Virus record (IMG/VR): IMGVR_UViG_3300049811_000087
Coordinates: 1-56,841 of that record
Direction: 5' to 3' (one strand)
DNA length: 56,841 nucleotides
From: a virus
How positions within the stretch are numbered: position 1 is the first letter of the stretch; each line of letters begins with the position of its first letter. The notes below the pieces were generated by a model. It saw only the letters and a list, made by a program, of their open reading frames with translations. It was not told the DNA's origin and ran no database searches. Position numbers and translations under genes: made by a program. Below, one piece after another: positions 1 to 56,841 of this stretch.

Positions 1-7
1 CTTATAT

Positions 8-43
8 TTTGCCCCGCGGGGACTTTTGCGGGAAACTTTTTGA
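8..43 (+). terminator. terminator-like hairpin upstream of the lysin
   Basis: CCCGC and GCGGG can pair around a short loop, followed by a short T-run just before the lysin ribosome-binding site. It would separate the lysin from whatever lies to the left, possibly the gene cut at the right edge if the map is circular. Weak: the stem is short. Confidence 0.35.
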
Positions 44-64
44 ATTCACCAGGAGGAAAACGCT

Positions 65-607
65 ATGGGAATCACTCAGCTAAAGAACGGATACGTTTTC
101 GTGCCCCGAGAAGACTGGGAAGCCAAGTATTCTCCGGGCCGTAGAGAGATGTCCAAGGGAATTAAAGAAGTTAATATTCACCACACGGTCACGAAACCTA
201 CAAATGATCCTTGCGCCGACATGCGTCAGGTCGAGGTCACGTTACACCGCCGTGGTTTAGCTCCTGGGTACAGCTTTACTGCGCATCCAAGTGGGGTAAT
301 TCTTGCTGGTGCTGATAAGATGGTCGGTGCACATACGTCTGGCCGAAACAAACTCAGCTATGGAATCAGTTTGATCGGCAATTACGATGAGATGCAGCCC
401 ACGTTGGCACAGCTAGTCAACATTGCTCGCACAATCAACCTTCTTAGGCTTACTGGGCACATCACCTCAGATCTTAAACAACTCAAGATTCAGGGGCATC
501 GTGCTACGTCTGCAACTGCTTGTCCTGGGTCAAACATGGTCAACAAAAACCTTAATAACGCCTCAGGCATTGACTGGATTCGATGGTTTGTAGCTACGGG
601 GGTCTGA
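65..607 (+). CDS. N-acetylmuramoyl-L-alanine amidase endolysin (PGRP/amidase_2 type)
   Basis: A 180-aa cell-wall hydrolase that should cut the amide bond between N-acetylmuramic acid and the stem peptide at lysis. The zinc-site pattern of the T7-lysozyme/PGRP family is visible: His-His at residues 39-40, and GHRATSATACPG at 144-155 with His145 and Cys153 as the usual remaining ligands. There is no signal peptide, so export would depend on the holin-like proteins near 28.3-29.2 kb, far away in this map. There is no obvious separate wall-binding domain, making it shorter than most actinophage lysins. The start is set by AGGAGGAAAA eight bases before the ATG. Confidence 0.9.
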   Translation: MGITQLKNGYVFVPREDWEAKYSPGRREMSKGIKEVNIHHTVTKPTNDPCADMRQVEVTLHRRGLAPGYSFTAHPSGVILAGADKMVGAHTSGRNKLSYGISLIGNYDEMQPTLAQLVNIARTINLLRLTGHITSDLKQLKIQGHRATSATACPGSNMVNKNLNNASGIDWIRWFVATGV

Positions 608-608
608 T

Positions 609-1508
609 ATGCCTGTGATAAAGCTTAACTGGTTTGCAGTTTTAATAAACACAATTACTCGATGGAAAAACTTTAAACTCCCTGTCGGTGAGCATATTCC
701 TTGTTATAAAGACCGCTCAGTTGTCAAAGACGTTTTATTAAACGCTAATGAGACCATCTTTTGGGCATCAAACACTACTCAGTCAAGACCAACTGACCCA
801 GGCAAGGTAAACCACCAAGGGGTGGGTTCCGGAACCCCAATGCAGCTTGGTCAATTAGAAACTCGGATGGTAACCTGGGGCAGCGGTTATGGTCGATACA
901 ATCAGTGGAAAACGCATATTCCTTTACCCTTGTTGGGGTCTAGGTATTGGATAACTGGTTACCCTTCACCTCAGTTTGACAAGCGGTGTATCATAATGGG
1001 CCCAGATGGACTGGTTCATGAACTAATTCAGTTCGATCAAGATCTAGGGATTCTTCCCGCTGGATTACCGCAACAAGCCCTGAACAGGGGAACCTGGGAC
1101 AATGGGGTGTTAAAAGATGGAGTAGCTGTTACTGCGTCTGGTTTACCGGGATCCGCTTATGTCTGGGGCCCTAAGTCTTCCGAAGACCCACATGTTCAAG
1201 CTTTTACCGTTCAAGATTATTTAGGTGGCGACGGAACTCCAGAGTTTGCCTTCATGTATCAAGAGCACGACAATCTCCCTCGATGTGGAGATTGGTTCTA
1301 TCTTGATAAGGAATCGGACTCATACCGGCTTATGGTCGACAAGGGAGGCGAGTGTGAAGCACGAGCAAAGGCTCTTAATGAGCATGGTTGCCGTCTTATT
1401 GATATTGGCGCTAGTACTTCTTTTCTAGTACAAGCCGGGACCTGGGCCAACAACACAAACATACGCGAGTTCACAATCAACTTGAATGATCTGCGGCGCA
1501 TATTTTAG
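609..1508 (+). CDS. conserved-looking phage protein of unknown function, in the lysin/tail-fibre region
   Basis: A 299-aa protein that starts one base after the lysin stop, so it is probably co-translated with it. It is rich in Gly, Trp and Tyr with aromatic-glycine patches such as WGSGYGRYNQW, and has no transmembrane segment. That composition fits a secreted or virion beta-rich protein. I do not recognise the family. Its position between lysin and fibre genes suggests a role at the cell surface, but an accessory lysis function is equally possible. Confidence 0.75.
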   Translation: MPVIKLNWFAVLINTITRWKNFKLPVGEHIPCYKDRSVVKDVLLNANETIFWASNTTQSRPTDPGKVNHQGVGSGTPMQLGQLETRMVTWGSGYGRYNQWKTHIPLPLLGSRYWITGYPSPQFDKRCIIMGPDGLVHELIQFDQDLGILPAGLPQQALNRGTWDNGVLKDGVAVTASGLPGSAYVWGPKSSEDPHVQAFTVQDYLGGDGTPEFAFMYQEHDNLPRCGDWFYLDKESDSYRLMVDKGGECEARAKALNEHGCRLIDIGASTSFLVQAGTWANNTNIREFTINLNDLRRIF

Positions 1509-1510
1509 CC

Positions 1511-1532
1511 AAAGGTCGTGAGCCCGGCCTTT
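1511..1532 (+). other. stem-loop between the lysin pair and the tail-fibre operon
   Basis: AAAGGTC pairs with GGCCTTT (one G-T) around an 8-nt loop, right after the stop at 1508. There is no strong T-run behind it, so it may be a weak terminator or a processing site. Confidence 0.3.
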
Positions 1533-1606
1533 ATTGGATCGCGTGTTCCTCCGGCGCTTGAGCCATTGGGGTCGGGTTCACATTTTCTAGAAAGGAGGGA
1601 TATGAC

Positions 1607-1936
1607 GTGATTAAAAAACCTGATCGAAGACGCCGCAAACCGGCAAATACCGAAAAAGGAAGAGAAGATCAGCTTATATCCCTCGCCACGGACTTGGCAG
1701 AAAAGCAATTATCTGAAGGAACCGCCTCCTCGCAGGTCATAACTCATTATCTAAAACTCGGTTCCTCAAGAGAAAAGCTGGAACAAGAGCGGTTAGCCGG
1801 TGAGAATGAGTTGTTGAAAGCCAAAATTGACCAGATGGCTTCGGCCAAACGCATTGAAGAACTATATTCTCAGGCTCTCAATGCCATGAAGTCCTACGCT
1901 GGACAAGAAACCTTTGAGGAGGAACAACATGAGTAA
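1607..1936 (+). CDS. small charged coiled-coil phage protein
   Basis: A 109-aa protein with a basic N-terminus (KKPDRRRRKPANT) and then a long alpha-helical stretch ending with EELYSQALNAMKSY. Short basic/coiled-coil proteins of this style occur near packaging genes of Gram-positive phages and are sometimes called small terminase; here it is 9 kb upstream of the large terminase, so I do not assign that. The GTG start is chosen because AAAGGAGGG sits seven bases upstream; the ATG at 1601 hits a stop at once. Confidence 0.75.
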   Translation: MIKKPDRRRRKPANTEKGREDQLISLATDLAEKQLSEGTASSQVITHYLKLGSSREKLEQERLAGENELLKAKIDQMASAKRIEELYSQALNAMKSYAGQETFEEEQHE

Positions 1937-2249
1937 AGAACTTATTATTTATAAGGATAGAACTAATCTTGTTCCTTTAAATTTAGGAATAGATGTCTCC
2001 AGCGATGTTATAACGAGCCAGATTCGTGTAGAACCGAACCAAACCTCAATGCTTTTGGCTGAGTGGGATGTTTCTTTTGATACCGATGGGACTAATGGCA
2101 AGATTATTCTGCGGATAGAGCCCGAGCAGCTTTCTGGAATTACGAGGAAGTATGGTTATATGGATCTTAAGCGGGTTAGCGCTGGTCATGCCCTTTCTGT
2201 TTTTCGCGAACCACTAAAAGTCGCGTTCAAAGAGGTGGTTACGGTATGA
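1929..2249 (+). CDS. small virion/tail-fibre adaptor-like protein
   Basis: A 106-aa beta-rich protein. Its pattern (a conserved GIDVSSDVITSQIR segment, then AEWDVSFDTDGTNG) resembles small proteins at the head of actinophage fibre operons and baseplate-upper-protein N-termini. I infer a structural role linking fibres to the tail tip. The start at 1929 follows GAGGAGG by the right distance and overlaps the previous gene by 8 bases. Confidence 0.7.
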   Translation: MSKELIIYKDRTNLVPLNLGIDVSSDVITSQIRVEPNQTSMLLAEWDVSFDTDGTNGKIILRIEPEQLSGITRKYGYMDLKRVSAGHALSVFREPLKVAFKEVVTV

Positions 2250-2479
2250 ATACACATTTTCATAACGAACTCAAAGTCGTTGCTGGTGCACAAGAGATAG
2301 TGGTGAGTCCAGCTGGGGATGTAACGGTTATAAGCACCGGCCAACCGGGCCCACGAGGATTTCCAGGAGCATTTGGGGGCGAAGCAGCCATCCAAACACA
2401 CGTCGATAGCTCGACGCCGCACCCGGCATACGACGATATGCCCTCATTGTCCTTACTTTTTGAGAATGGATTAGTCTGA
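2246..2479 (+). CDS. small minor tail protein with a collagen-like segment
   Basis: A 77-aa protein overlapping both neighbours by 1-4 bases, indicating tight translational coupling. It contains a short Gly-X-Y collagen-like stretch (GQPGPRGFPGAFGG, near residues 32-45), typical of trimeric fibre shafts, and an HPAYDDMPS segment of the kind used at fibre tips. Too short to be a whole fibre; it may be a connector. Confidence 0.7.
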   Translation: MNTHFHNELKVVAGAQEIVVSPAGDVTVISTGQPGPRGFPGAFGGEAAIQTHVDSSTPHPAYDDMPSLSLLFENGLV

Positions 2480-3306
2480 TGTCCTTAGCAACAAACGTTA
2501 CAAACCTGGCCACTCGCGTTGCCACTGAGTTTAAAACCATTAGAAGTTTAATTACCGGCTCAGGGACCGGAAATCTCAGCACACTTACTACGACCGATAA
2601 AACTTCAATCATTGCAGCTATTAATGAGGTAAAAGCTGGTAGTTCTGGAGCTCCTGCTGATGCAAGTGAAACGGTTCGAGGAATTGCTGAGATTGCAACT
2701 CAGGCAGAGACCACTACAGGAACCGACGACACTCGAATTGTCACTCCGCTGAAACTCACTCAGAGGCTTACTGCTTGGGCTCAGCCTCTTAGCACAAACC
2801 TCACAACCTTAGCTGGGGTTGCTTCGGGGGTATTTGGTCGTACGCTCCTAGCTTCTGCTAGTCAGTCGGATGCAAGAACCGCTCTTGGTTTAGCTGCTGT
2901 TGCAACGTCTGGGTCCGCATCCGATATTACTACAGGCACGCTCCCCACTTCGGTGTTCCCTCCTTTAGCAATCAACGATACGTTTACGGTTAACAGCCAG
3001 GCAGCGATGCTTGCCTTAACTGCGCAGCGTGGAGATGTGGCTATTCGAACGGACATAAACCGATCGTTTATTCTGTCAGCAGATGCTCCTGCAGTTTTGG
3101 GAAACTGGCAGCAGCTTACCGCCGGAGGCGACGTAAACTCCGTTGCAGGAAAAACTGGGGCTGTTGTTCTGGTCAAAGCCGATGTCGGTTTGGCTAATGT
3201 GGATAACACTTCAGATTTGAGCAAGCCGCTTTCTACCGCAGCAACCGCTGCTATGGGCGATCACACCACGAACTTTGTAACTGTTTTTGAGACTGGGTTA
3301 CTCTAA
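2479..3306 (+). CDS. tail fibre protein, modular
   Basis: A 275-aa low-complexity Ser/Thr/Ala-rich fibre. Residues 1-52 form a module (LATRVATEFKTIR then LITGSGTGNLS and AAINEVKA) nearly repeated at the start of the next gene, so it is probably the attachment domain. The middle has SETVRGIAEIATQ and RIVTPLKL, typical of phage fibre shafts, and the end has a SVAGKTGAVVL...DVGLANVDNTSD motif common in fibre tips. Confidence 0.8.
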   Translation: MSLATNVTNLATRVATEFKTIRSLITGSGTGNLSTLTTTDKTSIIAAINEVKAGSSGAPADASETVRGIAEIATQAETTTGTDDTRIVTPLKLTQRLTAWAQPLSTNLTTLAGVASGVFGRTLLASASQSDARTALGLAAVATSGSASDITTGTLPTSVFPPLAINDTFTVNSQAAMLALTAQRGDVAIRTDINRSFILSADAPAVLGNWQQLTAGGDVNSVAGKTGAVVLVKADVGLANVDNTSDLSKPLSTAATAAMGDHTTNFVTVFETGLL

Positions 3307-3746
3307 TGAGTTTGGCGTCGCAAGTTTCATCTTTAGCGACGCGGGTTGCAACTGAGTTTAAAACTATCAGAACGTTGATAACAGGTTCCGGAACAGGGAA
3401 CCTTTCAGGGTTAACTACAACAGACAAATCTTCTGTTGTGGCGGCAATTAATGAAGTGCGTGCTTCGGGAGGCGGAGGAGGTAGTTCAACCCTACCAACA
3501 CACACAATGGCTTCTTTAGTCACAAACGCCGCCTCATCTAGTTTAACCCCAAATCAAAGTTATAGAATCACTGATATAAACATGGTTGCTACTGCGTCGA
3601 CTTCTTCAACATATTTCTTTGATGGCGTCCTAGAATTAGACGAAGTAGAGCCCGTACCCACGGGGTATGTTGGGCATTTCTCGAGAACTGGGTCTCCTAA
3701 GATTTCTGATGCACAAAGTCGAGTTAGGAGCTTTTTAGGATGTTAA
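3306..3746 (+). CDS. tail fibre protein sharing the attachment module of its neighbour
   Basis: A 146-aa protein whose first ~52 residues match the N-terminus of the preceding fibre (LATRVATEFKTIR, GSGTGNLS, TTTDK, AAINEV). After a Gly/Ser hinge (GGGGGSS near residue 58) the sequence is unrelated. This looks like module duplication with a swapped tip. It overlaps the upstream gene by one base and the downstream gene by seven. Confidence 0.75.
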   Translation: MSLASQVSSLATRVATEFKTIRTLITGSGTGNLSGLTTTDKSSVVAAINEVRASGGGGGSSTLPTHTMASLVTNAASSSLTPNQSYRITDINMVATASTSSTYFFDGVLELDEVEPVPTGYVGHFSRTGSPKISDAQSRVRSFLGC

Positions 3747-4591
3747 TTTTAGATACAATAGACAAGTCGCTGCGAGTTCGGACCGCCGCTGTACATACAA
3801 CTTCTCCACTTCGGTGCGTCTGCTCTTGGCGAGAGGTTAGCCCTACGGAATTCTCTCCAGGGAACACTCTCCAGTCTACAAACGGAACAACACCAGTCGA
3901 GGTTGCTACCGCTCCCGCGCTGAACAAGCAGAAGGTCATTGACTATCTGAATGTTTTAAATACTGATACCGTTACACACACGGTAACTGTGTCCATTCAT
4001 AACGGCTCAACCAATTTCAACTTAGCCACCATTACTCTTGGGGTTAATGAACGGTTGGAGTACACCGACCAAAGTGGATTCAACACCTACAATGCGGCTG
4101 GGGCTTTGAAGTCTATCGTTACAGCAACGCAGAATGTTAAAGATACTGGGTGGTCTACGGTTGTTCTAGGAGCAGATGTCGTTAACAATAATGCCGTGGC
4201 AAACACTATTGCCGATATTACTGGGTTACAGTTTCCTGTCGTAGCGGACACTAGATACTGGTTTGAGTTTTTCATTGCCTGGGCATCTGCCGTAAACACT
4301 ACTGGAGCACGATTTTCTATCCATGGCCCCACTTTTACGCAGCTTATTTACCGCTCAGAGTACTCTTTGTCGGCGACTACTAGAACCATAAATGACGGCC
4401 TCAGTGCCTATGACTTACCCAGCGGAGCTAATGCGACTCCAGCCAATTTGGGCGGTAACATCGCTATTATCGAAGGGTTTATAAAACCTTCAGCTGATGG
4501 CGACCTTCGAGGTAGGTTTGCTTCTGAAATTGCAAACTCAGCAGTAACAGTTCGAGCAGGTTCAATGGTGAGATATCAGGCGGTGATCTAA
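3740..4591 (+). CDS. minor tail / fibre protein with beta-rich domain
   Basis: A 283-aa virion-type protein, Thr/Asn/Ala-rich with alternating beta patterns. It begins with a short tail-attachment-like segment and ends in a domain that reads like a jelly-roll (RYWFEFFIAW ... FSIHGP). There is no catalytic motif. It overlaps the previous stop by seven bases and abuts the esterase start, so all belong to one transcript. Confidence 0.75.
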   Translation: MLILDTIDKSLRVRTAAVHTTSPLRCVCSWREVSPTEFSPGNTLQSTNGTTPVEVATAPALNKQKVIDYLNVLNTDTVTHTVTVSIHNGSTNFNLATITLGVNERLEYTDQSGFNTYNAAGALKSIVTATQNVKDTGWSTVVLGADVVNNNAVANTIADITGLQFPVVADTRYWFEFFIAWASAVNTTGARFSIHGPTFTQLIYRSEYSLSATTRTINDGLSAYDLPSGANATPANLGGNIAIIEGFIKPSADGDLRGRFASEIANSAVTVRAGSMVRYQAVI

Positions 4592-6472
4592 ATGACTTGT
4601 CTGTTTCGTTGGAATGGTTTAACTTCCATAATTAACAACATAGCTGTTCCGGGAGACACGCAGGGTTTTGGGGACATTGGTTCTCCCGTAGCAAATTCAT
4701 TTATTTTCCCAAATAGTTTAGGCCCCCGACTCGTTCTAAAAAACGGATTTCACCCTAATCGAACTGCGCATGTCGTTCTAGAGGGTAACGATTATGCCTT
4801 AGGAAATGACACCTTTTATTGGGCGATTCCGCCGACACCAAAACCTGGAGTTACTCCTACACCAGCACACACAGGCCCATGGTCTTTAAGTATGATTTTC
4901 TGTATTCCTACACCAACTTTTAACTTAAATTTTCTGAGTTTTAGGAATGCCGGAGTCGAAAACATTACCTTTGCGAGACTTATATTCGCAAATAGAATTA
5001 CAAGAACGACTAGTCCTGCGGTTACTACTATGCCGTCGGCGACCGACTGGTATCGTTTGGAAATTCAAGCCGACCCTAACCGAACAGCTTCTTTAGTTTG
5101 GCGCCTCTATGTGGCCGACGCCCTAACCCCCATAGGGGGGCACTCTGAAACGGGGGTTACTGTTTCTTGGGATGAACTTCGGTTGGGATATCTTAACTCG
5201 GGTTTTACTACAATTCGAGCCACATTTGGCGAAATAGAAGTTCATGACGACTACGATTTAGGCGGTCGGTTTAGATCATCCCCAAAAGATGGGGTTACCC
5301 CAGCATCAACAACCGCCGAAGGGGTCCCTTTGCTCCCACCGATTATTCCTGCTCGGTACAGGTATAATGCAGCAACAAACAGGACTTTGTCTCGAACAAA
5401 CCCTAGTTACACAACGCACTCTAACGTTTCATATGCAACCGTCCCGGCAAACTATGGGCGTCGATATGATCTTTATATTCCGAACGACGGCGAACCCCCT
5501 CCTGGTGGATACCCCGTTTTGATGTGGGGGCATCCAGGCTTCTTCTCAGAAGGAAGTAAACTGGATATTCCTTTGGAATGGCTAAAAGAGATGATTGCCG
5601 CGAGAATTGCAGTCTGTTCGGTTCAATATGTTAAGACGGCAATCGAACTTGGTGGTAGTTATTTAAGTTACGGGACAAATGATAAGTATGGTCGATATCC
5701 TTCGTTTATACACGACTACAAGTTAGCAACTGTAGACCTCAAGGCTAAAGCTTCAACTCTTAGTGGCGGAAACAATACCTATAATGTAAATGGTAACAAA
5801 ATTATAGCTTGTGGGTTTTCCGCGGGAGGATATGTGGCCCTTGCTGCGGCAATGACTAAAAACCTTGATGAGGATTCTGCGGGAACTAAAATGAGTTTAG
5901 CTGGCGCCACAGCAGCCGGATTACCTTGGGGCGGTGGGTACACAGGCGCAGATCCTGACTATTTAGGCGCCATGGTCTTTGCGGCGCCAATCGACATGGA
6001 TATCTCTCGGAACTGGGATCCGACCCATCCAAACTCAGGGTCACTCATTAGACTCGTGGGCTATCGTGGGTTTCAAGCGTTAATTACGAACGGATCGGAT
6101 TCTTCATTATACCCAAGACAATCGATTGCTTCTCATATTGAAAGAAATTCTTTAAGCAATCTTTGTCCCGTGGCGTATATCGAAGGTTCTTCGGATTTTT
6201 TAGTTCATTGGGAACACCAAGAGCTTCTTGCTAACGCTCTTACCAGTAAAGGCGTAGATTATACCCGAATTTTAACACCAAACAACCATAATCATGGGAA
6301 TGACATTTTTGACATAGAGGAACAGCTAGTGTGGTTAAACTCTATACTCTACCCTAGCTCAGGCCCAGAATCTAAAACTCTGTTTTTCTCTTCCGGAACG
6401 ACAGAAACAGGGGTCTCTACAGAGTTCTATGACGGAACCGAAAACATATCCAAAGACCTCTCGAAGATTTAA
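4592..6472 (+). CDS. tail-associated esterase: jelly-roll-like front plus alpha/beta-hydrolase
   Basis: A 626-aa two-part protein. Residues ~1-225 look like a concanavalin/LamG-type beta sandwich. From about residue 290 it is an alpha/beta-hydrolase: YDLYIPNDG and WGHPGFFSEG (oxyanion-side segment), the nucleophile elbow GFSAGG with Ser410, a likely acid Asp535 (SSDFLV) and a His in NNHNHGND (566 or 568). All three catalytic positions are present, so it is probably active. Fibre-borne esterases deacetylate or de-esterify surface glycans or lipids, and I infer that role. The substrate cannot be read from sequence. The C-terminal ~50 residues may anchor or extend the protein. Confidence 0.85.
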   Translation: MTCLFRWNGLTSIINNIAVPGDTQGFGDIGSPVANSFIFPNSLGPRLVLKNGFHPNRTAHVVLEGNDYALGNDTFYWAIPPTPKPGVTPTPAHTGPWSLSMIFCIPTPTFNLNFLSFRNAGVENITFARLIFANRITRTTSPAVTTMPSATDWYRLEIQADPNRTASLVWRLYVADALTPIGGHSETGVTVSWDELRLGYLNSGFTTIRATFGEIEVHDDYDLGGRFRSSPKDGVTPASTTAEGVPLLPPIIPARYRYNAATNRTLSRTNPSYTTHSNVSYATVPANYGRRYDLYIPNDGEPPPGGYPVLMWGHPGFFSEGSKLDIPLEWLKEMIAARIAVCSVQYVKTAIELGGSYLSYGTNDKYGRYPSFIHDYKLATVDLKAKASTLSGGNNTYNVNGNKIIACGFSAGGYVALAAAMTKNLDEDSAGTKMSLAGATAAGLPWGGGYTGADPDYLGAMVFAAPIDMDISRNWDPTHPNSGSLIRLVGYRGFQALITNGSDSSLYPRQSIASHIERNSLSNLCPVAYIEGSSDFLVHWEHQELLANALTSKGVDYTRILTPNNHNHGNDIFDIEEQLVWLNSILYPSSGPESKTLFFSSGTTETGVSTEFYDGTENISKDLSKI

Positions 6473-6481
6473 GGAGAACCT

Positions 6482-6715
6482 ATGGCCGAAGTTAGAGTTT
6501 TTAATTATGAGCGGATGAAAGAGCTTGAAGATAAAGCAGTTGTTTCTGCATATATAGAAGAAGCGGCTGATTCAGCTCGAAATCTTATTTTAGTAACAAA
6601 TAATGGCACTTTGATTAATGTCGGTAACGTCGGTGGAACAGGTGGCGTTGTTGTCGTCCCTCCCGATGGAGACCAAAGTGGTATTCTTACGTCACACTTT
6701 CAGGAGGTTGTCTAA
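6482..6715 (+). CDS. small tail protein carrying the VRVF-Y-RMK module
   Basis: A 77-aa protein. Its first ~45 residues (VRVFNYERMKELEDKA ... LILV) match the start of the protein at 19804, so this is a shared virion-attachment module. The remainder is Gly/Val-rich with no recognisable domain. AAGGAG lies upstream and the stop overlaps the next ATG. Confidence 0.75.
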   Translation: MAEVRVFNYERMKELEDKAVVSAYIEEAADSARNLILVTNNGTLINVGNVGGTGGVVVVPPDGDQSGILTSHFQEVV

Positions 6716-7821
6716 TGCCCAACGTTATTCCACCAAACAATGTAGCAGCTGGTGATCCAAATCACGTACTCTACCATAATAACATTTCCGACGTTTTGAC
6801 CGCCCACGTCGAAAGAATGGATGCGTATGAGGCAACTATTCCGACTATGCGTGGATATTTGAACCAAGTAGAGGATCTTCCTACTAACGGGTCCTTCGGC
6901 GACATGTATGTTGTCGGGGAGGATATGGCTCTCTACTATTGGGGAGTCACGCAGTCAAGCCCAACACCAGCTTGGCGATACTCGGGAACCATTCGAGGGG
7001 AACAGGGCCCTGCTGGGCCTTCCGGATCTATTGTCGGTGTTCTTGAGTACGGAGAAAACCCACCTCCTGGTACACCGGCAAACACGCTTTGGTTTGTTGC
7101 TGAGCAGTCTGCCGTATTACCTGGTCCCGATTTGACCCCAGTGTTGGTTGGGTCTTCCGCGCACGTCAACCACGCGACATCGTCTGTTCTTAGTGTTAGT
7201 GGCGCTGGAATCAACACTCAGGCTGGCGACGTTGCTGTTCTTTGTGTCGTGCACGCTTCAAGTGCAGTCATTGCTACGCCATCAAACTGGGAGAATCCTA
7301 CGGCTCTCAACGCCGCATACACTCGAGCTATCGATGGTAACACTACAGCAACTATATTTACTAGGGTTTGCCCCGACGCAATGGGTAACGTCAACATCGT
7401 TGCTGGTGAGAAGCACAGTTGCTCTTTGATGGTGTTTCGAAATGTTGATTTGGCTGCTGGAGGATTGGCCCACAACATTAATTCGATAATCACTACGACC
7501 GACTCGGCGACCCGAGCCGCCCCAACGCTTACCCCCACGGTTGACTCTATTGTTTGTGGATTCTACTTTGATCGCTATGGTCCATCACAGACGGTTCCTT
7601 TGGCGGCTAGCGTAGCTCAGCCAGCAGTCTTTACGAAAGCAGCATCAGGCGGCGTTAACCAGAGCGGAAGCTCGAGTATCGTCTCGTCACAGGGCGGTTA
7701 CGACTTGACCGTGGCCAAAGACGCTGCTCGCCCAGCTGGTACGCAAAACTGGGTCAAGACTGGCCCCGTTGGAACCCAGCTTGGCGCATTCACATTGGCT
7801 CTTGCTAAGAAGACTGGGTGA
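6715..7821 (+). CDS. minor tail protein with collagen-like hinge
   Basis: A 368-aa structural protein: a helical N-terminal oligomerisation region, a GDMYVVGEDMALYYW segment common in phage fibre proteins, a short collagen-like hinge (GEQGPAGPSG near residues 95-105), then a long beta-rich Ala/Ser/Thr domain. No catalytic motif is seen. It lies directly upstream of the glycoside-hydrolase-like protein and probably assembles with it. Confidence 0.8.
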   Translation: MPNVIPPNNVAAGDPNHVLYHNNISDVLTAHVERMDAYEATIPTMRGYLNQVEDLPTNGSFGDMYVVGEDMALYYWGVTQSSPTPAWRYSGTIRGEQGPAGPSGSIVGVLEYGENPPPGTPANTLWFVAEQSAVLPGPDLTPVLVGSSAHVNHATSSVLSVSGAGINTQAGDVAVLCVVHASSAVIATPSNWENPTALNAAYTRAIDGNTTATIFTRVCPDAMGNVNIVAGEKHSCSLMVFRNVDLAAGGLAHNINSIITTTDSATRAAPTLTPTVDSIVCGFYFDRYGPSQTVPLAASVAQPAVFTKAASGGVNQSGSSSIVSSQGGYDLTVAKDAARPAGTQNWVKTGPVGTQLGAFTLALAKKTG

Positions 7822-7824
7822 GCC

Positions 7825-9795
7825 ATGCCGCTTAGACTTTGGAATGGAACCGAGTGGATTGACGGCGAAGTCAAACTTGCCAATGGCGCTGGAGGACTTA
7901 TTAATGGCACTCTCAGGCAATGGCCTTGGTTAGGCGGTGCCGATTTAGTTGCCGAGCTAGCGGAGTTGGCATATGCGGGTGCTCGCGGTTTTGGTGGTAA
8001 CGAAGCCGCAAATAACACGGTATTCGCTGCAAATGAGTTCTTTAACAATATCAACTTTTCGGTTATTAAAGAAAGACTTATAGGCGCCGTCGATTTAAGA
8101 ATTTTAAGTGGAACGGCCTCCCCCAGTAAGTTGGTTCTAAGTTACGAAAGTAGCGTTACCCACTCAGGGACGCTGACGGCCGTATCAACGCTTACTGAAA
8201 ATCAATGGAATTCGGTAACAATACCTTCGCCTGCCGGCGGAGCTTCTCAGCCTGCAGCTTTCTGGGACAATCCGAGCTACGTAGACAAGAGTATTGCTCC
8301 TTTGTGGGTTGGCAAACAAATTCTGGCTCCACTCATTCGAGACGCAAGCGCAGTGGGGCAACTCATTGCATGGGTTGCAGCAAATCCTGGCTCAGAAGAA
8401 CAGATAATTGGAATCAGCGATACTTATTCACACTGTCAGTCCATGAAAACTGCCGGTATGTACACCATGCAAAGATGGAGTACTTCGGCCCCAACTTTAG
8501 CAAATCTACAAACGGCCGCTAACGATGATATGTACGGTGTGTTGGTTGCTTCTAACCACTTGACGCCAACGGTAGTCTCCAATGCAAAATCTGTCGGGCT
8601 CAAAATCTGGGTCTATAATGCCGATAGCCCAGCACTCGTAGACTCCTACACCCAAATGGGCGTCGATTGTATTTACACTACAACTCCCAAGGCTGCCTTG
8701 ACCAGCCCGATTCCTCCTCCACCACCAACCCAAAGCAAAACTATCTGGGGATACGGTGCCGAGTCTTGGAACGAAGTTCAGAATAAAATGAGCGGCGGCT
8801 TGCTTACCCCTAGAGTTGTTCGGTGTTATACAGAGACAACGACACTCGGCGCGATAGACGTCCCAAGCGACTTGCGAGGTCGTCGAGACCCTCAAGGTAA
8901 CTACATTGCAATTTGGGAAAGCATTAAACCCAGCATGAACGTTATGAAATCGGCTCTTGAGCGAGAAAATCTGGCGCAAAGAGTTGTGAATTGGGTTACT
9001 GCTAACATCCCTAAAGGGCAGCATTTCTACTTAACCGTTTGGCATGAACCAGAAGAAACCTCCGACCGAACTGAATATCAGTGGAGGGACCACTTCACTT
9101 CTACCTCCGCGTGGCAACAAGCTTGGCGAGACACGCACTCTGCTATTTATGAGAAGTTTGTCTTAGCTCGAGCAGATGGACATAGGTGTTGGGTAGTTCC
9201 CCTTATTTGTGACTGGACCATATGGAACCACGGTAAGGGCTCAGCGTCTTCTTGGTATCCGTTAAGTTGGACGACTTATGACATTATGGGCTGGGATATT
9301 TATGCTACAGGGCAAAAGACTAGCGCCACAAATAAGCAGATCTGTCGGTTGTGGTGTAATGACGACTACGACGTAGTGCCATATACGGATCGGACAAGCA
9401 CCGAAAATCCAAACGGACAAGGTTGGCACGCAATTCAGACAATTGCTCGTCTGGCTAGAGAACGAAACAAGCCCTGGGCCAACGGTGAAACTGGTCTTGT
9501 TCGAGGTGACGCGTTTGTTCCATCTCCAACCTCGGATCCTCTGAACTATTCTTCGCATTTCCGATACTCGGGTAGGCAGAGAGCTCAGCGGTCTTATGAT
9601 ATGATTCAGCATTGCGCCTCGCTACCAAACCCTCCGCTTCTTTGGGCTTGGTATGATACTACGGGCTGTAGAGTAAGCGCATTTCCAGGTGACCCTGCCG
9701 GTTCTGGTGGTGGAGATAGTTGGCCTGCAGGGTTAACGATCGCCGCATGGAATAGCACATTAAGCCCCTCATATAATGGAGTCCCTGAACCATGA
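7825..9795 (+). CDS. tail protein: degenerate GDPD-like barrel fused to a glycoside-hydrolase-like barrel
   Basis: A 656-aa protein with two apparent TIM barrels. Residues ~48-295 follow the glycerophosphodiester phosphodiesterase pattern (VDLRIL; LKIWVYNADSPALVDSYTQMGVD), but HRG reads ARG at 53-55, the ExNT site reads NNT, and the HD pair reads YE, so it should be dead. After a proline linker (PPPPP, ~300) the second half has LTVWHEPEE with Glu408/Glu410 as possible acid/base and NGETGL with Glu555 as likely nucleophile, as in clan-A glycoside hydrolases. I infer that half one binds a polyol-phosphate or teichoic-type polymer and half two cuts glycan. The assignment rests on motifs only. 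Confidence 0.8.
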   Translation: MPLRLWNGTEWIDGEVKLANGAGGLINGTLRQWPWLGGADLVAELAELAYAGARGFGGNEAANNTVFAANEFFNNINFSVIKERLIGAVDLRILSGTASPSKLVLSYESSVTHSGTLTAVSTLTENQWNSVTIPSPAGGASQPAAFWDNPSYVDKSIAPLWVGKQILAPLIRDASAVGQLIAWVAANPGSEEQIIGISDTYSHCQSMKTAGMYTMQRWSTSAPTLANLQTAANDDMYGVLVASNHLTPTVVSNAKSVGLKIWVYNADSPALVDSYTQMGVDCIYTTTPKAALTSPIPPPPPTQSKTIWGYGAESWNEVQNKMSGGLLTPRVVRCYTETTTLGAIDVPSDLRGRRDPQGNYIAIWESIKPSMNVMKSALERENLAQRVVNWVTANIPKGQHFYLTVWHEPEETSDRTEYQWRDHFTSTSAWQQAWRDTHSAIYEKFVLARADGHRCWVVPLICDWTIWNHGKGSASSWYPLSWTTYDIMGWDIYATGQKTSATNKQICRLWCNDDYDVVPYTDRTSTENPNGQGWHAIQTIARLARERNKPWANGETGLVRGDAFVPSPTSDPLNYSSHFRYSGRQRAQRSYDMIQHCASLPNPPLLWAWYDTTGCRVSAFPGDPAGSGGGDSWPAGLTIAAWNSTLSPSYNGVPEP

Positions 9796-10205
9796 CAAAA
9801 ATCCGAACGTACTCTGATCTTATAAAGTTTAAAAGTTTTGAAGACAGATTTGACTATCTTAAACTTGGAGGAGAAGTTGGTCAGAGTACGTTCGGATTTG
9901 ATCGATATTTAAACCAAAGATTCTACCAATCACACGCTTGGAAATCGGTTCGCCGCCACGTTATTATAAGAGACGGCGGTTGTGATTTGGCCGTTGAAGG
10001 CTATGAAATTCATTCGGGGTTATTAGTTCACCACATAAACCCTATGACTCTAGACGACATTCTTCATGATGAAGACTGGGTCACAGATCCTGAATTTCTT
10101 ATAACAACGTCGCATAACACGCATAATGCTATTCATTATGGAGACAAGAATCTTTTAATGCGTCCAGTCTTAACTCGACAACCCGGAGACACAAAACTTT
10201 GGTAA
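9792..10205 (+). CDS. HNH endonuclease (packaging-associated)
   Basis: A 137-aa protein with an HNH core: LLVHHINPMT (His-His at ~77-78), then SHNTHNAIHYG supplying the Asn/His part. HNH nucleases beside terminase genes in phages such as HK97 are needed with the terminase for cutting DNA at packaging, which fits its place just upstream of the connector and terminase. It overlaps the tail gene by four bases. A 19-bp perfect inverted repeat lies within its first 110 bases. Confidence 0.85.
   Translation: MTKIRTYSDLIKFKSFEDRFDYLKLGGEVGQSTFGFDRYLNQRFYQSHAWKSVRRHVIIRDGGCDLAVEGYEIHSGLLVHHINPMTLDDILHDEDWVTDPEFLITTSHNTHNAIHYGDKNLLMRPVLTRQPGDTKLW
9799..9899. repeat. 19-bp perfect inverted repeat inside the HNH gene start
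   Basis: The arms are 9799-9817 (AAATCCGAACGTACTCTGA) and 9881-9899, its exact reverse complement, separated by 63 bases. They encode unrelated peptides (KIRTYSD and GQSTFGF), so coding constraint does not explain the match. Candidate roles are a packaging or nuclease recognition site or an mRNA hairpin. Confidence 0.85.
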
Positions 10206-10223
10206 GCAGAAAGGAGGTTGTCC

Positions 10224-10568
10224 ATGGAGACTAGCATATTAACAAGTACTAAAAAAGTATTAGGACTTGATGAAGGCTATGATGCTTTTGATCCGGATAT
10301 CGTCATGTTTATTAATGCCGCTTTATCAACCCTGAGTCAACTAGGCATAGGCCCAGAAGATTCGTTGGTTATAAGTGGCCCGGATGATGAGTGGGATGAT
10401 TTATTTATTCCAGATAACCAGCTTAGTCTGGTAAAAACTTACGTATTTTTGAAGACAAGGATGTTGTTCGATCCTCCTGGGACTCCTTTTCTTACTAATG
10501 CTATGAAAGAACAACTCCAGGAATACGAATGGCGCCTACAAGCGTTTGTTGAAACGGAGACAACATGA
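10224..10568 (+). CDS. head-tail connector-like protein
   Basis: A 114-aa protein with the helical layout of phage head-tail adaptor families (gp6/gp15-like): a DPDIVMFINAALSTLSQLG helix, an acidic loop, then VKTYVFLKTRMLFDPP and a C-terminal helix. It would form a ring under the portal. ATG at 10224 is preferred over TTG at 10218 because AAAGGAGG ends at 10217. The position before the terminase is unusual for a connector but recurs in related phages. Confidence 0.75.
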   Translation: METSILTSTKKVLGLDEGYDAFDPDIVMFINAALSTLSQLGIGPEDSLVISGPDDEWDDLFIPDNQLSLVKTYVFLKTRMLFDPPGTPFLTNAMKEQLQEYEWRLQAFVETETT

Positions 10569-10993
10569 CTCTCTCAACTCAAGAGTTTCTTGCGCATTAC
10601 GGCGTCAAAGGAATGAAATGGGGCGTACGGAAAGCGCCAGATAGATCGCGGTCTGCATCAAACTGGAAAGCTCGTAAAGACAAAGAACGTGCTGCAAAAC
10701 TTGAGAAGGCCAGCTCGAGTAAAAGAAATGCAGCAAAGAAGATGTCTGACGACGAACTTAAGGCTGCAGTACAGCGGCTTCAGTTAGAAAAACAGTACGT
10801 CGAACTTAGCCAACAGCCACAACAGTTAACTCGCGGACAAAAGTTTGCAAAAGATCTTGGAGACATTGCTGTTGAAGTGGCAAAGACTCAGATCAAAAAC
10901 ACAGCCAACGCCGTGTTAAAGAAAGAACTTGAAAAGCGTCTTGGGATTAAAACTGAACCTAAGAAAAAAAAAGTAAAGAAGGAAAAGACGTAA
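10565..10993 (+). CDS. HYGVKGMKWG-tagged, lysine-rich virion-region protein
   Basis: A 142-aa basic protein with the tag FLAHYGVKGMKWGVR at residues 8-22, a helical middle (MSDDELKAAVQRLQLEKQY) and a Lys-rich tail. The tag recurs at 12809, and its first six positions recur in the RNA polymerase-like protein at 53999. The position between connector and terminase suggests a head or packaged protein. An A9 run at 10964-10972 could allow a -1 frameshift giving a 162-aa form ending at 11052 that fills the gap before the terminase. Confidence 0.8.
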   Translation: MTLSTQEFLAHYGVKGMKWGVRKAPDRSRSASNWKARKDKERAAKLEKASSSKRNAAKKMSDDELKAAVQRLQLEKQYVELSQQPQQLTRGQKFAKDLGDIAVEVAKTQIKNTANAVLKKELEKRLGIKTEPKKKKVKKEKT

Positions 10994-11052
10994 GAGAAAC
11001 GACTTGGGCTCCTGGTAAAGGTCCAAAAGTAGGAACTAAGAAGAAAGACTAA
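10961..11052 (+). other. candidate -1 frameshift site and extension of the tagged protein
   Basis: The zero frame reads AAG AAA AAA AAA GTA and stops at 10993. The -1 frame is open from its own stop at 10960-10962 to TAA at 11050-11052 and encodes a plausible extension containing ETTWAPGKGPKVGTKKKD. It ends exactly at the terminase ribosome-binding site. Either programmed slippage or a homopolymer sequencing error would explain it. Confidence 0.5.
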
Positions 11053-11066
11053 AGGGGGCGGTTTGA

Positions 11067-12812
11067 TTGGGCTTATCGAATACCGCAGTCCCAAAGTATT
11101 ATGGTGAGTTTCGCGACGCTGTTCTTCGTGGAGAGATACCTGTAAATAGAGAAGTATCGCTTGAAATGAACCGGATAGATGACCTAATAGCCAACCCAAA
11201 CATCTATTACGATGATCAGGCTATTGATGGATTTATCAAATACTGCGAAATGGAACTAACTCTAACTGACGGCGGAGATCTCTACCTTTTAGACACCTTC
11301 AAGCTATGGGCTGAACAGATCTTCGGTTGGTACTACTTTGTCGAAAGGAGTGTTTATCAGCCAGGTCAAAATGGAAGTCCTGGAGGGTATGTTAAGAAGC
11401 TAATTAAAAAGCGCCTTACCACTAAGCAGTATCTGATCGTCGCACGAGGTGCCGCAAAGTCGATGTATGCGGCGTGTATTCAGGGATATTTTTTAAATGT
11501 TGACACATCAACGACACATCAGGTAACTACGGCCCCCACTATGAAGCAGGCCGACGAGGTTATGTCGCCGCTTAGAACAGCGATCACAAGGTCGAGAGGA
11601 CCTCTGTTTAAATTCTTGACAGAGGGCTCAATTCGAAACACGTCTGGGTCCGCTGCAGAGCGAGTCAAGCTTGCTTCTACGAAAAAGGGCATTGAGAACT
11701 TTCTAACGGGGTCCCTACTCGAGATTCGACCGATGTCGATCAATAAGTTGCAAGGGCTTCGCCCTAAAGTCTCAACAATTGACGAGTGGCTTTCTGGAGA
11801 CATCCGTGAAGATGTGGTAGGTGCTATCGAGCAGGGCGCATCCAAGATGGATGACTACTTAATTGTTGCGATCAGTTCTGAAGGAACAGTTCGAAATGGT
11901 TCTGGCGACACCATTAAGATGGAGCTTGCAGAAATTCTAAAAGGCGAGTATCAAGCTCCCCACATCTCCATATGGCACTATAAGCTCGACGATGTAGAAG
12001 AGGTTGCTGATCCCTCAACCTGGATCAAAGCCAACCCAAACCTAGGCAAAACCGTTACTTATGATGTTTACCACCTTGACGTTGAGCGTGCAGAAAAAGC
12101 CCCAGCGTCTAGAAACGACATCCTTGCCAAGCGCTTTGGGATCCCTATGGAAGGCTACACGTACTTCTTTACATATGAGGAAACCATACCGCATAGGTCA
12201 AGAGAGTTCTGGACAACACCTTGCGCTCTAGGCGCAGACCTTTCTCAAGGTGATGACTTCTGTGCGTTTACATTTTTGTTTCCTCTTGGCAACGGTAGTT
12301 TTGGAATAAAGACAAGAAGTTACATCACAACACTAACTCTTATGAAACTTCCAGCGGCAATGCGTATAAAGTACGAAGAGTTTATTAATGAGGGTTCCCT
12401 CCAAGTTCTTGATGGAAACGTCCTTGACATGATGGAGGTCTATGACGACCTCGACGAGTTTATAATCCAGAACGAATACGATGTTCGATGTCTGGGGTTT
12501 GACCCTTACAACGCCAAAGAGTTTGTGGCTAGATGGGAATCCGAAAACGGACCATACGGAATAGAAAAAGTAATTCAAGGCGCTAAAACAGAGTCGGTTC
12601 CTCTTGGAGAATTAAAGATTCTTGCCGAACAGAAAGCGCTTATATTTGACCAAGCGCTATTTTCGTTTGCTATGGGTAACGCTATTACTCTAGAAGACAC
12701 AAACGGTAATCGTAAACTTTTAAAGAAACGAGCCGAGGAAAAAATCGATAACGTTTCTGCTGCTCTAGACGCATATATTGCCTACAAAGCCAACAAGGAG
12801 GCCTTTGAATGA
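11067..12812 (+). CDS. terL: terminase large subunit
   Basis: A 581-aa packaging motor. The ATPase half shows a Walker A variant VARGAAKS (~126-133) and a Walker B STIDEW (~235-240); the nuclease half shows GADLSQGDD (~392-400), LGFDPYNAKE (~478-487) and a final acidic site KIDNVSAALDAY near 560-571. The length is normal for HK97-type terminases. The start is TTG with AAAGGGGGCGG upstream; no in-frame ATG exists before the conserved region. I see no separate small-terminase gene beside it. Confidence 0.93.
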   Translation: MGLSNTAVPKYYGEFRDAVLRGEIPVNREVSLEMNRIDDLIANPNIYYDDQAIDGFIKYCEMELTLTDGGDLYLLDTFKLWAEQIFGWYYFVERSVYQPGQNGSPGGYVKKLIKKRLTTKQYLIVARGAAKSMYAACIQGYFLNVDTSTTHQVTTAPTMKQADEVMSPLRTAITRSRGPLFKFLTEGSIRNTSGSAAERVKLASTKKGIENFLTGSLLEIRPMSINKLQGLRPKVSTIDEWLSGDIREDVVGAIEQGASKMDDYLIVAISSEGTVRNGSGDTIKMELAEILKGEYQAPHISIWHYKLDDVEEVADPSTWIKANPNLGKTVTYDVYHLDVERAEKAPASRNDILAKRFGIPMEGYTYFFTYEETIPHRSREFWTTPCALGADLSQGDDFCAFTFLFPLGNGSFGIKTRSYITTLTLMKLPAAMRIKYEEFINEGSLQVLDGNVLDMMEVYDDLDEFIIQNEYDVRCLGFDPYNAKEFVARWESENGPYGIEKVIQGAKTESVPLGELKILAEQKALIFDQALFSFAMGNAITLEDTNGNRKLLKKRAEEKIDNVSAALDAYIAYKANKEAFE

Positions 12813-13321
12813 GCAAAAAAGTAGAAGACTTCCTTGAACACTATGGCGTTAAAGGGATGAAGTGGGGTGTTCGCCGAAACAGAAGCGCCGCTTCAAAACT
12901 GAGCACAAATGCTAGAACAAACAACAAAGATGCGTACCCAGGACTTTCTACTAAAAAGTCTGGTCATGCTGGCAATACGCTAAGCACTTCCGGAGCAAAG
13001 AAAAATCTCCTTCGGAATACGGCACTTGACGCAGCTACAGCGGGTTTTCATAGGCGAGCTCGAGCAAATTCGGCTAAACGAACTTTAAAACGCCTTGAAG
13101 GAAAAACCGCCAACACCTCTACTTTTCGAGGCAGGCGTAAACAACGGAAGATTAATGAAGCTAAAGTTAATGCTGCTTTAACCTACGCTCTAGCAAAACC
13201 AAGGAAAAAGATCTACGTCACAAAAGACGGTCAAACCTCGGTTATTAAAGGCAAAAAGTTAGCCAAACAGATTTTAAAGAATAATACGCTAGGTTATGAA
13301 GATATTCGGCTTCGGCCCTAA
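12809..13321 (+). CDS. second HYGVKGMKWG-tagged basic protein
   Basis: A 170-aa very basic protein with FLEHYGVKGMKWGVRR at residues 8-23, then a Ser/Asn/Lys-rich linker and a helical Arg/Lys-rich body. The tag matches the 10565 protein at identical positions; the bodies are not alike. It sits between terminase and portal and overlaps the terminase by four bases. The charge would suit binding packaged DNA. Function unknown. Confidence 0.8.
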   Translation: MSKKVEDFLEHYGVKGMKWGVRRNRSAASKLSTNARTNNKDAYPGLSTKKSGHAGNTLSTSGAKKNLLRNTALDAATAGFHRRARANSAKRTLKRLEGKTANTSTFRGRRKQRKINEAKVNAALTYALAKPRKKIYVTKDGQTSVIKGKKLAKQILKNNTLGYEDIRLRP

Positions 13322-13350
13322 ACACAAAAAATGACAGAAGGAGAATTCAA

Positions 13351-13512
13351 ATGTCCGAGCACCAGAAGACGACTCAGGCAATACTTTCAGATCAGAGCGA
13401 GTTTAAAGAGCATCAGACAATTGAGAAGTTTGCGCTTTTTCTTTCAGATGGCCGCAATCTCATGGAGGTTTTGGCTGAGTTTGATGCGCGACTCGTTGAC
13501 TTGGAGCCCTGA
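13351..13512 (+). CDS. small acidic helical protein upstream of the portal
   Basis: A 53-aa protein (starts MSEHQKTTQAILSDQSEFK, ends FDARLVDLEP) with AGAAGGAG upstream. It is predicted all-helical. A longer ORF in another frame from 13331 has no ribosome-binding site and a composition unlike its neighbours. The function is unknown; the position suggests a small head accessory protein. Confidence 0.65.
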   Translation: MSEHQKTTQAILSDQSEFKEHQTIEKFALFLSDGRNLMEVLAEFDARLVDLEP

Positions 13513-13550
13513 TAGACTAAGCCCGAGCTAAAAGAAGGAGGTGATGCGAG

Positions 13551-14804
13551 GTGGCAGTTCTAGATAGAGTTAAAAGTGCCTGGAATGCATTTAGGGATTC
13601 CGATCGAATTTGGACCTCCTCTAGCTCGCCAACGGGGTCTTCGTCCTTAACTCGGCCAGATCAAAATCGTTATCGTAACTACTATAGTGAAAAATCGATC
13701 ATTACCTCTATCTATACTCGAATGAGCATAGATGTAGCTAGCGTTGGGTTTAACCACGTAGAGTTGGATGAACAAGGCCGTTATCTGAAAGACAAAGACA
13801 GCGCTTTACAGAAAGCGTTGACTTTAGAAGCAAATATCGATCAAGGACCTAGGGCTTTTCGCCAAGACATCGCTATGACCTTATTTGACAAAGGGGTAGC
13901 GGCGATTGTTCCTGTAGATGCAACAAAAGATCCAAACACAAATGAAGTTTTTGATATTTACACGTTGCGTGTTGGCGATGTCCTTGAATGGTATCCAAAA
14001 CACGTAAAGGTTCGGGTTTGGAACGAAGCAAAAGGACTTAGAGAAGATATAACATTAGAAAAACGTTATGTGGCTATTGTGGAGAATCCTCTCTACGCGG
14101 TCATGAACGAACCTAATGGAACCCTACAGAGGTTGATTCGAAAACTAACGCTTCTTGACGCTGTTGATGAGCAGTCAGGCTCTGGTAAACTTGATTTGAT
14201 TATACAGCTGCCTTACGCCGTTAAATCTGAGGCCAGAAAGAAACAAGCCGAAGAGAGACGAGAGTCTATTGAGCTCCAACTCAAAGGTAGCCAGTATGGT
14301 ATTGCTTATGCTGACGCAACAGAAAAGATTACTCAGTTAAACCGTCCTGCCGAGAACAATCTTCTCCAGCAGATTGAGTACTTGACTAAAATGCTGTATG
14401 GTCAATTGGGTATAACAGAAGACATTATGAACGGTACGGCTGACGAAACTGCCATGCTAAATTACCATAATAGATCTATAGACCCAATTATTCAGGCTAT
14501 AACAGAAGCTATGCAGCGCTCCTTTATTGGACCGACGGGTGTCAGTAAACGCGAAAAGATACAGTACTTTAAGGACCCATTTAAACTTGTTCCGGTTAGT
14601 AGTCTTGCTGAGATTGCGGATAAGTTTACTCGTAACGAGATTCTAACCTCAAATGAGATTCGGCATTATATGGGTATTCCACCAGCTAAGGATCCTAAGG
14701 CAGATCAATTAGTCAATAGCAACATGCCTCAAACCGAGACAATTGCCCCGACTGAAACAACTCAGTCTGGTCTTTCTGTTGCTGATGTCGACGCAAAGAG
14801 TTAA
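13551..14804 (+). CDS. portal protein (HK97 type)
   Basis: A 417-aa portal that would form the dodecameric ring at the head vertex. Supporting features are order (after terminase, before protease-capsid), length, and typical segments: RYRNYYSEKSIITSIYTRMS near 40-60, EYLTKMLYGQLGITEDI near 280 and a C-terminal FTRNEILTSNEIRHYMGIPP. The GTG start follows AAGGAGGTGATG; the closer ATG runs into a stop. Confidence 0.9.
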   Translation: MAVLDRVKSAWNAFRDSDRIWTSSSSPTGSSSLTRPDQNRYRNYYSEKSIITSIYTRMSIDVASVGFNHVELDEQGRYLKDKDSALQKALTLEANIDQGPRAFRQDIAMTLFDKGVAAIVPVDATKDPNTNEVFDIYTLRVGDVLEWYPKHVKVRVWNEAKGLREDITLEKRYVAIVENPLYAVMNEPNGTLQRLIRKLTLLDAVDEQSGSGKLDLIIQLPYAVKSEARKKQAEERRESIELQLKGSQYGIAYADATEKITQLNRPAENNLLQQIEYLTKMLYGQLGITEDIMNGTADETAMLNYHNRSIDPIIQAITEAMQRSFIGPTGVSKREKIQYFKDPFKLVPVSSLAEIADKFTRNEILTSNEIRHYMGIPPAKDPKADQLVNSNMPQTETIAPTETTQSGLSVADVDAKS

Positions 14805-14857
14805 GATTTAGAGAAAGCTAGCTCTCTGATTGGAAGTTATTCGAAAGGAAATTCAAA

Positions 14858-16861
14858 ATGGAAGCAGATTTCAGCGGCTACGCCACTAAGGCGGGGCTGA
14901 AATGTTCAGACGGGCGAACCATCATGCCCGATGCCTTTAAGCATCAGGATAAAGTTCAAGTCCCCCTCGTCTGGCAGCATGGGCACACTGACCCCGAGAA
15001 CGTTCTTGGTCACGCCATTCTCGAAGCTCGGGAGGATGGGGTCTATGCCTATGGGTTCTTTAATCAGACAAAGAAGGCGCACGCAGCTCGAGAGCTTCTG
15101 GAGCACAAAGACATTAGAATGATGTCCATTTGGGCAAATGATCTTATTGAGCGTGCTGGACGTGTTCTTCATGGAGCAATTCGTGAGGTTAGTCTGGTCC
15201 TGAACGGGGCCAATCCTGGCGCAATTATCGAGAATGTTACCATTCGTCATTCTGATGGTGACATGGAACTTGATGATGAGGCTATTATTTACACGGGCTT
15301 AGAGATTGAGCTCAGCCACTCGGAGTCGGACGAAGAGTCGGATGAAGAGGAAGATACCGAAGATAATGACGATAATGACGATAGTGAGTCTGACGAGCTT
15401 GCACACGCAGATACTGCTGACGAAGACGATGACGATGAAGAGAGTGTCGCTGATGTTTATGAGTCAATGACTGATAAGCAGAAAGACGTTCTCCATTACA
15501 TGCTCGGGGAAGCTCTTGCTTCGGCCGAGTCCGACAAAGAAGATAACCTGTCCCAGGACAACATGGATCAGAAAGGCAGCGACGAAATGGGTCGTACTAA
15601 CGTTTTTGAGGACACCAAAGAGAGCCAGGAAGAGACGCACGTTCTCTCTCACTCTGACATTGAGGGCATTGTCAGCGAGGCTGCAACCCGTGGGTCGCTG
15701 AAGAAAGCGGTTGAGAGCTACGCTCTTGCTCACGGCATCACCAACATCGACATCCTCTTCCCCGAGGCGCAGGCTATTGCCAACACGCCGGAGTGGTTTG
15801 GTCGTCGGACCGATTGGGTTGAGAAGGTTCTCGGTGGTTGCCGCAAGAGCCCCTTCAGCCGGATCAAGACCCTTTGGGCAGATCTCAATGAGGACGAGGC
15901 TCGGGCGAAGGGTTACATCACCGGTAACATGAAGAAGGAAGAGTTCTTCTCGGTTGCCAAGCGAGTTACCACCCCCACCACCGTGTACAAGAAGCAGGCT
16001 CTCGATCGTGATGACATGATCGATATCACCGACTTCGATATTGTTGCTTGGCTCAAGGGTGAGATGCGGCTGATGCTGGATGAGGAAATCGCACGAGCGA
16101 TTCTCATTGGCGACGGTCGTGATATTTCGTCCGATGACAAGATCAACGAGCAGTGCATCCGCCCCATCGCTCGGGATCATGAGCTTTACACCACCGTGGT
16201 TAACGTCAACATTGACGACCCGAACTCCTCGGTGCAGGAGATCATCGACGCCATTGTGACCAACCGCAAGCACCTGCGTGGCACGGGTCTTCCCACCCTC
16301 TACACCACCGAGACCTACATCGCTAAGTTCCTTCTGCTGAAGGACACGCTGGGTCGTCGAATTTACAAGAACCTCGATGAGGTCGCTTCCGAGCTCCGTG
16401 TGACCGAGATCGTTTCGGTTGAGGTTATGGAGGAGGACCCGAATCTGGTTGCGGTTCTCGTCAACCCGGTTGACTACGTCATTGGTGCTACCCGTGGTGG
16501 TGAGGTCGGAATGTTTGATGATTTTGACATCGACTACAACCGCTACAAGTACCTGATTGAGACGCGAGTCTCTGGTGCGCTTACCAAGCTGAAGGCCGCG
16601 ATGGTCGTTCGCAAGGTTGCTGGCTCGGCGACGCTGGTTACTCCGGCTGCTCCCGCATTTAACGGCACTGCTGTGACCATCACCAACCAGCCTGGCGTTA
16701 TCTACAAGAACGCCGCTACCGACGCCACCATGACCGCCGTCGGTTCGCCGTACACGGTTGCTGAGGGCGCTACGCTTACGGTTGTGGCAACCCCGGCTTC
16801 GGGTTACTACTTCGCCACCAGCGAGGATGACACCTGGTCGTTCACCAACGAAGAGGATTGA
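14858..16861 (+). CDS. fused prohead protease - acidic scaffold - major capsid protein with Ig-like tail
   Basis: A 667-aa fusion. Residues 1-130 match HK97-type prohead proteases: VPLVWQHGH with His41/His43 and IREVSLVLNGAN with Ser112. Residues ~135-265 are an extremely acidic linker, probably the delta/scaffold region to be cleaved away. Residues ~270-600 are the HK97-fold capsid (RTDWVEKVLGG, DEEIARAILIGDGR, TLYTTETY). The last ~60 residues form a small beta domain (GATLTVVATPASGYYF ... DTWSFT) also found on the tail-tube protein. From ~15.6 kb codons become strongly C/G-ending, a sign of high expression. Confidence 0.92.
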   Translation: MEADFSGYATKAGLKCSDGRTIMPDAFKHQDKVQVPLVWQHGHTDPENVLGHAILEAREDGVYAYGFFNQTKKAHAARELLEHKDIRMMSIWANDLIERAGRVLHGAIREVSLVLNGANPGAIIENVTIRHSDGDMELDDEAIIYTGLEIELSHSESDEESDEEEDTEDNDDNDDSESDELAHADTADEDDDDEESVADVYESMTDKQKDVLHYMLGEALASAESDKEDNLSQDNMDQKGSDEMGRTNVFEDTKESQEETHVLSHSDIEGIVSEAATRGSLKKAVESYALAHGITNIDILFPEAQAIANTPEWFGRRTDWVEKVLGGCRKSPFSRIKTLWADLNEDEARAKGYITGNMKKEEFFSVAKRVTTPTTVYKKQALDRDDMIDITDFDIVAWLKGEMRLMLDEEIARAILIGDGRDISSDDKINEQCIRPIARDHELYTTVVNVNIDDPNSSVQEIIDAIVTNRKHLRGTGLPTLYTTETYIAKFLLLKDTLGRRIYKNLDEVASELRVTEIVSVEVMEEDPNLVAVLVNPVDYVIGATRGGEVGMFDDFDIDYNRYKYLIETRVSGALTKLKAAMVVRKVAGSATLVTPAAPAFNGTAVTITNQPGVIYKNAATDATMTAVGSPYTVAEGATLTVVATPASGYYFATSEDDTWSFTNEED

Positions 16862-16876
16862 TCTTAAGGAGATGAG

Positions 16877-17206
16877 ATGGCTAGGTTTCACGGAAAAGTT
16901 GGATACGGGGAAGCCGTAGAAGACCCTCCTGATTCTGGGGTTTATAAAGATCGAATCACAGAATATCTCTACAAAGGAGACGTCGTTCGCAATACCCGAG
17001 GTTTAGATACCGGGGATAAAGTGAACAGCGATATTTCCGTGAATAATTCAATCAGTATTGTTGCTGACGCCTATGCTTCAAATCACTTTATGAAGATCAA
17101 ATACGTAGAATGGGCGGGGGTGTTCTGGACTGTGACTAACGTCGAGGTTCAGCGCCCCCGTCTTATTCTAAGTTTAGGAGGGGTTTATAATGGCCCCACG
17201 GCTTGA
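16877..17206 (+). CDS. head completion / head-tail joining protein
   Basis: A 109-aa protein between capsid and tail terminator, the usual place of a head-closure protein. It is beta-rich (KIKYVEWAGVFWTVTNVEVQ). It overlaps the next gene by 17 bases. The identity rests mainly on order. Confidence 0.7.
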   Translation: MARFHGKVGYGEAVEDPPDSGVYKDRITEYLYKGDVVRNTRGLDTGDKVNSDISVNNSISIVADAYASNHFMKIKYVEWAGVFWTVTNVEVQRPRLILSLGGVYNGPTA

Positions 17207-17495
17207 ACTTCAAACGCTTCTTGTTGAACTTCTTGGTAGTAAAAATGTATATTTTCAGCCTCCGCCGACTGTTCAAATGCAATACCCTTGTATTGTTTAT
17301 AAGCGAGATGACGAAGAAACCGAATTTGCAAATAATCGACCCTACAGTACCAAGCGTCGGTACCAGCTGACGTATATTGACCCGGACCCCGATGCGGAGA
17401 CCCGCGATAAAATCTCGCAGCTTCCATTGTGTGTCTATGACAGATTTTATACATCGGATAACCTAAATCACGATGTGTACAAACTTTTCTTCTAG
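17190..17495 (+). CDS. tail terminator-like protein
   Basis: A 101-aa protein with the pattern of gpU/tail-terminator families: an N-terminal helix (LELQTLLVELLG), then QMQYPCIVYKRDD and RRYQLTYIDPDPD. It would cap the tail tube at the head end. It lies immediately before the tail-tube gene. Confidence 0.75.
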   Translation: MAPRLELQTLLVELLGSKNVYFQPPPTVQMQYPCIVYKRDDEETEFANNRPYSTKRRYQLTYIDPDPDAETRDKISQLPLCVYDRFYTSDNLNHDVYKLFF

Positions 17496-17507
17496 AAGGA
17501 GATAGAA

Positions 17508-18392
17508 ATGGCAGTTCTCGAATGGGACGGCGTTGGCGACCGGAAATACGAAACCGGTGTAGACCGCGGCGTTCTTTACATGCCAAACGGCTCTGGAGTT
17601 TACGACAATGGCGTGGCCTGGAACGGTCTCGTCTCGGTTACCGAGAGCCCGAGCGGTGCTGAGGCCAACCCTCAGTATGCTGATAACGTCAAGTACCTGA
17701 ACTTGTTCTCTGCCGAGGAGTTTGGTGCTACGATTGAGGCATTCACTTACCCCGACGAGTTTGCTGAGTTTGACGGTCTTGGTGTTCCCACTGCTGGCGT
17801 CACTATTGGTCAGCAGGCACGTCGGTCCTTTGGTCTGTCGTACCGCACCAAGCTCGGCAACGACGTTGAGGGCGACGATCTGGGCTACAAGCTGCATCTG
17901 GTTTACGGCTGCTCCGCCAGCCCCTCGGAGAAGGCTTACACCACGATCAACGACTCGCCTGAGGCCATCACCTTTAGTTGGGAAATCACGACGATCCCTG
18001 TTGCGGTTACTGGCATGCGCCCAACCGCTCTTGTGACTGTCGACTCCACCAAGGTTGCCCCCGCTGATCTTCTTGAACTTGAGAATCTTCTTTGGGGTAC
18101 TCAGGCGCAGGACCCTCGACTGCCGCTTCCGGATGAGGTCATCTCGATTCTCAGCGCTGTTCAGACTCCGGTTATGACCCAGAACCCGTCGTTTGTTGCG
18201 GGCACCGGCGTTATTACCATTCCGACCGTCACCGGCGTTCGTTACTACCGGGCCGACACCGAGGCTACCGTTACGGGCACTGTTACTATTGGTACACCTG
18301 GCGCAACTCTGGTTATCCGGGCTGAGCCCGCAACCTCGGCATACGTCCTGGCTCCCAACAGTGACGATTCTTGGTCGTTCACCCGTAGCTGA
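17508..18392 (+). CDS. major tail tube protein 1
   Basis: A 294-aa tube protein: YETGVDRGVLYMPN, FTYPDEFAEFDG, FGLSYRTKLGNDVEGDDLGYKLHLVYG, and MRPTALVTVDST. Residues ~230-294 form a C-terminal decoration domain (GATLVIRAEPATSAYV ... DSWSFT) like that on the capsid protein. Codon use is strongly C/G-ending, as expected for the most abundant tail protein. A diverged paralogue lies at 18977. Confidence 0.9.
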   Translation: MAVLEWDGVGDRKYETGVDRGVLYMPNGSGVYDNGVAWNGLVSVTESPSGAEANPQYADNVKYLNLFSAEEFGATIEAFTYPDEFAEFDGLGVPTAGVTIGQQARRSFGLSYRTKLGNDVEGDDLGYKLHLVYGCSASPSEKAYTTINDSPEAITFSWEITTIPVAVTGMRPTALVTVDSTKVAPADLLELENLLWGTQAQDPRLPLPDEVISILSAVQTPVMTQNPSFVAGTGVITIPTVTGVRYYRADTEATVTGTVTIGTPGATLVIRAEPATSAYVLAPNSDDSWSFTRS

Positions 18393-18419
18393 TAACTAAC
18401 CGACAAAGGAGACCAAGGA

Positions 18420-18962
18420 ATGCTTACGATTACTATAGATGGCGATGAGTTTTTTAATGATGATACTCAGGAGTTTGAGTATCGTGAGGGAACAACTTTG
18501 AACCTGGAGCATTCCTTGGTCTCTTTGTCAAAATGGGAGTCAAAATTTCAAAGGCCCTTCTTGGCTTCCAATGACAAAAGTCCCGAAGAAGTTTTGACGT
18601 ACATTAAATTTATGACCATCACCCCCAATGTTGATCTAGACACCATCCACAAGATGTCTCAAGATAATCTTAAAGAGATCAACGACTACATTGAGTCCCC
18701 TCAATCGGCCACGACTTTTGGTTCTTTACCTAAAAGGCAGACTTATCACAGCGAAGTTATAACTTCCGAATTAATTTACTATTGGATGATAGGGTTCAAC
18801 ATTCCTTTTGAATGCGAGAACTGGCACCTCAATAGGTTGTTTTCTTTGATAAGAATTTGTAATCTTAAAAACAATCCTCAGAAGATGTCCAAGGGTGACA
18901 TAGCAAGAAGAAACCGAGAACTAAATGCCCAGCGTAAAGCTCAACTTGGGACTAGTGGGTAA
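18420..18962 (+). CDS. tail assembly chaperone, single-frame form
   Basis: A 180-aa protein with an N-terminal domain (LEHSLVSLSKWESKFQRPF) and a C-terminal helical domain (SELIYYWMIGFNIPFECENW ... MSKGDIARRNRELN). In many phages these parts are joined by a programmed -1 frameshift; here both are in one frame. It would guide tail-tube polymerisation around the tape measure. Unusually, three genes separate it from the tape measure. Confidence 0.8.
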   Translation: MLTITIDGDEFFNDDTQEFEYREGTTLNLEHSLVSLSKWESKFQRPFLASNDKSPEEVLTYIKFMTITPNVDLDTIHKMSQDNLKEINDYIESPQSATTFGSLPKRQTYHSEVITSELIYYWMIGFNIPFECENWHLNRLFSLIRICNLKNNPQKMSKGDIARRNRELNAQRKAQLGTSG

Positions 18963-18976
18963 AGGAGCACCCTGAG

Positions 18977-19792
18977 ATGATGGAACTTAAATGGCATCAA
19001 CCTGGCGATAGAGTTTTTGAAAGCGGTCTTGACCGAGGCGTTTTATACATTCCTGACGTTGGCCCTAACTGGAGGGCAATTCCCTGGAGTGGACTCCAAA
19101 GCGTCCAAGAGAAGTTGAGCTCTTCCGTTGAACCGGTCTACTTCAATGGCGTCAAGATAAGCGACGTTCTTACTGTGGGAACATACTCCGCTAAAGTCAC
19201 TGCGATCACCTACCCGGATGAACTTGAAGAGCTGTATGGAAACTTCGCCTTGAGGGACGGGTTCTATCTTGGAGAGCAGGAGCCAAAACTTTTTGGATTC
19301 TCTTACAGAAGTCGTGTTGGTAACGACATTGATGGTGATGAAGCTGGGTATAAAATCCACCTCATCTATAATGCGACAATAGTTCCAAGCGAAGTGACGC
19401 ATTCTACGATCACGGAAAGCCCTGATTTGATTGCGTTTGAGTGGGATTTGACCGCGGTCCCAAATCAGTTGGCGGGGTTTCGACCTACCGCACACATTGT
19501 TATTGATACTACAAAACTGGCGCCATCGCTTCTTGAGGTTTTGGAGGCCTATCTCTACGGCATCGAAGACGATACGCCTGCGCATCTTCCGCCGATGGAA
19601 GATGTTATTGATTTAGTTGCAAGTTGGTTTTTGATCAACATTATCGATAATGGCGATGGAACTTGGACTGCTCGAACTGACTTTCCAGAGTACATAGTCG
19701 ATCTTGGTGACGGGGAATACCAGATTAATAACGCGACAATTACTCCAGCTGGTGATGAAAGTTATATAATTACAAGTACAGAGAATCCGTAA
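18977..19792 (+). CDS. second tail tube-like protein (paralogue)
   Basis: A 271-aa paralogue of the 17508 protein over most of its length (GLDRGVLYIPD, ITYPDELEELYG, GFSYRSRVGNDIDGDEAGYK, FRPTAHIVIDTTK). The last ~60 residues differ. Codons are ordinary rather than C/G-rich, so it is probably a minor component such as a tube terminator, tip adaptor or alternative subunit. ATG at 18980 is an alternative start one codon downstream. Confidence 0.8.
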   Translation: MMELKWHQPGDRVFESGLDRGVLYIPDVGPNWRAIPWSGLQSVQEKLSSSVEPVYFNGVKISDVLTVGTYSAKVTAITYPDELEELYGNFALRDGFYLGEQEPKLFGFSYRSRVGNDIDGDEAGYKIHLIYNATIVPSEVTHSTITESPDLIAFEWDLTAVPNQLAGFRPTAHIVIDTTKLAPSLLEVLEAYLYGIEDDTPAHLPPMEDVIDLVASWFLINIIDNGDGTWTARTDFPEYIVDLGDGEYQINNATITPAGDESYIITSTENP

Positions 19793-19803
19793 CGGAGGAT
19801 ACA

Positions 19804-20439
19804 ATGCCCGGAGCACAAGTTCGAGTTTTTACATACGATCGAATGAAAGCTATTGAAGATTCAGCTTTTGTTTCGGCGAGATTAGAAGATAAAGAATTAA
19901 TTTTAGTTAAATACGACGGTTCCGAAGTAAATCTTGGATCGGTTGAAGGACCTCCAGGACCAGCCGGAAACGTCAATACGTCAACGCTGAACAACGCAAT
20001 AGCGGCTAGTCACCCAGGCTGTGTTTTAACGACTGAAACAAACCAGCCGGTCGTCCCGGCAAGTGCTACTTGGCACACAATGATTTGGAATGGGGCTGAT
20101 CTTCGAGACACGAATAACTACCACGCGGCTAATTCGGATTTAATTAAGATTCCCGCTGGTCTGGGCGGCTGGTACAACCTTTCTGGCTCTATTGTTTGGG
20201 TTAACAACAATAACGGAGCTCGAGGTATACGATACACAATCAATAACGCCGGAGACTTTCGGATGGCTATGATTGGCGCTTCTGGAACAGGCGGTCGTTC
20301 TTGCCGAGTTCCTTTCTCACAGGATGTGTTCTTACCCGCCGGTACAGATCTTCGGATTTCGGCGTTTCAAGAGTCAGGAACACCTTTGGCCATTGTTGAC
20401 GGATGTCATCTATCTGTTCGATTTATTGCGCCAGCCTAA
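19804..20439 (+). CDS. minor tail protein with VRVF-Y-RMK module
   Basis: A 211-aa protein. The N-terminal ~45 residues match the 6482 protein (VRVFTYDRMKAIEDSAFVSA ... LILV). A collagen-like GPPGPAG follows, then a C1q/TNF-like beta domain of ~135 residues (TWHTMIWN, GGWYNLSGSIVWVNNN, LRISAFQESG). It is probably a trimeric receptor-binding or decoration protein on the tail tube. Confidence 0.75.
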   Translation: MPGAQVRVFTYDRMKAIEDSAFVSARLEDKELILVKYDGSEVNLGSVEGPPGPAGNVNTSTLNNAIAASHPGCVLTTETNQPVVPASATWHTMIWNGADLRDTNNYHAANSDLIKIPAGLGGWYNLSGSIVWVNNNNGARGIRYTINNAGDFRMAMIGASGTGGRSCRVPFSQDVFLPAGTDLRISAFQESGTPLAIVDGCHLSVRFIAPA

Positions 20440-20468
20440 AAGACTCAAAAAGTCAAAATGGGAGTGAA

Positions 20469-20846
20469 ATGTCTATCTCGTATACAGCTAGCGGAGACTT
20501 CTCTAAAACTGAAAGTTTTTTGAAGAGGATTTCTTCCGGGGACATCTACTCCAAACTTCACCAATACGGTAAGATGGGGGTAGATGCTCTATCAAAAGCA
20601 ACCCCCAAAGAAAGTGGCGACACGGCAAAGTCTTGGGGGTACCGGATTATTAAAAGCAGAGTCAATCCGGGAATCGAATGGTATAACACTAATGTGAATG
20701 ATGGCGCAAACATCGCTATCCTTATTCAATATGGTCACGGAACTGGAACAGGAGGATACGTCCAGGGTCGAGACTATATAAACCCCGCAATGCGTCCCAT
20801 TTTTGACAAGATCGCAGAAGAGATTTGGAAAGAGGTGAAATCATGA
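20469..20846 (+). CDS. HK97 gp10-like tail completion protein
   Basis: A 125-aa protein with the gp10-family pattern: GVDALSKATPKESGDTAKSW, IEWYNTN, IAILIQYGHGTGTGGYV and NPAMRPIFDKI. It normally sits between the connectors and the tail terminator, but here it is just upstream of the tape measure. ATG at 20469 is chosen because GGAG lies before it; a longer reading to 20403 runs back into the previous gene. Confidence 0.8.
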   Translation: MSISYTASGDFSKTESFLKRISSGDIYSKLHQYGKMGVDALSKATPKESGDTAKSWGYRIIKSRVNPGIEWYNTNVNDGANIAILIQYGHGTGTGGYVQGRDYINPAMRPIFDKIAEEIWKEVKS

Positions 20847-23800
20847 GCATAGACAATCGTGTAGTTAAGATGACGTTCGATAACGCATCTTTCCAAAAGA
20901 AAACGGCCGATACCCTGGCGTCGCTTAAAAAACTTCAGGATAGTATGAACTTTTCTGGAGCCAAAGCAGGATTTCAGAAGATTAGCGATGCTGCCGCCAA
21001 AGTAAATGTTACTCCAGTTAAAACGGAAATCGATAAAGTAAACCAAGGCGTTGTTGCGTCAACCGCGACAGCCACTGCAGCAATCTTCAATCTTACAAAT
21101 CGAGCAGTTAATGCGGGTATAACGATCGCTAAGGCGCTGACTATCGATCCTCTTACGGCTGGTTTCCAAGAGTACGAAACCAACATGAACTCGATTCAGA
21201 CCATTCTTGCCAATACGGCGAGTAAAGGTACTAGTCTTGAGCAGGTCAATGCTGCGCTTGACCAGATGAATGAGTACTCAGATAAGACCATCTACAACTT
21301 CTCTCAGATGGCAAAGAACGTCGGCACCTTCACTGCGGCTGGCGTTGATCTGGACACCTCGGTTAGTGCAATTAAAGGTATTGCGAACCTAGCGGCTGTC
21401 TCCGGCTCGAGCTCAGAACAAGCCTCAACGGCTATGTATCAGCTTTCTCAGGCCATTGCTGCCGGTAGTGTCAAACTTATGGACTGGAACTCTGTTGTTA
21501 ACGCCGGTATGGGCGGCGAGGTTTTCAAGAACGCTCTTGTTCAAACCGCGTCAGCTTTAGGTACGATTAACAAAGTTCCCCTTGGTCAGACGTTCAAAGA
21601 GTGGGAAACGGCTAACGGAAGTTTCCGAGAAACACTAAAAGACGGATGGGTCACCGCAGAAGTTCTTACTACGACGCTGGGTGCGATTTCTGGCGATCTT
21701 GATGCCATTGAGCTCTCCAACATGGGGTTCACTGACGACCAAGTTGTTCAGATGGTTAAGCTTGGTGAAAGCGCTGTCGCTGCTGCAACAGAAGTCAAAA
21801 CTCTTACTCAGCTGACCTCAACAGTTAAAGAGTCGATTGGGTCTGGTTGGGCTCAGTCTTTCCGAACGGTTATCGGCGACTTCAAAGAAGCAAAAGCTCT
21901 GTTCACGGGGCTTAACAATTTCTTTGGTGAATTTATTGGTACGTCAGCCAAAGCACGAAACGATCTTCTCAATGGCTGGAAGTTCCTTGGTGGACGAGAC
22001 ACCCTCATGCAAGGGCTCTTATTCTCACTTGCTGCTGTCAAATCAGCTTTGTCACCAATCGCTCAAGCTTTTAGAGACGTCTTTCCGAGAAAGACCGGGT
22101 TTGATCTTCTTGCTATAACGACTGGGTTCCGAGACTTCGCAAAGAGTCTTATACTGTCTGGCTCGGCAGCCAAAACCGTTAAGCAGATTTTTAGGGCGGT
22201 CTTCTCTATATTTAAGATTGGGTTTGAGATAATCAAAGGTCTGTTCAGCGTTGTTGGAACTCTTGCTAAAGTCTTCTTTTCTCTGGTCGGTATATTCTCG
22301 GGAGTGGCCGGGTCTTCCGGCGATTTTATCTCAAAAATCACCGATCTCCTTGTTGGTGGCGGACTCATCGCCAAGGTGTTTGACTCCATAAACTGGGTTC
22401 TCCTCCGCTTTGCTGATGGAATCATGTGGGTCAGAGATCGTTTGAGTGACCTAACCCAATTTTTCACCGGGGGGATAATTGGGGAAAAGTTTTCAGAAGC
22501 TTTCTCTAGCTTGGGCGGTATATTTGATGCGTTCAAGCGATCGCTTTCTGGGATAGGACAAGCATTAAAGCCTGCTGGTGAAGCTATTAGAGGGTTCTTC
22601 GGTATCTTGGGAGGCGCTGCTGGCGGTGCAGGCGGTGTTGTTGGTTCTGGAGTAGCAAAGATATTTACGACTATTGCTGAAGCAATCATCACCTTTGCCA
22701 ATTTCGTTTCCTCAGCCATTTCTAAACTGGGTACAAAAGCTATTCCGTTCCTTACCGACGTAGCCACCGGAATTGGTGGATTCTTTACAATGGTAGCCAA
22801 AGCGGTTGGTGGCGCCGGAGGTATATTCGGCATTCTCTCTACAGCCGGAGCAGCTATTCAAGAATTCTTTGTTTCTCTGTATGTTGGGTTTGCCGAAACC
22901 GATATTGGGGAAACTATTCAGGATACTTTAGACACAGTAAAAGACTTCTTTACCTCCCTTTACGCCACAATGACTGGGATTGACATTGGAGGCGCAGCTA
23001 GTGGAGCGGCTTCCGGTGTATCGAACTTCTTCCAGACTCTTTGGGGCAATGTTTCGAATATTCAGCAGATATCAACCCTTCTGGACTCAATTCGGACGTC
23101 CATCACGAATTTCTTCTCTTCGGTCTTTAACTCGACACAGGGGTCTGGCGAAGGAATCAAAAAGGCTTTCGGCGATCTTGGTGAAACCCTTGGTCGCTTC
23201 GCTGGCAACTTGTGGGATACTATAAGTGCAGGTCTTGGTAAAGTTGGCGAATTCCTTTCTAATGTGTTCTCGTCTATATTTGGCTCCATCAAATCGGCTG
23301 GGGGCGGCGTTTCTGACGCCATCGGCGGATTTATGGAAAACATTGGAGCTGCGTTTGAGACCAAAAACCTCAATAAGATTCTGGCGGTTGTTGGGACTGG
23401 TTTGTTTGCCGTTCTTGTCAATTCATTTCGAAGGATTGCCAAAAATGGGTTTAAGTTGGATTTTGGTCTTGAGCCTCTTATTGAATCTCTAACTGGACTA
23501 GCAGACAAATTCAGCGACACTTTGGATGTCATTGGCGGAGCAATTAAGACGTTCCAGAACAACATGCGAGCAGACACTCTGCTCAAGATCGGCCTGGCTA
23601 TGGCAGTTCTTACTGCCTCTATCGTCGTGCTGACACTTCTTGACCCTCAAATGATTGCGATTTCGCTTGGGGCAGTTGCCGTCGGTGTTGGCACGTTGGT
23701 TGGAGCTCTGGCCTTACTTTCCAAGATTGAAGCAAACCCAGTTAAAACGGTTGCTCTTGGGGCGTCTATGATGCTTCTTTCGGCCTCGGTTCTCATCCTC

Positions 23801-26227
23801 GCTGGGGCAATTTATATTTTAAGCAAGATGGACCCCAAGACGTTCACAGACGGTATGATTCGAGTCGCTCTTGCTTTGGCAGCCTTTGTTGCGCTTGCTT
23901 ACGGGTTGAGTCAGGCTCAAGGCCAGCTCATTCGTGCGGCGATTTCACTTGGTATACTGAGTTTGTCACTAATGGTCTTTGCCAAAACAATCGACATATA
24001 TTCGGGTATAGATATGGGCGTCCTAGCCAAGGGTACATCAATAATTGCTGGTATTCTTGTGACGTTCGGCGTTCTCAGCAATATTGTAGATGGCAGCGCC
24101 ATGATCAAGTTTGCCCTTGGGTTGGGGGTGTCTTCGTTTGCTCTCCGAGGACTTGCAAAGGTAATCGGTGAACTAGGCTCTCTACCATTTGAACAGCTTC
24201 GAAACGGTCTATTTGGTATGGTCGTTGTTCTTGGCGCTTTGGTAGGTTCACTGCGCCTTATGCCTGATGAAAAGAAATCTAGAGCAGGCACCATTGCCCT
24301 TCTTGGTATGGCTGCCGCCCTTTGGGTCATGGCAAAGGCAATTGAAACGATCGGTAGACTTGGCACCGGCGGCGTCATCCAAAGCGTGCTCGCCTTTGTG
24401 GTTGTCATTGGTCTGCTTGTTGGGTCGGCTATGCTCCTTTCTAAGTTTGGAGTTGGGGTCGGCCCTATCATCACGCTATCCGTGGCCTTGGCTATATTTG
24501 CGGCAGCAATCACAGCTTTGGGTCAGTTGGACATTGGTCAAGTCCTAATTGCATTAGGCGCTCTTGCTGGTATATTCTTAGTCATAGGCGCCGCAACAAT
24601 ATTACTTACGCCTCTCGTCCCAGCACTTACCGCTCTTGGGGCGGCGTTGTTTATTGCCGGTGCTGGTTTCGCCTTGTTTGGTATCGGCGTTGCTCTGACT
24701 GGAGCCGGTTTAGCAGTTCTCGGTAAAGTAGGACCAAAGGCCCTTAAGAACCTGGCCAAGGGCCTTATTGAAGTTATTAAGTTGTTTCCTCAAATTGCAG
24801 CCGCTCTTGCCAAAGGCTTTGTCGAGTTTATTAGAACGATTGGTAAGTCCGCCGGACAGATTGCGGACGCTATCGGAGACCTTCTCATCCAACTTCTCGA
24901 GAAGATACAAGAAATTCTTCCGGTCATTGGAGAAACTGCGGGCGTGCTTATCGAAACACTTCTCACGCTTCTTGAAGAAAAGATCCCGCGTCTTATTGAG
25001 GTCGGCCTCAAACTTCTTATTGCGTTCCTCACAGGGATTCGCAATAACATCGGCCAGATTGTCACGCTTGGGCTTGAAATCATGTCCAACTTCCTCAATG
25101 GTATAACCGCAGGTATTCCTCTGCTTGGGGCGGCCATTCGGCTTCTCATCACCGTGGTTGTCAATGAGATTGTTCTAGCTATCCCGATCTTGATCAATGC
25201 CGGAGTTTCAATTCTGGTTGCCTTGATCAACGGTATCAGGTCTGCGGTTTCTCAGATTGTGACCGCAATAACCGACCTGATCGTGACTATTATTGTTGAA
25301 ATCGGCAATAACATGCAAAGGATTACCGACGCTGGTTTCTTCACGTTGGTCTCCTTCCTTTGGGGTTTGACGAACAACGTCACGTACCTTACCGGCGAAG
25401 TCAAGAAGATGTTCGACCAGATACTGGACGCTCTCGAAGATCTGATTATTGGCGACAACGGCATTGTTGATTCAGCAGTTGACTTTGTCGAGGCTTTCTT
25501 GGCTGGAATGGTCGACCGGTCAATTAGGTTTGGAAAGTTTTCTGGCGATCTTATCATTAAGCTCTTGAACAGCATTGAGAAGTTTATTCGCGACGAAGGC
25601 GCTCGAATCAGACGAGCTGGTTGGGGTATTGCAGACGCCATTATTGATGGTATTACTGGCGGTCTTTCTAACCGAGTAGACGATGTTCTCGGTGCCGTTA
25701 GGCGCCTAGCAGGAAACGTCATTGACACCTTCAAGGGTGTCATAAACAGTGATTCCCCGTCTAAGGTCTTCATCGGTATTGCGGAAGACATTGGTAATGG
25801 TCTTGCTATTGGATTGAGTAACGACTCAAAGGTTAAGATCGCATCTAAGGGGTTGGCCGAGTCCACGATCAAGTCATTTGGCGAAGCTATGAGTGGTCTT
25901 AAATACGATCTCCAAGATCTTGATGAGTTCAACCCAACTATCACTCCTGTTCTGGATCTTACTCGAGTTGCAAATGGAGCAAAAGGGCTTTCTGGGCTTC
26001 TTAGTACGGCACCTATATCTGCATCTCTTTCTGCTAGGCAGGCTAGCGCTATAGCTTCCGCACAGGGACCGAGTCGCCAAGACTCTGAGCTTGCAGCGGC
26101 AGCACCCGTTAGGGAAATCAAGTTTGAGCAGATCATCAATTCGCCTACGGCGCTTACAACAGATGATATTTACCGTAGCACTCGAAATCAGATTGCCTTG
26201 GCTAAAGAGGAGTTGAAGATTCCATGA
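20843..26227 (+). CDS. tape measure protein
   Basis: A 1794-aa protein that sets tail length; at about 1.5 angstrom per residue it predicts a tail near 270 nm. The N-terminal ~250 residues match the tape-measure N-terminal family (ALDQMNEYSDKTIYNFSQMA, VSGSSSEQASTAMYQLSQA, MDWNSVVNAGMGG). The middle has many hydrophobic helices, and the C-terminus (GVINSDSPSKVFIGIAEDIG) is typical. ATG at 20843 follows AGAGG; the in-frame TTG at 20825 is too early. Large antisense ORFs over it are shadows. Confidence 0.95.
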   Translation: MSIDNRVVKMTFDNASFQKKTADTLASLKKLQDSMNFSGAKAGFQKISDAAAKVNVTPVKTEIDKVNQGVVASTATATAAIFNLTNRAVNAGITIAKALTIDPLTAGFQEYETNMNSIQTILANTASKGTSLEQVNAALDQMNEYSDKTIYNFSQMAKNVGTFTAAGVDLDTSVSAIKGIANLAAVSGSSSEQASTAMYQLSQAIAAGSVKLMDWNSVVNAGMGGEVFKNALVQTASALGTINKVPLGQTFKEWETANGSFRETLKDGWVTAEVLTTTLGAISGDLDAIELSNMGFTDDQVVQMVKLGESAVAAATEVKTLTQLTSTVKESIGSGWAQSFRTVIGDFKEAKALFTGLNNFFGEFIGTSAKARNDLLNGWKFLGGRDTLMQGLLFSLAAVKSALSPIAQAFRDVFPRKTGFDLLAITTGFRDFAKSLILSGSAAKTVKQIFRAVFSIFKIGFEIIKGLFSVVGTLAKVFFSLVGIFSGVAGSSGDFISKITDLLVGGGLIAKVFDSINWVLLRFADGIMWVRDRLSDLTQFFTGGIIGEKFSEAFSSLGGIFDAFKRSLSGIGQALKPAGEAIRGFFGILGGAAGGAGGVVGSGVAKIFTTIAEAIITFANFVSSAISKLGTKAIPFLTDVATGIGGFFTMVAKAVGGAGGIFGILSTAGAAIQEFFVSLYVGFAETDIGETIQDTLDTVKDFFTSLYATMTGIDIGGAASGAASGVSNFFQTLWGNVSNIQQISTLLDSIRTSITNFFSSVFNSTQGSGEGIKKAFGDLGETLGRFAGNLWDTISAGLGKVGEFLSNVFSSIFGSIKSAGGGVSDAIGGFMENIGAAFETKNLNKILAVVGTGLFAVLVNSFRRIAKNGFKLDFGLEPLIESLTGLADKFSDTLDVIGGAIKTFQNNMRADTLLKIGLAMAVLTASIVVLTLLDPQMIAISLGAVAVGVGTLVGALALLSKIEANPVKTVALGASMMLLSASVLILAGAIYILSKMDPKTFTDGMIRVALALAAFVALAYGLSQAQGQLIRAAISLGILSLSLMVFAKTIDIYSGIDMGVLAKGTSIIAGILVTFGVLSNIVDGSAMIKFALGLGVSSFALRGLAKVIGELGSLPFEQLRNGLFGMVVVLGALVGSLRLMPDEKKSRAGTIALLGMAAALWVMAKAIETIGRLGTGGVIQSVLAFVVVIGLLVGSAMLLSKFGVGVGPIITLSVALAIFAAAITALGQLDIGQVLIALGALAGIFLVIGAATILLTPLVPALTALGAALFIAGAGFALFGIGVALTGAGLAVLGKVGPKALKNLAKGLIEVIKLFPQIAAALAKGFVEFIRTIGKSAGQIADAIGDLLIQLLEKIQEILPVIGETAGVLIETLLTLLEEKIPRLIEVGLKLLIAFLTGIRNNIGQIVTLGLEIMSNFLNGITAGIPLLGAAIRLLITVVVNEIVLAIPILINAGVSILVALINGIRSAVSQIVTAITDLIVTIIVEIGNNMQRITDAGFFTLVSFLWGLTNNVTYLTGEVKKMFDQILDALEDLIIGDNGIVDSAVDFVEAFLAGMVDRSIRFGKFSGDLIIKLLNSIEKFIRDEGARIRRAGWGIADAIIDGITGGLSNRVDDVLGAVRRLAGNVIDTFKGVINSDSPSKVFIGIAEDIGNGLAIGLSNDSKVKIASKGLAESTIKSFGEAMSGLKYDLQDLDEFNPTITPVLDLTRVANGAKGLSGLLSTAPISASLSARQASAIASAQGPSRQDSELAAAAPVREIKFEQIINSPTALTTDDIYRSTRNQIALAKEELKIP

Positions 26228-27111
26228 GATTTACCGAATTAGACCTTCTTTGCGCATGCTCACACGAGGTAATCCACATTGATTTTAGAGATAAACTAAA
26301 CGCCGGTCCATATATTCTGAAAAGCGTGCTAGGGCTGGATCTGGATAGCATCGTTCCGAAATACTCCGGTAGATCTAGTAATGGTAAAAACTTCTATTCG
26401 CCCACGATTCCAAAACGTGAGGTTGTGGTTCGATTTGCATTAAAACCAAACTATGCTGAGGGTGAGACCCCGGATAGTCTACGAGATAATGTTTATAAAG
26501 CACTAGCCACAAATAGAACTGGCGTAATGAGTCTTTTATTTAAGCGGTATGACGCTTATGAAGACGAGTCGATTCCCGTCGCGAAGATAACAGGATCAGT
26601 AAAGAGGATTGAAGCGTCTATATTTGCTGAGACGCCTGAAATTCAAATTACTCTAGATTGTCAAGATCCATTTCTTCGCTCGCCCGAGGCAACTGTATTT
26701 CCAGCAGAGACGTTTGCGTCTTTGGATCATGTCGCGGGAGACACTACCCTCGTTCTCAACGACGAGGTTTCAACGGCCCCACACGGCATGACGATGGAGT
26801 TTTTATGTACCGCAACTCGATCCTCTTTCGTCATATCGAACGCTCTACCGCATCCCTGGATGTTTGAGCTGATCCCAGGAACCATAAACGGCATCACCCA
26901 TTTCGTATCTGGCGATAGGATATTTATTGATAATTCTGGGTCGACATCTCAGGTTTACGTGATGCGTGGCGGAGTTCCAGTTCATTTGATGGATAAAATT
27001 CGCCCTGGCTCTGTTTGGCCTACTATATTTCCTGGCGACAACAACTTCACGATTGCTAGGTACTTCAAGCTGGAGTCTGTTTCTTGGTTCTCTTCGTATT
27101 GGGGTATTTGA
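26224..27111 (+). CDS. distal tail protein (Dit-like)
   Basis: A 295-aa protein directly after the tape measure, overlapping it by four bases. It has a Dit-like N-terminal half (VLGLDLDSIVPKYSGRSSNGK, PKREVVVRFAL, QITLDCQDPFLRS) and a galectin-like C-terminal half ending GDNNFTIARYFKLES. It would form the hub joining tube to tip. Confidence 0.85.
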   Translation: MRFTELDLLCACSHEVIHIDFRDKLNAGPYILKSVLGLDLDSIVPKYSGRSSNGKNFYSPTIPKREVVVRFALKPNYAEGETPDSLRDNVYKALATNRTGVMSLLFKRYDAYEDESIPVAKITGSVKRIEASIFAETPEIQITLDCQDPFLRSPEATVFPAETFASLDHVAGDTTLVLNDEVSTAPHGMTMEFLCTATRSSFVISNALPHPWMFELIPGTINGITHFVSGDRIFIDNSGSTSQVYVMRGGVPVHLMDKIRPGSVWPTIFPGDNNFTIARYFKLESVSWFSSYWGI

Positions 27112-27112
27112 T

Positions 27113-28267
27113 ATGGATCTTTTCAAATACGGAAGACTTACAGGTCATTTGGACTTAGTGTCTGGCGAAAGAATAAACGGATATTCTTCTATTACTTGGA
27201 TCGAAAGATTTCGAGACGCTTCCGAGTTTACTCTTGAAGCTCAGGCTGATACAAACCTGCAAGCGTTTCTACCTCTTGGTACGTTAATCTCCCACACCAA
27301 CACTCGAGAAATCATGATTGTTGAAAATCATGAAATCATAAGTCCGGAAGATGCCCCACCAACGCTTAAGATTACAGGACGTAGTTTTGAAACGTTTCTT
27401 GAGAATCGCATTGTTGGGTCTAATGTAAATTGGAATCTTTGGAACCGTACAGAATACAAAAACAACTGGTTTCCGGTTTGGGCGAGGGCTAAAGAGCTTG
27501 TCCGAGAGCATACGTACGAACAGGTGCTTCTTGACTACGACGACTCATTAAGAAACCTAAACATAGAACTGGCGCCGGACGTTTATTCAGTAAATACCAC
27601 GGTTCCCTTGGACGAAGACATATTTGAGAAGCAACCGCTGTACCAAGCGTTTATAAATTTGTTGACAGCCGCAGACCTTGGGGTTTCTTCGATGCGGCCA
27701 CTGGGCGACAACCTAAGAGACCCATACAGCTCGGTATCTGAACATAATCCAAACGGGCTAACCCTGATGATTCGCAGGGGGACAGACAGATCCTCTCAGG
27801 TTGGCTTCTCGCATCTAGCTGGAGAAATAAAGTCGGCTAACTATCTTTGGAGCCTTAAATCACTAAAGACTGCCTGTATTGTAGAGAGTAATTATCTCCA
27901 GGTTAGGGTTGTCAACCCCGGACTAAATTACAACCGTCGAGTCATGTATTTACCGGCAAAAGATTTAGACGAGGCATACGAGGTCATCCCCACTGGTTCT
28001 GCCAACAACGCGATTCGAGCGGCTATGCGGAGACGTGGGCAGCTCGCTCTGGCGAACCAAAAACGAGTTGCTATTAGCAGTGTTCAGTTAGATCCCGGAA
28101 AGCTAAGATTCCACTATCGAACAGATTATTTCCTTGGCGATTATGTGGGCGTTTCGGGTGAGTATGAGACTAGTAGCAAAATGCGGGTAATAGAACACGT
28201 TGAAATTGAAGATCAAAACGGGTATACTAGTTACCCGACATTACAAGATCCCGAAGGAGATTCATGA
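27113..28267 (+). CDS. tail tip protein, ReqiPepy6 Gp37-like
   Basis: A 384-aa protein of the siphovirus Gp37-like type: YSSITWIERFRDASEFTLEA, LISHTNTREIMIVENHEI, LKITGRSFETFLENRIV, ending with RFHYRTDYFLGDYV. This family follows Dit in actinophages and builds the tail tip. The start at 27113 is one base beyond the Dit stop; the earlier in-frame ATG lies inside Dit. Confidence 0.85.
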   Translation: MDLFKYGRLTGHLDLVSGERINGYSSITWIERFRDASEFTLEAQADTNLQAFLPLGTLISHTNTREIMIVENHEIISPEDAPPTLKITGRSFETFLENRIVGSNVNWNLWNRTEYKNNWFPVWARAKELVREHTYEQVLLDYDDSLRNLNIELAPDVYSVNTTVPLDEDIFEKQPLYQAFINLLTAADLGVSSMRPLGDNLRDPYSSVSEHNPNGLTLMIRRGTDRSSQVGFSHLAGEIKSANYLWSLKSLKTACIVESNYLQVRVVNPGLNYNRRVMYLPAKDLDEAYEVIPTGSANNAIRAAMRRRGQLALANQKRVAISSVQLDPGKLRFHYRTDYFLGDYVGVSGEYETSSKMRVIEHVEIEDQNGYTSYPTLQDPEGDS

Positions 28268-28494
28268 TTACTTTGTCGAACAAAATTTACGATACCTTAA
28301 AAAGGTTCATCACTATAGCCTTTCCTGCGGGGATAACTCTTTATACCACTCTGGCTCAGCTGTGGAACTGGGGAGGAACCGAGAAGGTTATTTTAACGGC
28401 TAGCGCAGTTGTCACATTTCTTGGAGTTTTGCTCGGTGTGAGTTCCAATAACTACAAGAAAGAAGTCGATGCGCTTTTTAGTGATTCTCAGTAA
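28264..28494 (+). CDS. holin-like small membrane protein
   Basis: A 76-aa protein with two predicted membrane segments (IAFPAGITLYTTLAQLW and VILTASAVVTFLGVLLGV) and a charged tail, the layout of actinophage class II holins. It follows the tail-tip gene with a four-base overlap. It would let the amidase reach the wall. Confidence 0.75.
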   Translation: MITLSNKIYDTLKRFITIAFPAGITLYTTLAQLWNWGGTEKVILTASAVVTFLGVLLGVSSNNYKKEVDALFSDSQ

Positions 28495-28503
28495 AGGGGC
28501 ACG

Positions 28504-28968
28504 ATGGCGTCAATCTTTTCAGAAGTGGTTGCAAATGCAGGCAGTAGTGAACAAGTGGTGTTAGCTTTGATTGCTGTCATTGCGACTGCAGTTGGCGCCT
28601 TAGCTTTTGTTATTCGCGGCGCACAGAACACCGCAAAAGACACTAACGAACAGGTTAGAGAAGTAAACCGCGCAGTTAACAACATAGGGCCTGGCGAGCA
28701 TCGTCTCTACGACAAAGTAGATCATATTTCTAATGAACTTTCTCTTGTTACTGAAATTTTGAATACGGTTACTAGAGAGTTAAAGGAACATCGAGCCTTT
28801 TGGAAGGATTTTCATCTTAAATGGGGGAATCTTCCAGAAGAGCTGGACAGTGCTGCCGATTTAGCAGTCACATTAAGTCGGATTCGAGACGAAATCCGTA
28901 ACGTTCAAACCTCTCTAAGCAAACATGTTGAATGGGAAGAGAATCACAAATACAAAGAAGGCGAATGA
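28504..28968 (+). CDS. membrane-anchored coiled-coil protein, lysis region
   Basis: A 154-aa protein: one transmembrane helix near 18-40 (VVLALIAVIATAVGALAFVI), then a ~110-residue coiled coil. The layout resembles the DUF2746-type proteins found with holins in actinophages. Possible second holin or regulator of lysis timing. Confidence 0.7.
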   Translation: MASIFSEVVANAGSSEQVVLALIAVIATAVGALAFVIRGAQNTAKDTNEQVREVNRAVNNIGPGEHRLYDKVDHISNELSLVTEILNTVTRELKEHRAFWKDFHLKWGNLPEELDSAADLAVTLSRIRDEIRNVQTSLSKHVEWEENHKYKEGE

Positions 28969-29189
28969 GCATGCTGGCTGTCACAATCAATGAAGCTACC
29001 GGAATGGCGTTGGGCTTTGCGCTTGGCGTTATATTTATGATTATTCTGTTCAAACTGGTTGGTTCACACGGAGTTATGTGTACCGAAGTCGATAACGAAG
29101 GTGATATAATCTACAGGCTCAAACTCGAAGAGGAACCTTCCGAGCTCAAAAACAAAAAGTTCATAATGTTCCGGGTGTCAAGTAAGTAG
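28965..29189 (+). CDS. single-pass small membrane protein, end of the lysis cluster
   Basis: A 74-aa protein with one membrane helix (~13-33, GMALGFALGVIFMIILFKLVG) and a charged tail. Its ATG overlaps the upstream stop. It is the last gene before the first copy of the repeated promoter. Possible lysis accessory; function unknown. Confidence 0.65.
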   Translation: MSMLAVTINEATGMALGFALGVIFMIILFKLVGSHGVMCTEVDNEGDIIYRLKLEEEPSELKNKKFIMFRVSSK

Positions 29190-29219
29190 TAACAATAAAT
29201 ACAACGCTTATAATGAGAC
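29190..29219 (+). promoter_or_regulatory. repeated promoter copy 1
   Basis: A TAACA box is followed after 14 bp by TATAAT at 29209-29214 with CAACGC in the spacer and GAGAC downstream. The gene at 29238 starts 19 bases further on, with GGAAAGG between. Confidence 0.75.
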
Positions 29220-29237
29220 CCTACGGAAAGGTGAACT

Positions 29238-29525
29238 ATGTTCAACCCCTTCAAACGAGAAGAGGACCGTCAGTTGGATGTCCTGATCAATCGTGTGATC
29301 GACGACATGGAATTGTATGGCCCGGACTCTGAGGAATACCCGAGGTTGGTCGAGACCCTGAAGAAGCTTTACAAGCTGAAGGCGCAACAGAAGCCCCGGC
29401 GCGTGAGCCCAGACACGGTCCTGATCGTCCTCGGGAACATCCTTGGTATTCTGGTCATCGTTGCATACGAAGAGAAGCACGTTATCACATCCAAGGCCTA
29501 CTCGACTTTCGTGAAGAGGAACTAG
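29238..29525 (+). CDS. small membrane protein with basic helical front
   Basis: A 95-aa protein: an acidic helical N-terminal half (PDSEEYPRLVETLKKLYKLK) and one membrane helix near 63-78 (VLIVLGNILGILVIV). Codons are C/G-ending, like the micro-gene array at 46-50 kb, and it has its own copy of the repeated promoter, so I group it with those early genes. Confidence 0.75.
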   Translation: MFNPFKREEDRQLDVLINRVIDDMELYGPDSEEYPRLVETLKKLYKLKAQQKPRRVSPDTVLIVLGNILGILVIVAYEEKHVITSKAYSTFVKRN

Positions 29526-29659
29526 TACCATACGGAGGTGCAAGCACAGGAGTTGTGTTGGAGAAATCTGACGCAGCTTCTGTGTTTTGCATTTCTAACA
29601 ACCATTCCTAAAATTGCCTGGGGGGATATTTTGGAAAAAGTTTCCAGGTTTAACAGGGG

Positions 29660-29691
29660 TGACAAAATTTACAACGCCTATAATGGGAGAG
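29660..29691 (+). promoter_or_regulatory. repeated promoter copy 2
   Basis: A TGACA box, 14 bp, TATAAT at 29679-29684, then GGGAGAG (one base off the consensus). It precedes a hairpin-rich leader and the membrane-protein operon that leads to the replication gene. Confidence 0.75.
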
Positions 29692-29696
29692 TTCCT

Positions 29697-29748
29697 CACG
29701 TCTTATGACGTGACGTAGTTAACCCAACTACGACGACTTTCTTTTTTG
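29697..29748 (+). promoter_or_regulatory. leader with two hairpins and a T-run (attenuator-like)
   Basis: Six bases after the promoter repeat, CACGTC-TTAT-GACGTG forms one hairpin; CGTAGTT-AACCC-AACTACG forms a second (7 bp), followed by a T-rich run. The start codon is at 29765. This is a terminator-like structure in a leader, so early transcription could be attenuated or anti-terminated here. Confidence 0.55.
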
Positions 29749-29764
29749 CATCGGAGGAAACGTT

Positions 29765-29926
29765 ATGAAAAAGGTTTCTGTTTATGAGTATAAAGGAGAA
29801 GCGTTTGTAATGGCAAACTCTAAGAATTACGGGTGCCTTCATTTTATCGGAGACGTTTTGCTCACTCTGCTGACTGGAGGTCTTTGGTTGATCTGGATTT
29901 TTGTTAGGGAGATGCGGCGTAGATGA
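29765..29926 (+). CDS. 53-aa small membrane protein
   Basis: Starts MKKVSVYEYKGEAF; a hydrophobic stretch near 28-47 (FIGDVLLTLLTGGLWLIWIF) is followed by REMRRR, which would sit in the cytoplasm. CGGAGGAAACGTT lies before the ATG, and its stop overlaps the next start. Unknown function. Confidence 0.7.
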   Translation: MKKVSVYEYKGEAFVMANSKNYGCLHFIGDVLLTLLTGGLWLIWIFVREMRRR

Positions 29927-30666
29927 TAAAAAACTACATTCGGCAAGCAAACAAGTACGCCTCTAAAAACGCCCCGGCGCTTATGACGGTCGTTGGCGTT
30001 GCTGGAGTCATCACAACAGCCTTTCTTTCGGCTAGTGCGTCGTTCAAGGCTGTGCGGGTAATTGATGCCGCAAAAGAAGAAAACGAGCCATCAGAAGAAC
30101 CGCTTGAACGACTCAAGGAAAACACAAAGCTGGTCTGGAAGCTTTATATTCCGCCAGTTACAACGGGTCTTGTCACAATCGGGGCGATTGCGTACGCACA
30201 TAAGCTCGGTTCAAAGAGAACTGCAGCAGCTATTAGTGCGTATACCATCACAGAACGAGCCTTTGCCGAGTATCGAAATAAGGTCGTTGAAGAAATTGGT
30301 TCGCACCGGGAACAAGTTGTTCGAGACGATATTGCTCGTGATGAAGTATCAAAGAAGTCATCTAACCAGATTATTCTGGCTGGGTCCGGCGAAGTAATGT
30401 GCTGTGAGTTGTACACCCGCAGATATTTCATGTCTGACATGGAGACACTCAGAAAAGCACAGAACGACATCAACAATAGGGCGATGCACGATCTTTATGT
30501 GACTCTTGACGAGTTTTACAATATCGTGAACCTTCCTAGTACCGCTCATTCTGGCGAATTGGGGTGGGATTCAGACCGCCTCATGGATCTGGAATTCTCA
30601 ACCGTTCTTTCCGAAGACGGGCGTCCATGTCTAGCGTTCAATTACAATTACATCAAACCCATTTAA
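29923..30666 (+). CDS. two-pass membrane protein with shared C-terminal domain (DUF6353-like)
   Basis: A 247-aa protein with two membrane helices near 15-40 and 75-95, a charged middle, and a C-terminal domain ending LGWDSDRLMDLEF ... LAFNYNYIKPI. The same kind of ending occurs in the 31266 protein, and the whole layout recurs in the 31897 protein. I recall such proteins as DUF6353-like phage proteins, function unknown. Confidence 0.75.
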   Translation: MIKNYIRQANKYASKNAPALMTVVGVAGVITTAFLSASASFKAVRVIDAAKEENEPSEEPLERLKENTKLVWKLYIPPVTTGLVTIGAIAYAHKLGSKRTAAAISAYTITERAFAEYRNKVVEEIGSHREQVVRDDIARDEVSKKSSNQIILAGSGEVMCCELYTRRYFMSDMETLRKAQNDINNRAMHDLYVTLDEFYNIVNLPSTAHSGELGWDSDRLMDLEFSTVLSEDGRPCLAFNYNYIKPI

Positions 30667-30678
30667 TACGGAGGAATA

Positions 30679-30849
30679 ATGAAGAAGTTTGACTTTGATA
30701 TTTATAAGGAAGACACAGATCCTGCCGTCCATCAGATTGCTAAGCTTCTGCTTACGTCTCTGGGCAGCTGGATCACCGTCAAGCTAATTGAAACTGCGTA
30801 TAATTCGCATTTCAATCTCAACGAAAAGGAAAAAGATCAGGATGCTTAA
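30679..30849 (+). CDS. 56-aa small protein
   Basis: Starts MKKFDFDIYKEDTDPAVHQ; has a short amphipathic or membrane-touching helix (IAKLLLTSLGSWITVKLI) and a charged end. CGGAGGAATA is upstream and the end overlaps the next gene by eight bases. Unknown function. Confidence 0.65.
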   Translation: MKKFDFDIYKEDTDPAVHQIAKLLLTSLGSWITVKLIETAYNSHFNLNEKEKDQDA

Positions 30850-31282
30850 GCGTGCTATTACATACGAGGATTTCAATGGCGAAACGGCCACTGAGACTTT
30901 CTACTTCAATCTGTCCAAGCCTGAATTGGTTGAGTTAGAAGTTGATATGGAGGGTGGTCTCGGTAAGCACATCGAAAGAATTGCGGAGGCCGAGAATAAC
31001 AAGGAGCTCATTGCTCTGTTCAAGCGTGTCATTCTTATTTCCTATGGCATCAAGTCGGACGACGGTAAGAGGTTCGTTAAGTCGGACGAGCTTCGTGCGG
31101 AGTTCGAGTCTCATGCTGCGTACACGGCGTTGTTCATCGAGCTGGCCACAGACGCAAAAGCTGCTGCCGACTTTGTGAATGGCATTATGCCTTCTGACTT
31201 GGTGGAAGCCGCCAAAGCCGATCAAGACAAGCCCACTGGACCTCCTGAGATCACAAAGGAAGCTAATGGATTATCAGGGTAA
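30842..31282 (+). CDS. conserved phage protein, tail-chaperone-like family
   Basis: A 146-aa soluble protein: TYEDFNGETATETFYFNLSK, then a helical region with ILISYGIKSDDGKRFVKSDE and AADFVNGIMPSDL. This pattern is widespread in Gram-positive phages and is sometimes annotated as a tail assembly chaperone; here it lies outside the tail module, so the role is open. ATG at 30842 is chosen over 30788 because the earlier reading lies inside the previous gene. Codons are relatively C/G-ending. Confidence 0.75.
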   Translation: MLKRAITYEDFNGETATETFYFNLSKPELVELEVDMEGGLGKHIERIAEAENNKELIALFKRVILISYGIKSDDGKRFVKSDELRAEFESHAAYTALFIELATDAKAAADFVNGIMPSDLVEAAKADQDKPTGPPEITKEANGLSG

Positions 31283-31883
31283 TAGTCATAAGAAGAAGGA
31301 AGCAGAAACTTCTTCTCCGCCAGAAAAAAAGATTGAGCGACTTGAGCTCGAGAGCAAAGTTGTTTCTAGGAAGAAGCCCATTGGAGCTCGGGTAAAGTCA
31401 GTTTTCTTTGGCGGTGAGTTCGACTCTGCAGTTCGGTATATTGGCGCTGAAGTCTTACTTCCAGCGTTTCGAAACCTTTTGGTTGACGCAACCACCAAAG
31501 GTATCGAGCGTATGGTTTACGGGGAATCCAACTACCCAAGGCAGCGTACGCCCGAGTATCGTCCTCGAGTGACCTACAATAGCCCAATTAACCGAGGACC
31601 TCGAGCCAACATTCCAGACCAGCCAAGTCGCCCACAACGAGCTAGGCACGATGACACGGAAATCGTCTTCGGGTCTCGAGGAGATGCCGAGCTTGTTCTC
31701 GATCGCATGCAGGACATCATCGAACAGTACGTGGTTGCTTCTATGGGCGACCTAAACGAGATCGTTGGTCTGCCCACCTCGCCTATTGATAATAAGTGGG
31801 GCTGGGATAACGTTCGACATGCTGAAATTCGACAGACTCGGGATGGGTTCATACTCAATCTCCCGCCAGCACAACCAATCTAA
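31266..31883 (+). CDS. soluble protein sharing the GWD...PI C-terminal domain
   Basis: A 205-aa protein: charged N-terminus, a Pro/Arg-rich disordered middle (~95-130), and a C-terminal domain (VASMGDLNEIVGLP ... WGWDNVRHAEI ... LNLPPAQPI) that aligns with the end of the 29923 protein. It has no clear membrane helix. Its start overlaps the upstream gene by 17 bases. Confidence 0.75.
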   Translation: MDYQGNSHKKKEAETSSPPEKKIERLELESKVVSRKKPIGARVKSVFFGGEFDSAVRYIGAEVLLPAFRNLLVDATTKGIERMVYGESNYPRQRTPEYRPRVTYNSPINRGPRANIPDQPSRPQRARHDDTEIVFGSRGDAELVLDRMQDIIEQYVVASMGDLNEIVGLPTSPIDNKWGWDNVRHAEIRQTRDGFILNLPPAQPI

Positions 31884-31896
31884 CCGGAGGACTACT

Positions 31897-32790
31897 ATGA
31901 GATTTGTTCCTAATAAATTGACGAGAAGTATAAACCGCACCATCCTCAAGTCAAAGAAGAATTCGCCCACGTTTTTCTTTGCTGCGGGGGTCGTTGGAGT
32001 TATTGGTGGAACAGCTCTTGCTTGTCGAGCCACGCTTCAGCTTCCCGAAGCTCTTGATGATTTTCAGGAGGAGGTGAATGAGGTCAAGGACATGGGTGAG
32101 AGTCGGGTGGCAAATGATGCCGACACTTACAACGAGCGAGAGTTCTACCGTGATATGCTTTACGTTTACGGCAAGCACAGCATGGGTATCGCGAAGCTGT
32201 ACGCCCCGTCCCTTGCCGTTGGAGCTATTTCTATTGCTTCGTTGACCGGCTCGCATATTACGCTGCAGCGTAGAAACGCCTCACTTACAGCCGCCTTCAC
32301 CGGCGTTGCGACCGCATACGAAGAGTATCGGAAGCGTGTGCAAAAAGAGTTGGGTGCTGAGCATGAACTCGATATTTACCATGCTGCCGAAAACCGTGTT
32401 ATCACTAATTCCGACAACACCAAAGACGTAGCCAAGATTGTAGACCCGAACAAGTGGTCTGCATACGCTAGGATATTTGATGAGAGCTCTCCCTATTGGG
32501 AAAAGAGTCCTCATATTAATCGTCTTTATGTTCAGGCAGCACAGAACTACTTTAACAACAAGCTGCAGGTCCGAGGACACGTGTTTCTTAACGAGGTCTA
32601 CGATCACTTTGGGTTTGAACACACTCAGGCTGGTTCTGTTGTCGGGTGGATCTTAGGTCACGACGGAGACAACTTCATTGATTTCGGCATATTTGATGCC
32701 TACAATTCGGAGTTTGTAAATGGGCTAGAGCGGTCCATTGTCCTTGATTTCAATGTGGACGGCATCATATTTGATAAACTGGAGTCCTGA
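31897..32790 (+). CDS. two-pass membrane protein (DUF6353-like, paralogue-type)
   Basis: A 297-aa protein: membrane segments near 25-48 (PTFFFAAGVVGVIGGTALA) and 105-125 (YAPSLAVGAISIASLTG), RRNASLTAAFTGVATAYEEY, and a long C-terminal region (AQNYFNNKLQVRGHVFLNEV, VGWILGHDGDNFIDFG). Same layout as the 29923 protein but longer. CCGGAGGACTACT upstream fixes the start. Confidence 0.75.
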   Translation: MRFVPNKLTRSINRTILKSKKNSPTFFFAAGVVGVIGGTALACRATLQLPEALDDFQEEVNEVKDMGESRVANDADTYNEREFYRDMLYVYGKHSMGIAKLYAPSLAVGAISIASLTGSHITLQRRNASLTAAFTGVATAYEEYRKRVQKELGAEHELDIYHAAENRVITNSDNTKDVAKIVDPNKWSAYARIFDESSPYWEKSPHINRLYVQAAQNYFNNKLQVRGHVFLNEVYDHFGFEHTQAGSVVGWILGHDGDNFIDFGIFDAYNSEFVNGLERSIVLDFNVDGIIFDKLES

Positions 32791-33626
32791 TGAACTCATT
32801 ACAATTTTATATTTCAGAATTCACGAAAAACAAGACCTTGGTCAGGGCTACTGCTTTTTGCGGTGGCTTTGGCTTTGGTTTCTATCTAGCTAGTCAGAAA
32901 ACAACCGAAATTGTTATCTATCCGGATGGCGGAGAACCAAACGACGTCAAAGTCGACGAGGATGATAATCCAGACGACGCCGTAATCCTCCATTTTCAAA
33001 AGCGTTTAGACGAGATTGCGGCTGAAGAAGAGGTAGCCGCTTTTGACGACAATCCGGTTATTGACCCGCCAGTAAACGACCCAAAAGATATTCGTGTCGA
33101 TTTAGACAAACTTCGGCATAGAGACGCTCTTATTGAAGAGTTTGGGTATACGGAAGGTATGCGTCGATACCAGAAAGAGTATTCTTTAGGCATGGACACG
33201 ACACCTTCAGAAGAGGCACAGATAGAAAACGTTTTCGGAAAAGACCCTAAGCCGTGGGATCAAGAAGCAGAAAAGGCAGCTCGCACCAACTCGGAAATTT
33301 ACGTTCTGCACAAAGACGAGTTTTGGCGAGACGAGATGGACTATACCCAAACGACTCTCACTTACTATTCCGGCGATGATATTCTTGTAGACCAAGATGA
33401 GGTCCCGATCTACAACTACCGGAACGTTGTCGGAGAGTTGCAGTTCGGGTATGGGTCCGAGGATCGAAATGCCTTCTATGTGCGAAATCATATTCTCAAG
33501 GCAGAATACGAGATTCTCCATGATCGAGGAAGTTATGCTATTGAAGTGCTCGGGTTAGAGTACGAAGAGCAGCAAGAAAGGGCTTCCTTAAAACACTCTC
33601 TCGGTAAATTCAGACCGGATGATTGA
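32790..33626 (+). CDS. membrane-anchored acidic protein with conserved phage C-terminal domain
   Basis: A 278-aa protein: one N-terminal membrane helix (~18-36, ATAFCGGFGFGFYLA), a strongly acidic linker (40-110), then a domain with YVLHKDEFW, TLTYYSGDDILVD and VVGELQFGYGSEDRNAFYVRN. This C-terminal domain recurs in other Gram-positive phages beside DUF6353-like proteins. Function unknown. Confidence 0.7.
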   Translation: MNSLQFYISEFTKNKTLVRATAFCGGFGFGFYLASQKTTEIVIYPDGGEPNDVKVDEDDNPDDAVILHFQKRLDEIAAEEEVAAFDDNPVIDPPVNDPKDIRVDLDKLRHRDALIEEFGYTEGMRRYQKEYSLGMDTTPSEEAQIENVFGKDPKPWDQEAEKAARTNSEIYVLHKDEFWRDEMDYTQTTLTYYSGDDILVDQDEVPIYNYRNVVGELQFGYGSEDRNAFYVRNHILKAEYEILHDRGSYAIEVLGLEYEEQQERASLKHSLGKFRPDD

Positions 33627-33628
33627 TC

Positions 33629-34153
33629 ATGGAAGAGTCATTGGAGACCCTGTACTTCGAGTGGCTCTACGCAAAGGTGATGTTATCCGATCAGCCTGCT
33701 CAGTCATACACAAATCTAATTAAAGCTCTATATGATACTGAATTTGTGTGGCTTGTAGTTGGCGATGACAACAGAGCTCAAGATGGACTAGACCTTCGCA
33801 GTGAGTTTTTGGAGGCAGCTCAATTTGACCCTGATTGTGTGTACGATTTCATGTTTGGCTGTACTGTTCTTGAAATGCTGATTGCGTTCTCGAGAAGAGC
33901 CGAGTTTCAAACTGATATTCGTCCTAACGAATGGTTTTGGGAGTTCGTTACAAATCTCGGACTAGCAGACCATCACGATGATGACATAGATATCCAGTCG
34001 GTTAACGATATTCTATACAACTTTGTGTGGAGAACATATGATTATACTGGTTTAGGCGGGTTATTTCCTCTTAACAATCCGCTTGTGGACCAAACTGAGA
34101 TAGAAATCTGGTATCAATTCTGCGCCTATCTTGTTGAGAAAGGCTTTGACTAG
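33629..34153 (+). CDS. acidic hypothetical phage protein
   Basis: A 174-aa Asp/Glu/Phe/Trp-rich protein (ETLYFEWLYAKVML; FEAAQFDPDCVYDFMFG-type middle; AYLVEKGFD end), probably all-helical. It ends the membrane cluster, 12 bases before the replication polyprotein. ATG at 33629 overlaps nothing; the in-frame TTG at 33623 is less likely. Confidence 0.65.
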   Translation: MEESLETLYFEWLYAKVMLSDQPAQSYTNLIKALYDTEFVWLVVGDDNRAQDGLDLRSEFLEAAQFDPDCVYDFMFGCTVLEMLIAFSRRAEFQTDIRPNEWFWEFVTNLGLADHHDDDIDIQSVNDILYNFVWRTYDYTGLGGLFPLNNPLVDQTEIEIWYQFCAYLVEKGFD

Positions 34154-34165
34154 AAGGGAGGTTCT

Positions 34166-37100
34166 GTGGATTTTTATAATATCGTGGTTAAAGAAAAGAA
34201 AGATGGCGCACTGCAGATCCGCCCTGATTTCAAGGTTGGTAGGTCCAAAGATCTTATGACTCGTGGCGGGGCTTTCTATGCCATCTGGGACGAGGAAAAA
34301 GGTCTTTGGTCTACCGATATTTATGATGTTCAGCGCTTGGTAGACGCCGATCTATACAAGTACCAAGAAGAGATGCTTAATCGAGATGGGGTTAGCCCAA
34401 CCGTTGCTACACTGGAGTCCAACTCTACGAAGCTTTGGGATGAGTTCCAGCGGTTTGTTCGTAATAGCGGTAACAACAGCCACAATCTGGATGAGGTTCT
34501 GACGTTTGCTAACACCGAAGTCAAGAAGACTGACTACGTGAGTAAGCGCCTTCCATATTCTCTTCACCCAGGCAAGACGGACGCATGGGATCAGATCGTG
34601 GGTACGTTATATTCTGAAGAGGAGCGTGAGAAAATTGAATGGGCTATCGGCGCAGTGGTTTCAGGAGATTCTAAGCATATCCAGAAGTTCCTGGTTTTCT
34701 ACGGACCTCCAGGTTCTGGAAAGTCCACCATCCTCAACATTATCCAGAAGCTGTTCGACGGTTACACGGCGGTATTTGATGCCAGAGAACTCGCTGGCAA
34801 TAATAATGCTTTTGCCACTGCAGCCTTTAAGTCAAATCCTCTGGTCGCCATCCAACACGACGGAGATCTCTCCCGAATCTACGACAACACGAAGCTGAAT
34901 TCGATTGTTGCTCATGAGACTATGACGGTCAACGAAAAGTATCGGGCGCCGTTTGAGACCAAGTCAAACGCATTTTTGTTCATGGGAACAAACCTTCCCG
35001 TTAAGATTACAGACGCAAAGTCTGGTATTATTCGGAGGCTAATTGATGTTGTTCCTACTCAACGGACGATTGATCATAATACCTATCATATTCTCATGGA
35101 CCAGATTGATTTTGAGCTGGGAGCAATTGCTTATCTTTGTCTGGAACGATACTTGGCCCTTGGGAAGAATTATTATAGTTCGTATCGGCCAACTGAAATG
35201 ATGCTTCAGACGGACGTCTTCTATAACTTTGTGGAGGCGCACTTTGATATTTTCAAATTAGAAGACGGCGTCACCTTGAAGCGAGCTTGGACTCTTTACA
35301 AAGAGTTCTGTGCTGACACGGGAATCGAAAAGACTCTTCCCCAGTACAAGATCCGAGAGCACCTCAAGGATTATTTCGAAGAGTTTCATGATCGAATCAA
35401 GATAGATGGCGTAGACGTTCGCAGTTACTACAAAGGATTTAAACATTTGGCTCCTGGACCACCAAGGTCTCAGATGCCTGTTAAAACTGACGATCCTTAC
35501 GTTATTGAGCTTGGTGAACACCCCTCGGTATTCGATGAGATGTTCGCAAACCAGCCTGCTCAGTATGCAAACGAGGAAGGTACACCATCTAAGAAGTGGG
35601 AGAACGTAACCACAAAGCTTCGAGATATTGACACCTCGAAACTTCACTACGTTCAGGTGCCAAAAGAACATGTTGTCATTGATTTTGACCTGACCGATGA
35701 AGATGGAAACAAGTCGCTGGAAGCTTGTTTGGAAAAAGCAAAGACTTGGCCCGCAACTTATGCGGAATTGAGTAAAAGTGGTAATGGTCTTCATCTTCAC
35801 TACAACTATCATGGCGATGTTGAAGCGTTGTCTAACGTTTATGGGGTTGGGATCGAAGTCAAAACTCTTCTTGGTAATTCTTCACTGAGAAGGCAGCTAA
35901 CAAAATGTAATATGGTTAATGTTACGCCTCTTTACGAAGGGCTTCCAACTAAGGAGAAAAAGGTGATTGATGCTCAGAGCATAAAGAGTGAACGAGCGCT
36001 GCGAGATCTGATCTCCAGGAACCTTCGAAAAGAAGTTCATCCGGGGACAAAGCCTTCCATTGATTTCATCCACAAGATTTTGAGTGATGCGCACAACAAT
36101 GGGTTGTCTTACGACGTAAGAGACATGCGTGGCGATATTCTTAGTTTTGCTGCGATGAGTACTAATCATGCTACCGACTGCATCAAGTTGGTGCAAAAGA
36201 TGGAATTTGTCGGGCAGAACGAGATGCCCGTGATTACTTCAGCTGACGAGAAACCTTTGGTCTTCTTTGATGTTGAGGTATATCCTAATCTCTTTGTCGT
36301 TTGCTGGAAAGCCGAAGATTCTGCTGACGTTGCTAAGTTGATTAACCCGTCCTCGGAAGAAATTGAAGAGCTCCTTACCCATAAGCTTGTGGGCTTCAAC
36401 AACCGTCGATACGACAATCATATTCTCTATGCTCGATATCTTGGGTATTCGATTGACGAGCTTTATAACCTCAGCAACCGAATCATCAACGGAGGCTCAA
36501 GCCGAGATGTCATGTTTGGAGAAGCCTACAATCTTTCGTATGCGGATATTTACGACTTTAGCTCCAAAAAGCAGGGCTTGAAGAAGTTCCAAATCGAGCT
36601 GGGTATCCTTCACATGGAGCTCGATATTCCCTGGGATAAACCTGTTCCTGAAGACCTTTGGGATAAGGTCGTAACATATTGTCAGAACGACGTGATGGCA
36701 ACCGAAGCGGTCTTTAAGAATCGTATTCAAGACTTCAACGCCAGGAAGATTCTCGCCGAATTGTCGGGTCTTTCAGTTAATCATACCACGCAAGCCCATA
36801 CGGCTAAGATCATATTTGGTGATGATAAACGACCCCAAGATAAGTTTGTTTACACCGATCTAAGCAAAGAGTTCCCCGGTTATATATTTGACGGGAAAGA
36901 GAGTTACTATAAGGGCGAGATCACAGGTGAAGGTGGTTACGTATATGCTGAGCCGGGTATTTATGAGAATGTGGCGCTTCTTGACGTTGCGAGTATGCAT
37001 CCGACGTCCATTGAGTGCCTCGACTTATTTGGGCCGTATACGAGCAGATTCGCTGACCTTAAAGCGGCACGTTTGGCAATTAAGCATAAGGACTACGCAA

Positions 37101-37900
37101 CAGCCGGGCGCCTCCTGGACGGTAAGCTCGGACCGTTTGTCGGAGGCACTGATGAAGACCTGGAAGCTCTGTCTTACGCTCTTAAGATCGTAATCAACAT
37201 TGTCTATGGTTTGACCAGCGCTCGATTCGACAACCCCTTCAGAGATTTCCGAAACAAGGATAACATTGTCGCCAAGCGAGGCGCTTTGTTCATGATCGAT
37301 CTCAAAGAAGCGGTGCAAGATCGAGGCTTTACGGTTGCACATATTAAGACGGACTCCATCAAGATCCCGAACGCAACGCCGGAGATCATTGAGTTTGTCA
37401 CCCAGTTTGGTCGAGAGTACGGATACGACTTCGAGCACGAGGGAACCTATGACAAATTCTGCTTGGTCAACGATGCGGTTTATATTGCTAAAGAAGATAA
37501 TCACTGGAATGCTGTTGGGGCTCAGTTTCAACATCCGTACGTCTACAAGACTTTATTTACGCATGAGCCGATTGAATTCGAGGATTACTGCGAAGCCCGA
37601 AGCGTTATTCAAGGGGTCATGTACCTCGACTTCGTTGGGGACGGCAATCTCTCCGATTTCAAGCACGTCGGAAGGACTGGAATGTTCGTTCCAGTTAAAT
37701 CCGGAGGCGGCTCGCTTCTTAGAGTCAAGGATGAAAAAGCCTACGCCGTGACAGGGACCAAAGACTATAAGTGGGTCGAGTCTTCTGTTGCTAAGGAAAA
37801 CCCAGACATTGAGGTAGACTACTCATATTTCGAAGACCTTGTTACAAAGGCCAAAGAAGCAATTGAGAAGTTTGGCTCTTTTGATGAGTTTGTGAGTTAA
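34166..37900 (+). CDS. replication polyprotein: SF3 helicase + PrimPol-like + 3'-5' exonuclease + family B DNA polymerase
   Basis: A single 1244-aa replisome protein. Residues ~130-430: D5/SF3-type helicase, Walker A FYGPPGSGKST (178-188), AIQHDGD (~228-234), sensor-like MGTNLPVK (273-280). Residues ~490-590: archaeo-eukaryotic-primase-like core, VVIDFD with Asp506/Asp508, and SGNGLHLHY (538-546). Residues ~698-860: DnaQ-type exonuclease, FDVE (Asp702, Glu704), VGFNNRRYDN (742-751), YCQND (Asp842). Residues ~935-1110: family B palm, LLDVASMHPTS (Asp940), KIVINIVYGLTS (1007-1018), KTDS (Asp1063). All catalytic positions are present. GTG start after AGAAGGGAGG. Confidence 0.92.
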   Translation: MDFYNIVVKEKKDGALQIRPDFKVGRSKDLMTRGGAFYAIWDEEKGLWSTDIYDVQRLVDADLYKYQEEMLNRDGVSPTVATLESNSTKLWDEFQRFVRNSGNNSHNLDEVLTFANTEVKKTDYVSKRLPYSLHPGKTDAWDQIVGTLYSEEEREKIEWAIGAVVSGDSKHIQKFLVFYGPPGSGKSTILNIIQKLFDGYTAVFDARELAGNNNAFATAAFKSNPLVAIQHDGDLSRIYDNTKLNSIVAHETMTVNEKYRAPFETKSNAFLFMGTNLPVKITDAKSGIIRRLIDVVPTQRTIDHNTYHILMDQIDFELGAIAYLCLERYLALGKNYYSSYRPTEMMLQTDVFYNFVEAHFDIFKLEDGVTLKRAWTLYKEFCADTGIEKTLPQYKIREHLKDYFEEFHDRIKIDGVDVRSYYKGFKHLAPGPPRSQMPVKTDDPYVIELGEHPSVFDEMFANQPAQYANEEGTPSKKWENVTTKLRDIDTSKLHYVQVPKEHVVIDFDLTDEDGNKSLEACLEKAKTWPATYAELSKSGNGLHLHYNYHGDVEALSNVYGVGIEVKTLLGNSSLRRQLTKCNMVNVTPLYEGLPTKEKKVIDAQSIKSERALRDLISRNLRKEVHPGTKPSIDFIHKILSDAHNNGLSYDVRDMRGDILSFAAMSTNHATDCIKLVQKMEFVGQNEMPVITSADEKPLVFFDVEVYPNLFVVCWKAEDSADVAKLINPSSEEIEELLTHKLVGFNNRRYDNHILYARYLGYSIDELYNLSNRIINGGSSRDVMFGEAYNLSYADIYDFSSKKQGLKKFQIELGILHMELDIPWDKPVPEDLWDKVVTYCQNDVMATEAVFKNRIQDFNARKILAELSGLSVNHTTQAHTAKIIFGDDKRPQDKFVYTDLSKEFPGYIFDGKESYYKGEITGEGGYVYAEPGIYENVALLDVASMHPTSIECLDLFGPYTSRFADLKAARLAIKHKDYATAGRLLDGKLGPFVGGTDEDLEALSYALKIVINIVYGLTSARFDNPFRDFRNKDNIVAKRGALFMIDLKEAVQDRGFTVAHIKTDSIKIPNATPEIIEFVTQFGREYGYDFEHEGTYDKFCLVNDAVYIAKEDNHWNAVGAQFQHPYVYKTLFTHEPIEFEDYCEARSVIQGVMYLDFVGDGNLSDFKHVGRTGMFVPVKSGGGSLLRVKDEKAYAVTGTKDYKWVESSVAKENPDIEVDYSYFEDLVTKAKEAIEKFGSFDEFVS

Positions 37901-37902
37901 TT

Positions 37903-38088
37903 ATGAAATTTGGAGAATGGCAAGCAAGTCGTGGTATTCAACCTTGGATAACAAAACCGCAGCATATTGCTCCGGCTATAGACGCTCTGACTGCGGCTAT
38001 ATTTAAAGCTGCAGACGGTATGAAATCATTTGGAGAAACCGTGGCTAGGCTTTCAGCATGCTTTAATTCAAACAAGGAGGATATTTAG
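37903..38088 (+). CDS. WQ-S-GI-PW small protein, copy 1
   Basis: A 61-aa protein, MKFGEWQASRGIQPWITKPQ..., similar to the 44877 protein (MTFAQWQSSKGITPWVFKKP...) in its first ~20 residues and in its helical remainder. It lies two bases after the polymerase gene. Function unknown. Confidence 0.7.
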   Translation: MKFGEWQASRGIQPWITKPQHIAPAIDALTAAIFKAADGMKSFGETVARLSACFNSNKEDI

Positions 38089-38456
38089 TGGATTCAGATA
38101 TGTTGGAAGAAGTAATTAGCAAACAATTTGTTATTTGTAGTGAGCTTCTTTCTCAAAAAGCTAAAGAGTATGCGCCCGTAGATCGGCTTCATAATTTCCG
38201 AGTCGCTGCCGAGATGCAGAATGTGCGACTTGAGACGGCTTTGGCCGGTATGATGGCTAAGCATACCGTTAGTCTCTACGACCTTATTGAGCGTACACAA
38301 AAGGGGGAGGTGTTCGGTAGCGATATTTGGGTTGAAAAGATTACCGATCACATGAACTATCTCCTTCTCCTCAAGGCGATTCTTGTTGAGGAATGGGATA
38401 AACCCACAATAACCGTTAATACTATTACTGAAAGGGATGTTGCCTATCATGGTTAG
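38088..38456 (+). CDS. all-helical phage protein, MazG/Nmad1-like (tentative)
   Basis: A 122-aa protein: AKEYAPVDRLHNFRVAAEMQ, TALAGMMAKHTVSLYDLIE and DIWVEKITDHMNYLLLLKAIL. The pattern (an acidic helix pair and a terminal D...NY motif) recalls DUF1599/Nmad1 or MazG-like nucleotide-handling proteins. It follows the replication gene, which suits a nucleotide-pool role. The GTG start overlaps the previous TAG. Confidence 0.65.
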   Translation: MDSDMLEEVISKQFVICSELLSQKAKEYAPVDRLHNFRVAAEMQNVRLETALAGMMAKHTVSLYDLIERTQKGEVFGSDIWVEKITDHMNYLLLLKAILVEEWDKPTITVNTITERDVAYHG

Positions 38457-38916
38457 AGAAGAAGCAAAGACTTTTATGGTGGAGGATGCTCAGCTCATCT
38501 TTCGTAATTTCTCGGGAAAGGAGGGGCAGTACAACCGAGAAGGAGACCGAAACTTCGCCGTTATTCTTGACGATGAGTCGGCACAGGCCATGATCGAGGA
38601 CGGTTGGAACATTCGTTTCCTGGAGCCTCGGGAGGAGGGCGATACCACAACGCCTTATATATCAGTCACTGTCAAGTTCGACATCATGCCTCCGACGGTT
38701 ATCATGATTACTTCTTCTGGGCGTGTCCGTCTTGATGAAGACTCTGTCGCCGTTCTTGACTGGGCGAACATCCAGACTGTGGATCTAATTGGTCGAGCGT
38801 ACGAGTGGACTGTTAACGGTAAGAGCGGCATCAAGGCTTACCTGAAGTCCATGTACGTGACCATCGAAGAGGACGCCCTCGAGCGTAAGTACGCCAACGT
38901 GGAGGACAAGACCTGA
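38449..38916 (+). CDS. candidate single-stranded DNA-binding protein
   Basis: A 155-aa beta-rich protein: AQLIFRNFSGKEGQYNREGD, NFAVILDD, VKFDIMPPTVIMITSSGR, YEWTVNGKSGIKAYLKSMYV and an acidic end. This small family is conserved in phages next to replication genes, and its length and beta content suit an OB-fold single-strand binder. That role is inferred, not shown. ATG 38449 sits 19 bases after GAAAGGG, overlapping the upstream gene. Codons are relatively C/G-ending, suggesting abundance. Confidence 0.7.
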   Translation: MVREEAKTFMVEDAQLIFRNFSGKEGQYNREGDRNFAVILDDESAQAMIEDGWNIRFLEPREEGDTTTPYISVTVKFDIMPPTVIMITSSGRVRLDEDSVAVLDWANIQTVDLIGRAYEWTVNGKSGIKAYLKSMYVTIEEDALERKYANVEDKT

Positions 38917-39083
38917 TGTGGCCTATGGTTATCGGAGCCCTCTTATTTGCTATCGGCGTTTTGTTTGGCTTCGGAATCTCGCACGCTTCTTTCAAGTTGA
39001 TTCTTGAAGGCGACGAATCTCCGTTTGACGATTACAACCGATCTTATTCATCTATAAAGGAAAAGGAACACAATGCAGTTTGA
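38916..39083 (+). CDS. 55-aa single-pass membrane protein
   Basis: Starts MWPMVIGALLFAIGVLFGFG, then a charged tail ending KEKEHNAV. The ATG overlaps the upstream TGA and its end overlaps the next gene by 11 bases. Unknown function. Confidence 0.65.
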   Translation: MWPMVIGALLFAIGVLFGFGISHASFKLILEGDESPFDDYNRSYSSIKEKEHNAV

Positions 39084-39333
39084 TACTTATGCCCGTAAGC
39101 CGTTCGTTGTGGAGGCCGTGGAGATCACGGAGGAGAACATCGAGCAGGTTGCTGAGTTTGTCGGTACTGTCCGAAAGAAGGATGACGGAACGTCGTTCAT
39201 TCAGGTCGACCGTCGCCTTATCCCCAACGTCTACCGAGTTTACCCTGGGTTCTTCATGACGAAGATGGGCGATAACGTTCGTTGCTACTCTCCCAAGATC
39301 TTCAGGGATCAGTTCGAGTTGATTGAAAGCTGA
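39073..39333 (+). CDS. small conserved phage protein (PFVVEAVEIT type)
   Basis: An 86-aa protein, with RKPFVVEAVEITEENI and NVYRVYPGFFMTKMGDNVRC. Small proteins with this start are frequent in Gram-positive phages; function unknown. AAAGGAAAAGG is upstream. Codons are C/G-rich. Confidence 0.75.
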   Translation: MQFDTYARKPFVVEAVEITEENIEQVAEFVGTVRKKDDGTSFIQVDRRLIPNVYRVYPGFFMTKMGDNVRCYSPKIFRDQFELIES

Positions 39334-39351
39334 TAAAGGAGTTTAAAAACA

Positions 39352-39546
39352 ATGAAGATCAAGAGTCCTGAACAGTTGGTTATTGGTGATGTTATTCCTA
39401 ACTGGGGAGCCGATCTGGTTGTTAAACACACAGCGCCGGAGCCTCTGGGGTATGACATTCCTCTTAGTATTCGGGTTGAGTTTGAAAGCGGCAGGTATGC
39501 CAATTACCCTGTAGGAACTGCAATCCGAGTTGTAGATAAAGGGTAA
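39352..39546 (+). CDS. 64-aa small beta-rich protein
   Basis: MKIKSPEQLVIGDVIPNWG..., predicted beta, ends VGTAIRVVDKG. AAAGGAG lies upstream. It is followed at once by a promoter repeat, whose TAACA box overlaps the stop codon. Unknown function. Confidence 0.7.
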   Translation: MKIKSPEQLVIGDVIPNWGADLVVKHTAPEPLGYDIPLSIRVEFESGRYANYPVGTAIRVVDKG

Positions 39547-39575
39547 CAAAATCTACAACGCCTATAATGAAGAGA
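39544..39575 (+). promoter_or_regulatory. repeated promoter copy 3
   Basis: TAACA, 14 bp, TATAAT at 39563-39568, then GAAGAGA. It drives the gene at 39652 through a hairpin leader. Confidence 0.75.
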
Positions 39576-39600
39576 AAGGCGATATCGAATGATATTACCT

Positions 39601-39635
39601 GTGGATTCCCATCCACACCTCTTCTTTTATTTTTC
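39601..39635 (+). promoter_or_regulatory. leader hairpin plus T-rich run (attenuator-like)
   Basis: GTGGAT-TCCC-ATCCAC is a perfect 6-bp hairpin about 25 bases after the promoter repeat, followed by a T-rich stretch. The coding start is at 39652. Same arrangement as at 29697 and 53119. Confidence 0.55.
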
Positions 39636-39651
39636 CATGAAAGGATTAAGA

Positions 39652-39864
39652 ATGACATTAACTTCTAAGGTTGGCAAGTTCATTTTTGCTGACCACTGTG
39701 AGCTGTCCAAAGCTAAGCTGATTCGGGATACCGTGATGGGGCAAATCCTGAATCCGCCCGAGGGCAGTCAAAGGCTTCCGAGAGATGAAAAGGCTATTTT
39801 CACTTTCGTAGCCAGTGCATTCAAAAAGGACGCTCCCAAGCGGGAGGCCATCGTCCTTTCATGA
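39652..39864 (+). CDS. 70-aa small protein, own promoter
   Basis: MTLTSKVGKFIFADHCELSKA..., ends KREAIVLS. ATG 39652 follows AAAGGA by a good distance; in-frame ATGs at 39589 and 39637 lack a ribosome-binding site and the first lies upstream of the hairpin. Unknown function. Confidence 0.6.
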   Translation: MTLTSKVGKFIFADHCELSKAKLIRDTVMGQILNPPEGSQRLPRDEKAIFTFVASAFKKDAPKREAIVLS

Positions 39865-40308
39865 TCGTTTCAGGGCGCTACAACCTTTCGCCAAGAGTTG
39901 TACAGTCCGCAGCGGAACGCCCCCAGCACCCCTGGTCGGACCGCCCTGTGACTTTGATCAAACAGTGCCTTTGTTCATGGCCTTGTGTCGGTAAAGACCA
40001 CGTAGTGTATTTTTCCTCTCCCGGCTTGGATACACGTGTACCTCGTAAAAATCTGGTGACTTGATCCTTTACGATGATGACACTATACGTCCGTGGTTGC
40101 CTTAACTCGCAGTCTGGTGGAGTCTGTAGTGACGATCGATGAGTTCCTCTCGTCATGGTACCTTTTAAATCGTCGAGTCATTCGGCGGGCCAGATTGTTA
40201 TTTCGCCTCTGTAGGGCGTCTCTCACCCAGGCTGAGCATCCTGGGGTATATCAAAACTGCTCCACTTCGCTCAAAAAAATTCACCATTTAATAATAGGAG
40301 AAATACTA
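39865..40308 (+). ncRNA. 444-base gap without a convincing gene; hairpin-rich, candidate structured RNA
   Basis: I see no ORF with a ribosome-binding site or phage-like composition. Short stems do occur: TCCG-CAG-CGGA, TGACGA (40130) with TCGTCA (40150), CGCC-TCTGTAG-GGCG (40204-40218) and CCCAGG-CTGAGCAT-CCTGGG (40226-40245). It would be transcribed from the promoter at 39544. It may be a noncoding RNA or an unannotated leader of the 40309 gene. Confidence 0.35.
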
Positions 40309-40524
40309 ATGGACCGCGTTTTTGTTATCATTGAAGTTCTATACAAGAATGGTGGCGACTGGCCTCACGACTCCGACAGGGTTCAGTATGGGCCATTTAT
40401 GACTGGTGCAGATGCTATGGAGTTCTACATTGAAGGTGTTAAGATGGGTAAATTCTACCCAAATCATTTTTTGACGCGAAGAGTCAACCCACCGTCTTAT
40501 GCCCCTACTTACCAGGAGAGTTAA
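40309..40524 (+). CDS. 71-aa small protein
   Basis: MDRVFVIIEVLYKNGGDWPHD..., with FMTGADAMEFYIEGV. ATG 40309 follows ATAGGAG; the same frame is open further upstream but composition there is not protein-like. Its stop overlaps the next ATG. Unknown function. Confidence 0.65.
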   Translation: MDRVFVIIEVLYKNGGDWPHDSDRVQYGPFMTGADAMEFYIEGVKMGKFYPNHFLTRRVNPPSYAPTYQES

Positions 40525-40808
40525 TGAGCATTTTTGTTGATGAACCAAAAGTCGTGCCGTTTTCTGACGAAGAGACGTCTACTGACAAGACCGAAGCTGC
40601 TCATATTGTCAAAACGGAGGGTAATGAAGACGCGACAGCTAAAGTCCTTGAAGCCCGTATTCACGGACTCGTTTTGGAAGCCTTGTGTGGATATCGATGG
40701 ATACCTTCACGAGATCCGAAGCAACTCCCGGTATGTGAAGAATGCAAAGAGATATACGAGACATACAAGATGTTCAACGACGGACTGAACGAAAGACCTA
40801 GTGTATGA
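40524..40808 (+). CDS. DUF3039-like zinc-ribbon protein
   Basis: A 94-aa protein. The C-terminal half LEALCGYRWIPSRDPKQLPV with the following CEECKEIYE strongly resembles DUF3039, a short actinobacterial family with a conserved Cys and a CxxC pair likely binding zinc. In a phage it hints at an actinobacterial host. Exact role unknown. Confidence 0.75.
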   Translation: MSIFVDEPKVVPFSDEETSTDKTEAAHIVKTEGNEDATAKVLEARIHGLVLEALCGYRWIPSRDPKQLPVCEECKEIYETYKMFNDGLNERPSV

Positions 40809-41050
40809 AGATTATCATTAACTCGCCTGCTGAAAACCCGGGATACGCAACTTCCATAAATACTGGAGCAATGCAAATCACAGTGCTCGAGTGTTTTAGC
40901 GGGGTCAGGTTTATTACTAAAGATGGTGAAATTATGACTATATCTATGCGAGACTCTGGTTTTGAAGGAACCTATCAAGATGCACCTGGGTCTCCTGTTC
41001 ATGAATTCGAGTACAAAAATGGAGAACACGTTGGTAAGTTTATTAATTAG
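40805..41050 (+). CDS. 81-aa small beta-rich protein
   Basis: MKIIINSPAENPGYATSINTG..., a beta pattern ending NGEHVGKFIN. Four-base overlap with the previous gene. Unknown function. Confidence 0.65.
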   Translation: MKIIINSPAENPGYATSINTGAMQITVLECFSGVRFITKDGEIMTISMRDSGFEGTYQDAPGSPVHEFEYKNGEHVGKFIN

Positions 41051-41069
41051 GAAACAATAAGTTACTGTT

Positions 41070-41258
41070 ATGAGTGCTAGAATTCCAAAAGAACTAACCG
41101 TTCGAGTTTACGACAAAGACGGAAATCTTGTAGAAAAAACAACAAGTCGAGCTATTAGCACACCAAAAGGAATTGGTAGGCTTTTAATGAGCGAAGGCAT
41201 AAAAGCAGTTGAAGTACATCATGTTGACGGCACATCGACTGAATTTTCGATAAAGTAA
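41070..41258 (+). CDS. 62-aa small protein
   Basis: MSARIPKELTVRVYDKDGNL..., ends VDGTSTEFSIK. No strong ribosome-binding site is visible, so the start is less certain. Unknown function. Confidence 0.55.
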   Translation: MSARIPKELTVRVYDKDGNLVEKTTSRAISTPKGIGRLLMSEGIKAVEVHHVDGTSTEFSIK

Positions 41259-41286
41259 ATAACTCTTTTTAACAACAGGAGGATAA

Positions 41287-41607
41287 ATGAGTAAAGCAAA
41301 CCTTATTTTAACCAGTATCATCGGAGTTCTCCTTTGTGTTGGTGTCATTATCGGAGGCTGGCAGCTTGGCTGGTGGCTCAAGAGCGAGACTGTAAATCGC
41401 AATGCTGTGATCTTGCAGGACTCGTACGGACGTCAGAACGCTCTCGTTGAGGGTATTCTTGACGATGTCCGTGAAACTGAGATGGGTAATCTTCCGCCTC
41501 AGCAGGTTGTTGCCATCACAAGCCAGATCTGTGATTCAGCAGCAAAGCTCAGTGGTTCCATTCAACTGCCGCCAAACGCGGCTTCATTTGTAGCGAGGGA
41601 ATGTTAA
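41287..41607 (+). CDS. membrane-anchored protein
   Basis: A 106-aa protein: one membrane helix near 7-31 (LILTSIIGVLLCVGVIIGGW), then an external-type helical domain with two Cys. AGGAGGATAA lies upstream. It sits one base before the lipoprotein gene, and both may act at the cell envelope. Confidence 0.7.
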   Translation: MSKANLILTSIIGVLLCVGVIIGGWQLGWWLKSETVNRNAVILQDSYGRQNALVEGILDDVRETEMGNLPPQQVVAITSQICDSAAKLSGSIQLPPNAASFVAREC

Positions 41608-41608
41608 T

Positions 41609-42169
41609 ATGAAGAAGACAATGGTTATGATTCTGGTTGCACTCAGCCTTGTAGCTGTGGGTTGTACCGGAGCAGAAGACAACGCGACGGAGAAGGATAA
41701 TCGGACTGCTCAGGATCAGTTGACGCAGTTCCAGCAGGCTCAGCCTGTTCCAGTGTTCAGTCAGTCTCAGCTTCGGCAAAACCTGATTGATATTGCAACC
41801 GCGCAGGCAGAGGCTACGGCAACTACGTCGTTCTTTTTCAATCAGGGCATCATTGATCCGATTCATAGTTGCCCAAGCGTTGGGTTTCCAATTCCAGGAA
41901 CGTTCCAGCTCACCAACCCAGAAGGAGCAGTTCGAATCGGGGGAGTAGACTCGACTCGATACGTTCTTCCTCAGCTTGAGTCAACTGGTGTTTACAGTGG
42001 CGAAACTACTGGCACAACCGTTATCTGCATCGACGAGAATGGTAAGGGCTACGCGCACTGGTGGGAGGGGTTTGTCTCTACCGTTGCTGGCCCCGCCACT
42101 TGGAATGCAGAAGCCAAGCAAATTGATATGACCGGGTCTCCTACTGCGGAATTTGATACTGGTAAGTAG
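41609..42169 (+). CDS. phage-encoded lipoprotein
   Basis: A 186-aa protein with a lipoprotein signal: basic start, hydrophobic core and LVAVGC ending at Cys19. After cleavage it would be lipid-anchored outside the membrane. The body is Gln/Thr/Ala-rich with two further Cys residues. Phage lipoproteins often block superinfection by other phages; that is inference. Paired with the membrane protein at 41287. Confidence 0.75.
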   Translation: MKKTMVMILVALSLVAVGCTGAEDNATEKDNRTAQDQLTQFQQAQPVPVFSQSQLRQNLIDIATAQAEATATTSFFFNQGIIDPIHSCPSVGFPIPGTFQLTNPEGAVRIGGVDSTRYVLPQLESTGVYSGETTGTTVICIDENGKGYAHWWEGFVSTVAGPATWNAEAKQIDMTGSPTAEFDTGK

Positions 42170-42176
42170 TAACAAT

Positions 42177-42197
42177 TTTCCTCTGACCCGGAGGAAA
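42177..42197 (+). terminator. hairpin after the lipoprotein gene
   Basis: TTTCCTC-TGACCCG-GAGGAAA is a perfect 7-bp stem eight bases beyond the stop. There is no T-run, so termination is uncertain. The rest of the stretch to the tRNA (42198-42313) has one further short stem and no gene. Confidence 0.35.
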
Positions 42198-42313
42198 CTG
42201 GTACTGAATCGCTTGGTCCTGGATCCCAAGTTTACATTCAGATCAGCCACACTGATAAGTCGCTACAACGTCGAAACAGTAAGGCAGTTTTTGGCGATCC
42301 TGCTGGGTATTTC

Positions 42314-42387
42314 GCTCCTCTAGCTCAATTGGTTAGAGCAACGGACTTTTAATCCGAAGGTTCTGGGTTCAAGTCCCAGGGGGAGCA
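42314..42387 (+). tRNA. tRNA-Lys (anticodon UUU)
   Basis: Full cloverleaf: acceptor GCTCCTC with GGGGAGC, D-arm AGCTCAATTGGTTAGAGC, anticodon arm ACGGA-CTTTTAA-TCCGA, T-arm with GGTTCAAGTCC. The discriminator base is A; no CCA is encoded. It reads AAA/AAG. Confidence 0.95.
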
Positions 42388-42423
42388 CTGTAATCAACCA
42401 TTTTTAATTCAAAGGAGAGTGCC

Positions 42424-42636
42424 ATGATTGATTTGGTTCCAGTAAAAGTACACAACGTTTTTACGCAGCAGAGCGATGATACGACTTGGTGTGATTTTAT
42501 CATCCCAGTTCTCAACATGGCCGGACTTACTACCGCGGATATTCGTTTCGATATCTGGGAAGTCGATGACCCAGATGACCCTCGTATCGAAGCGTTTGCA
42601 GAGCGAGTGTTCGAGCTGTTTTTGGAGGGGCTCTAA
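42424..42636 (+). CDS. 70-aa acidic small protein
   Basis: MIDLVPVKVHNVFTQQSDDT..., with an acidic WEVDDPDDPR stretch. AAAGGAGAG is upstream and the stop overlaps the next ATG. Unknown function. Confidence 0.65.
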   Translation: MIDLVPVKVHNVFTQQSDDTTWCDFIIPVLNMAGLTTADIRFDIWEVDDPDDPRIEAFAERVFELFLEGL

Positions 42637-42857
42637 TGCCCGTTATTAAAGACCCTGATTCAAAGGCCGCCGTTCATCTTGCTGATCCATCAAGAGAGTC
42701 TGGGCCTTACGGTCCTTATGCGTACTGTCGTTTTATCAAGAATAGACAGATTACAACCAACATCGACGAAGTTACCTGTCTGCATTGCATCAAGAAATTC
42801 AAAGGAATGCCTCATCTTGACCGAAAAGTTGAAAGAACCGCTTGGTCTGATTCATAG
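42636..42857 (+). CDS. small protein with Cys triplet, probable metal binding
   Basis: A 73-aa protein with YCRF and then EVTCLHCIKKF; the Cys and CxxC suggest a small zinc site. Unknown function. Confidence 0.65.
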   Translation: MPVIKDPDSKAAVHLADPSRESGPYGPYAYCRFIKNRQITTNIDEVTCLHCIKKFKGMPHLDRKVERTAWSDS

Positions 42858-42863
42858 TTCGTT

Positions 42864-42988
42864 TGACAGAGTGTTGAAAAACACACTAACAACCAAACCC
42901 AAGTGACGACTGCGTGCGGTTGCTCTGTCATCCGAATAGTCGGGGTAGGTCTGTGGACAGGTAAGAGGCATCCCAGCGCCCGCCTACC
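42864..42988 (+). ncRNA. candidate structured RNA, about 125 nt
   Basis: Stems visible in sequence: P1 TGACAGAG (42864-42871) with CTCTGTCA (42923-42930); inside it GTGTT-GAAA-AACAC (42871-42884, sharing one base with P1); P3 CCGA-ATAG-TCGG (42932-42943); and P4 GGTAGG (42944-42949) with CCTACC (42983-42988). P1, P3 and P4 are adjacent with one linking base, so they could stack compactly. It has no ORF and lies before the ribosome-binding site of the gene at 43014. Regulatory leader or independent RNA; no known class recognised. Confidence 0.4.
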
Positions 42989-43013
42989 TTGACTATATTT
43001 AATAGGAGGAAAA

Positions 43014-43247
43014 TTGAGTAAGTTAAAAGAAGTTGAAGTTCTTATTCAAAAACATAAAAGACAACTAGAAAAAGATGGGGGTATTTGGGACCCAGACGAG
43101 TTTTCTCTCGTTGTCACCCAAGAAGAGTGGCGAGACATTCAAATAAACCCTTATATTCTAGAGCTTTTCGGTGGTTCTCAAATCGCAGCCCAAGAATTTA
43201 TAAATACCAAAAAGTTGTTTGGTGTGAAGATAGAAATCGAGGAGTAG
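43014..43247 (+). CDS. TQ-W-PY small protein, copy A
   Basis: A 77-aa protein, with VVTQEEWRDIQINPYILELF and an IEIEE end. The following gene is a diverged copy (LTQTQWDAFLVDPYLAVL, IEIVEN). The TTG start follows AATAGGAGGAAAA. Unknown function. Confidence 0.7.
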   Translation: MSKLKEVEVLIQKHKRQLEKDGGIWDPDEFSLVVTQEEWRDIQINPYILELFGGSQIAAQEFINTKKLFGVKIEIEE

Positions 43248-43250
43248 CTA

Positions 43251-43475
43251 ATGGTCCAAAAAGTTAGAGATACAATCCGAGATCTTCGTCGTAGAGCTGG
43301 ACTAGACGCAGAACCATATGTGCCAGCACAACTTCCAATTCGTTTGACTCAAACACAGTGGGACGCTTTTCTGGTGGACCCATATTTGGCGGTTCTTCAC
43401 TCACCAGAAGGAATCGCTTTAATTGCCAATAACCGACAGTACCTCGGGCACCCTATTGAGATTGTTGAGAATTGA
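43251..43475 (+). CDS. TQ-W-PY small protein, copy B
   Basis: A 74-aa diverged tandem duplicate of the 43014 gene: basic helical front (TIRDLRRRAGL) and the shared TQ-W-PY core. No gene lies between them. Unknown function. Confidence 0.7.
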   Translation: MVQKVRDTIRDLRRRAGLDAEPYVPAQLPIRLTQTQWDAFLVDPYLAVLHSPEGIALIANNRQYLGHPIEIVEN

Positions 43476-43681
43476 TGTACCTCGTACACTATTTGTTTTA
43501 TAAGATCAACTACGACGCTGAGACTGATTGGGGATATTACACTGACGTCAAAGCCAAGTCGTTTGGTTCGCCTCAAGAAGAAAACAGCTTTACCAGTGAG
43601 ATGCGCAAGCAGGGTTACATGACCAAGCGGGTCCCAGAGGATATCTACAATCTTGCTTGTTGTAATGTAGAGGTTATTTAA
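43475..43681 (+). CDS. 68-aa small protein
   Basis: MYLVHYLFYKINYDAETDWG..., ends YNLACCNVEVI. The ATG overlaps the previous TGA. Unknown function. Confidence 0.6.
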   Translation: MYLVHYLFYKINYDAETDWGYYTDVKAKSFGSPQEENSFTSEMRKQGYMTKRVPEDIYNLACCNVEVI

Positions 43682-43682
43682 A

Positions 43683-43919
43683 ATGTTCATTCAACTACGT
43701 GGTGATGGAAAGCGATTGATCAACGTAACTCAGATCAACACGTTGGCTATATCAATCACTCCTGAAAAGCAGTTTTGTGTTTCTTTCATAATGATCAACG
43801 AGCTCGAGATCAACTCAGAGAAGTATGACACTATAGAAGAGGCACAAGACGAATACGACGATATTTACAGGAAACTTTATCAAGTACTTAATCCTAGACA
43901 AACACTAACAAGGAGATAA
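43683..43919 (+). CDS. 78-aa small protein
   Basis: MFIQLRGDGKRLINVTQINT..., beta front, then an acidic helical end. The 44415 protein has a similar layout (FVKLGTTHYNPQHIISIEP), suggesting a related fold. Unknown function. Confidence 0.6.
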   Translation: MFIQLRGDGKRLINVTQINTLAISITPEKQFCVSFIMINELEINSEKYDTIEEAQDEYDDIYRKLYQVLNPRQTLTRR

Positions 43920-43925
43920 TTAAAA

Positions 43926-44312
43926 ATGCTGGAAGATCTTGGTAATTGCGTGAAGATTCACGATCAGACCATCCCCGCGGTAAACATCCAGGTAGAAGAC
44001 TTCCCAAGGTGGTCCGAAGAGCACAACACCTGGTACGGAATCTACTTCGAGATCCTGTTCGAAGACGGAACGCTTTGGGAAGTTGAGCGTGTGACTGAAG
44101 ACAGTCACATCATTGTGAACGTCTACCCAAATTGGTACAAAGCGAATAGCGGCTTGCTGGAGTTCAGCCAGTTCGCTTACATGGACGGCTCGATTCGGGG
44201 TTGTCGATACGACACCTGGGGAGCATTTCTCACCCTTTACCACATCAAGTTGCACGGTATGGAGCTTACCAAGCGAATTCATTGGAGCGAGCATGGAGAG
44301 TTGTGCGGCTAG
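43926..44312 (+). CDS. LEDLGNCVKI protein, copy 1
   Basis: A 128-aa protein, MLEDLGNCVKIHDQTIPAVN..., with WYGIYFEILFEDGTLWEVE. The gene at 45151 is a clear paralogue over the first ~60 residues. Relatively C/G-ending codons. It ends ten bases before tRNA-Ile. Unknown function. Confidence 0.75.
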   Translation: MLEDLGNCVKIHDQTIPAVNIQVEDFPRWSEEHNTWYGIYFEILFEDGTLWEVERVTEDSHIIVNVYPNWYKANSGLLEFSQFAYMDGSIRGCRYDTWGAFLTLYHIKLHGMELTKRIHWSEHGELCG

Positions 44313-44321
44313 CTCCCTCAA

Positions 44322-44397
44322 GGGCCGGTAGCATGTTCTGGTAAATGCACCGAGCTTATATCTCGGCGATAGGTGGGTTCAAATCCCCCCCGGCCTA
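44322..44397 (+). tRNA. tRNA-Ile (anticodon UAU)
   Basis: Cloverleaf: acceptor GGGCCGG with CCGGCCT, anticodon arm CCGAG-CTTATAT-CTCGG, T-arm GTGGG-TTCAAAT-CCCCC with one mismatch. The UAU anticodon reads AUA, a codon rare in GC-rich hosts but used by this phage. Most bacteria read AUA with a lysidine-modified CAU tRNA, so this form is notable. Confidence 0.9.
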
Positions 44398-44414
44398 CTA
44401 ACAGAAAGAAACTT

Positions 44415-44618
44415 ATGTTTGTTAAACTAGGAACAACGCATTACAACCCCCAACACATTATAAGCATTGAGCCAATGTTTCTGAATTTCCATACTGATAA
44501 ATGGGAAATTAGAATGAGTCTTTCAAACGGAGCTTTAATCCAACTTTATACTGGAACGAAACAAGAAGTGCTTGTTGAGCTTGATGAAATTATGGAAGTG
44601 ATTCAAGAGGCCTCATGA
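44415..44618 (+). CDS. 67-aa small protein
   Basis: MFVKLGTTHYNPQHIISIEP..., beta front and helical acidic end. ATG 44415 is chosen because an upstream in-frame reading starts inside the tRNA. Unknown function. Confidence 0.65.
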   Translation: MFVKLGTTHYNPQHIISIEPMFLNFHTDKWEIRMSLSNGALIQLYTGTKQEVLVELDEIMEVIQEAS

Positions 44619-44866
44619 CTTTTGCAATGACGTTCGGCCAATGGGTCCGCACTTGGTATTTCTGGGCCCTAGTTATCTTAGTTGTCGTTATGTTTGCGTG
44701 GCTGGTTATTCTTAATTATCGAGACAAAAACGTAAGCGTTTGCCCAACTTGCTATAGCGATAGAAAACGCGTTCGATATCCTGTAAAATACTGGATGTCA
44801 GACAACCTTTCAACGGTGGAGCCTTGTGAAGACGCATGGCATGGTAAATATGTAGATCCGTACTAG
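44615..44866 (+). CDS. membrane protein with Cys-rich tail
   Basis: An 83-aa protein: a membrane helix near 15-36 (FWALVILVVVMFAWLVIL), then VCPTCYSDRKR and a later Cys that could bind metal. Four-base overlap with the previous gene. Unknown function. Confidence 0.65.
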   Translation: MTFAMTFGQWVRTWYFWALVILVVVMFAWLVILNYRDKNVSVCPTCYSDRKRVRYPVKYWMSDNLSTVEPCEDAWHGKYVDPY

Positions 44867-44876
44867 AAGGAAACTA

Positions 44877-45071
44877 ATGACTTTTGCTCAGTGGCAATCT
44901 TCAAAAGGAATTACCCCTTGGGTTTTCAAAAAGCCTCATTTGCGTTTTGGTATAGAAGACGTACAAATGGCCTTTCAAGCTTTAGCTTCGTCTTTAGAAG
45001 CTTTAACTGACGCATCTAAAAAAACCGAAAAAGCTTTTACCTTTTTAATCAACTCAATTAATAAGGAGTAA
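44877..45071 (+). CDS. WQ-S-GI-PW small protein, copy 2
   Basis: A 64-aa paralogue of the 37903 protein (shared F-WQ-S-GI-PW start, helical end). AAGGAAAC is upstream. Unknown function. Confidence 0.7.
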   Translation: MTFAQWQSSKGITPWVFKKPHLRFGIEDVQMAFQALASSLEALTDASKKTEKAFTFLINSINKE

Positions 45072-45074
45072 TCT

Positions 45075-45149
45075 ATGGAAATCTTACTTATCCCTTTTAT
45101 TTCTTTTATTGTAGCGCTTATTGTTGCTTTTCTAATCAGCAGGAGATAA
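45075..45149 (+). CDS. 24-aa membrane micropeptide
   Basis: MEILLIPFISFIVALIVAFL plus ISRR: one membrane helix and a positive tail. AAGGAG lies eight to nine bases upstream and the next start follows two bases after the stop, which argues for real translation. Could act as a small membrane effector. Confidence 0.5.
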   Translation: MEILLIPFISFIVALIVAFLISRR

Positions 45150-45150
45150 C

Positions 45151-45504
45151 ATGGACATCTTGGAAGACCTTGGTAATTGTGTGAAGATTAATGACGTGAT
45201 CATTCCAGCAGTAAACATCCAGGTCGAGGGATTCCCAAAGTGGATCGATGCCACCTGGTACGGCATCTACTTTGAAGTCTTGTTTGAAGACGGGACGCTT
45301 TGGGAGGTTGAGCAGCGCCACGCAGATCTTCCTGTTGTGATCATGATATATCCCTTCTGGGGGGTCAGTCGTAAACTCTTTTGTGTTGTTAGCCAGCACG
45401 AAAACTGGGTGGACTTCTTGAATCTCTACCAGACTAATCTGTTTGTTCGAGATCGAACGAAAGAACTTCATTGGTTGGACTACAAGCATTGGATGGCTGC
45501 GTAA
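45151..45504 (+). CDS. LEDLGNCVKI protein, copy 2
   Basis: A 117-aa paralogue of the 43926 protein: ILEDLGNCVKI, PAVNIQVEGFPKW, WYGIYFEVLFEDGTLWEVE; the second half is diverged. AGGAG is upstream. Unknown function. Confidence 0.75.
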   Translation: MDILEDLGNCVKINDVIIPAVNIQVEGFPKWIDATWYGIYFEVLFEDGTLWEVEQRHADLPVVIMIYPFWGVSRKLFCVVSQHENWVDFLNLYQTNLFVRDRTKELHWLDYKHWMAA

Positions 45505-45692
45505 TGGCTAGAATTGATCAACCGATTCTTGAATGTGACAGGTGTAAGGCCCGAACGAGCGACCTAAAGGAAATGGCTAATTATATTCAGTTGTACCAGA
45601 ACCCTATCTCGCAAAAGGAACAGAAGTTTGATCTTTGTCGTTCTTGTGCGAGGGACTTCTTTGAATTCTTCATGCGTGGAAGGATGATCTAA
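45504..45692 (+). CDS. small zinc-ribbon-like protein
   Basis: A 62-aa protein with LECDRCKARTSD and FDLCRSCARDFFEFF: two CxxC pairs, the pattern of a treble-clef or zinc-ribbon site. It may bind nucleic acid. ATG 45504 overlaps the previous stop; an earlier in-frame ATG lies inside that gene. Confidence 0.7.
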   Translation: MARIDQPILECDRCKARTSDLKEMANYIQLYQNPISQKEQKFDLCRSCARDFFEFFMRGRMI

Positions 45693-45698
45693 CCTAAC

Positions 45699-45783
45699 GC
45701 CACCATGGCGGAATAGGCAGACGCATTCGGCTTAAACCCGAAGGACTGTGATGGTCGTGGGGGTTCGAATCCCCCTGGTGGCA
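45699..45783 (+). tRNA. tRNA-Leu (anticodon UAA)
   Basis: A class II tRNA with a long variable arm (GGACTGTGATGGTCGT region), acceptor GCCACCA with TGGTGGC, anticodon arm TTCGG-CTTAAAC-CCGAA, T-arm with GGTTCGAATCC. It reads UUA/UUG, codons common in this phage. Confidence 0.95.
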
Positions 45784-45856
45784 CGCTGAAAAGCAAACAA
45801 AAAAGTGGGGCCCGACATAGTAATCAAAACACTAATGAAGCGTAATAATAGAAAAC

Positions 45857-46246
45857 ATGATTCAATTACCGGTATTGTTCAATGGAACGGAACTTGTTGG
45901 AACTCTTCTCATTGAGGAAAGAATTCTCCAACTGTACGGTAACGGCCGAGACGTAATCTTCAATCCAACAATCGTCTCAAAGAGCTCTGTAGATGAAGAC
46001 GGAAACGCCGACACTACGCTTGAAATTACAGCTCTTAATGCCTTTGTCTTGCCGTCCGAACCAACCGTAGGGCCTAAAAGCCCACATCTAACCGGGTACA
46101 TTTGGGAATGCGAGGCGGGACACGAAAGCTACGTTTCAGATATTGAAATGCGGCTGGTTAATCGCACGCCCAATTGCCCTGTAGTACTAGAATCTGGAGT
46201 TGTGTGTCATAAACCGCTTATTCATAGATTGCGTTTAGCAGACTAA
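45857..46246 (+). CDS. hypothetical protein with metal-binding-like C-terminus
   Basis: A 129-aa protein: beta-rich first 80 residues, then WECEAGHES and, near the end, NCPVVLESGVVCHKP. The Cys/His spacing resembles a zinc finger. No promoter repeat lies before it. Unknown function. Confidence 0.65.
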   Translation: MIQLPVLFNGTELVGTLLIEERILQLYGNGRDVIFNPTIVSKSSVDEDGNADTTLEITALNAFVLPSEPTVGPKSPHLTGYIWECEAGHESYVSDIEMRLVNRTPNCPVVLESGVVCHKPLIHRLRLAD

Positions 46247-46254
46247 GCAAAAAC

Positions 46255-46286
46255 TAACAAAATTCACAACGCTTATAATGAGAGAG
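46255..46286 (+). promoter_or_regulatory. repeated promoter copy 4
   Basis: TAACA, 14 bp with CAACGC, TATAAT at 46274-46279, GAGAGAG. It opens the micro-gene array. Confidence 0.8.
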
Positions 46287-46314
46287 AACACCAACCCCAT
46301 ACGGAGGAATCATC

Positions 46315-46554
46315 ATGGAAGAGTTCAACAGCATCGAGACCGAGCTGGAGACCGACACCGAAGAGACTGACACCGAGGCAGGTTCGGTTCTTGCCACCGT
46401 CGCCGTGTTCGGCATCGGCACCATCGTGGGTGCTGCTGCTGCACGTGGCTACGACAAGGCGAAGACCACCGTCAAGGAGCAGCTCGAGGCTCGTCGGGCC
46501 CGCAAGGCCGCGATCGCGAACGCCATCGAGACCACCGCCACAGAGGCGAAGTGA
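46315..46554 (+). CDS. array gene 1: 79-aa acidic/helical membrane protein
   Basis: An acidic front (SIETELETDTEETDTEAG), a small-residue hydrophobic segment near 25-44 (VLATVAVFGIGTIVGAAAA), then a basic helix. Codons are strongly C/G-ending. CGGAGGAA is upstream and a strong terminator follows, so it is a one-gene unit. Confidence 0.75.
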   Translation: MEEFNSIETELETDTEETDTEAGSVLATVAVFGIGTIVGAAAARGYDKAKTTVKEQLEARRARKAAIANAIETTATEAK

Positions 46555-46569
46555 CTCAAGAGGAAGTGT

Positions 46570-46610
46570 CCCTTGTAGCGTAAAACCTACAAGGGCTCTT
46601 TCTTTTTCTT
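46570..46610 (+). terminator. strong intrinsic terminator
   Basis: CCCTTGTAG and CTACAAGGG form a perfect 9-bp stem with an 8-nt loop, followed by a T-rich run. Confidence 0.9.
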
Positions 46611-46642
46611 AAACAACTTTTACAACGCCTATAATGAGAGAC
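46611..46642 (+). promoter_or_regulatory. repeated promoter copy 5
   Basis: AAACA, 14 bp, TATAAT at 46630-46635, GAGAGAC; directly behind the terminator. Confidence 0.8.
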
Positions 46643-46658
46643 TACCAAAGGAGTTTAA

Positions 46659-46802
46659 ATGAGCGTACTGATCAGATTCTTCGATCTTGTCGAGAGCAAT
46701 CGTCAGCGTGAAGAAAAGCGTCGTCAGAACAAAAGCCGTAACCGGATGATGTTCATGACGTTCGGACTAGCTGGCTTGTTCCTGGGAAGGAAGAAGAGCT
46801 GA
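46659..46802 (+). CDS. array gene 2: 47-aa basic peptide with hydrophobic end
   Basis: MSVLIRFFDLVESNRQREEK..., an Arg/Lys-rich middle, then MMFMTFGLAGLFLGRKKS. It lies behind its own promoter and AAAGGAG. Unknown function. Confidence 0.7.
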   Translation: MSVLIRFFDLVESNRQREEKRRQNKSRNRMMFMTFGLAGLFLGRKKS

Positions 46803-46833
46803 AGACACCCACTACCGGGTGGACTCTAAAAGA

Positions 46834-46859
46834 GGGGCACTGCGGTGCCTTTCTTTTTT
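46834..46859 (+). terminator. intrinsic terminator
   Basis: GGCAC-TGCG-GTGCC stem followed by TTTCTTTTTT. A second hairpin (CACCC with GGGTG) lies just upstream. Confidence 0.8.
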
Positions 46860-46886
46860 GATTTAATCTAGTAAGGAGCTTTTGCT

Positions 46887-47072
46887 ATGTTTTTAGTTTT
46901 TATCCCACTGGGAATTTCTGCAGCGACTCTGGCGTACACCTATGTTGTGAGTAAGAAGATCAAAGAAGATATTGCTGTGTTGGATGGTACTCTCGAGGGT
47001 CTTATTGACGCTTTATATCAGGAACGCATTGACGGTATGTTTAAATTTATAACAGAAGAGCTCGACGATTAG
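46887..47072 (+). CDS. array gene 3: 61-aa membrane protein
   Basis: MFLVFIPLGISAATLAYTYV..., then a charged helical tail. It has no promoter repeat before it, so it would depend on read-through of the terminator. Its stop codon overlaps the TAGCA box of the next promoter. Confidence 0.7.
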   Translation: MFLVFIPLGISAATLAYTYVVSKKIKEDIAVLDGTLEGLIDALYQERIDGMFKFITEELDD

Positions 47073-47101
47073 CATTTTTCGCAACGCTTATAATGAGAGA
47101 C
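47070..47101 (+). promoter_or_regulatory. repeated promoter copy 6
   Basis: TAGCA box overlapping the upstream stop, 14 bp, TATAAT at 47089-47094, GAGAGAC. Confidence 0.8.
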
Positions 47102-47117
47102 TACAGAGGAGAATGCA

Positions 47118-47282
47118 ATGTTTTGGATTGTTTATTCATACGTCGTCGCCGTTACCATCGGAATTCTCGGTTTCATCATCTGGAGCCTAAAGCAAGATCT
47201 TCACGCCGCAGATGAGTACATCGATGAACTCGAGGAAAAGTGCGATACGCTGGATAAGTTCCGACAGATCGTCATGAACTGA
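47118..47282 (+). CDS. array gene 4: MFW membrane peptide, copy 1
   Basis: A 54-aa protein: MFWIVYSYVVAVTIGILGFI..., one membrane helix then a coiled-coil-like acidic tail (DEYIDELEEKCDTL, IVMN end). The 47868 gene is a close structural copy. AGAGGAG is upstream. Confidence 0.75.
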   Translation: MFWIVYSYVVAVTIGILGFIIWSLKQDLHAADEYIDELEEKCDTLDKFRQIVMN

Positions 47283-47297
47283 AGGAGTTGAAAAGTT

Positions 47298-47329
47298 GAG
47301 GGGGTTACTACAACCCCTCTTCTTTTTTC
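47298..47329 (+). terminator. intrinsic terminator
   Basis: GAGGGG pairs with CCCCTC around a short loop, followed by TTCTTTTTTC. Confidence 0.85.
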
Positions 47330-47361
47330 TAACATATTTCACAACGCCTATAATGAGAGAC
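47330..47361 (+). promoter_or_regulatory. repeated promoter copy 7
   Basis: TAACA, 14 bp, TATAAT at 47349-47354, GAGAGAC. Confidence 0.8.
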
Positions 47362-47378
47362 TACCAAAGGAGTAACCT

Positions 47379-47552
47379 ATGGAGAAGTTGAAGACCAAGC
47401 TCAAGAAGGAATGGGAAGAGCGCCCGATCATCGTGATCACAGCCGGAAGCGTGGCAGCAAGCATGCTGATCAAGCTGCTGGAAGTGACGAACGAGACGCG
47501 CAACTCCCGTGCCTGGGCGAAGGAGGTCAAGCGACGCTCCAAGATGTCCTGA
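47379..47552 (+). CDS. array gene 5: 57-aa basic protein with hydrophobic core
   Basis: MEKLKTKLKKEWEERPIIVI..., a short hydrophobic segment (IIVITAGSVAASMLIKLL), basic ends. C/G-ending codons. AAAGGAG is upstream. Unknown function. Confidence 0.75.
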   Translation: MEKLKTKLKKEWEERPIIVITAGSVAASMLIKLLEVTNETRNSRAWAKEVKRRSKMS

Positions 47553-47567
47553 GCAACATCTCAAAAG

Positions 47568-47598
47568 GAGAAGGCCCCACAAGGCTTTCTCTTTTTTC
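47568..47598 (+). terminator. intrinsic terminator (array type)
   Basis: GAGAAGGCC and GGCTTTCTC pair around CCACAA, then TTTTTT. The same element recurs with small changes at 47787, 48050 and 48279. Confidence 0.9.
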
Positions 47599-47599
47599 T

Positions 47600-47631
47600 T
47601 AACATTTTTCGCAACGCTTATAATGAGAGAC
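47600..47631 (+). promoter_or_regulatory. repeated promoter copy 8
   Basis: TAACA, 14 bp (GCAACGC variant), TATAAT at 47619-47624, GAGAGAC. Confidence 0.8.
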
Positions 47632-47644
47632 ATAAGGAGAAATC

Positions 47645-47779
47645 ATGCAGATGTACCAGATGTCAGAGAAAGAAGCATCACGAGCACTGGCCCGCTTTGT
47701 CGTCACATTTGTGGCGCTCAAGGTGGCCCTGTACGTGAGCATCAACCTACTGGCACGGGCACTTCGCGAGAAGTCCTGA
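47645..47779 (+). CDS. array gene 6: 44-aa amphipathic/membrane peptide
   Basis: MQMYQMSEKEASRALARFVV..., hydrophobic TFVALKVALYVSINLL, basic end. TAAGGAG is upstream. Own promoter and terminator. Unknown function. Confidence 0.7.
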   Translation: MQMYQMSEKEASRALARFVVTFVALKVALYVSINLLARALREKS

Positions 47780-47786
47780 AGTCAAA

Positions 47787-47819
47787 AAGAGGGGGCCCCA
47801 CAAGGCTTTCTCTTTTTTC
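47787..47819 (+). terminator. intrinsic terminator (array type)
   Basis: AGAGGGGGCC with GGCTTTCTCT around CCACAA, with G-T pairs, then a T-run. Confidence 0.8.
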
Positions 47820-47851
47820 TAACATTTTTCGCAACGCTTATAATGAGAGAC
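47820..47851 (+). promoter_or_regulatory. repeated promoter copy 9
   Basis: TAACA, 14 bp (GCAACGC variant), TATAAT at 47839-47844, GAGAGAC. Confidence 0.8.
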
Positions 47852-47867
47852 AACAAGAGGAGACATA

Positions 47868-48032
47868 ATGTTCTGGATGCTATTCACAATCATCTTGTCG
47901 ATCGTCACCGCAACCGCCATCGGCGTTGCCGTCTACGCACTACTCGAAGAGTACAGGCAGATGGCACAGCAGATCAAGGAAGACGAAGAACAGATCGATG
48001 AGTTGAAGCGAACCATCATGAGCCTGGTCTAA
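47868..48032 (+). CDS. array gene 7: MFW membrane peptide, copy 2
   Basis: A 54-aa protein: MFWMLFTIILSIVTATAIGV..., the same length and layout as the 47118 protein (membrane helix, acidic helical tail, IDEL, IM near the end). Probably a duplicate. AGAGGAG is upstream. Confidence 0.75.
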   Translation: MFWMLFTIILSIVTATAIGVAVYALLEEYRQMAQQIKEDEEQIDELKRTIMSLV

Positions 48033-48049
48033 CAAGATCATCTCAAAAA

Positions 48050-48079
48050 GAGGAGGCCCCACAAGGCTTCCCTTTTTTC
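48050..48079 (+). terminator. intrinsic terminator (array type)
   Basis: GAGGAGGCC with GGCTTCCCTT around CCACAA, imperfect, then a T-run. Confidence 0.75.
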
Positions 48080-48080
48080 T

Positions 48081-48112
48081 TAACATTATCTACAATGCTT
48101 ATAATGAGAGAC
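48081..48112 (+). promoter_or_regulatory. repeated promoter copy 10
   Basis: TAACA, 14 bp (CAATGC variant), TATAAT at 48100-48105, GAGAGAC. Confidence 0.8.
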
Positions 48113-48127
48113 ACAGAAGGAGAAATC

Positions 48128-48262
48128 ATGTTGGAAACAACAATCTTGGTCATGTTGGTCTTGTTCCCGCTCTTCGTCCTGCTCATCACCTGGTTGGTGG
48201 TGTTCAAGGCGTTGGGATGGATCAAGAACAGCATCGGCCGGTTGTTCACCCTGCGTGGATGA
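48128..48262 (+). CDS. array gene 8: 44-aa hydrophobic membrane peptide
   Basis: MLETTILVMLVLFPLFVLLI..., a long membrane helix followed by a basic tail (WIKNSIGRLFTLRG). GAAGGAGAAATC upstream. Unknown function; the layout recalls small membrane effectors or toxins. Confidence 0.7.
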   Translation: MLETTILVMLVLFPLFVLLITWLVVFKALGWIKNSIGRLFTLRG

Positions 48263-48278
48263 CACACACGTGTTGAAA

Positions 48279-48309
48279 AGAGGGGGCCCTACAAGGCTTT
48301 CTCTTTTTT
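48279..48309 (+). terminator. intrinsic terminator (array type)
   Basis: GAGGGGGCC with GGCTTTCTC around CTACAA, then TTTTTT. Confidence 0.8.
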
Positions 48310-48311
48310 CT

Positions 48312-48343
48312 TAACATGTTCTACAACGCCTATAATGAGAGAC
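48312..48343 (+). promoter_or_regulatory. repeated promoter copy 11
   Basis: TAACA, 14 bp, TATAAT at 48331-48336, GAGAGAC. Confidence 0.8.
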
Positions 48344-48361
48344 GACAAAAGGAGAATTGTC

Positions 48362-48547
48362 ATGAAGACCAATGAGGAATTGAAGACTACCCGAGCGAAC
48401 ATCGACATCGACTGGAACCTAGTTCTGGTTGCCCTGTGTACTTACTGGGCGACACTGGACGGAACCACGCCGGTGTCCGCGGCTCTCAAGGAAGAAATCT
48501 TCGAGGAGATCAAAAGCCTATCACGACAAGTCGGACTGAATATCTGA
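48362..48547 (+). CDS. array gene 9: 61-aa soluble-looking protein
   Basis: MKTNEELKTTRANIDIDWNL..., helical, ends SLSRQVGLNI. ATG 48362 follows AAAGGAGAATTG; an in-frame ATG at 48335 lies within the promoter repeat. Unknown function. Confidence 0.7.
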   Translation: MKTNEELKTTRANIDIDWNLVLVALCTYWATLDGTTPVSAALKEEIFEEIKSLSRQVGLNI

Positions 48548-48557
48548 CTCAAAAAAG

Positions 48558-48588
48558 GAATAGGCCCTAACAAGGCTTATTCTTTTTT
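48558..48588 (+). terminator. intrinsic terminator (array type)
   Basis: GAATAGGCC with GGCTTATTC around CTAACAA, then TTTTTT. Both arms differ from the other copies in a compensating way (AGAA/TTCT to AATA/TATT), supporting a real stem. Confidence 0.9.
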
Positions 48589-48590
48589 GC

Positions 48591-48622
48591 TAACAAAAAC
48601 TACAACGCCTATAATGAGAGAC
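48591..48622 (+). promoter_or_regulatory. repeated promoter copy 12
   Basis: TAACA, 14 bp, TATAAT at 48610-48615, GAGAGAC. Confidence 0.8.
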
Positions 48623-48639
48623 AACAGAAGGAGATTGTA

Positions 48640-48804
48640 ATGTTGAAGGCCATCAAGGTCGTCGTGTACACCATCATCACCATCCTGACCGGACTGGGTA
48701 CGCTCGGAGTCATGGGCTTCGGGTGGATCAGCTACCGCGAGGGTTCGATGAAGAAGGGCGCACTGACCGTCATGGACGCCGTCGACACCATCGACACCAT
48801 CTGA
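48640..48804 (+). CDS. array gene 10: 54-aa membrane protein
   Basis: MLKAIKVVVYTIITILTGLG..., one membrane helix, then a polar tail with repeated VDTIDTI end. Very C-ending codons. GAAGGAG is upstream. Unknown function. Confidence 0.75.
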   Translation: MLKAIKVVVYTIITILTGLGTLGVMGFGWISYREGSMKKGALTVMDAVDTIDTI

Positions 48805-48818
48805 GAGCAATCTCAAAG

Positions 48819-48856
48819 GAGAAGGCCCCCTAACAAGGGCTTTCTTCTTTTATTTT
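48819..48856 (+). terminator. intrinsic terminator (array type)
   Basis: GAAGGCCC with GGGCTTTC around CCTAACAA, then a T-rich run. Confidence 0.85.
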
Positions 48857-48886
48857 CTTAATAACAAAACAATAGGAGGAAAAGTA

Positions 48887-49069
48887 ATGAAGTTCACTGG
48901 AGGATATGTGTTGGGAGCCTTGACGGTCGTTGGCATGGGGGTGTCATTCGTCGCAGGGATTGTCGCATGTGATTGGACATACTCCAAGAAGCAGGAGGCT
49001 GCATCTAAGATTTCAGACGCAACGGTAGCAAGCGTCATCGGTGAGTACATCAAGGCAAAGAGGAACTAA
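48887..49069 (+). CDS. array gene 11: 60-aa single-pass membrane protein
   Basis: MKFTGGYVLGALTVVGMGVS..., membrane helix to ~27, then a charged helical tail. There is no promoter repeat before it, so it is read through from upstream or served by an unseen promoter. ATAGGAGG is upstream; the stop overlaps the next start. Confidence 0.7.
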   Translation: MKFTGGYVLGALTVVGMGVSFVAGIVACDWTYSKKQEAASKISDATVASVIGEYIKAKRN

Positions 49070-49299
49070 TGGTCATTATCCCGATTGAACCGAACACTTT
49101 GGATATCATCGCTGCTATGAACGGTGGTTTGAAGCCAAAGATCGACCCCAAGGAACATTCGAGCTTCATCTATCATGGTAAAGACAAGCTGAACGAGATT
49201 GTGCCTTCGATCTACGTTGGTACTTTATTGGCGTCTGGAGACTATCAGATAATCGAGATGCGGGCGATTGTCAAGAACGTTGAAGAAAAAGGAGTATAA
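49069..49299 (+). CDS. array gene 12: 76-aa soluble protein
   Basis: MVIIPIEPNTLDIIAAMNGG..., ends RAIVKNVEEKGV. Coupled by overlapping stop-start to both neighbours. Unknown function. Confidence 0.65.
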   Translation: MVIIPIEPNTLDIIAAMNGGLKPKIDPKEHSSFIYHGKDKLNEIVPSIYVGTLLASGDYQIIEMRAIVKNVEEKGV

Positions 49300-49451
49300 T
49301 GTCAGAGAAGCCTGTCGGTAAAGAGACGTACGAGATTCTCAAGATCCTTAAGCAGACCTACATCGATGAGGGTCTGTGGATGAAGAATCGTATTCGGTGC
49401 GAGAACATCCAGGCAGACATCGACCTTTACGAGAGGTTCAACAAAAAATAA
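49299..49451 (+). CDS. array gene 13: 50-aa helical protein
   Basis: MSEKPVGKETYEILKILKQT..., highly charged and helical. AAAAGGAG is upstream. Its TAA stop is also the start of the next promoter TAACA box. Unknown function. Confidence 0.65.
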   Translation: MSEKPVGKETYEILKILKQTYIDEGLWMKNRIRCENIQADIDLYERFNKK

Positions 49452-49480
49452 CAGGTTTTACAACGCTTATAACGAGAGAC
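49449..49480 (+). promoter_or_regulatory. repeated promoter copy 13
   Basis: TAACA overlapping the upstream stop, 14 bp, TATAAC at 49468-49473 (one base off), GAGAGAC. Confidence 0.75.
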
Positions 49481-49496
49481 AACAGAAGGAGTTGTA

Positions 49497-49730
49497 ATGC
49501 TTGCAGTAACCGCATTCTGGTCGAACGATTCGTTCCGACTGAACTACGTGTCTGACGACATCGCAGAAGCTGTTCCGAGCGCTTTCATCAAGGCTTACCC
49601 TGAGGGGGCGGCCATGGTGAAGAAGCACATCGAGAGCAGGAAGCTGACGAAGTCCGGCAAATACGTGTTCGTCACGGGCGAAGATGGACGACTGCTAGGG
49701 TACGAGCGAGTACGAGACAACGAGGGCTGA
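49497..49730 (+). CDS. array gene 14: 77-aa soluble protein
   Basis: MLAVTAFWSNDSFRLNYVSD..., beta/alpha, with KYVFVTGEDGRLLGYERV near the end. GAAGGAG is upstream. Own promoter and terminator. Unknown function. Confidence 0.75.
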   Translation: MLAVTAFWSNDSFRLNYVSDDIAEAVPSAFIKAYPEGAAMVKKHIESRKLTKSGKYVFVTGEDGRLLGYERVRDNEG

Positions 49731-49740
49731 AAGGAGCTCA

Positions 49741-49775
49741 AAAGGTTGGGGGTGGCAACACCCCTTTCCTTTTTT
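49741..49775 (+). terminator. intrinsic terminator
   Basis: GGGGTG-GCAA-CACCCC, a perfect 6-bp stem with a stable tetraloop, then a T-run. Confidence 0.9.
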
Positions 49776-49776
49776 G

Positions 49777-49808
49777 TCACATTATTCACAACGCTTATAA
49801 TGAGAGAC
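49777..49808 (+). promoter_or_regulatory. repeated promoter copy 14
   Basis: TCACA, 14 bp, TATAAT at 49796-49801, GAGAGAC. Confidence 0.8.
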
Positions 49809-49826
49809 AACCATAAGGAGACTAAG

Positions 49827-50039
49827 ATGAACCGAGTTCTTGGTAAGCTTGAAGTCGTTGTGAATGACGGACGTTGGCACGCCTACGGAGATCTCACTGA
49901 TCCTGGAACAAACTACGCTATGGGCGTATTGACCGGGATGGGTGGAATCAACGAAACGGTGACCAACGGCATCTGGGAGTTCACAGTGGTTCAGGCTGAA
50001 GACGGACTGTTGATGACATCACTGTTGCCAATCAGTTGA
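49827..50039 (+). CDS. array gene 15: 70-aa soluble protein
   Basis: MNRVLGKLEVVVNDGRWHAY..., beta-rich, ends LLMTSLLPIS. ATG 49827 follows TAAGGAG; an earlier in-frame ATG lies in the terminator. Last unit of the array. Unknown function. Confidence 0.75.
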   Translation: MNRVLGKLEVVVNDGRWHAYGDLTDPGTNYAMGVLTGMGGINETVTNGIWEFTVVQAEDGLLMTSLLPIS

Positions 50040-50048
50040 ATCAAAAAG

Positions 50049-50079
50049 GGATGGCCCCTAACAAGGGCTTTCTCTTTTG
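50049..50079 (+). terminator. intrinsic terminator (array type)
   Basis: GCCC-CTAACAA-GGGC followed by TTTCTCTTTT; closes the array. Confidence 0.8.
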
Positions 50080-50114
50080 CAATGACTATTATTTTTAGTC
50101 GTATAGGGAAACAA

Positions 50115-50390
50115 ATGGAAGAAACAATACAAGAGTATATTGTACGGTCGTTTGAAAAAGCTTTTATTGACACTAATTGGTTAAAAGGTTATTTGTGTTT
50201 ACGCTGTCATCCAAAAGGTTTGCTTACGGACGACCGTCCAGATGGAACGACATGGTGCCCGTATTGTGGTAAAGATCCGCTTATGCATGGGCCTGAAATC
50301 CCGGTAAAACCTATTAAAGAAAAATTAAAAATGCGAGGAAGTAGAGCTACAGCCATGTGGGTCGATGAGATTTATAGGATGGATATATGA
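50115..50390 (+). CDS. zinc-ribbon-like small protein
   Basis: A 91-aa protein with YLCLRCHPKG and TTWCPYCGKDP: two CxxC pairs spaced like a zinc ribbon. ATG 50115 follows AGGGA; an in-frame ATG at 50082 abuts the terminator and has no ribosome-binding site. Codons turn A/T-ending, unlike the array. Confidence 0.65.
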   Translation: MEETIQEYIVRSFEKAFIDTNWLKGYLCLRCHPKGLLTDDRPDGTTWCPYCGKDPLMHGPEIPVKPIKEKLKMRGSRATAMWVDEIYRMDI

Positions 50391-50572
50391 AAGCTATTGA
50401 GTTATTTCACATGTTAGGTGACGTTGGTGTTTATAATAACCAGCGGTTAAGCGAATATAAAGTAGTAGGGCCTGATGGTCGATCAATTTCTGGCGTTCAT
50501 TTTAATCATGAAAAAAAACAAGTAATTCTTCGTCAAAGAAACATTAAAGTTGAAAATCGAGTTGATTTATGA
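50387..50572 (+). CDS. 61-aa small protein
   Basis: MKAIELFHMLGDVGVYNNQR..., ends NIKVENRVDL. Four-base overlap with the previous gene. Unknown function. Confidence 0.65.
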   Translation: MKAIELFHMLGDVGVYNNQRLSEYKVVGPDGRSISGVHFNHEKKQVILRQRNIKVENRVDL

Positions 50573-50590
50573 AGTCTATGGAGGAATTTA

Positions 50591-51070
50591 ATGACTAGAA
50601 CACGAACTGAACAACCATTACAAATGGGAGCGCGTAAAAAAGCTCGTCGTCTTCATAAAGTGGAAAGCATGATTGCCGAACTTCAATCTGAATATGAAGA
50701 ATTAAGAGCTGATCTCTTAGACTGGAAATGGCGTGAGTCTAAGCGTCTTGGTGTTGATGTTCCCGCCAATGCTCTTTTGTTAGACATTCTTGAGCTTATT
50801 GAAATAACGGAGGATGACAAATGGCTTTGGTTAGGTGTTACTAACAACAAAAACCTGCCGACCATTCGGTATCGAGATGGTCAAAAGGCTCACGAGCGCT
50901 CTGTTGTGCGCGTGCTTGCTGAGTTTTTTGAAATCATTGATGAAGACTGGGAAGGCACGTTGTATCCTACAAATGGTACTGACGATGTAAATCCTTGGCA
51001 CCGGGAATTGAGAGCTCTTCCTGAAGGTAAGTTTAGAGGAACTCCTAGAGGAGTCTATAAATTTGAGTAG
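50591..51070 (+). CDS. coiled-coil protein with a partial HNH-like region (tentative)
   Basis: A 159-aa protein: basic front, coiled coil near 20-50, then WLWLGVTNNKNLPTIRY and AHERSVVRVLAEFF, which resembles the first half of phage HNH nucleases (W-W-G..NN...). The HNH catalytic residues do not follow, so it may be a remnant or a DNA-binding relative. Confidence 0.55.
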   Translation: MTRTRTEQPLQMGARKKARRLHKVESMIAELQSEYEELRADLLDWKWRESKRLGVDVPANALLLDILELIEITEDDKWLWLGVTNNKNLPTIRYRDGQKAHERSVVRVLAEFFEIIDEDWEGTLYPTNGTDDVNPWHRELRALPEGKFRGTPRGVYKFE

Positions 51071-51073
51071 GAG

Positions 51074-52276
51074 ATGACTATGGCCGAAGTAGAACTAAGA
51101 CCACATCAAGAGGAAGCAGTAAAGAATCTAGCTAACGGTAAAATCTTGTATGGCGGTGTGGGTAGCGGGAAAACAAGAACAGTACTAGCATACTACAGAG
51201 AAAAGGAGTCACCTCGTGACATCGTCGTCATCACAACTGCGAAAAAGCGTGACAGTCTCGATTGGGAAAGAGAGGCCGCAAGGTTTGGAATATCCACAGC
51301 TTCTGAGTATACTTCAGACGGCGCTCTCCTTGTGGAGTCATGGAACAACATTGGAAAGCTTGAGCATCTACGAGACCGATTCTTCATTTTTGACGAACAG
51401 CGACTCGTGGGTAATGGAGCTTGGGTTAAGTCATTCCTCAAAATTTCCAGAAACAACCGATGGGTTCTTCTCAGCGCTACCCCCGGAGATTCGTGGATGG
51501 ATTACGCCCCTGTCTTCATAGCCAATGGGTTCTACAAAAACATTACTGAGTTTAAGATGAAGCACGTCATCTATGAAGCATTCTCACGTTACCCTAAAAT
51601 CAAAGGGTACTATAATGAATCTAGACTCGAGATTCTCAGGAACGACGTGTTGGTGGAGATGCCTTATGAACGTCACACTACTCGTATGTTGAACTATCTT
51701 GAGGTGGATTACAACCATAATCTGTTTAACACGGTGTTTCTACGTCGCTGGAATTATGTGGACGACAAGCCAATTAAAGATATTGCTGAGGTCTTTAGGC
51801 TGATGCGGAGAGTCGTCAATTCTCACCCGTCAAGACTTCACATGATTCGAAAGCTTATGACGTGTCATGACAAATTGATTATATTCTACACTTTTAATTA
51901 CGAACTTGATATCCTGCGAGAGTTAAGTTCAGAGATTACGGTTGCTGAGTGGAACGGACATAAGAAAGAACCAATCCCAGATACTGACAAATGGCTTTAT
52001 CTTGTACAGTATACGTCGGGTGCTGAAGGTTGGAATTGTACGTCCACGAACGCAATGATCATGTATTCTCTGACATATTCATACAAGAATTTCGAGCAAG
52101 CACAAGGTCGAATTGACCGCCTAGACACCCAATATGACACGCTTTACTACTATATCTTGGCGTCAAATTCGGTGATTGATCGTGGAATTCGAAATGCGTT
52201 GTCCCGAAAAAAAAGCTTCAACGAGCGTAAATTCTACGATAATTTGATAGATTCTTTCGAATTTGAAGAATGTTGA
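51074..52276 (+). CDS. SF2 DEAD/DEAH-type helicase
   Basis: A 400-aa helicase. Motif I GGVGSGKT (~27-34), motif Ia region VVITTAKKRDS, motif II FFIFDEQ (~103-109; DEQR rather than DEAD/H), motif III LLSATPG, motif V SGAEGWNC and motif VI QAQGRIDRLDT (~358-368). It should unwind DNA or remodel protein-DNA complexes in replication or recombination. It lies immediately before the candidate origin. Confidence 0.9.
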   Translation: MTMAEVELRPHQEEAVKNLANGKILYGGVGSGKTRTVLAYYREKESPRDIVVITTAKKRDSLDWEREAARFGISTASEYTSDGALLVESWNNIGKLEHLRDRFFIFDEQRLVGNGAWVKSFLKISRNNRWVLLSATPGDSWMDYAPVFIANGFYKNITEFKMKHVIYEAFSRYPKIKGYYNESRLEILRNDVLVEMPYERHTTRMLNYLEVDYNHNLFNTVFLRRWNYVDDKPIKDIAEVFRLMRRVVNSHPSRLHMIRKLMTCHDKLIIFYTFNYELDILRELSSEITVAEWNGHKKEPIPDTDKWLYLVQYTSGAEGWNCTSTNAMIMYSLTYSYKNFEQAQGRIDRLDTQYDTLYYYILASNSVIDRGIRNALSRKKSFNERKFYDNLIDSFEFEEC

Positions 52277-52555
52277 AAAAAAAGTCGTTCAAAAACGACG
52301 CCGCTATATAGTAGAAATGGGGTATAATTTGAGTGTAAATGGGTATGAAAGTGCATGAAAGTAGTCGAAAACGCAATATTTTGTGGTGGGGCGTCGGCGT
52401 CATATATTTTTTGTAAAAACTTTATATATTTTTATACCTCTATACGACCTATATGGTGGTGTACGTAGTATAAGGGTGACATTTTATACAAAACTTTTTG
52501 AACCCCTAAATTTACCAAAAACGACGCCTCACCACAAAAGATAGGAGATTTTCTT
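52277..52555. other. AT-rich repeat-bearing intergenic region, candidate replication origin or control region
   Basis: There is no gene here. Contents: hairpin GTCGTT-CAAA-AACGAC (52284-52299); a direct repeat CAAAAACGACGCC at 52290 and 52517; an 18-base inverted repeat, TTTTGTGGTGGGGCGTCG (52379-52396) with 52522-52539 (one mismatch); ATGAAAGT twice near 52346-52362; and an A/T-rich core about 52400-52455. The right arm ends just before the ribosome-binding site of the next gene. Iterons around an A/T-rich core beside a helicase gene suit an origin; an operator pair for the next gene is the alternative. Confidence 0.5.
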
Positions 52556-53074
52556 ATGAGAGGACGATGGAGACCAATTCCAGACTTCCCCGAATACCTT
52601 GTGAACGACCATGGTCAGGTCTATAACACACGTACAGATTCGCTTATGGCGGAAAGCACAACAAGACAAGGAGACCTTAAAGTAACTTTGTCAAAAAACG
52701 GAGAAAGAGTAACCAGATCTGTTAGGGTTTTAGTTGCCGAAGCCTTTGTCGCTAAACCACCAACAGTAGAAGGATTTCATAAGTCTTCTATCCCTGACAC
52801 GGTTATAGTCTTAGATAATGATAAAGACAATTTAATCGCTTCAAACTTAGCTTGGCGTCCAGCCTGGTTTGCATGGAAATACGCAAGACAGTTCCAACCG
52901 TCGTATAGACCTGAGTTCTATTCAAAGCGTGTTATGAATCTCTCAACACGACGTACATATTCTTCAATTTTAGAAGCTGGTGTAACGGAAGGCCTTTTAT
53001 TTGATGACATCTTTAGATCAGCAGTTACGGGTTGTCATATCTACCCAACACAAACGAATTACGTTTTTGTATGA
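52556..53074 (+). CDS. NUMOD4-type protein with degenerate HNH
   Basis: A 172-aa protein. It begins WRPIPDFPEYLVNDHGQVYN, the NUMOD4 DNA-binding motif of homing endonucleases, then RSVRVLVAEAFVAKPP as in HNH homing proteins. The expected NHxDGDK...N...NLxW reads VLDNDKDNLIASNLAW, so the catalytic His is missing. It may be a decayed homing nuclease or a regulator that kept only DNA binding. ATAGGAG is upstream. Confidence 0.75.
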   Translation: MRGRWRPIPDFPEYLVNDHGQVYNTRTDSLMAESTTRQGDLKVTLSKNGERVTRSVRVLVAEAFVAKPPTVEGFHKSSIPDTVIVLDNDKDNLIASNLAWRPAWFAWKYARQFQPSYRPEFYSKRVMNLSTRRTYSSILEAGVTEGLLFDDIFRSAVTGCHIYPTQTNYVFV

Positions 53075-53083
53075 CGTATACGG

Positions 53084-53115
53084 TAATTCCTTCTACAACG
53101 TATATAATAGAGAGA
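53084..53115 (+). promoter_or_regulatory. repeated promoter copy 15 (divergent)
   Basis: TAATT, 14 bp with CAACGT, TATAAT at 53103-53108, AGAGAGAG. It precedes the nuclease-RNA polymerase operon. Confidence 0.7.
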
Positions 53116-53118
53116 GAG

Positions 53119-53149
53119 GTGCTAAAACAGCATTTCTTTCCTATTTTCT
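53119..53149 (+). promoter_or_regulatory. leader hairpin plus T-rich run (attenuator-like)
   Basis: GTGCT-AAAAC-AGCAT (the outer pair is G-T) followed by a T/C-rich tract, just downstream of the promoter and before GGAGG at 53150. Third example of this layout. Confidence 0.45.
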
Positions 53150-53161
53150 GGAGGAATACCG

Positions 53162-53473
53162 ATGCGAGAGTCCAAATATCAGCGTGACCTCATTGAGAGG
53201 ATCTACCACATTTTACCTGGGTCCGTGGTCATCAAGAATGATCCGACTCGGATACAAGGCATTCCAGATTTGCTGGTTCTTTGGGAAGATAAGTGGGCGA
53301 TGCTTGAAGTTAAGCGTTCAATTTATGAAGATTCTGAACCGAATCAGGAATACTATGTTGCAGAAATGGATCGGATGTCATTTGCAGCTTTCATCTACCC
53401 GGAAAACGAAGACGAGGTTCTAGATGCGCTTCAATCAGCATTTGGACTTAAAAGACAAGCACGCATTTCTTAG
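53162..53473 (+). CDS. VRR-NUC-type nuclease / Holliday junction resolvase-like
   Basis: A 103-aa protein with the VRR-NUC core: KNDPTRIQGIPDLLVLW (Asp of the PD motif), WAMLEVKRS (the ExK) and a Gln/Glu-rich helix. Small stand-alone VRR-NUC proteins act as structure-specific nucleases in phage recombination. CTGGAGGAA upstream. It overlaps the next gene by 50 bases. Confidence 0.85.
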   Translation: MRESKYQRDLIERIYHILPGSVVIKNDPTRIQGIPDLLVLWEDKWAMLEVKRSIYEDSEPNQEYYVAEMDRMSFAAFIYPENEDEVLDALQSAFGLKRQARIS

Positions 53474-53984
53474 TCCTAGTAACTATCATTGGATCAACTA
53501 TAGTGATGCCAAACTAGAAGCTAGGTATACAGCAGCGCAAGCAGCTCGACGAGGAACTGATCTTCATTTATTGGCCCACGAAGCCATTCGATTAGGTGTC
53601 AAATTAGCAAAAAGTAATTTAGCATTGTCGACATACGTCAATGATGCAATTAACTACAAGATGACTTCAGAACAAATCTTGTATTACTCAGACAATTGTT
53701 TTGGTACAGCAGATACTATTTGTTTTCGTCGAAATAAATTAAGGATTCATGACCTGAAAACCGGCGTAACACCAACCAGTGAAAAACAACTGGAAGTTTA
53801 TGCTGCTCTATTTTGTTTAGAGTATGATGTGTTTCCTTATGATATTTCGATAGAATTGCGGATCTATCAAAATGATGAAATTCGCGTATTTGACCCAGTT
53901 CCGGAAGCAATCGAATCTATTATGGGTGTTATAGTTGAGCACAACAACCGAATTGAAGAGTTTCGCAGACAACAGAATCTTTGA
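53424..53984 (+). CDS. Cas4/RecB-like PD-(D/E)XK exonuclease
   Basis: A 186-aa protein: RRGTDLHLLAHEAI (the His-bearing first motif), FGTADTICFRRNKLRIHDLK with the catalytic Asp, Asp and Lys, and KQLEVYAALF (the Q-motif of RecB-type nucleases). A Cas4-style Cys cluster is not evident, so I call it RecB-like. It is probably a recombination or DNA-end-processing exonuclease. Confidence 0.8.
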   Translation: MRFNQHLDLKDKHAFLSPSNYHWINYSDAKLEARYTAAQAARRGTDLHLLAHEAIRLGVKLAKSNLALSTYVNDAINYKMTSEQILYYSDNCFGTADTICFRRNKLRIHDLKTGVTPTSEKQLEVYAALFCLEYDVFPYDISIELRIYQNDEIRVFDPVPEAIESIMGVIVEHNNRIEEFRRQQNL

Positions 53985-53998
53985 GAAGGAGGGGTAAC

Positions 53999-56653
53999 GT
54001 GTATATTGACGAACAAACATATCTTGCACATTATGGTACCCCTCGACACTCGGGACGGTATCCTTGGGGATCTGGAGGAGATCCTCGAAACAGCCGATCA
54101 TTTTTAGAAATGGTAAAGGACCTTATTAAACAAGGGTTTACTGAAAAAGAAGTTGCCGATTCTTTTGGAATCTCAACAACTGATCTTCGAGCCTATAAGT
54201 CCATTGCCAAAGCAGAAGTTAAACAAGAGCAAATTCTTCAAGCTGAGAAACTTAAAGCAAAAGGCGTTTCTGATCTACAAGCAGCTAAGCAGATGGGCAT
54301 CCCTACGTCCACCTACAAAACGCTTCTACTGCCCTCGGCAAAACTTAAGCAAGACGCCATTCAAGTCGCCGTCGAGGTGCTCAAGAATCAGGTAGACAAA
54401 GTAGAATATCTTGACGTTGGCGCAGGAACAGAAATGTATTTGGGCCTAAGTCCTCAGCGTTTGAAACAAGCTCTTACAATCCTAAAAGCTGAAGGATATA
54501 ACATTTATTCAAATATCCCAGTTCCTCAGCTTGGCACCAGCCATGACACTAAGCTTCGTGTGTTAACAACTCCAGATAAAACATGGACAGACACTAGGCT
54601 TAATGTAGAGAAAGTAAAGCTTCTAAATGAACATCTTGATGATACAGGAAGAGGGTCTTTAGGAATTCTTCCGCCCATTGCAATAAATCCAAATAGGGTT
54701 GCTGTTAAATATGGGTCTGAAGGTGGAGCCAATGCGGACGGTGTGATGTACATTCGTCCTGGCGCTAAAGATCTTGATCTTGGCGGAAAAACTTATGCTC
54801 AGGTTCGAATTCAAGTTGGTGATAAACATTATCTTAAAGGTATGGCCCTCTACAAAGATGACCTTCCTGACGGTGTTGACATTTTGTTTAATACCAATAA
54901 AGAAAGCACAGGTAACAAACTTGATGCTTTGAAGAAGCTTGAATCAGATCCCGACAATCCCTTTGGTGCCCAGATTCGGCGTCAGATCACAAAGCTAGAT
55001 CCAAAGACTGGTAAAGAAGTCAATGCGTCAGCAGTTAACATAGTTAATGAAGAAGGTGGTTGGAGTGATTGGTCTAGAAGTATCGCTTCTCAGGTCCTCT
55101 CTAAACAGTCTCCTTCATTGGCTAGAGAAAGACTTGACGTAACCTACAAGCAAAGGAAAGCCGATCTTGATGAGATCATGGCTTTGACTAATCCAACAGT
55201 TAAAAAGAAATTGTTAGAAGAGTTTGCTGAAGGTACCGATGCTGCATCAATCCATCTTAAAGCGGCAAGTCTTCCTAAACAAGCTTGGCATGTTATCTTA
55301 CCAGTTAATTCTTTGTCTGAAACAGAAGTGTACGCACCTAACTATGACAATGGGCAACGAGTTGTGTTGATTAGGTATCCTCATGGAGGAACGTTTGAAA
55401 TACCTGAACTCATTGTCAACAACAGTAACAGAGAAGCTCGTCGACTTCTTAAAGACGCTAAAGATGCTATAGCTATTAACGCTAAGGTAGCAGAGCGTCT
55501 GTCTGGTGCAGACTTTGATGGCGACACTGTGTTGGTTATACCAAATGAATCTAACAAGATCAAATCGTCTAAGCCTCTACAAGGATTGATTAACTTCAAT
55601 CCAAGAGAAACTTATCGAGAGTATCCAGGCATGCCGGTTATGAAGAACACTCAGCAACAAATGGGTGAGATCTCTAATCTAATTACCGACATGACACTTA
55701 GGCAAGCTTCTAGAGAAGAACTAGAGCGAGCAGTTAAGCATTCAATGGTTGTTATTGACGCTGAGAAACATCGCCTTAACCACAAGCAATCATACAAAGA
55801 TCATGGCATCAAGGCACTGAAAGAAAAGTATCAAGCCAAACCGGATGGTACTGCAGGTGGAGCCAGCACTCTAATCTCTAGAGCCAAGAAGAAACCACCA
55901 ATCCCTGAGGTTCGGCTAAGGAAGCAAAGTGAAGGCGGACCTGTAGACAAGAAAACTGGCGAATTAGTCTATGTTCCAACAGGTAGAATAGATAATCGGA
56001 CAGGCAAACCAGCTAAAGTTCGAGGCTTTCTTACTGAGATGGAACTGGCTAGAGATGCTAGTACCCTATCATCGGGTACTCGTATGGAGAATCTCTATGC
56101 AGACCACGCCAATAAACTTAAGACAATGGCTAATCAAGCCAGACTCGAGAGCATCCGTACACCACGTGCACCCTACTCCAGGTCAGCCAAACAAGTATAC
56201 TCAAAGCAAGTAGATTCTTTAGAGCGCAAACTAACCGAGGCTAAGCTTAACGCCCCCCTTGAACGCCGTGCCCAGATCCTAGGTAATGAGATTCTTAAAC
56301 AAAAGAAGGCTGACAATCCAGCATTGGATCCTTCATCTGAAAAGAAACTAAAGTCTCAAGCCTTGGAAGAAGCACGTAATAGGACAGGCGCTAAAAAGAA
56401 GAAGATTGACATCACCCCTGACGAATGGGCAGCCATTCAAGCAGGTGCTATTAGTGATACTAAACTAAAGTCAATCCTTGACAACGCTGACATGGATAAG
56501 GTTAGAGAGTATGCAACTCCTAAGAACAAACTTTTGATGTCACCCAACAAGGTGGCTCGAGCGCAAGCTCTGCTTGAGAAGTATACAAGGGCTGAAGTAG
56601 CAGCTCGTCTTGGTGTTTCCCTTTCCACATTAGACAGATCGTTAGGAGGATGA
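53999..56653 (+). CDS. single-chain RNA polymerase-like protein with DFDGD motif and virion-type tag
   Basis: An 884-aa protein. A tag-like start, YLAHYG at 8-13 then TPRHSGRYPWGSG; helix-turn-helix-like segments at ~46-66 (TEKEVADSFGISTTDLRAY) and ~88-108, and another at ~863-882 (TRAEVAARLGVSLSTLDRSL). A candidate first barrel at ~225-300 has ADGVMYIR and HYLKGMAL. A second, at ~450-516, has VVLIRYPHGGTFEIPE and RLSGADFDGDTVLVIP, with DFDGD (505-509) as the metal-binding triad of beta'-type polymerases. This suggests a two-barrel polymerase like YonO and crAss-like phages. GTG at 53999, after AAGGAGGGG, places the tag at the same positions as in 10565 and 12809. Confidence 0.85.
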   Translation: MYIDEQTYLAHYGTPRHSGRYPWGSGGDPRNSRSFLEMVKDLIKQGFTEKEVADSFGISTTDLRAYKSIAKAEVKQEQILQAEKLKAKGVSDLQAAKQMGIPTSTYKTLLLPSAKLKQDAIQVAVEVLKNQVDKVEYLDVGAGTEMYLGLSPQRLKQALTILKAEGYNIYSNIPVPQLGTSHDTKLRVLTTPDKTWTDTRLNVEKVKLLNEHLDDTGRGSLGILPPIAINPNRVAVKYGSEGGANADGVMYIRPGAKDLDLGGKTYAQVRIQVGDKHYLKGMALYKDDLPDGVDILFNTNKESTGNKLDALKKLESDPDNPFGAQIRRQITKLDPKTGKEVNASAVNIVNEEGGWSDWSRSIASQVLSKQSPSLARERLDVTYKQRKADLDEIMALTNPTVKKKLLEEFAEGTDAASIHLKAASLPKQAWHVILPVNSLSETEVYAPNYDNGQRVVLIRYPHGGTFEIPELIVNNSNREARRLLKDAKDAIAINAKVAERLSGADFDGDTVLVIPNESNKIKSSKPLQGLINFNPRETYREYPGMPVMKNTQQQMGEISNLITDMTLRQASREELERAVKHSMVVIDAEKHRLNHKQSYKDHGIKALKEKYQAKPDGTAGGASTLISRAKKKPPIPEVRLRKQSEGGPVDKKTGELVYVPTGRIDNRTGKPAKVRGFLTEMELARDASTLSSGTRMENLYADHANKLKTMANQARLESIRTPRAPYSRSAKQVYSKQVDSLERKLTEAKLNAPLERRAQILGNEILKQKKADNPALDPSSEKKLKSQALEEARNRTGAKKKKIDITPDEWAAIQAGAISDTKLKSILDNADMDKVREYATPKNKLLMSPNKVARAQALLEKYTRAEVAARLGVSLSTLDRSLGG

Positions 56654-56841
56654 TGGCTACCGAGTCTATGGTCACCACTACAGACAATCCATTCAATCCT
56701 TTTGATGAGTTCCGTCAATGGTATGCTTTTGATGTTGCACATGGGTACCATACAGCATCCCTAGTGGCACGTCTCACCTTCACTTCAGATGAATTGTCAG
56801 AGCTAGATCAACGTCAGGCTAGAGAAATGGCTGTTGATGAG
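56650..56841 (+). CDS. partial gene downstream of the RNA polymerase-like gene
   Basis: The start (ATG at 56650 or 56653) overlaps the previous stop; TTAGGAGG is upstream. At least 63 residues: TDNPFNPFDEFRQWYAFDVA, HGYHTASLVARL, then an acidic helix. It runs off the window edge. Not recognised; it may belong with the polymerase or with packaging. If the map is circular, its remainder should be sought beyond the edge. Confidence 0.7.
   Translation, partial: MMATESMVTTTDNPFNPFDEFRQWYAFDVAHGYHTASLVARLTFTSDELSELDQRQAREMAVDE

Follow-up and report, generated by a model that had tools for sequence, protein, structure and literature searches.

The window, which is the whole 56,841-nucleotide stretch analysed here (IMG/VR virus record IMGVR_UViG_3300049811_000087), raises the question of what the large protein encoded near its end does, how it would reach the host cell, and which genes it would serve. 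The reading that we favour, with a probability of roughly 0.6, is that the protein is a virion-delivered RNA polymerase (RNAP), packaged by means of a head tag and transcribing the early genes from a promoter of its own.

The reading frame was open on the + strand from a GTG start at 53999, preceded by a strong ribosome-binding site (GAGAAGGAGGGG), to a stop at 56653. This corresponds to the 884-aa product that the first-pass annotation had proposed to be a single-chain two-barrel RNAP. The features assigned to it were as follows:

53999..56653, + strand: predicted single-chain two-barrel RNA polymerase, 884 aa (phrog_4291); full-length family match, fold match to QDE-1 and P74-26 gp62
54023..54076, + strand: N-terminal tag LAHYGTPRHSGRYPWGSG, residues 9–26, predicted disordered; identity 0.76, low pLDDT, found in nearly all 165 homologues
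54095..54343, + strand: two helix-turn-helix (HTH) units, candidate DNA-binding region, residues 33–115; Pfam HTH matches, model helices
54737..54898, + strand: predicted region of the first (beta-like) barrel, containing the invariant pair K280-G281, residues 247–300; invariant columns, model strands
55505..55525, + strand: predicted catalytic loop GADFDGD, residues 503–509; invariant aspartates, match to the YonO family phrog_8308
56543..56644, + strand: C-terminal HTH, residues 849–882; best Pfam HTH_23 stretch, model helices

The phrog_4291 profile matched this frame with 1210 bits over residues 9–888 (numbered from an upstream TTG), a similarity far above chance. Homologues were found in 250 of 50,697 phage records, and all but one (249/250) covered at least 80% of the query. 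The hosts of these phages included Arthrobacter, Gordonia, Streptomyces, Curtobacterium, Rhodococcus, Microbacterium, Lactococcus, and Faecalibacterium; overall, the family occurred in hundreds of phages of Gram-positive hosts and also in many gut prophages. The family is already known, under the name 'RNA-dependent RNA polymerase' in PHROGs and RefSeq, and its members are usually labelled as HTH or 'DNA-binding protein', hypothetical protein, or 'RNA-dependent RNA polymerase'.

The active-site motif GADFDGD, VVLIRYPHGGTFEIPE, and the first-barrel motifs DGVMYIR (residues 247–253) and HYLKGM (residues 277–282) were all located where the first-pass annotation had placed them, with the first aspartate codon of the triad at 55511 and the barrel motifs approximately 225 residues before it. 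The motif was first compared with the beta' subunit, but its context RYPHGG...SGADFDGD is nearer to the branch of RNA-dependent RNA polymerases (RdRPs) and YonO than to the beta' sequence NRAPTLHRLG. In a family alignment of 39 diverse homologues, drawn from viral and bacterial contigs, D505, D507, D509, S502-A504, G508, K280, G281, R459, P461, and H462 were invariant, and F506 was nearly so. This conservation bears on the idea that the protein is a degenerate, inactive polymerase relative acting solely as a DNA-binding structural head protein. The deposition of the Lactococcus phage 1706 homologue as a structural protein and the frequent annotation of homologues merely as HTH proteins would fit that idea, but the catalytic aspartates, K280, and the surrounding residues do not vary across these diverse sequences, and the DFDGD region is among the most conserved of the protein; we thus regard it as extremely improbable.

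The AlphaFold2 model of the protein (pLDDT 80.9, pTM 0.66) placed DFDGD in a loop between a helix (residues 495–500) and a strand (residues 510–515), in keeping with the active-site role first proposed for it, and placed K280-G281 in a strand pair. The fold search suggested by the first-pass annotation returned only two-barrel polymerases among the top matches. Against solved structures in the PDB, Foldseek matched QDE-1 (E 9e-9), the non-virion RNAP gp62 of P74-26 (E 2e-6), and plant RDR2 (E 1e-4), and P23-45 gp64 was matched in a viral structure library; the global TM-scores against solved RNAPs were low (0.24–0.31). The profile phrog_8308, whose family is defined by YonO of SPbeta, matched residues 443–598 only (E 3.3e-7). 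It is on this profile that the homology to YonO rests, and hhalign of the family alignment against YonO alone gave a probability of 1% and no full-length alignment. Searches of solved structures by single sequence and by profile returned only HTH or low-complexity matches and the DFDGD stretch of the P23-45 tape measure (E 0.35). Based on the phrog_8308 match and the fold matches to QDE-1, P74-26 gp62, RDR2, and P23-45 gp64, the assignment as a single-chain two-barrel RNAP is near-certain as far as the predicted fold is concerned. By its profiles, the protein has a catalytic region related to that of YonO, yet belongs to a separate family (phrog_4291).

The Pfam scan detected HTH_23 in three stretches (E 2.7e-8), in agreement with the three HTH-like segments noted at first pass, while the RdRP family PF05183 scored 15.2 bits (E 0.009), under its gathering cut-off of 23.8. 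We infer that the enzyme is probably a DNA-dependent RNAP. A true RdRP working on RNA of the phage or the host, for instance in silencing or counter-defence, would be in line with this weak Pfam match and with the nearest solved fold, QDE-1, which is able to use both RNA and DNA templates. It is nevertheless very unlikely in a double-stranded DNA phage whose polymerase carries HTH DNA-binding units and is linked to a DNA promoter element (described below), and the homologue YonO is DNA-dependent (PMC5467207).

Several partial relatives of the protein were also observed. Two small ORFs (138–147 aa; G085:C1:18708-18902 and G086:C1:51321-51515) matched residues 550–614 alone, where conservation is highest apart from the catalytic loop. 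A 202-aa ORF (G088:C1:2563-2805) matched the N-terminus, including the tag and HTH units (model positions 4–81), without a polymerase. Short frames in four contigs (G013:C1:16954-17538, G021:C1:6412-6693, G056:C1:18160-18441, and G057:C1:28630-28911) matched only residues ~37–218 or 119–213, some with an internal TAG, and represent relatives of the stretch preceding the first barrel or what remains of it.

The N-terminus offers a clue to how the enzyme might reach the cell. Residues 1–32 were predicted to be disordered (pLDDT <50), and yet residues 9–26 were among the highest-identity windows of the whole protein, with a mean pairwise identity of 0.76, compared with 0.71 for the DFDGD region and 0.39 for the HTH region. 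The peptide was present in nearly all of the 165 homologues. Matches to a regular expression for tags like HYGVKGMKWGVR numbered 137 in non-RNAP ORFs of 65 loci, where shuffled sequences would give none; these sites correspond to the 25-aa peptide DUF7211 (PF23847), to which Pfam assigns no function. Using hhalign, the tags of the RNAPs aligned with those of DUF7211 with a probability of 89.5%, whereas 30 column-shuffled controls reached at most 9%. The two are alignable over LxHYG, and DUF7211 has GMKWGVR where the RNAP tag has SGRYPWGSG. This similarity was detected by hhalign only; PF23847 was not reported for the RNAP of the window in the Pfam scan, and one homologue scored 17.8 bits, below the cut-off of 27. 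In the window, two DUF7211 proteins flank the terminase gene, and the genes relevant to the head and the lineage were as follows:

10565..10993, + strand: small DUF7211-tagged protein (tag LAHYGVKGMKWGVRK), immediately 5' of the terminase (PF23847, E 1.4e-14)
11067..12812, + strand: terminase large subunit (phrog_9, E 2e-112)
12809..13321, + strand: small DUF7211-tagged protein (tag LEHYGVKGMKWGVRR), flanked by the terminase and the portal (PF23847, E 4.4e-15)
13551..14804, + strand: portal protein (phrog_12, E 1.3e-39)
34166..37900, + strand: primase-polymerase of the same phage lineage (phrog_4210, 1909 bits)

DUF7211 was present in all 17 RNAP contigs (17/17), and the tagged proteins of relatives were of head-region and effector type, including a portal protein, 2'-5' RNA-ligase-type enzymes, and proteins with papain-fold domains. 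At one locus (L083:2113-5235), a 2'-5' RNA-ligase-type (2H) domain was fused ahead of the RNAP, with the tag in between. Related 2H domains have been argued to be packaged in the head because they are fused to MuF and portal proteins (PMC9503650). In the reading favoured here, the peptide HYG...SGRYPWGSG would direct the RNAP to the head, as a diverged version of the DUF7211 tag found on head-region proteins; virions would thereby contain a few copies of the enzyme, which would reach the cell along with the DNA. Separately, five DUF7211-tagged proteins had a papain-fold domain of the glutamine-deamidase type (Pfam Gln_amidase) and are possible injected effectors, and a non-RNAP protein (L132:19939-20553) began with HGGPGSGRYPKGSG, a tag resembling the RNAP form. 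Other parts of the window contained a 667-aa ORF (14858-16861) in which a prohead protease and an HK97-type major capsid protein are apparently fused (TIGR01543 and TIGR01554, both below cut-off), and a protein of 626 aa (4592-6472) that is encoded close to the tail-fibre genes and might be a tail carbohydrate esterase; it has an alpha/beta-hydrolase domain (BD-FAE, Peptidase_S9).

Database records provide a second line of evidence for a virion location. In the record of Lactococcus phage 1706 (EU081845), the depositors annotated orf75 and orf7 as 'structural protein'; orf75 is a full-length homologue, 38% identical and with the same tag, and orf7 bears two tags. The labels probably stem from the mass spectrometry reported by Garneau et al. 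2008 for phage 1706. The record of ReqiPepy6 gp106 repeats the 'structural protein' note of 1706 gp75. Since orf62 and orf71, which lie outside the structural region, share the label, the structural list of 1706 may contain contaminants.

The co-occurrence of tag and RNAP was also considered as a functional link, which was weakened because the terminase and DNA polymerase gave the same host counts; within one phage lineage, the RNAP is inherited jointly with the tag, the terminase, and the DNA polymerase, and the association of RNAP, tag, and promoter element is thus partly one of descent. Two tagged contigs of 54–57 kb (G002 and G003) had neither the RNAP nor the promoter element, and one of them was also without the DNA polymerase of the lineage.

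Which genes the enzyme would serve is suggested by a repeated sequence in the early region. The window contained 14 same-strand copies of TTTTACAnnnCCTATAATGAGA ahead of early genes, and its intergenic regions shared the 22-bp sequence TACAACGCYTATAATGAGAGAC, with 13 matches on the + strand where 0.01 were expected. The copies, together with a weak one below the matrix threshold, were located as follows:

29197..29218, + strand: early promoter element
29667..29688, + strand: early promoter element
39551..39572, + strand: early promoter element
46262..46283, + strand: early promoter element
46618..46639, + strand: early promoter element, exact consensus
47077..47098, + strand: early promoter element
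47337..47358, + strand: early promoter element
47607..47628, + strand: early promoter element
47827..47848, + strand: early promoter element
48088..48109, + strand: early promoter element
48319..48340, + strand: early promoter element
48598..48619, + strand: early promoter element
49456..49477, + strand: early promoter element
49784..49805, + strand: early promoter element
53091..53112, + strand: degenerate copy upstream of the exonuclease-RNAP genes (14-mer cluster)

De novo scans of 14 relatives recovered related elements in most of them, and a joint alignment gave the consensus yTCGCAnnWWWWACAnnnCCTATAATGArA. A matrix built on a leave-one-genome-out basis, with the tested genome excluded, detected the element in 20 of 20 RNAP phages and prophages (5–17 main-strand sites in 19 and three in the twentieth), compared with 0–0.2 sites in shuffles and one site in total in five control phage sequences. 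The sites lay approximately 21 nt upstream of a start codon with a ribosome-binding site, and such a site and start were found within 45 nt downstream of 61 of 80 elements (control, 14%). An earlier view, based on strict patterns, that Firmicutes prophages were without the element was rejected, as the matrix finds a diverged version there. Where 3 kb of sequence upstream of the RNAP was available (117 loci), a same-strand element lay within that distance at 104 loci (opposite strand, 0; shuffles, 1), and in most relatives the element precedes the RNAP operon. In the window, no matrix match of at least 6 bits was found at 50–54 kb, and none lies within 3 kb upstream of its RNAP.

The association also held when the element was the starting point. 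In 2.9 million viral contigs searched with exact patterns of the element alone, the RNAP was present in 45 of the 51 hit contigs of at least 40 kb (28/32 and 17/19, weak short RNAP matches being left out of the count), against the 250 in 50,697 phage records given above. Four element-bearing contigs without the RNAP all held the DNA polymerase of the lineage (4/4), three of them held the tag (3/4), and with lengths of 40–44 kb they are probably truncated; G080 and G085 are further element-bearing contigs without a full RNAP. In the window, terminator-like hairpins with T tails were in excess at 38000-56841 (29 versus 16.2) and often lay just ahead of the elements, forming an array of terminator, promoter, and small gene at 46–50 kb. 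Three tRNA genes (Lys-TTT, Ile-TAT, and Leu-TAA) were located among the early genes at 42314-45784.

Because TATAAT is the bacterial -10 consensus, the host RNAP could read the element, perhaps with a phage activator. The elements would then be host sigma-A promoters maintained by a phage activator or repressor acting on the upstream half (TCGCA, WWWWACA), and the RNAP would be real and maybe virion-borne; that the element is common to one phage lineage agrees with this. However, no TTGACA stands at 16–18 nt in the consensus, in which 14 nt separate the conserved TCGCA from TATAAT, and host-type promoters were at chance level (sigma-70 consensus sites: 30 versus 30.2 expected in the early region, and 15 versus 21.7 in the late part scanned). 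Moreover, the same ~30-bp element was found in phages of Streptomyces, Gordonia, Arthrobacter, Bifidobacterium, Lactococcus, and gut Firmicutes, and the sigma factors of such hosts are not known to share an element of this kind. That the element is conserved although the RNAPs are only ~38–54% identical to that of the window, and although the sigma factors of the hosts differ greatly, favours a reader encoded by the phage, and we consider reading by the host enzyme doubtful.

The distribution of the element also bears on the possibility that the protein is a YonO-like non-virion RNAP, transcribed by the host after infection and serving the late (structural) genes, with the tag an unrelated structural peptide. 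YonO, its homologue by profile, does transcribe the late genes of SPbeta (PMC5467207), and the RNAP gene adjoins the head module (locus L004). The only strong repeated promoter-like element, however, marks the early region and was absent from the structural and lysis part of the window (1–29 kb), and it usually lies upstream of the RNAP operon itself; in addition, the tag resembles those of the head region, and 1706 orf75 is labelled structural. A late-gene role is accordingly unlikely.

Under the virion-delivery model, the RNAP would recognise the phage-specific promoter yTCGCAnnWWWWACAnnnCCTATAATGArA, probably via its HTH units, and would transcribe the early region; in most relatives it would also transcribe the operon that encodes it; transcripts from the element at 46618 would be expected to begin just 3' of TATAATGAGA. 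Delivery in the virion would solve a start-up problem, in that one promoter that is not of host type precedes the early genes and also, in most relatives, the operon of the RNAP itself. More broadly, with the balance about even, a large lineage of phages and prophages of Gram-positive bacteria, with hosts from Lactococcus to Streptomyces, could bring a stand-alone two-barrel RNAP into the cell by a short modular head tag, shared with other cargo, and begin infection from a dedicated ~30-bp promoter.

To our knowledge, virion-delivered two-barrel RNAPs occur in few systems, namely giant phages (multisubunit enzymes), crAss-like phages, and a Thermus tape-measure fusion. The present family is represented in ~250 sequenced phages as well as in many prophages of the gut, and its members mostly bear the labels HTH protein or RdRP; what seems new is the tag and the early promoter, whose presence on RNAP phages seems unreported so far. 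Literature searches found no paper on the tag peptides and none tying this RNAP family to a promoter. If the model is correct, it would account for transcription start-up in these phages, give DUF7211 a function as a head-cargo tag, and provide a small RNAP-promoter pair, accessible in culturable phages of Streptomyces, Arthrobacter, Gordonia, and Lactococcus, that could serve as an orthogonal transcription tool.

Among known systems, YonO is likewise a single-chain phage RNAP with an aspartate triad, but it belongs to phrog_8308, has DNDGD instead of DFDGD, and serves late genes, whereas the element here marks early genes. QDE-1 and the eukaryotic RNAi polymerases, which gave the best solved-structure match (E 9e-9), act in RNA silencing and have no tag or phage promoter. 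T4 Alt, MuF fusions, and polyvalent proteins illustrate the principle of loading enzymes into the head for injection (PMC9503650, PMC5512222); in the passages searched in both papers, neither a protein with the tag nor a YonO-type RNAP appeared. The crAss-like phage phi14:2 carries gp66, a single-chain two-barrel RNAP, in its virion for early genes (cited in PMC10770324); gp66 is part of a very large virion protein of Bacteroidetes phages, and it was not among the best solved-structure matches listed. The Thermus phage enzymes, P23-45 gp96 (virion) and gp64 (non-virion) and P74-26 gp62, are single-chain two-barrel RNAPs like that of the window (PMC10770324). They differ in that gp96 is fused to the tape measure and gp64 is not found in virions, while the RNAP of the window stands alone as one chain, equipped with HTH units and a short tag. 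The virion RNAP of P23-45 reads a phage-specific element before the pre-early genes, and relatives without that RNAP also lack the motif (PMC10770324). The same kind of genomic association is seen here, and P23-45 is a precedent for a virion RNAP linked to an early motif.
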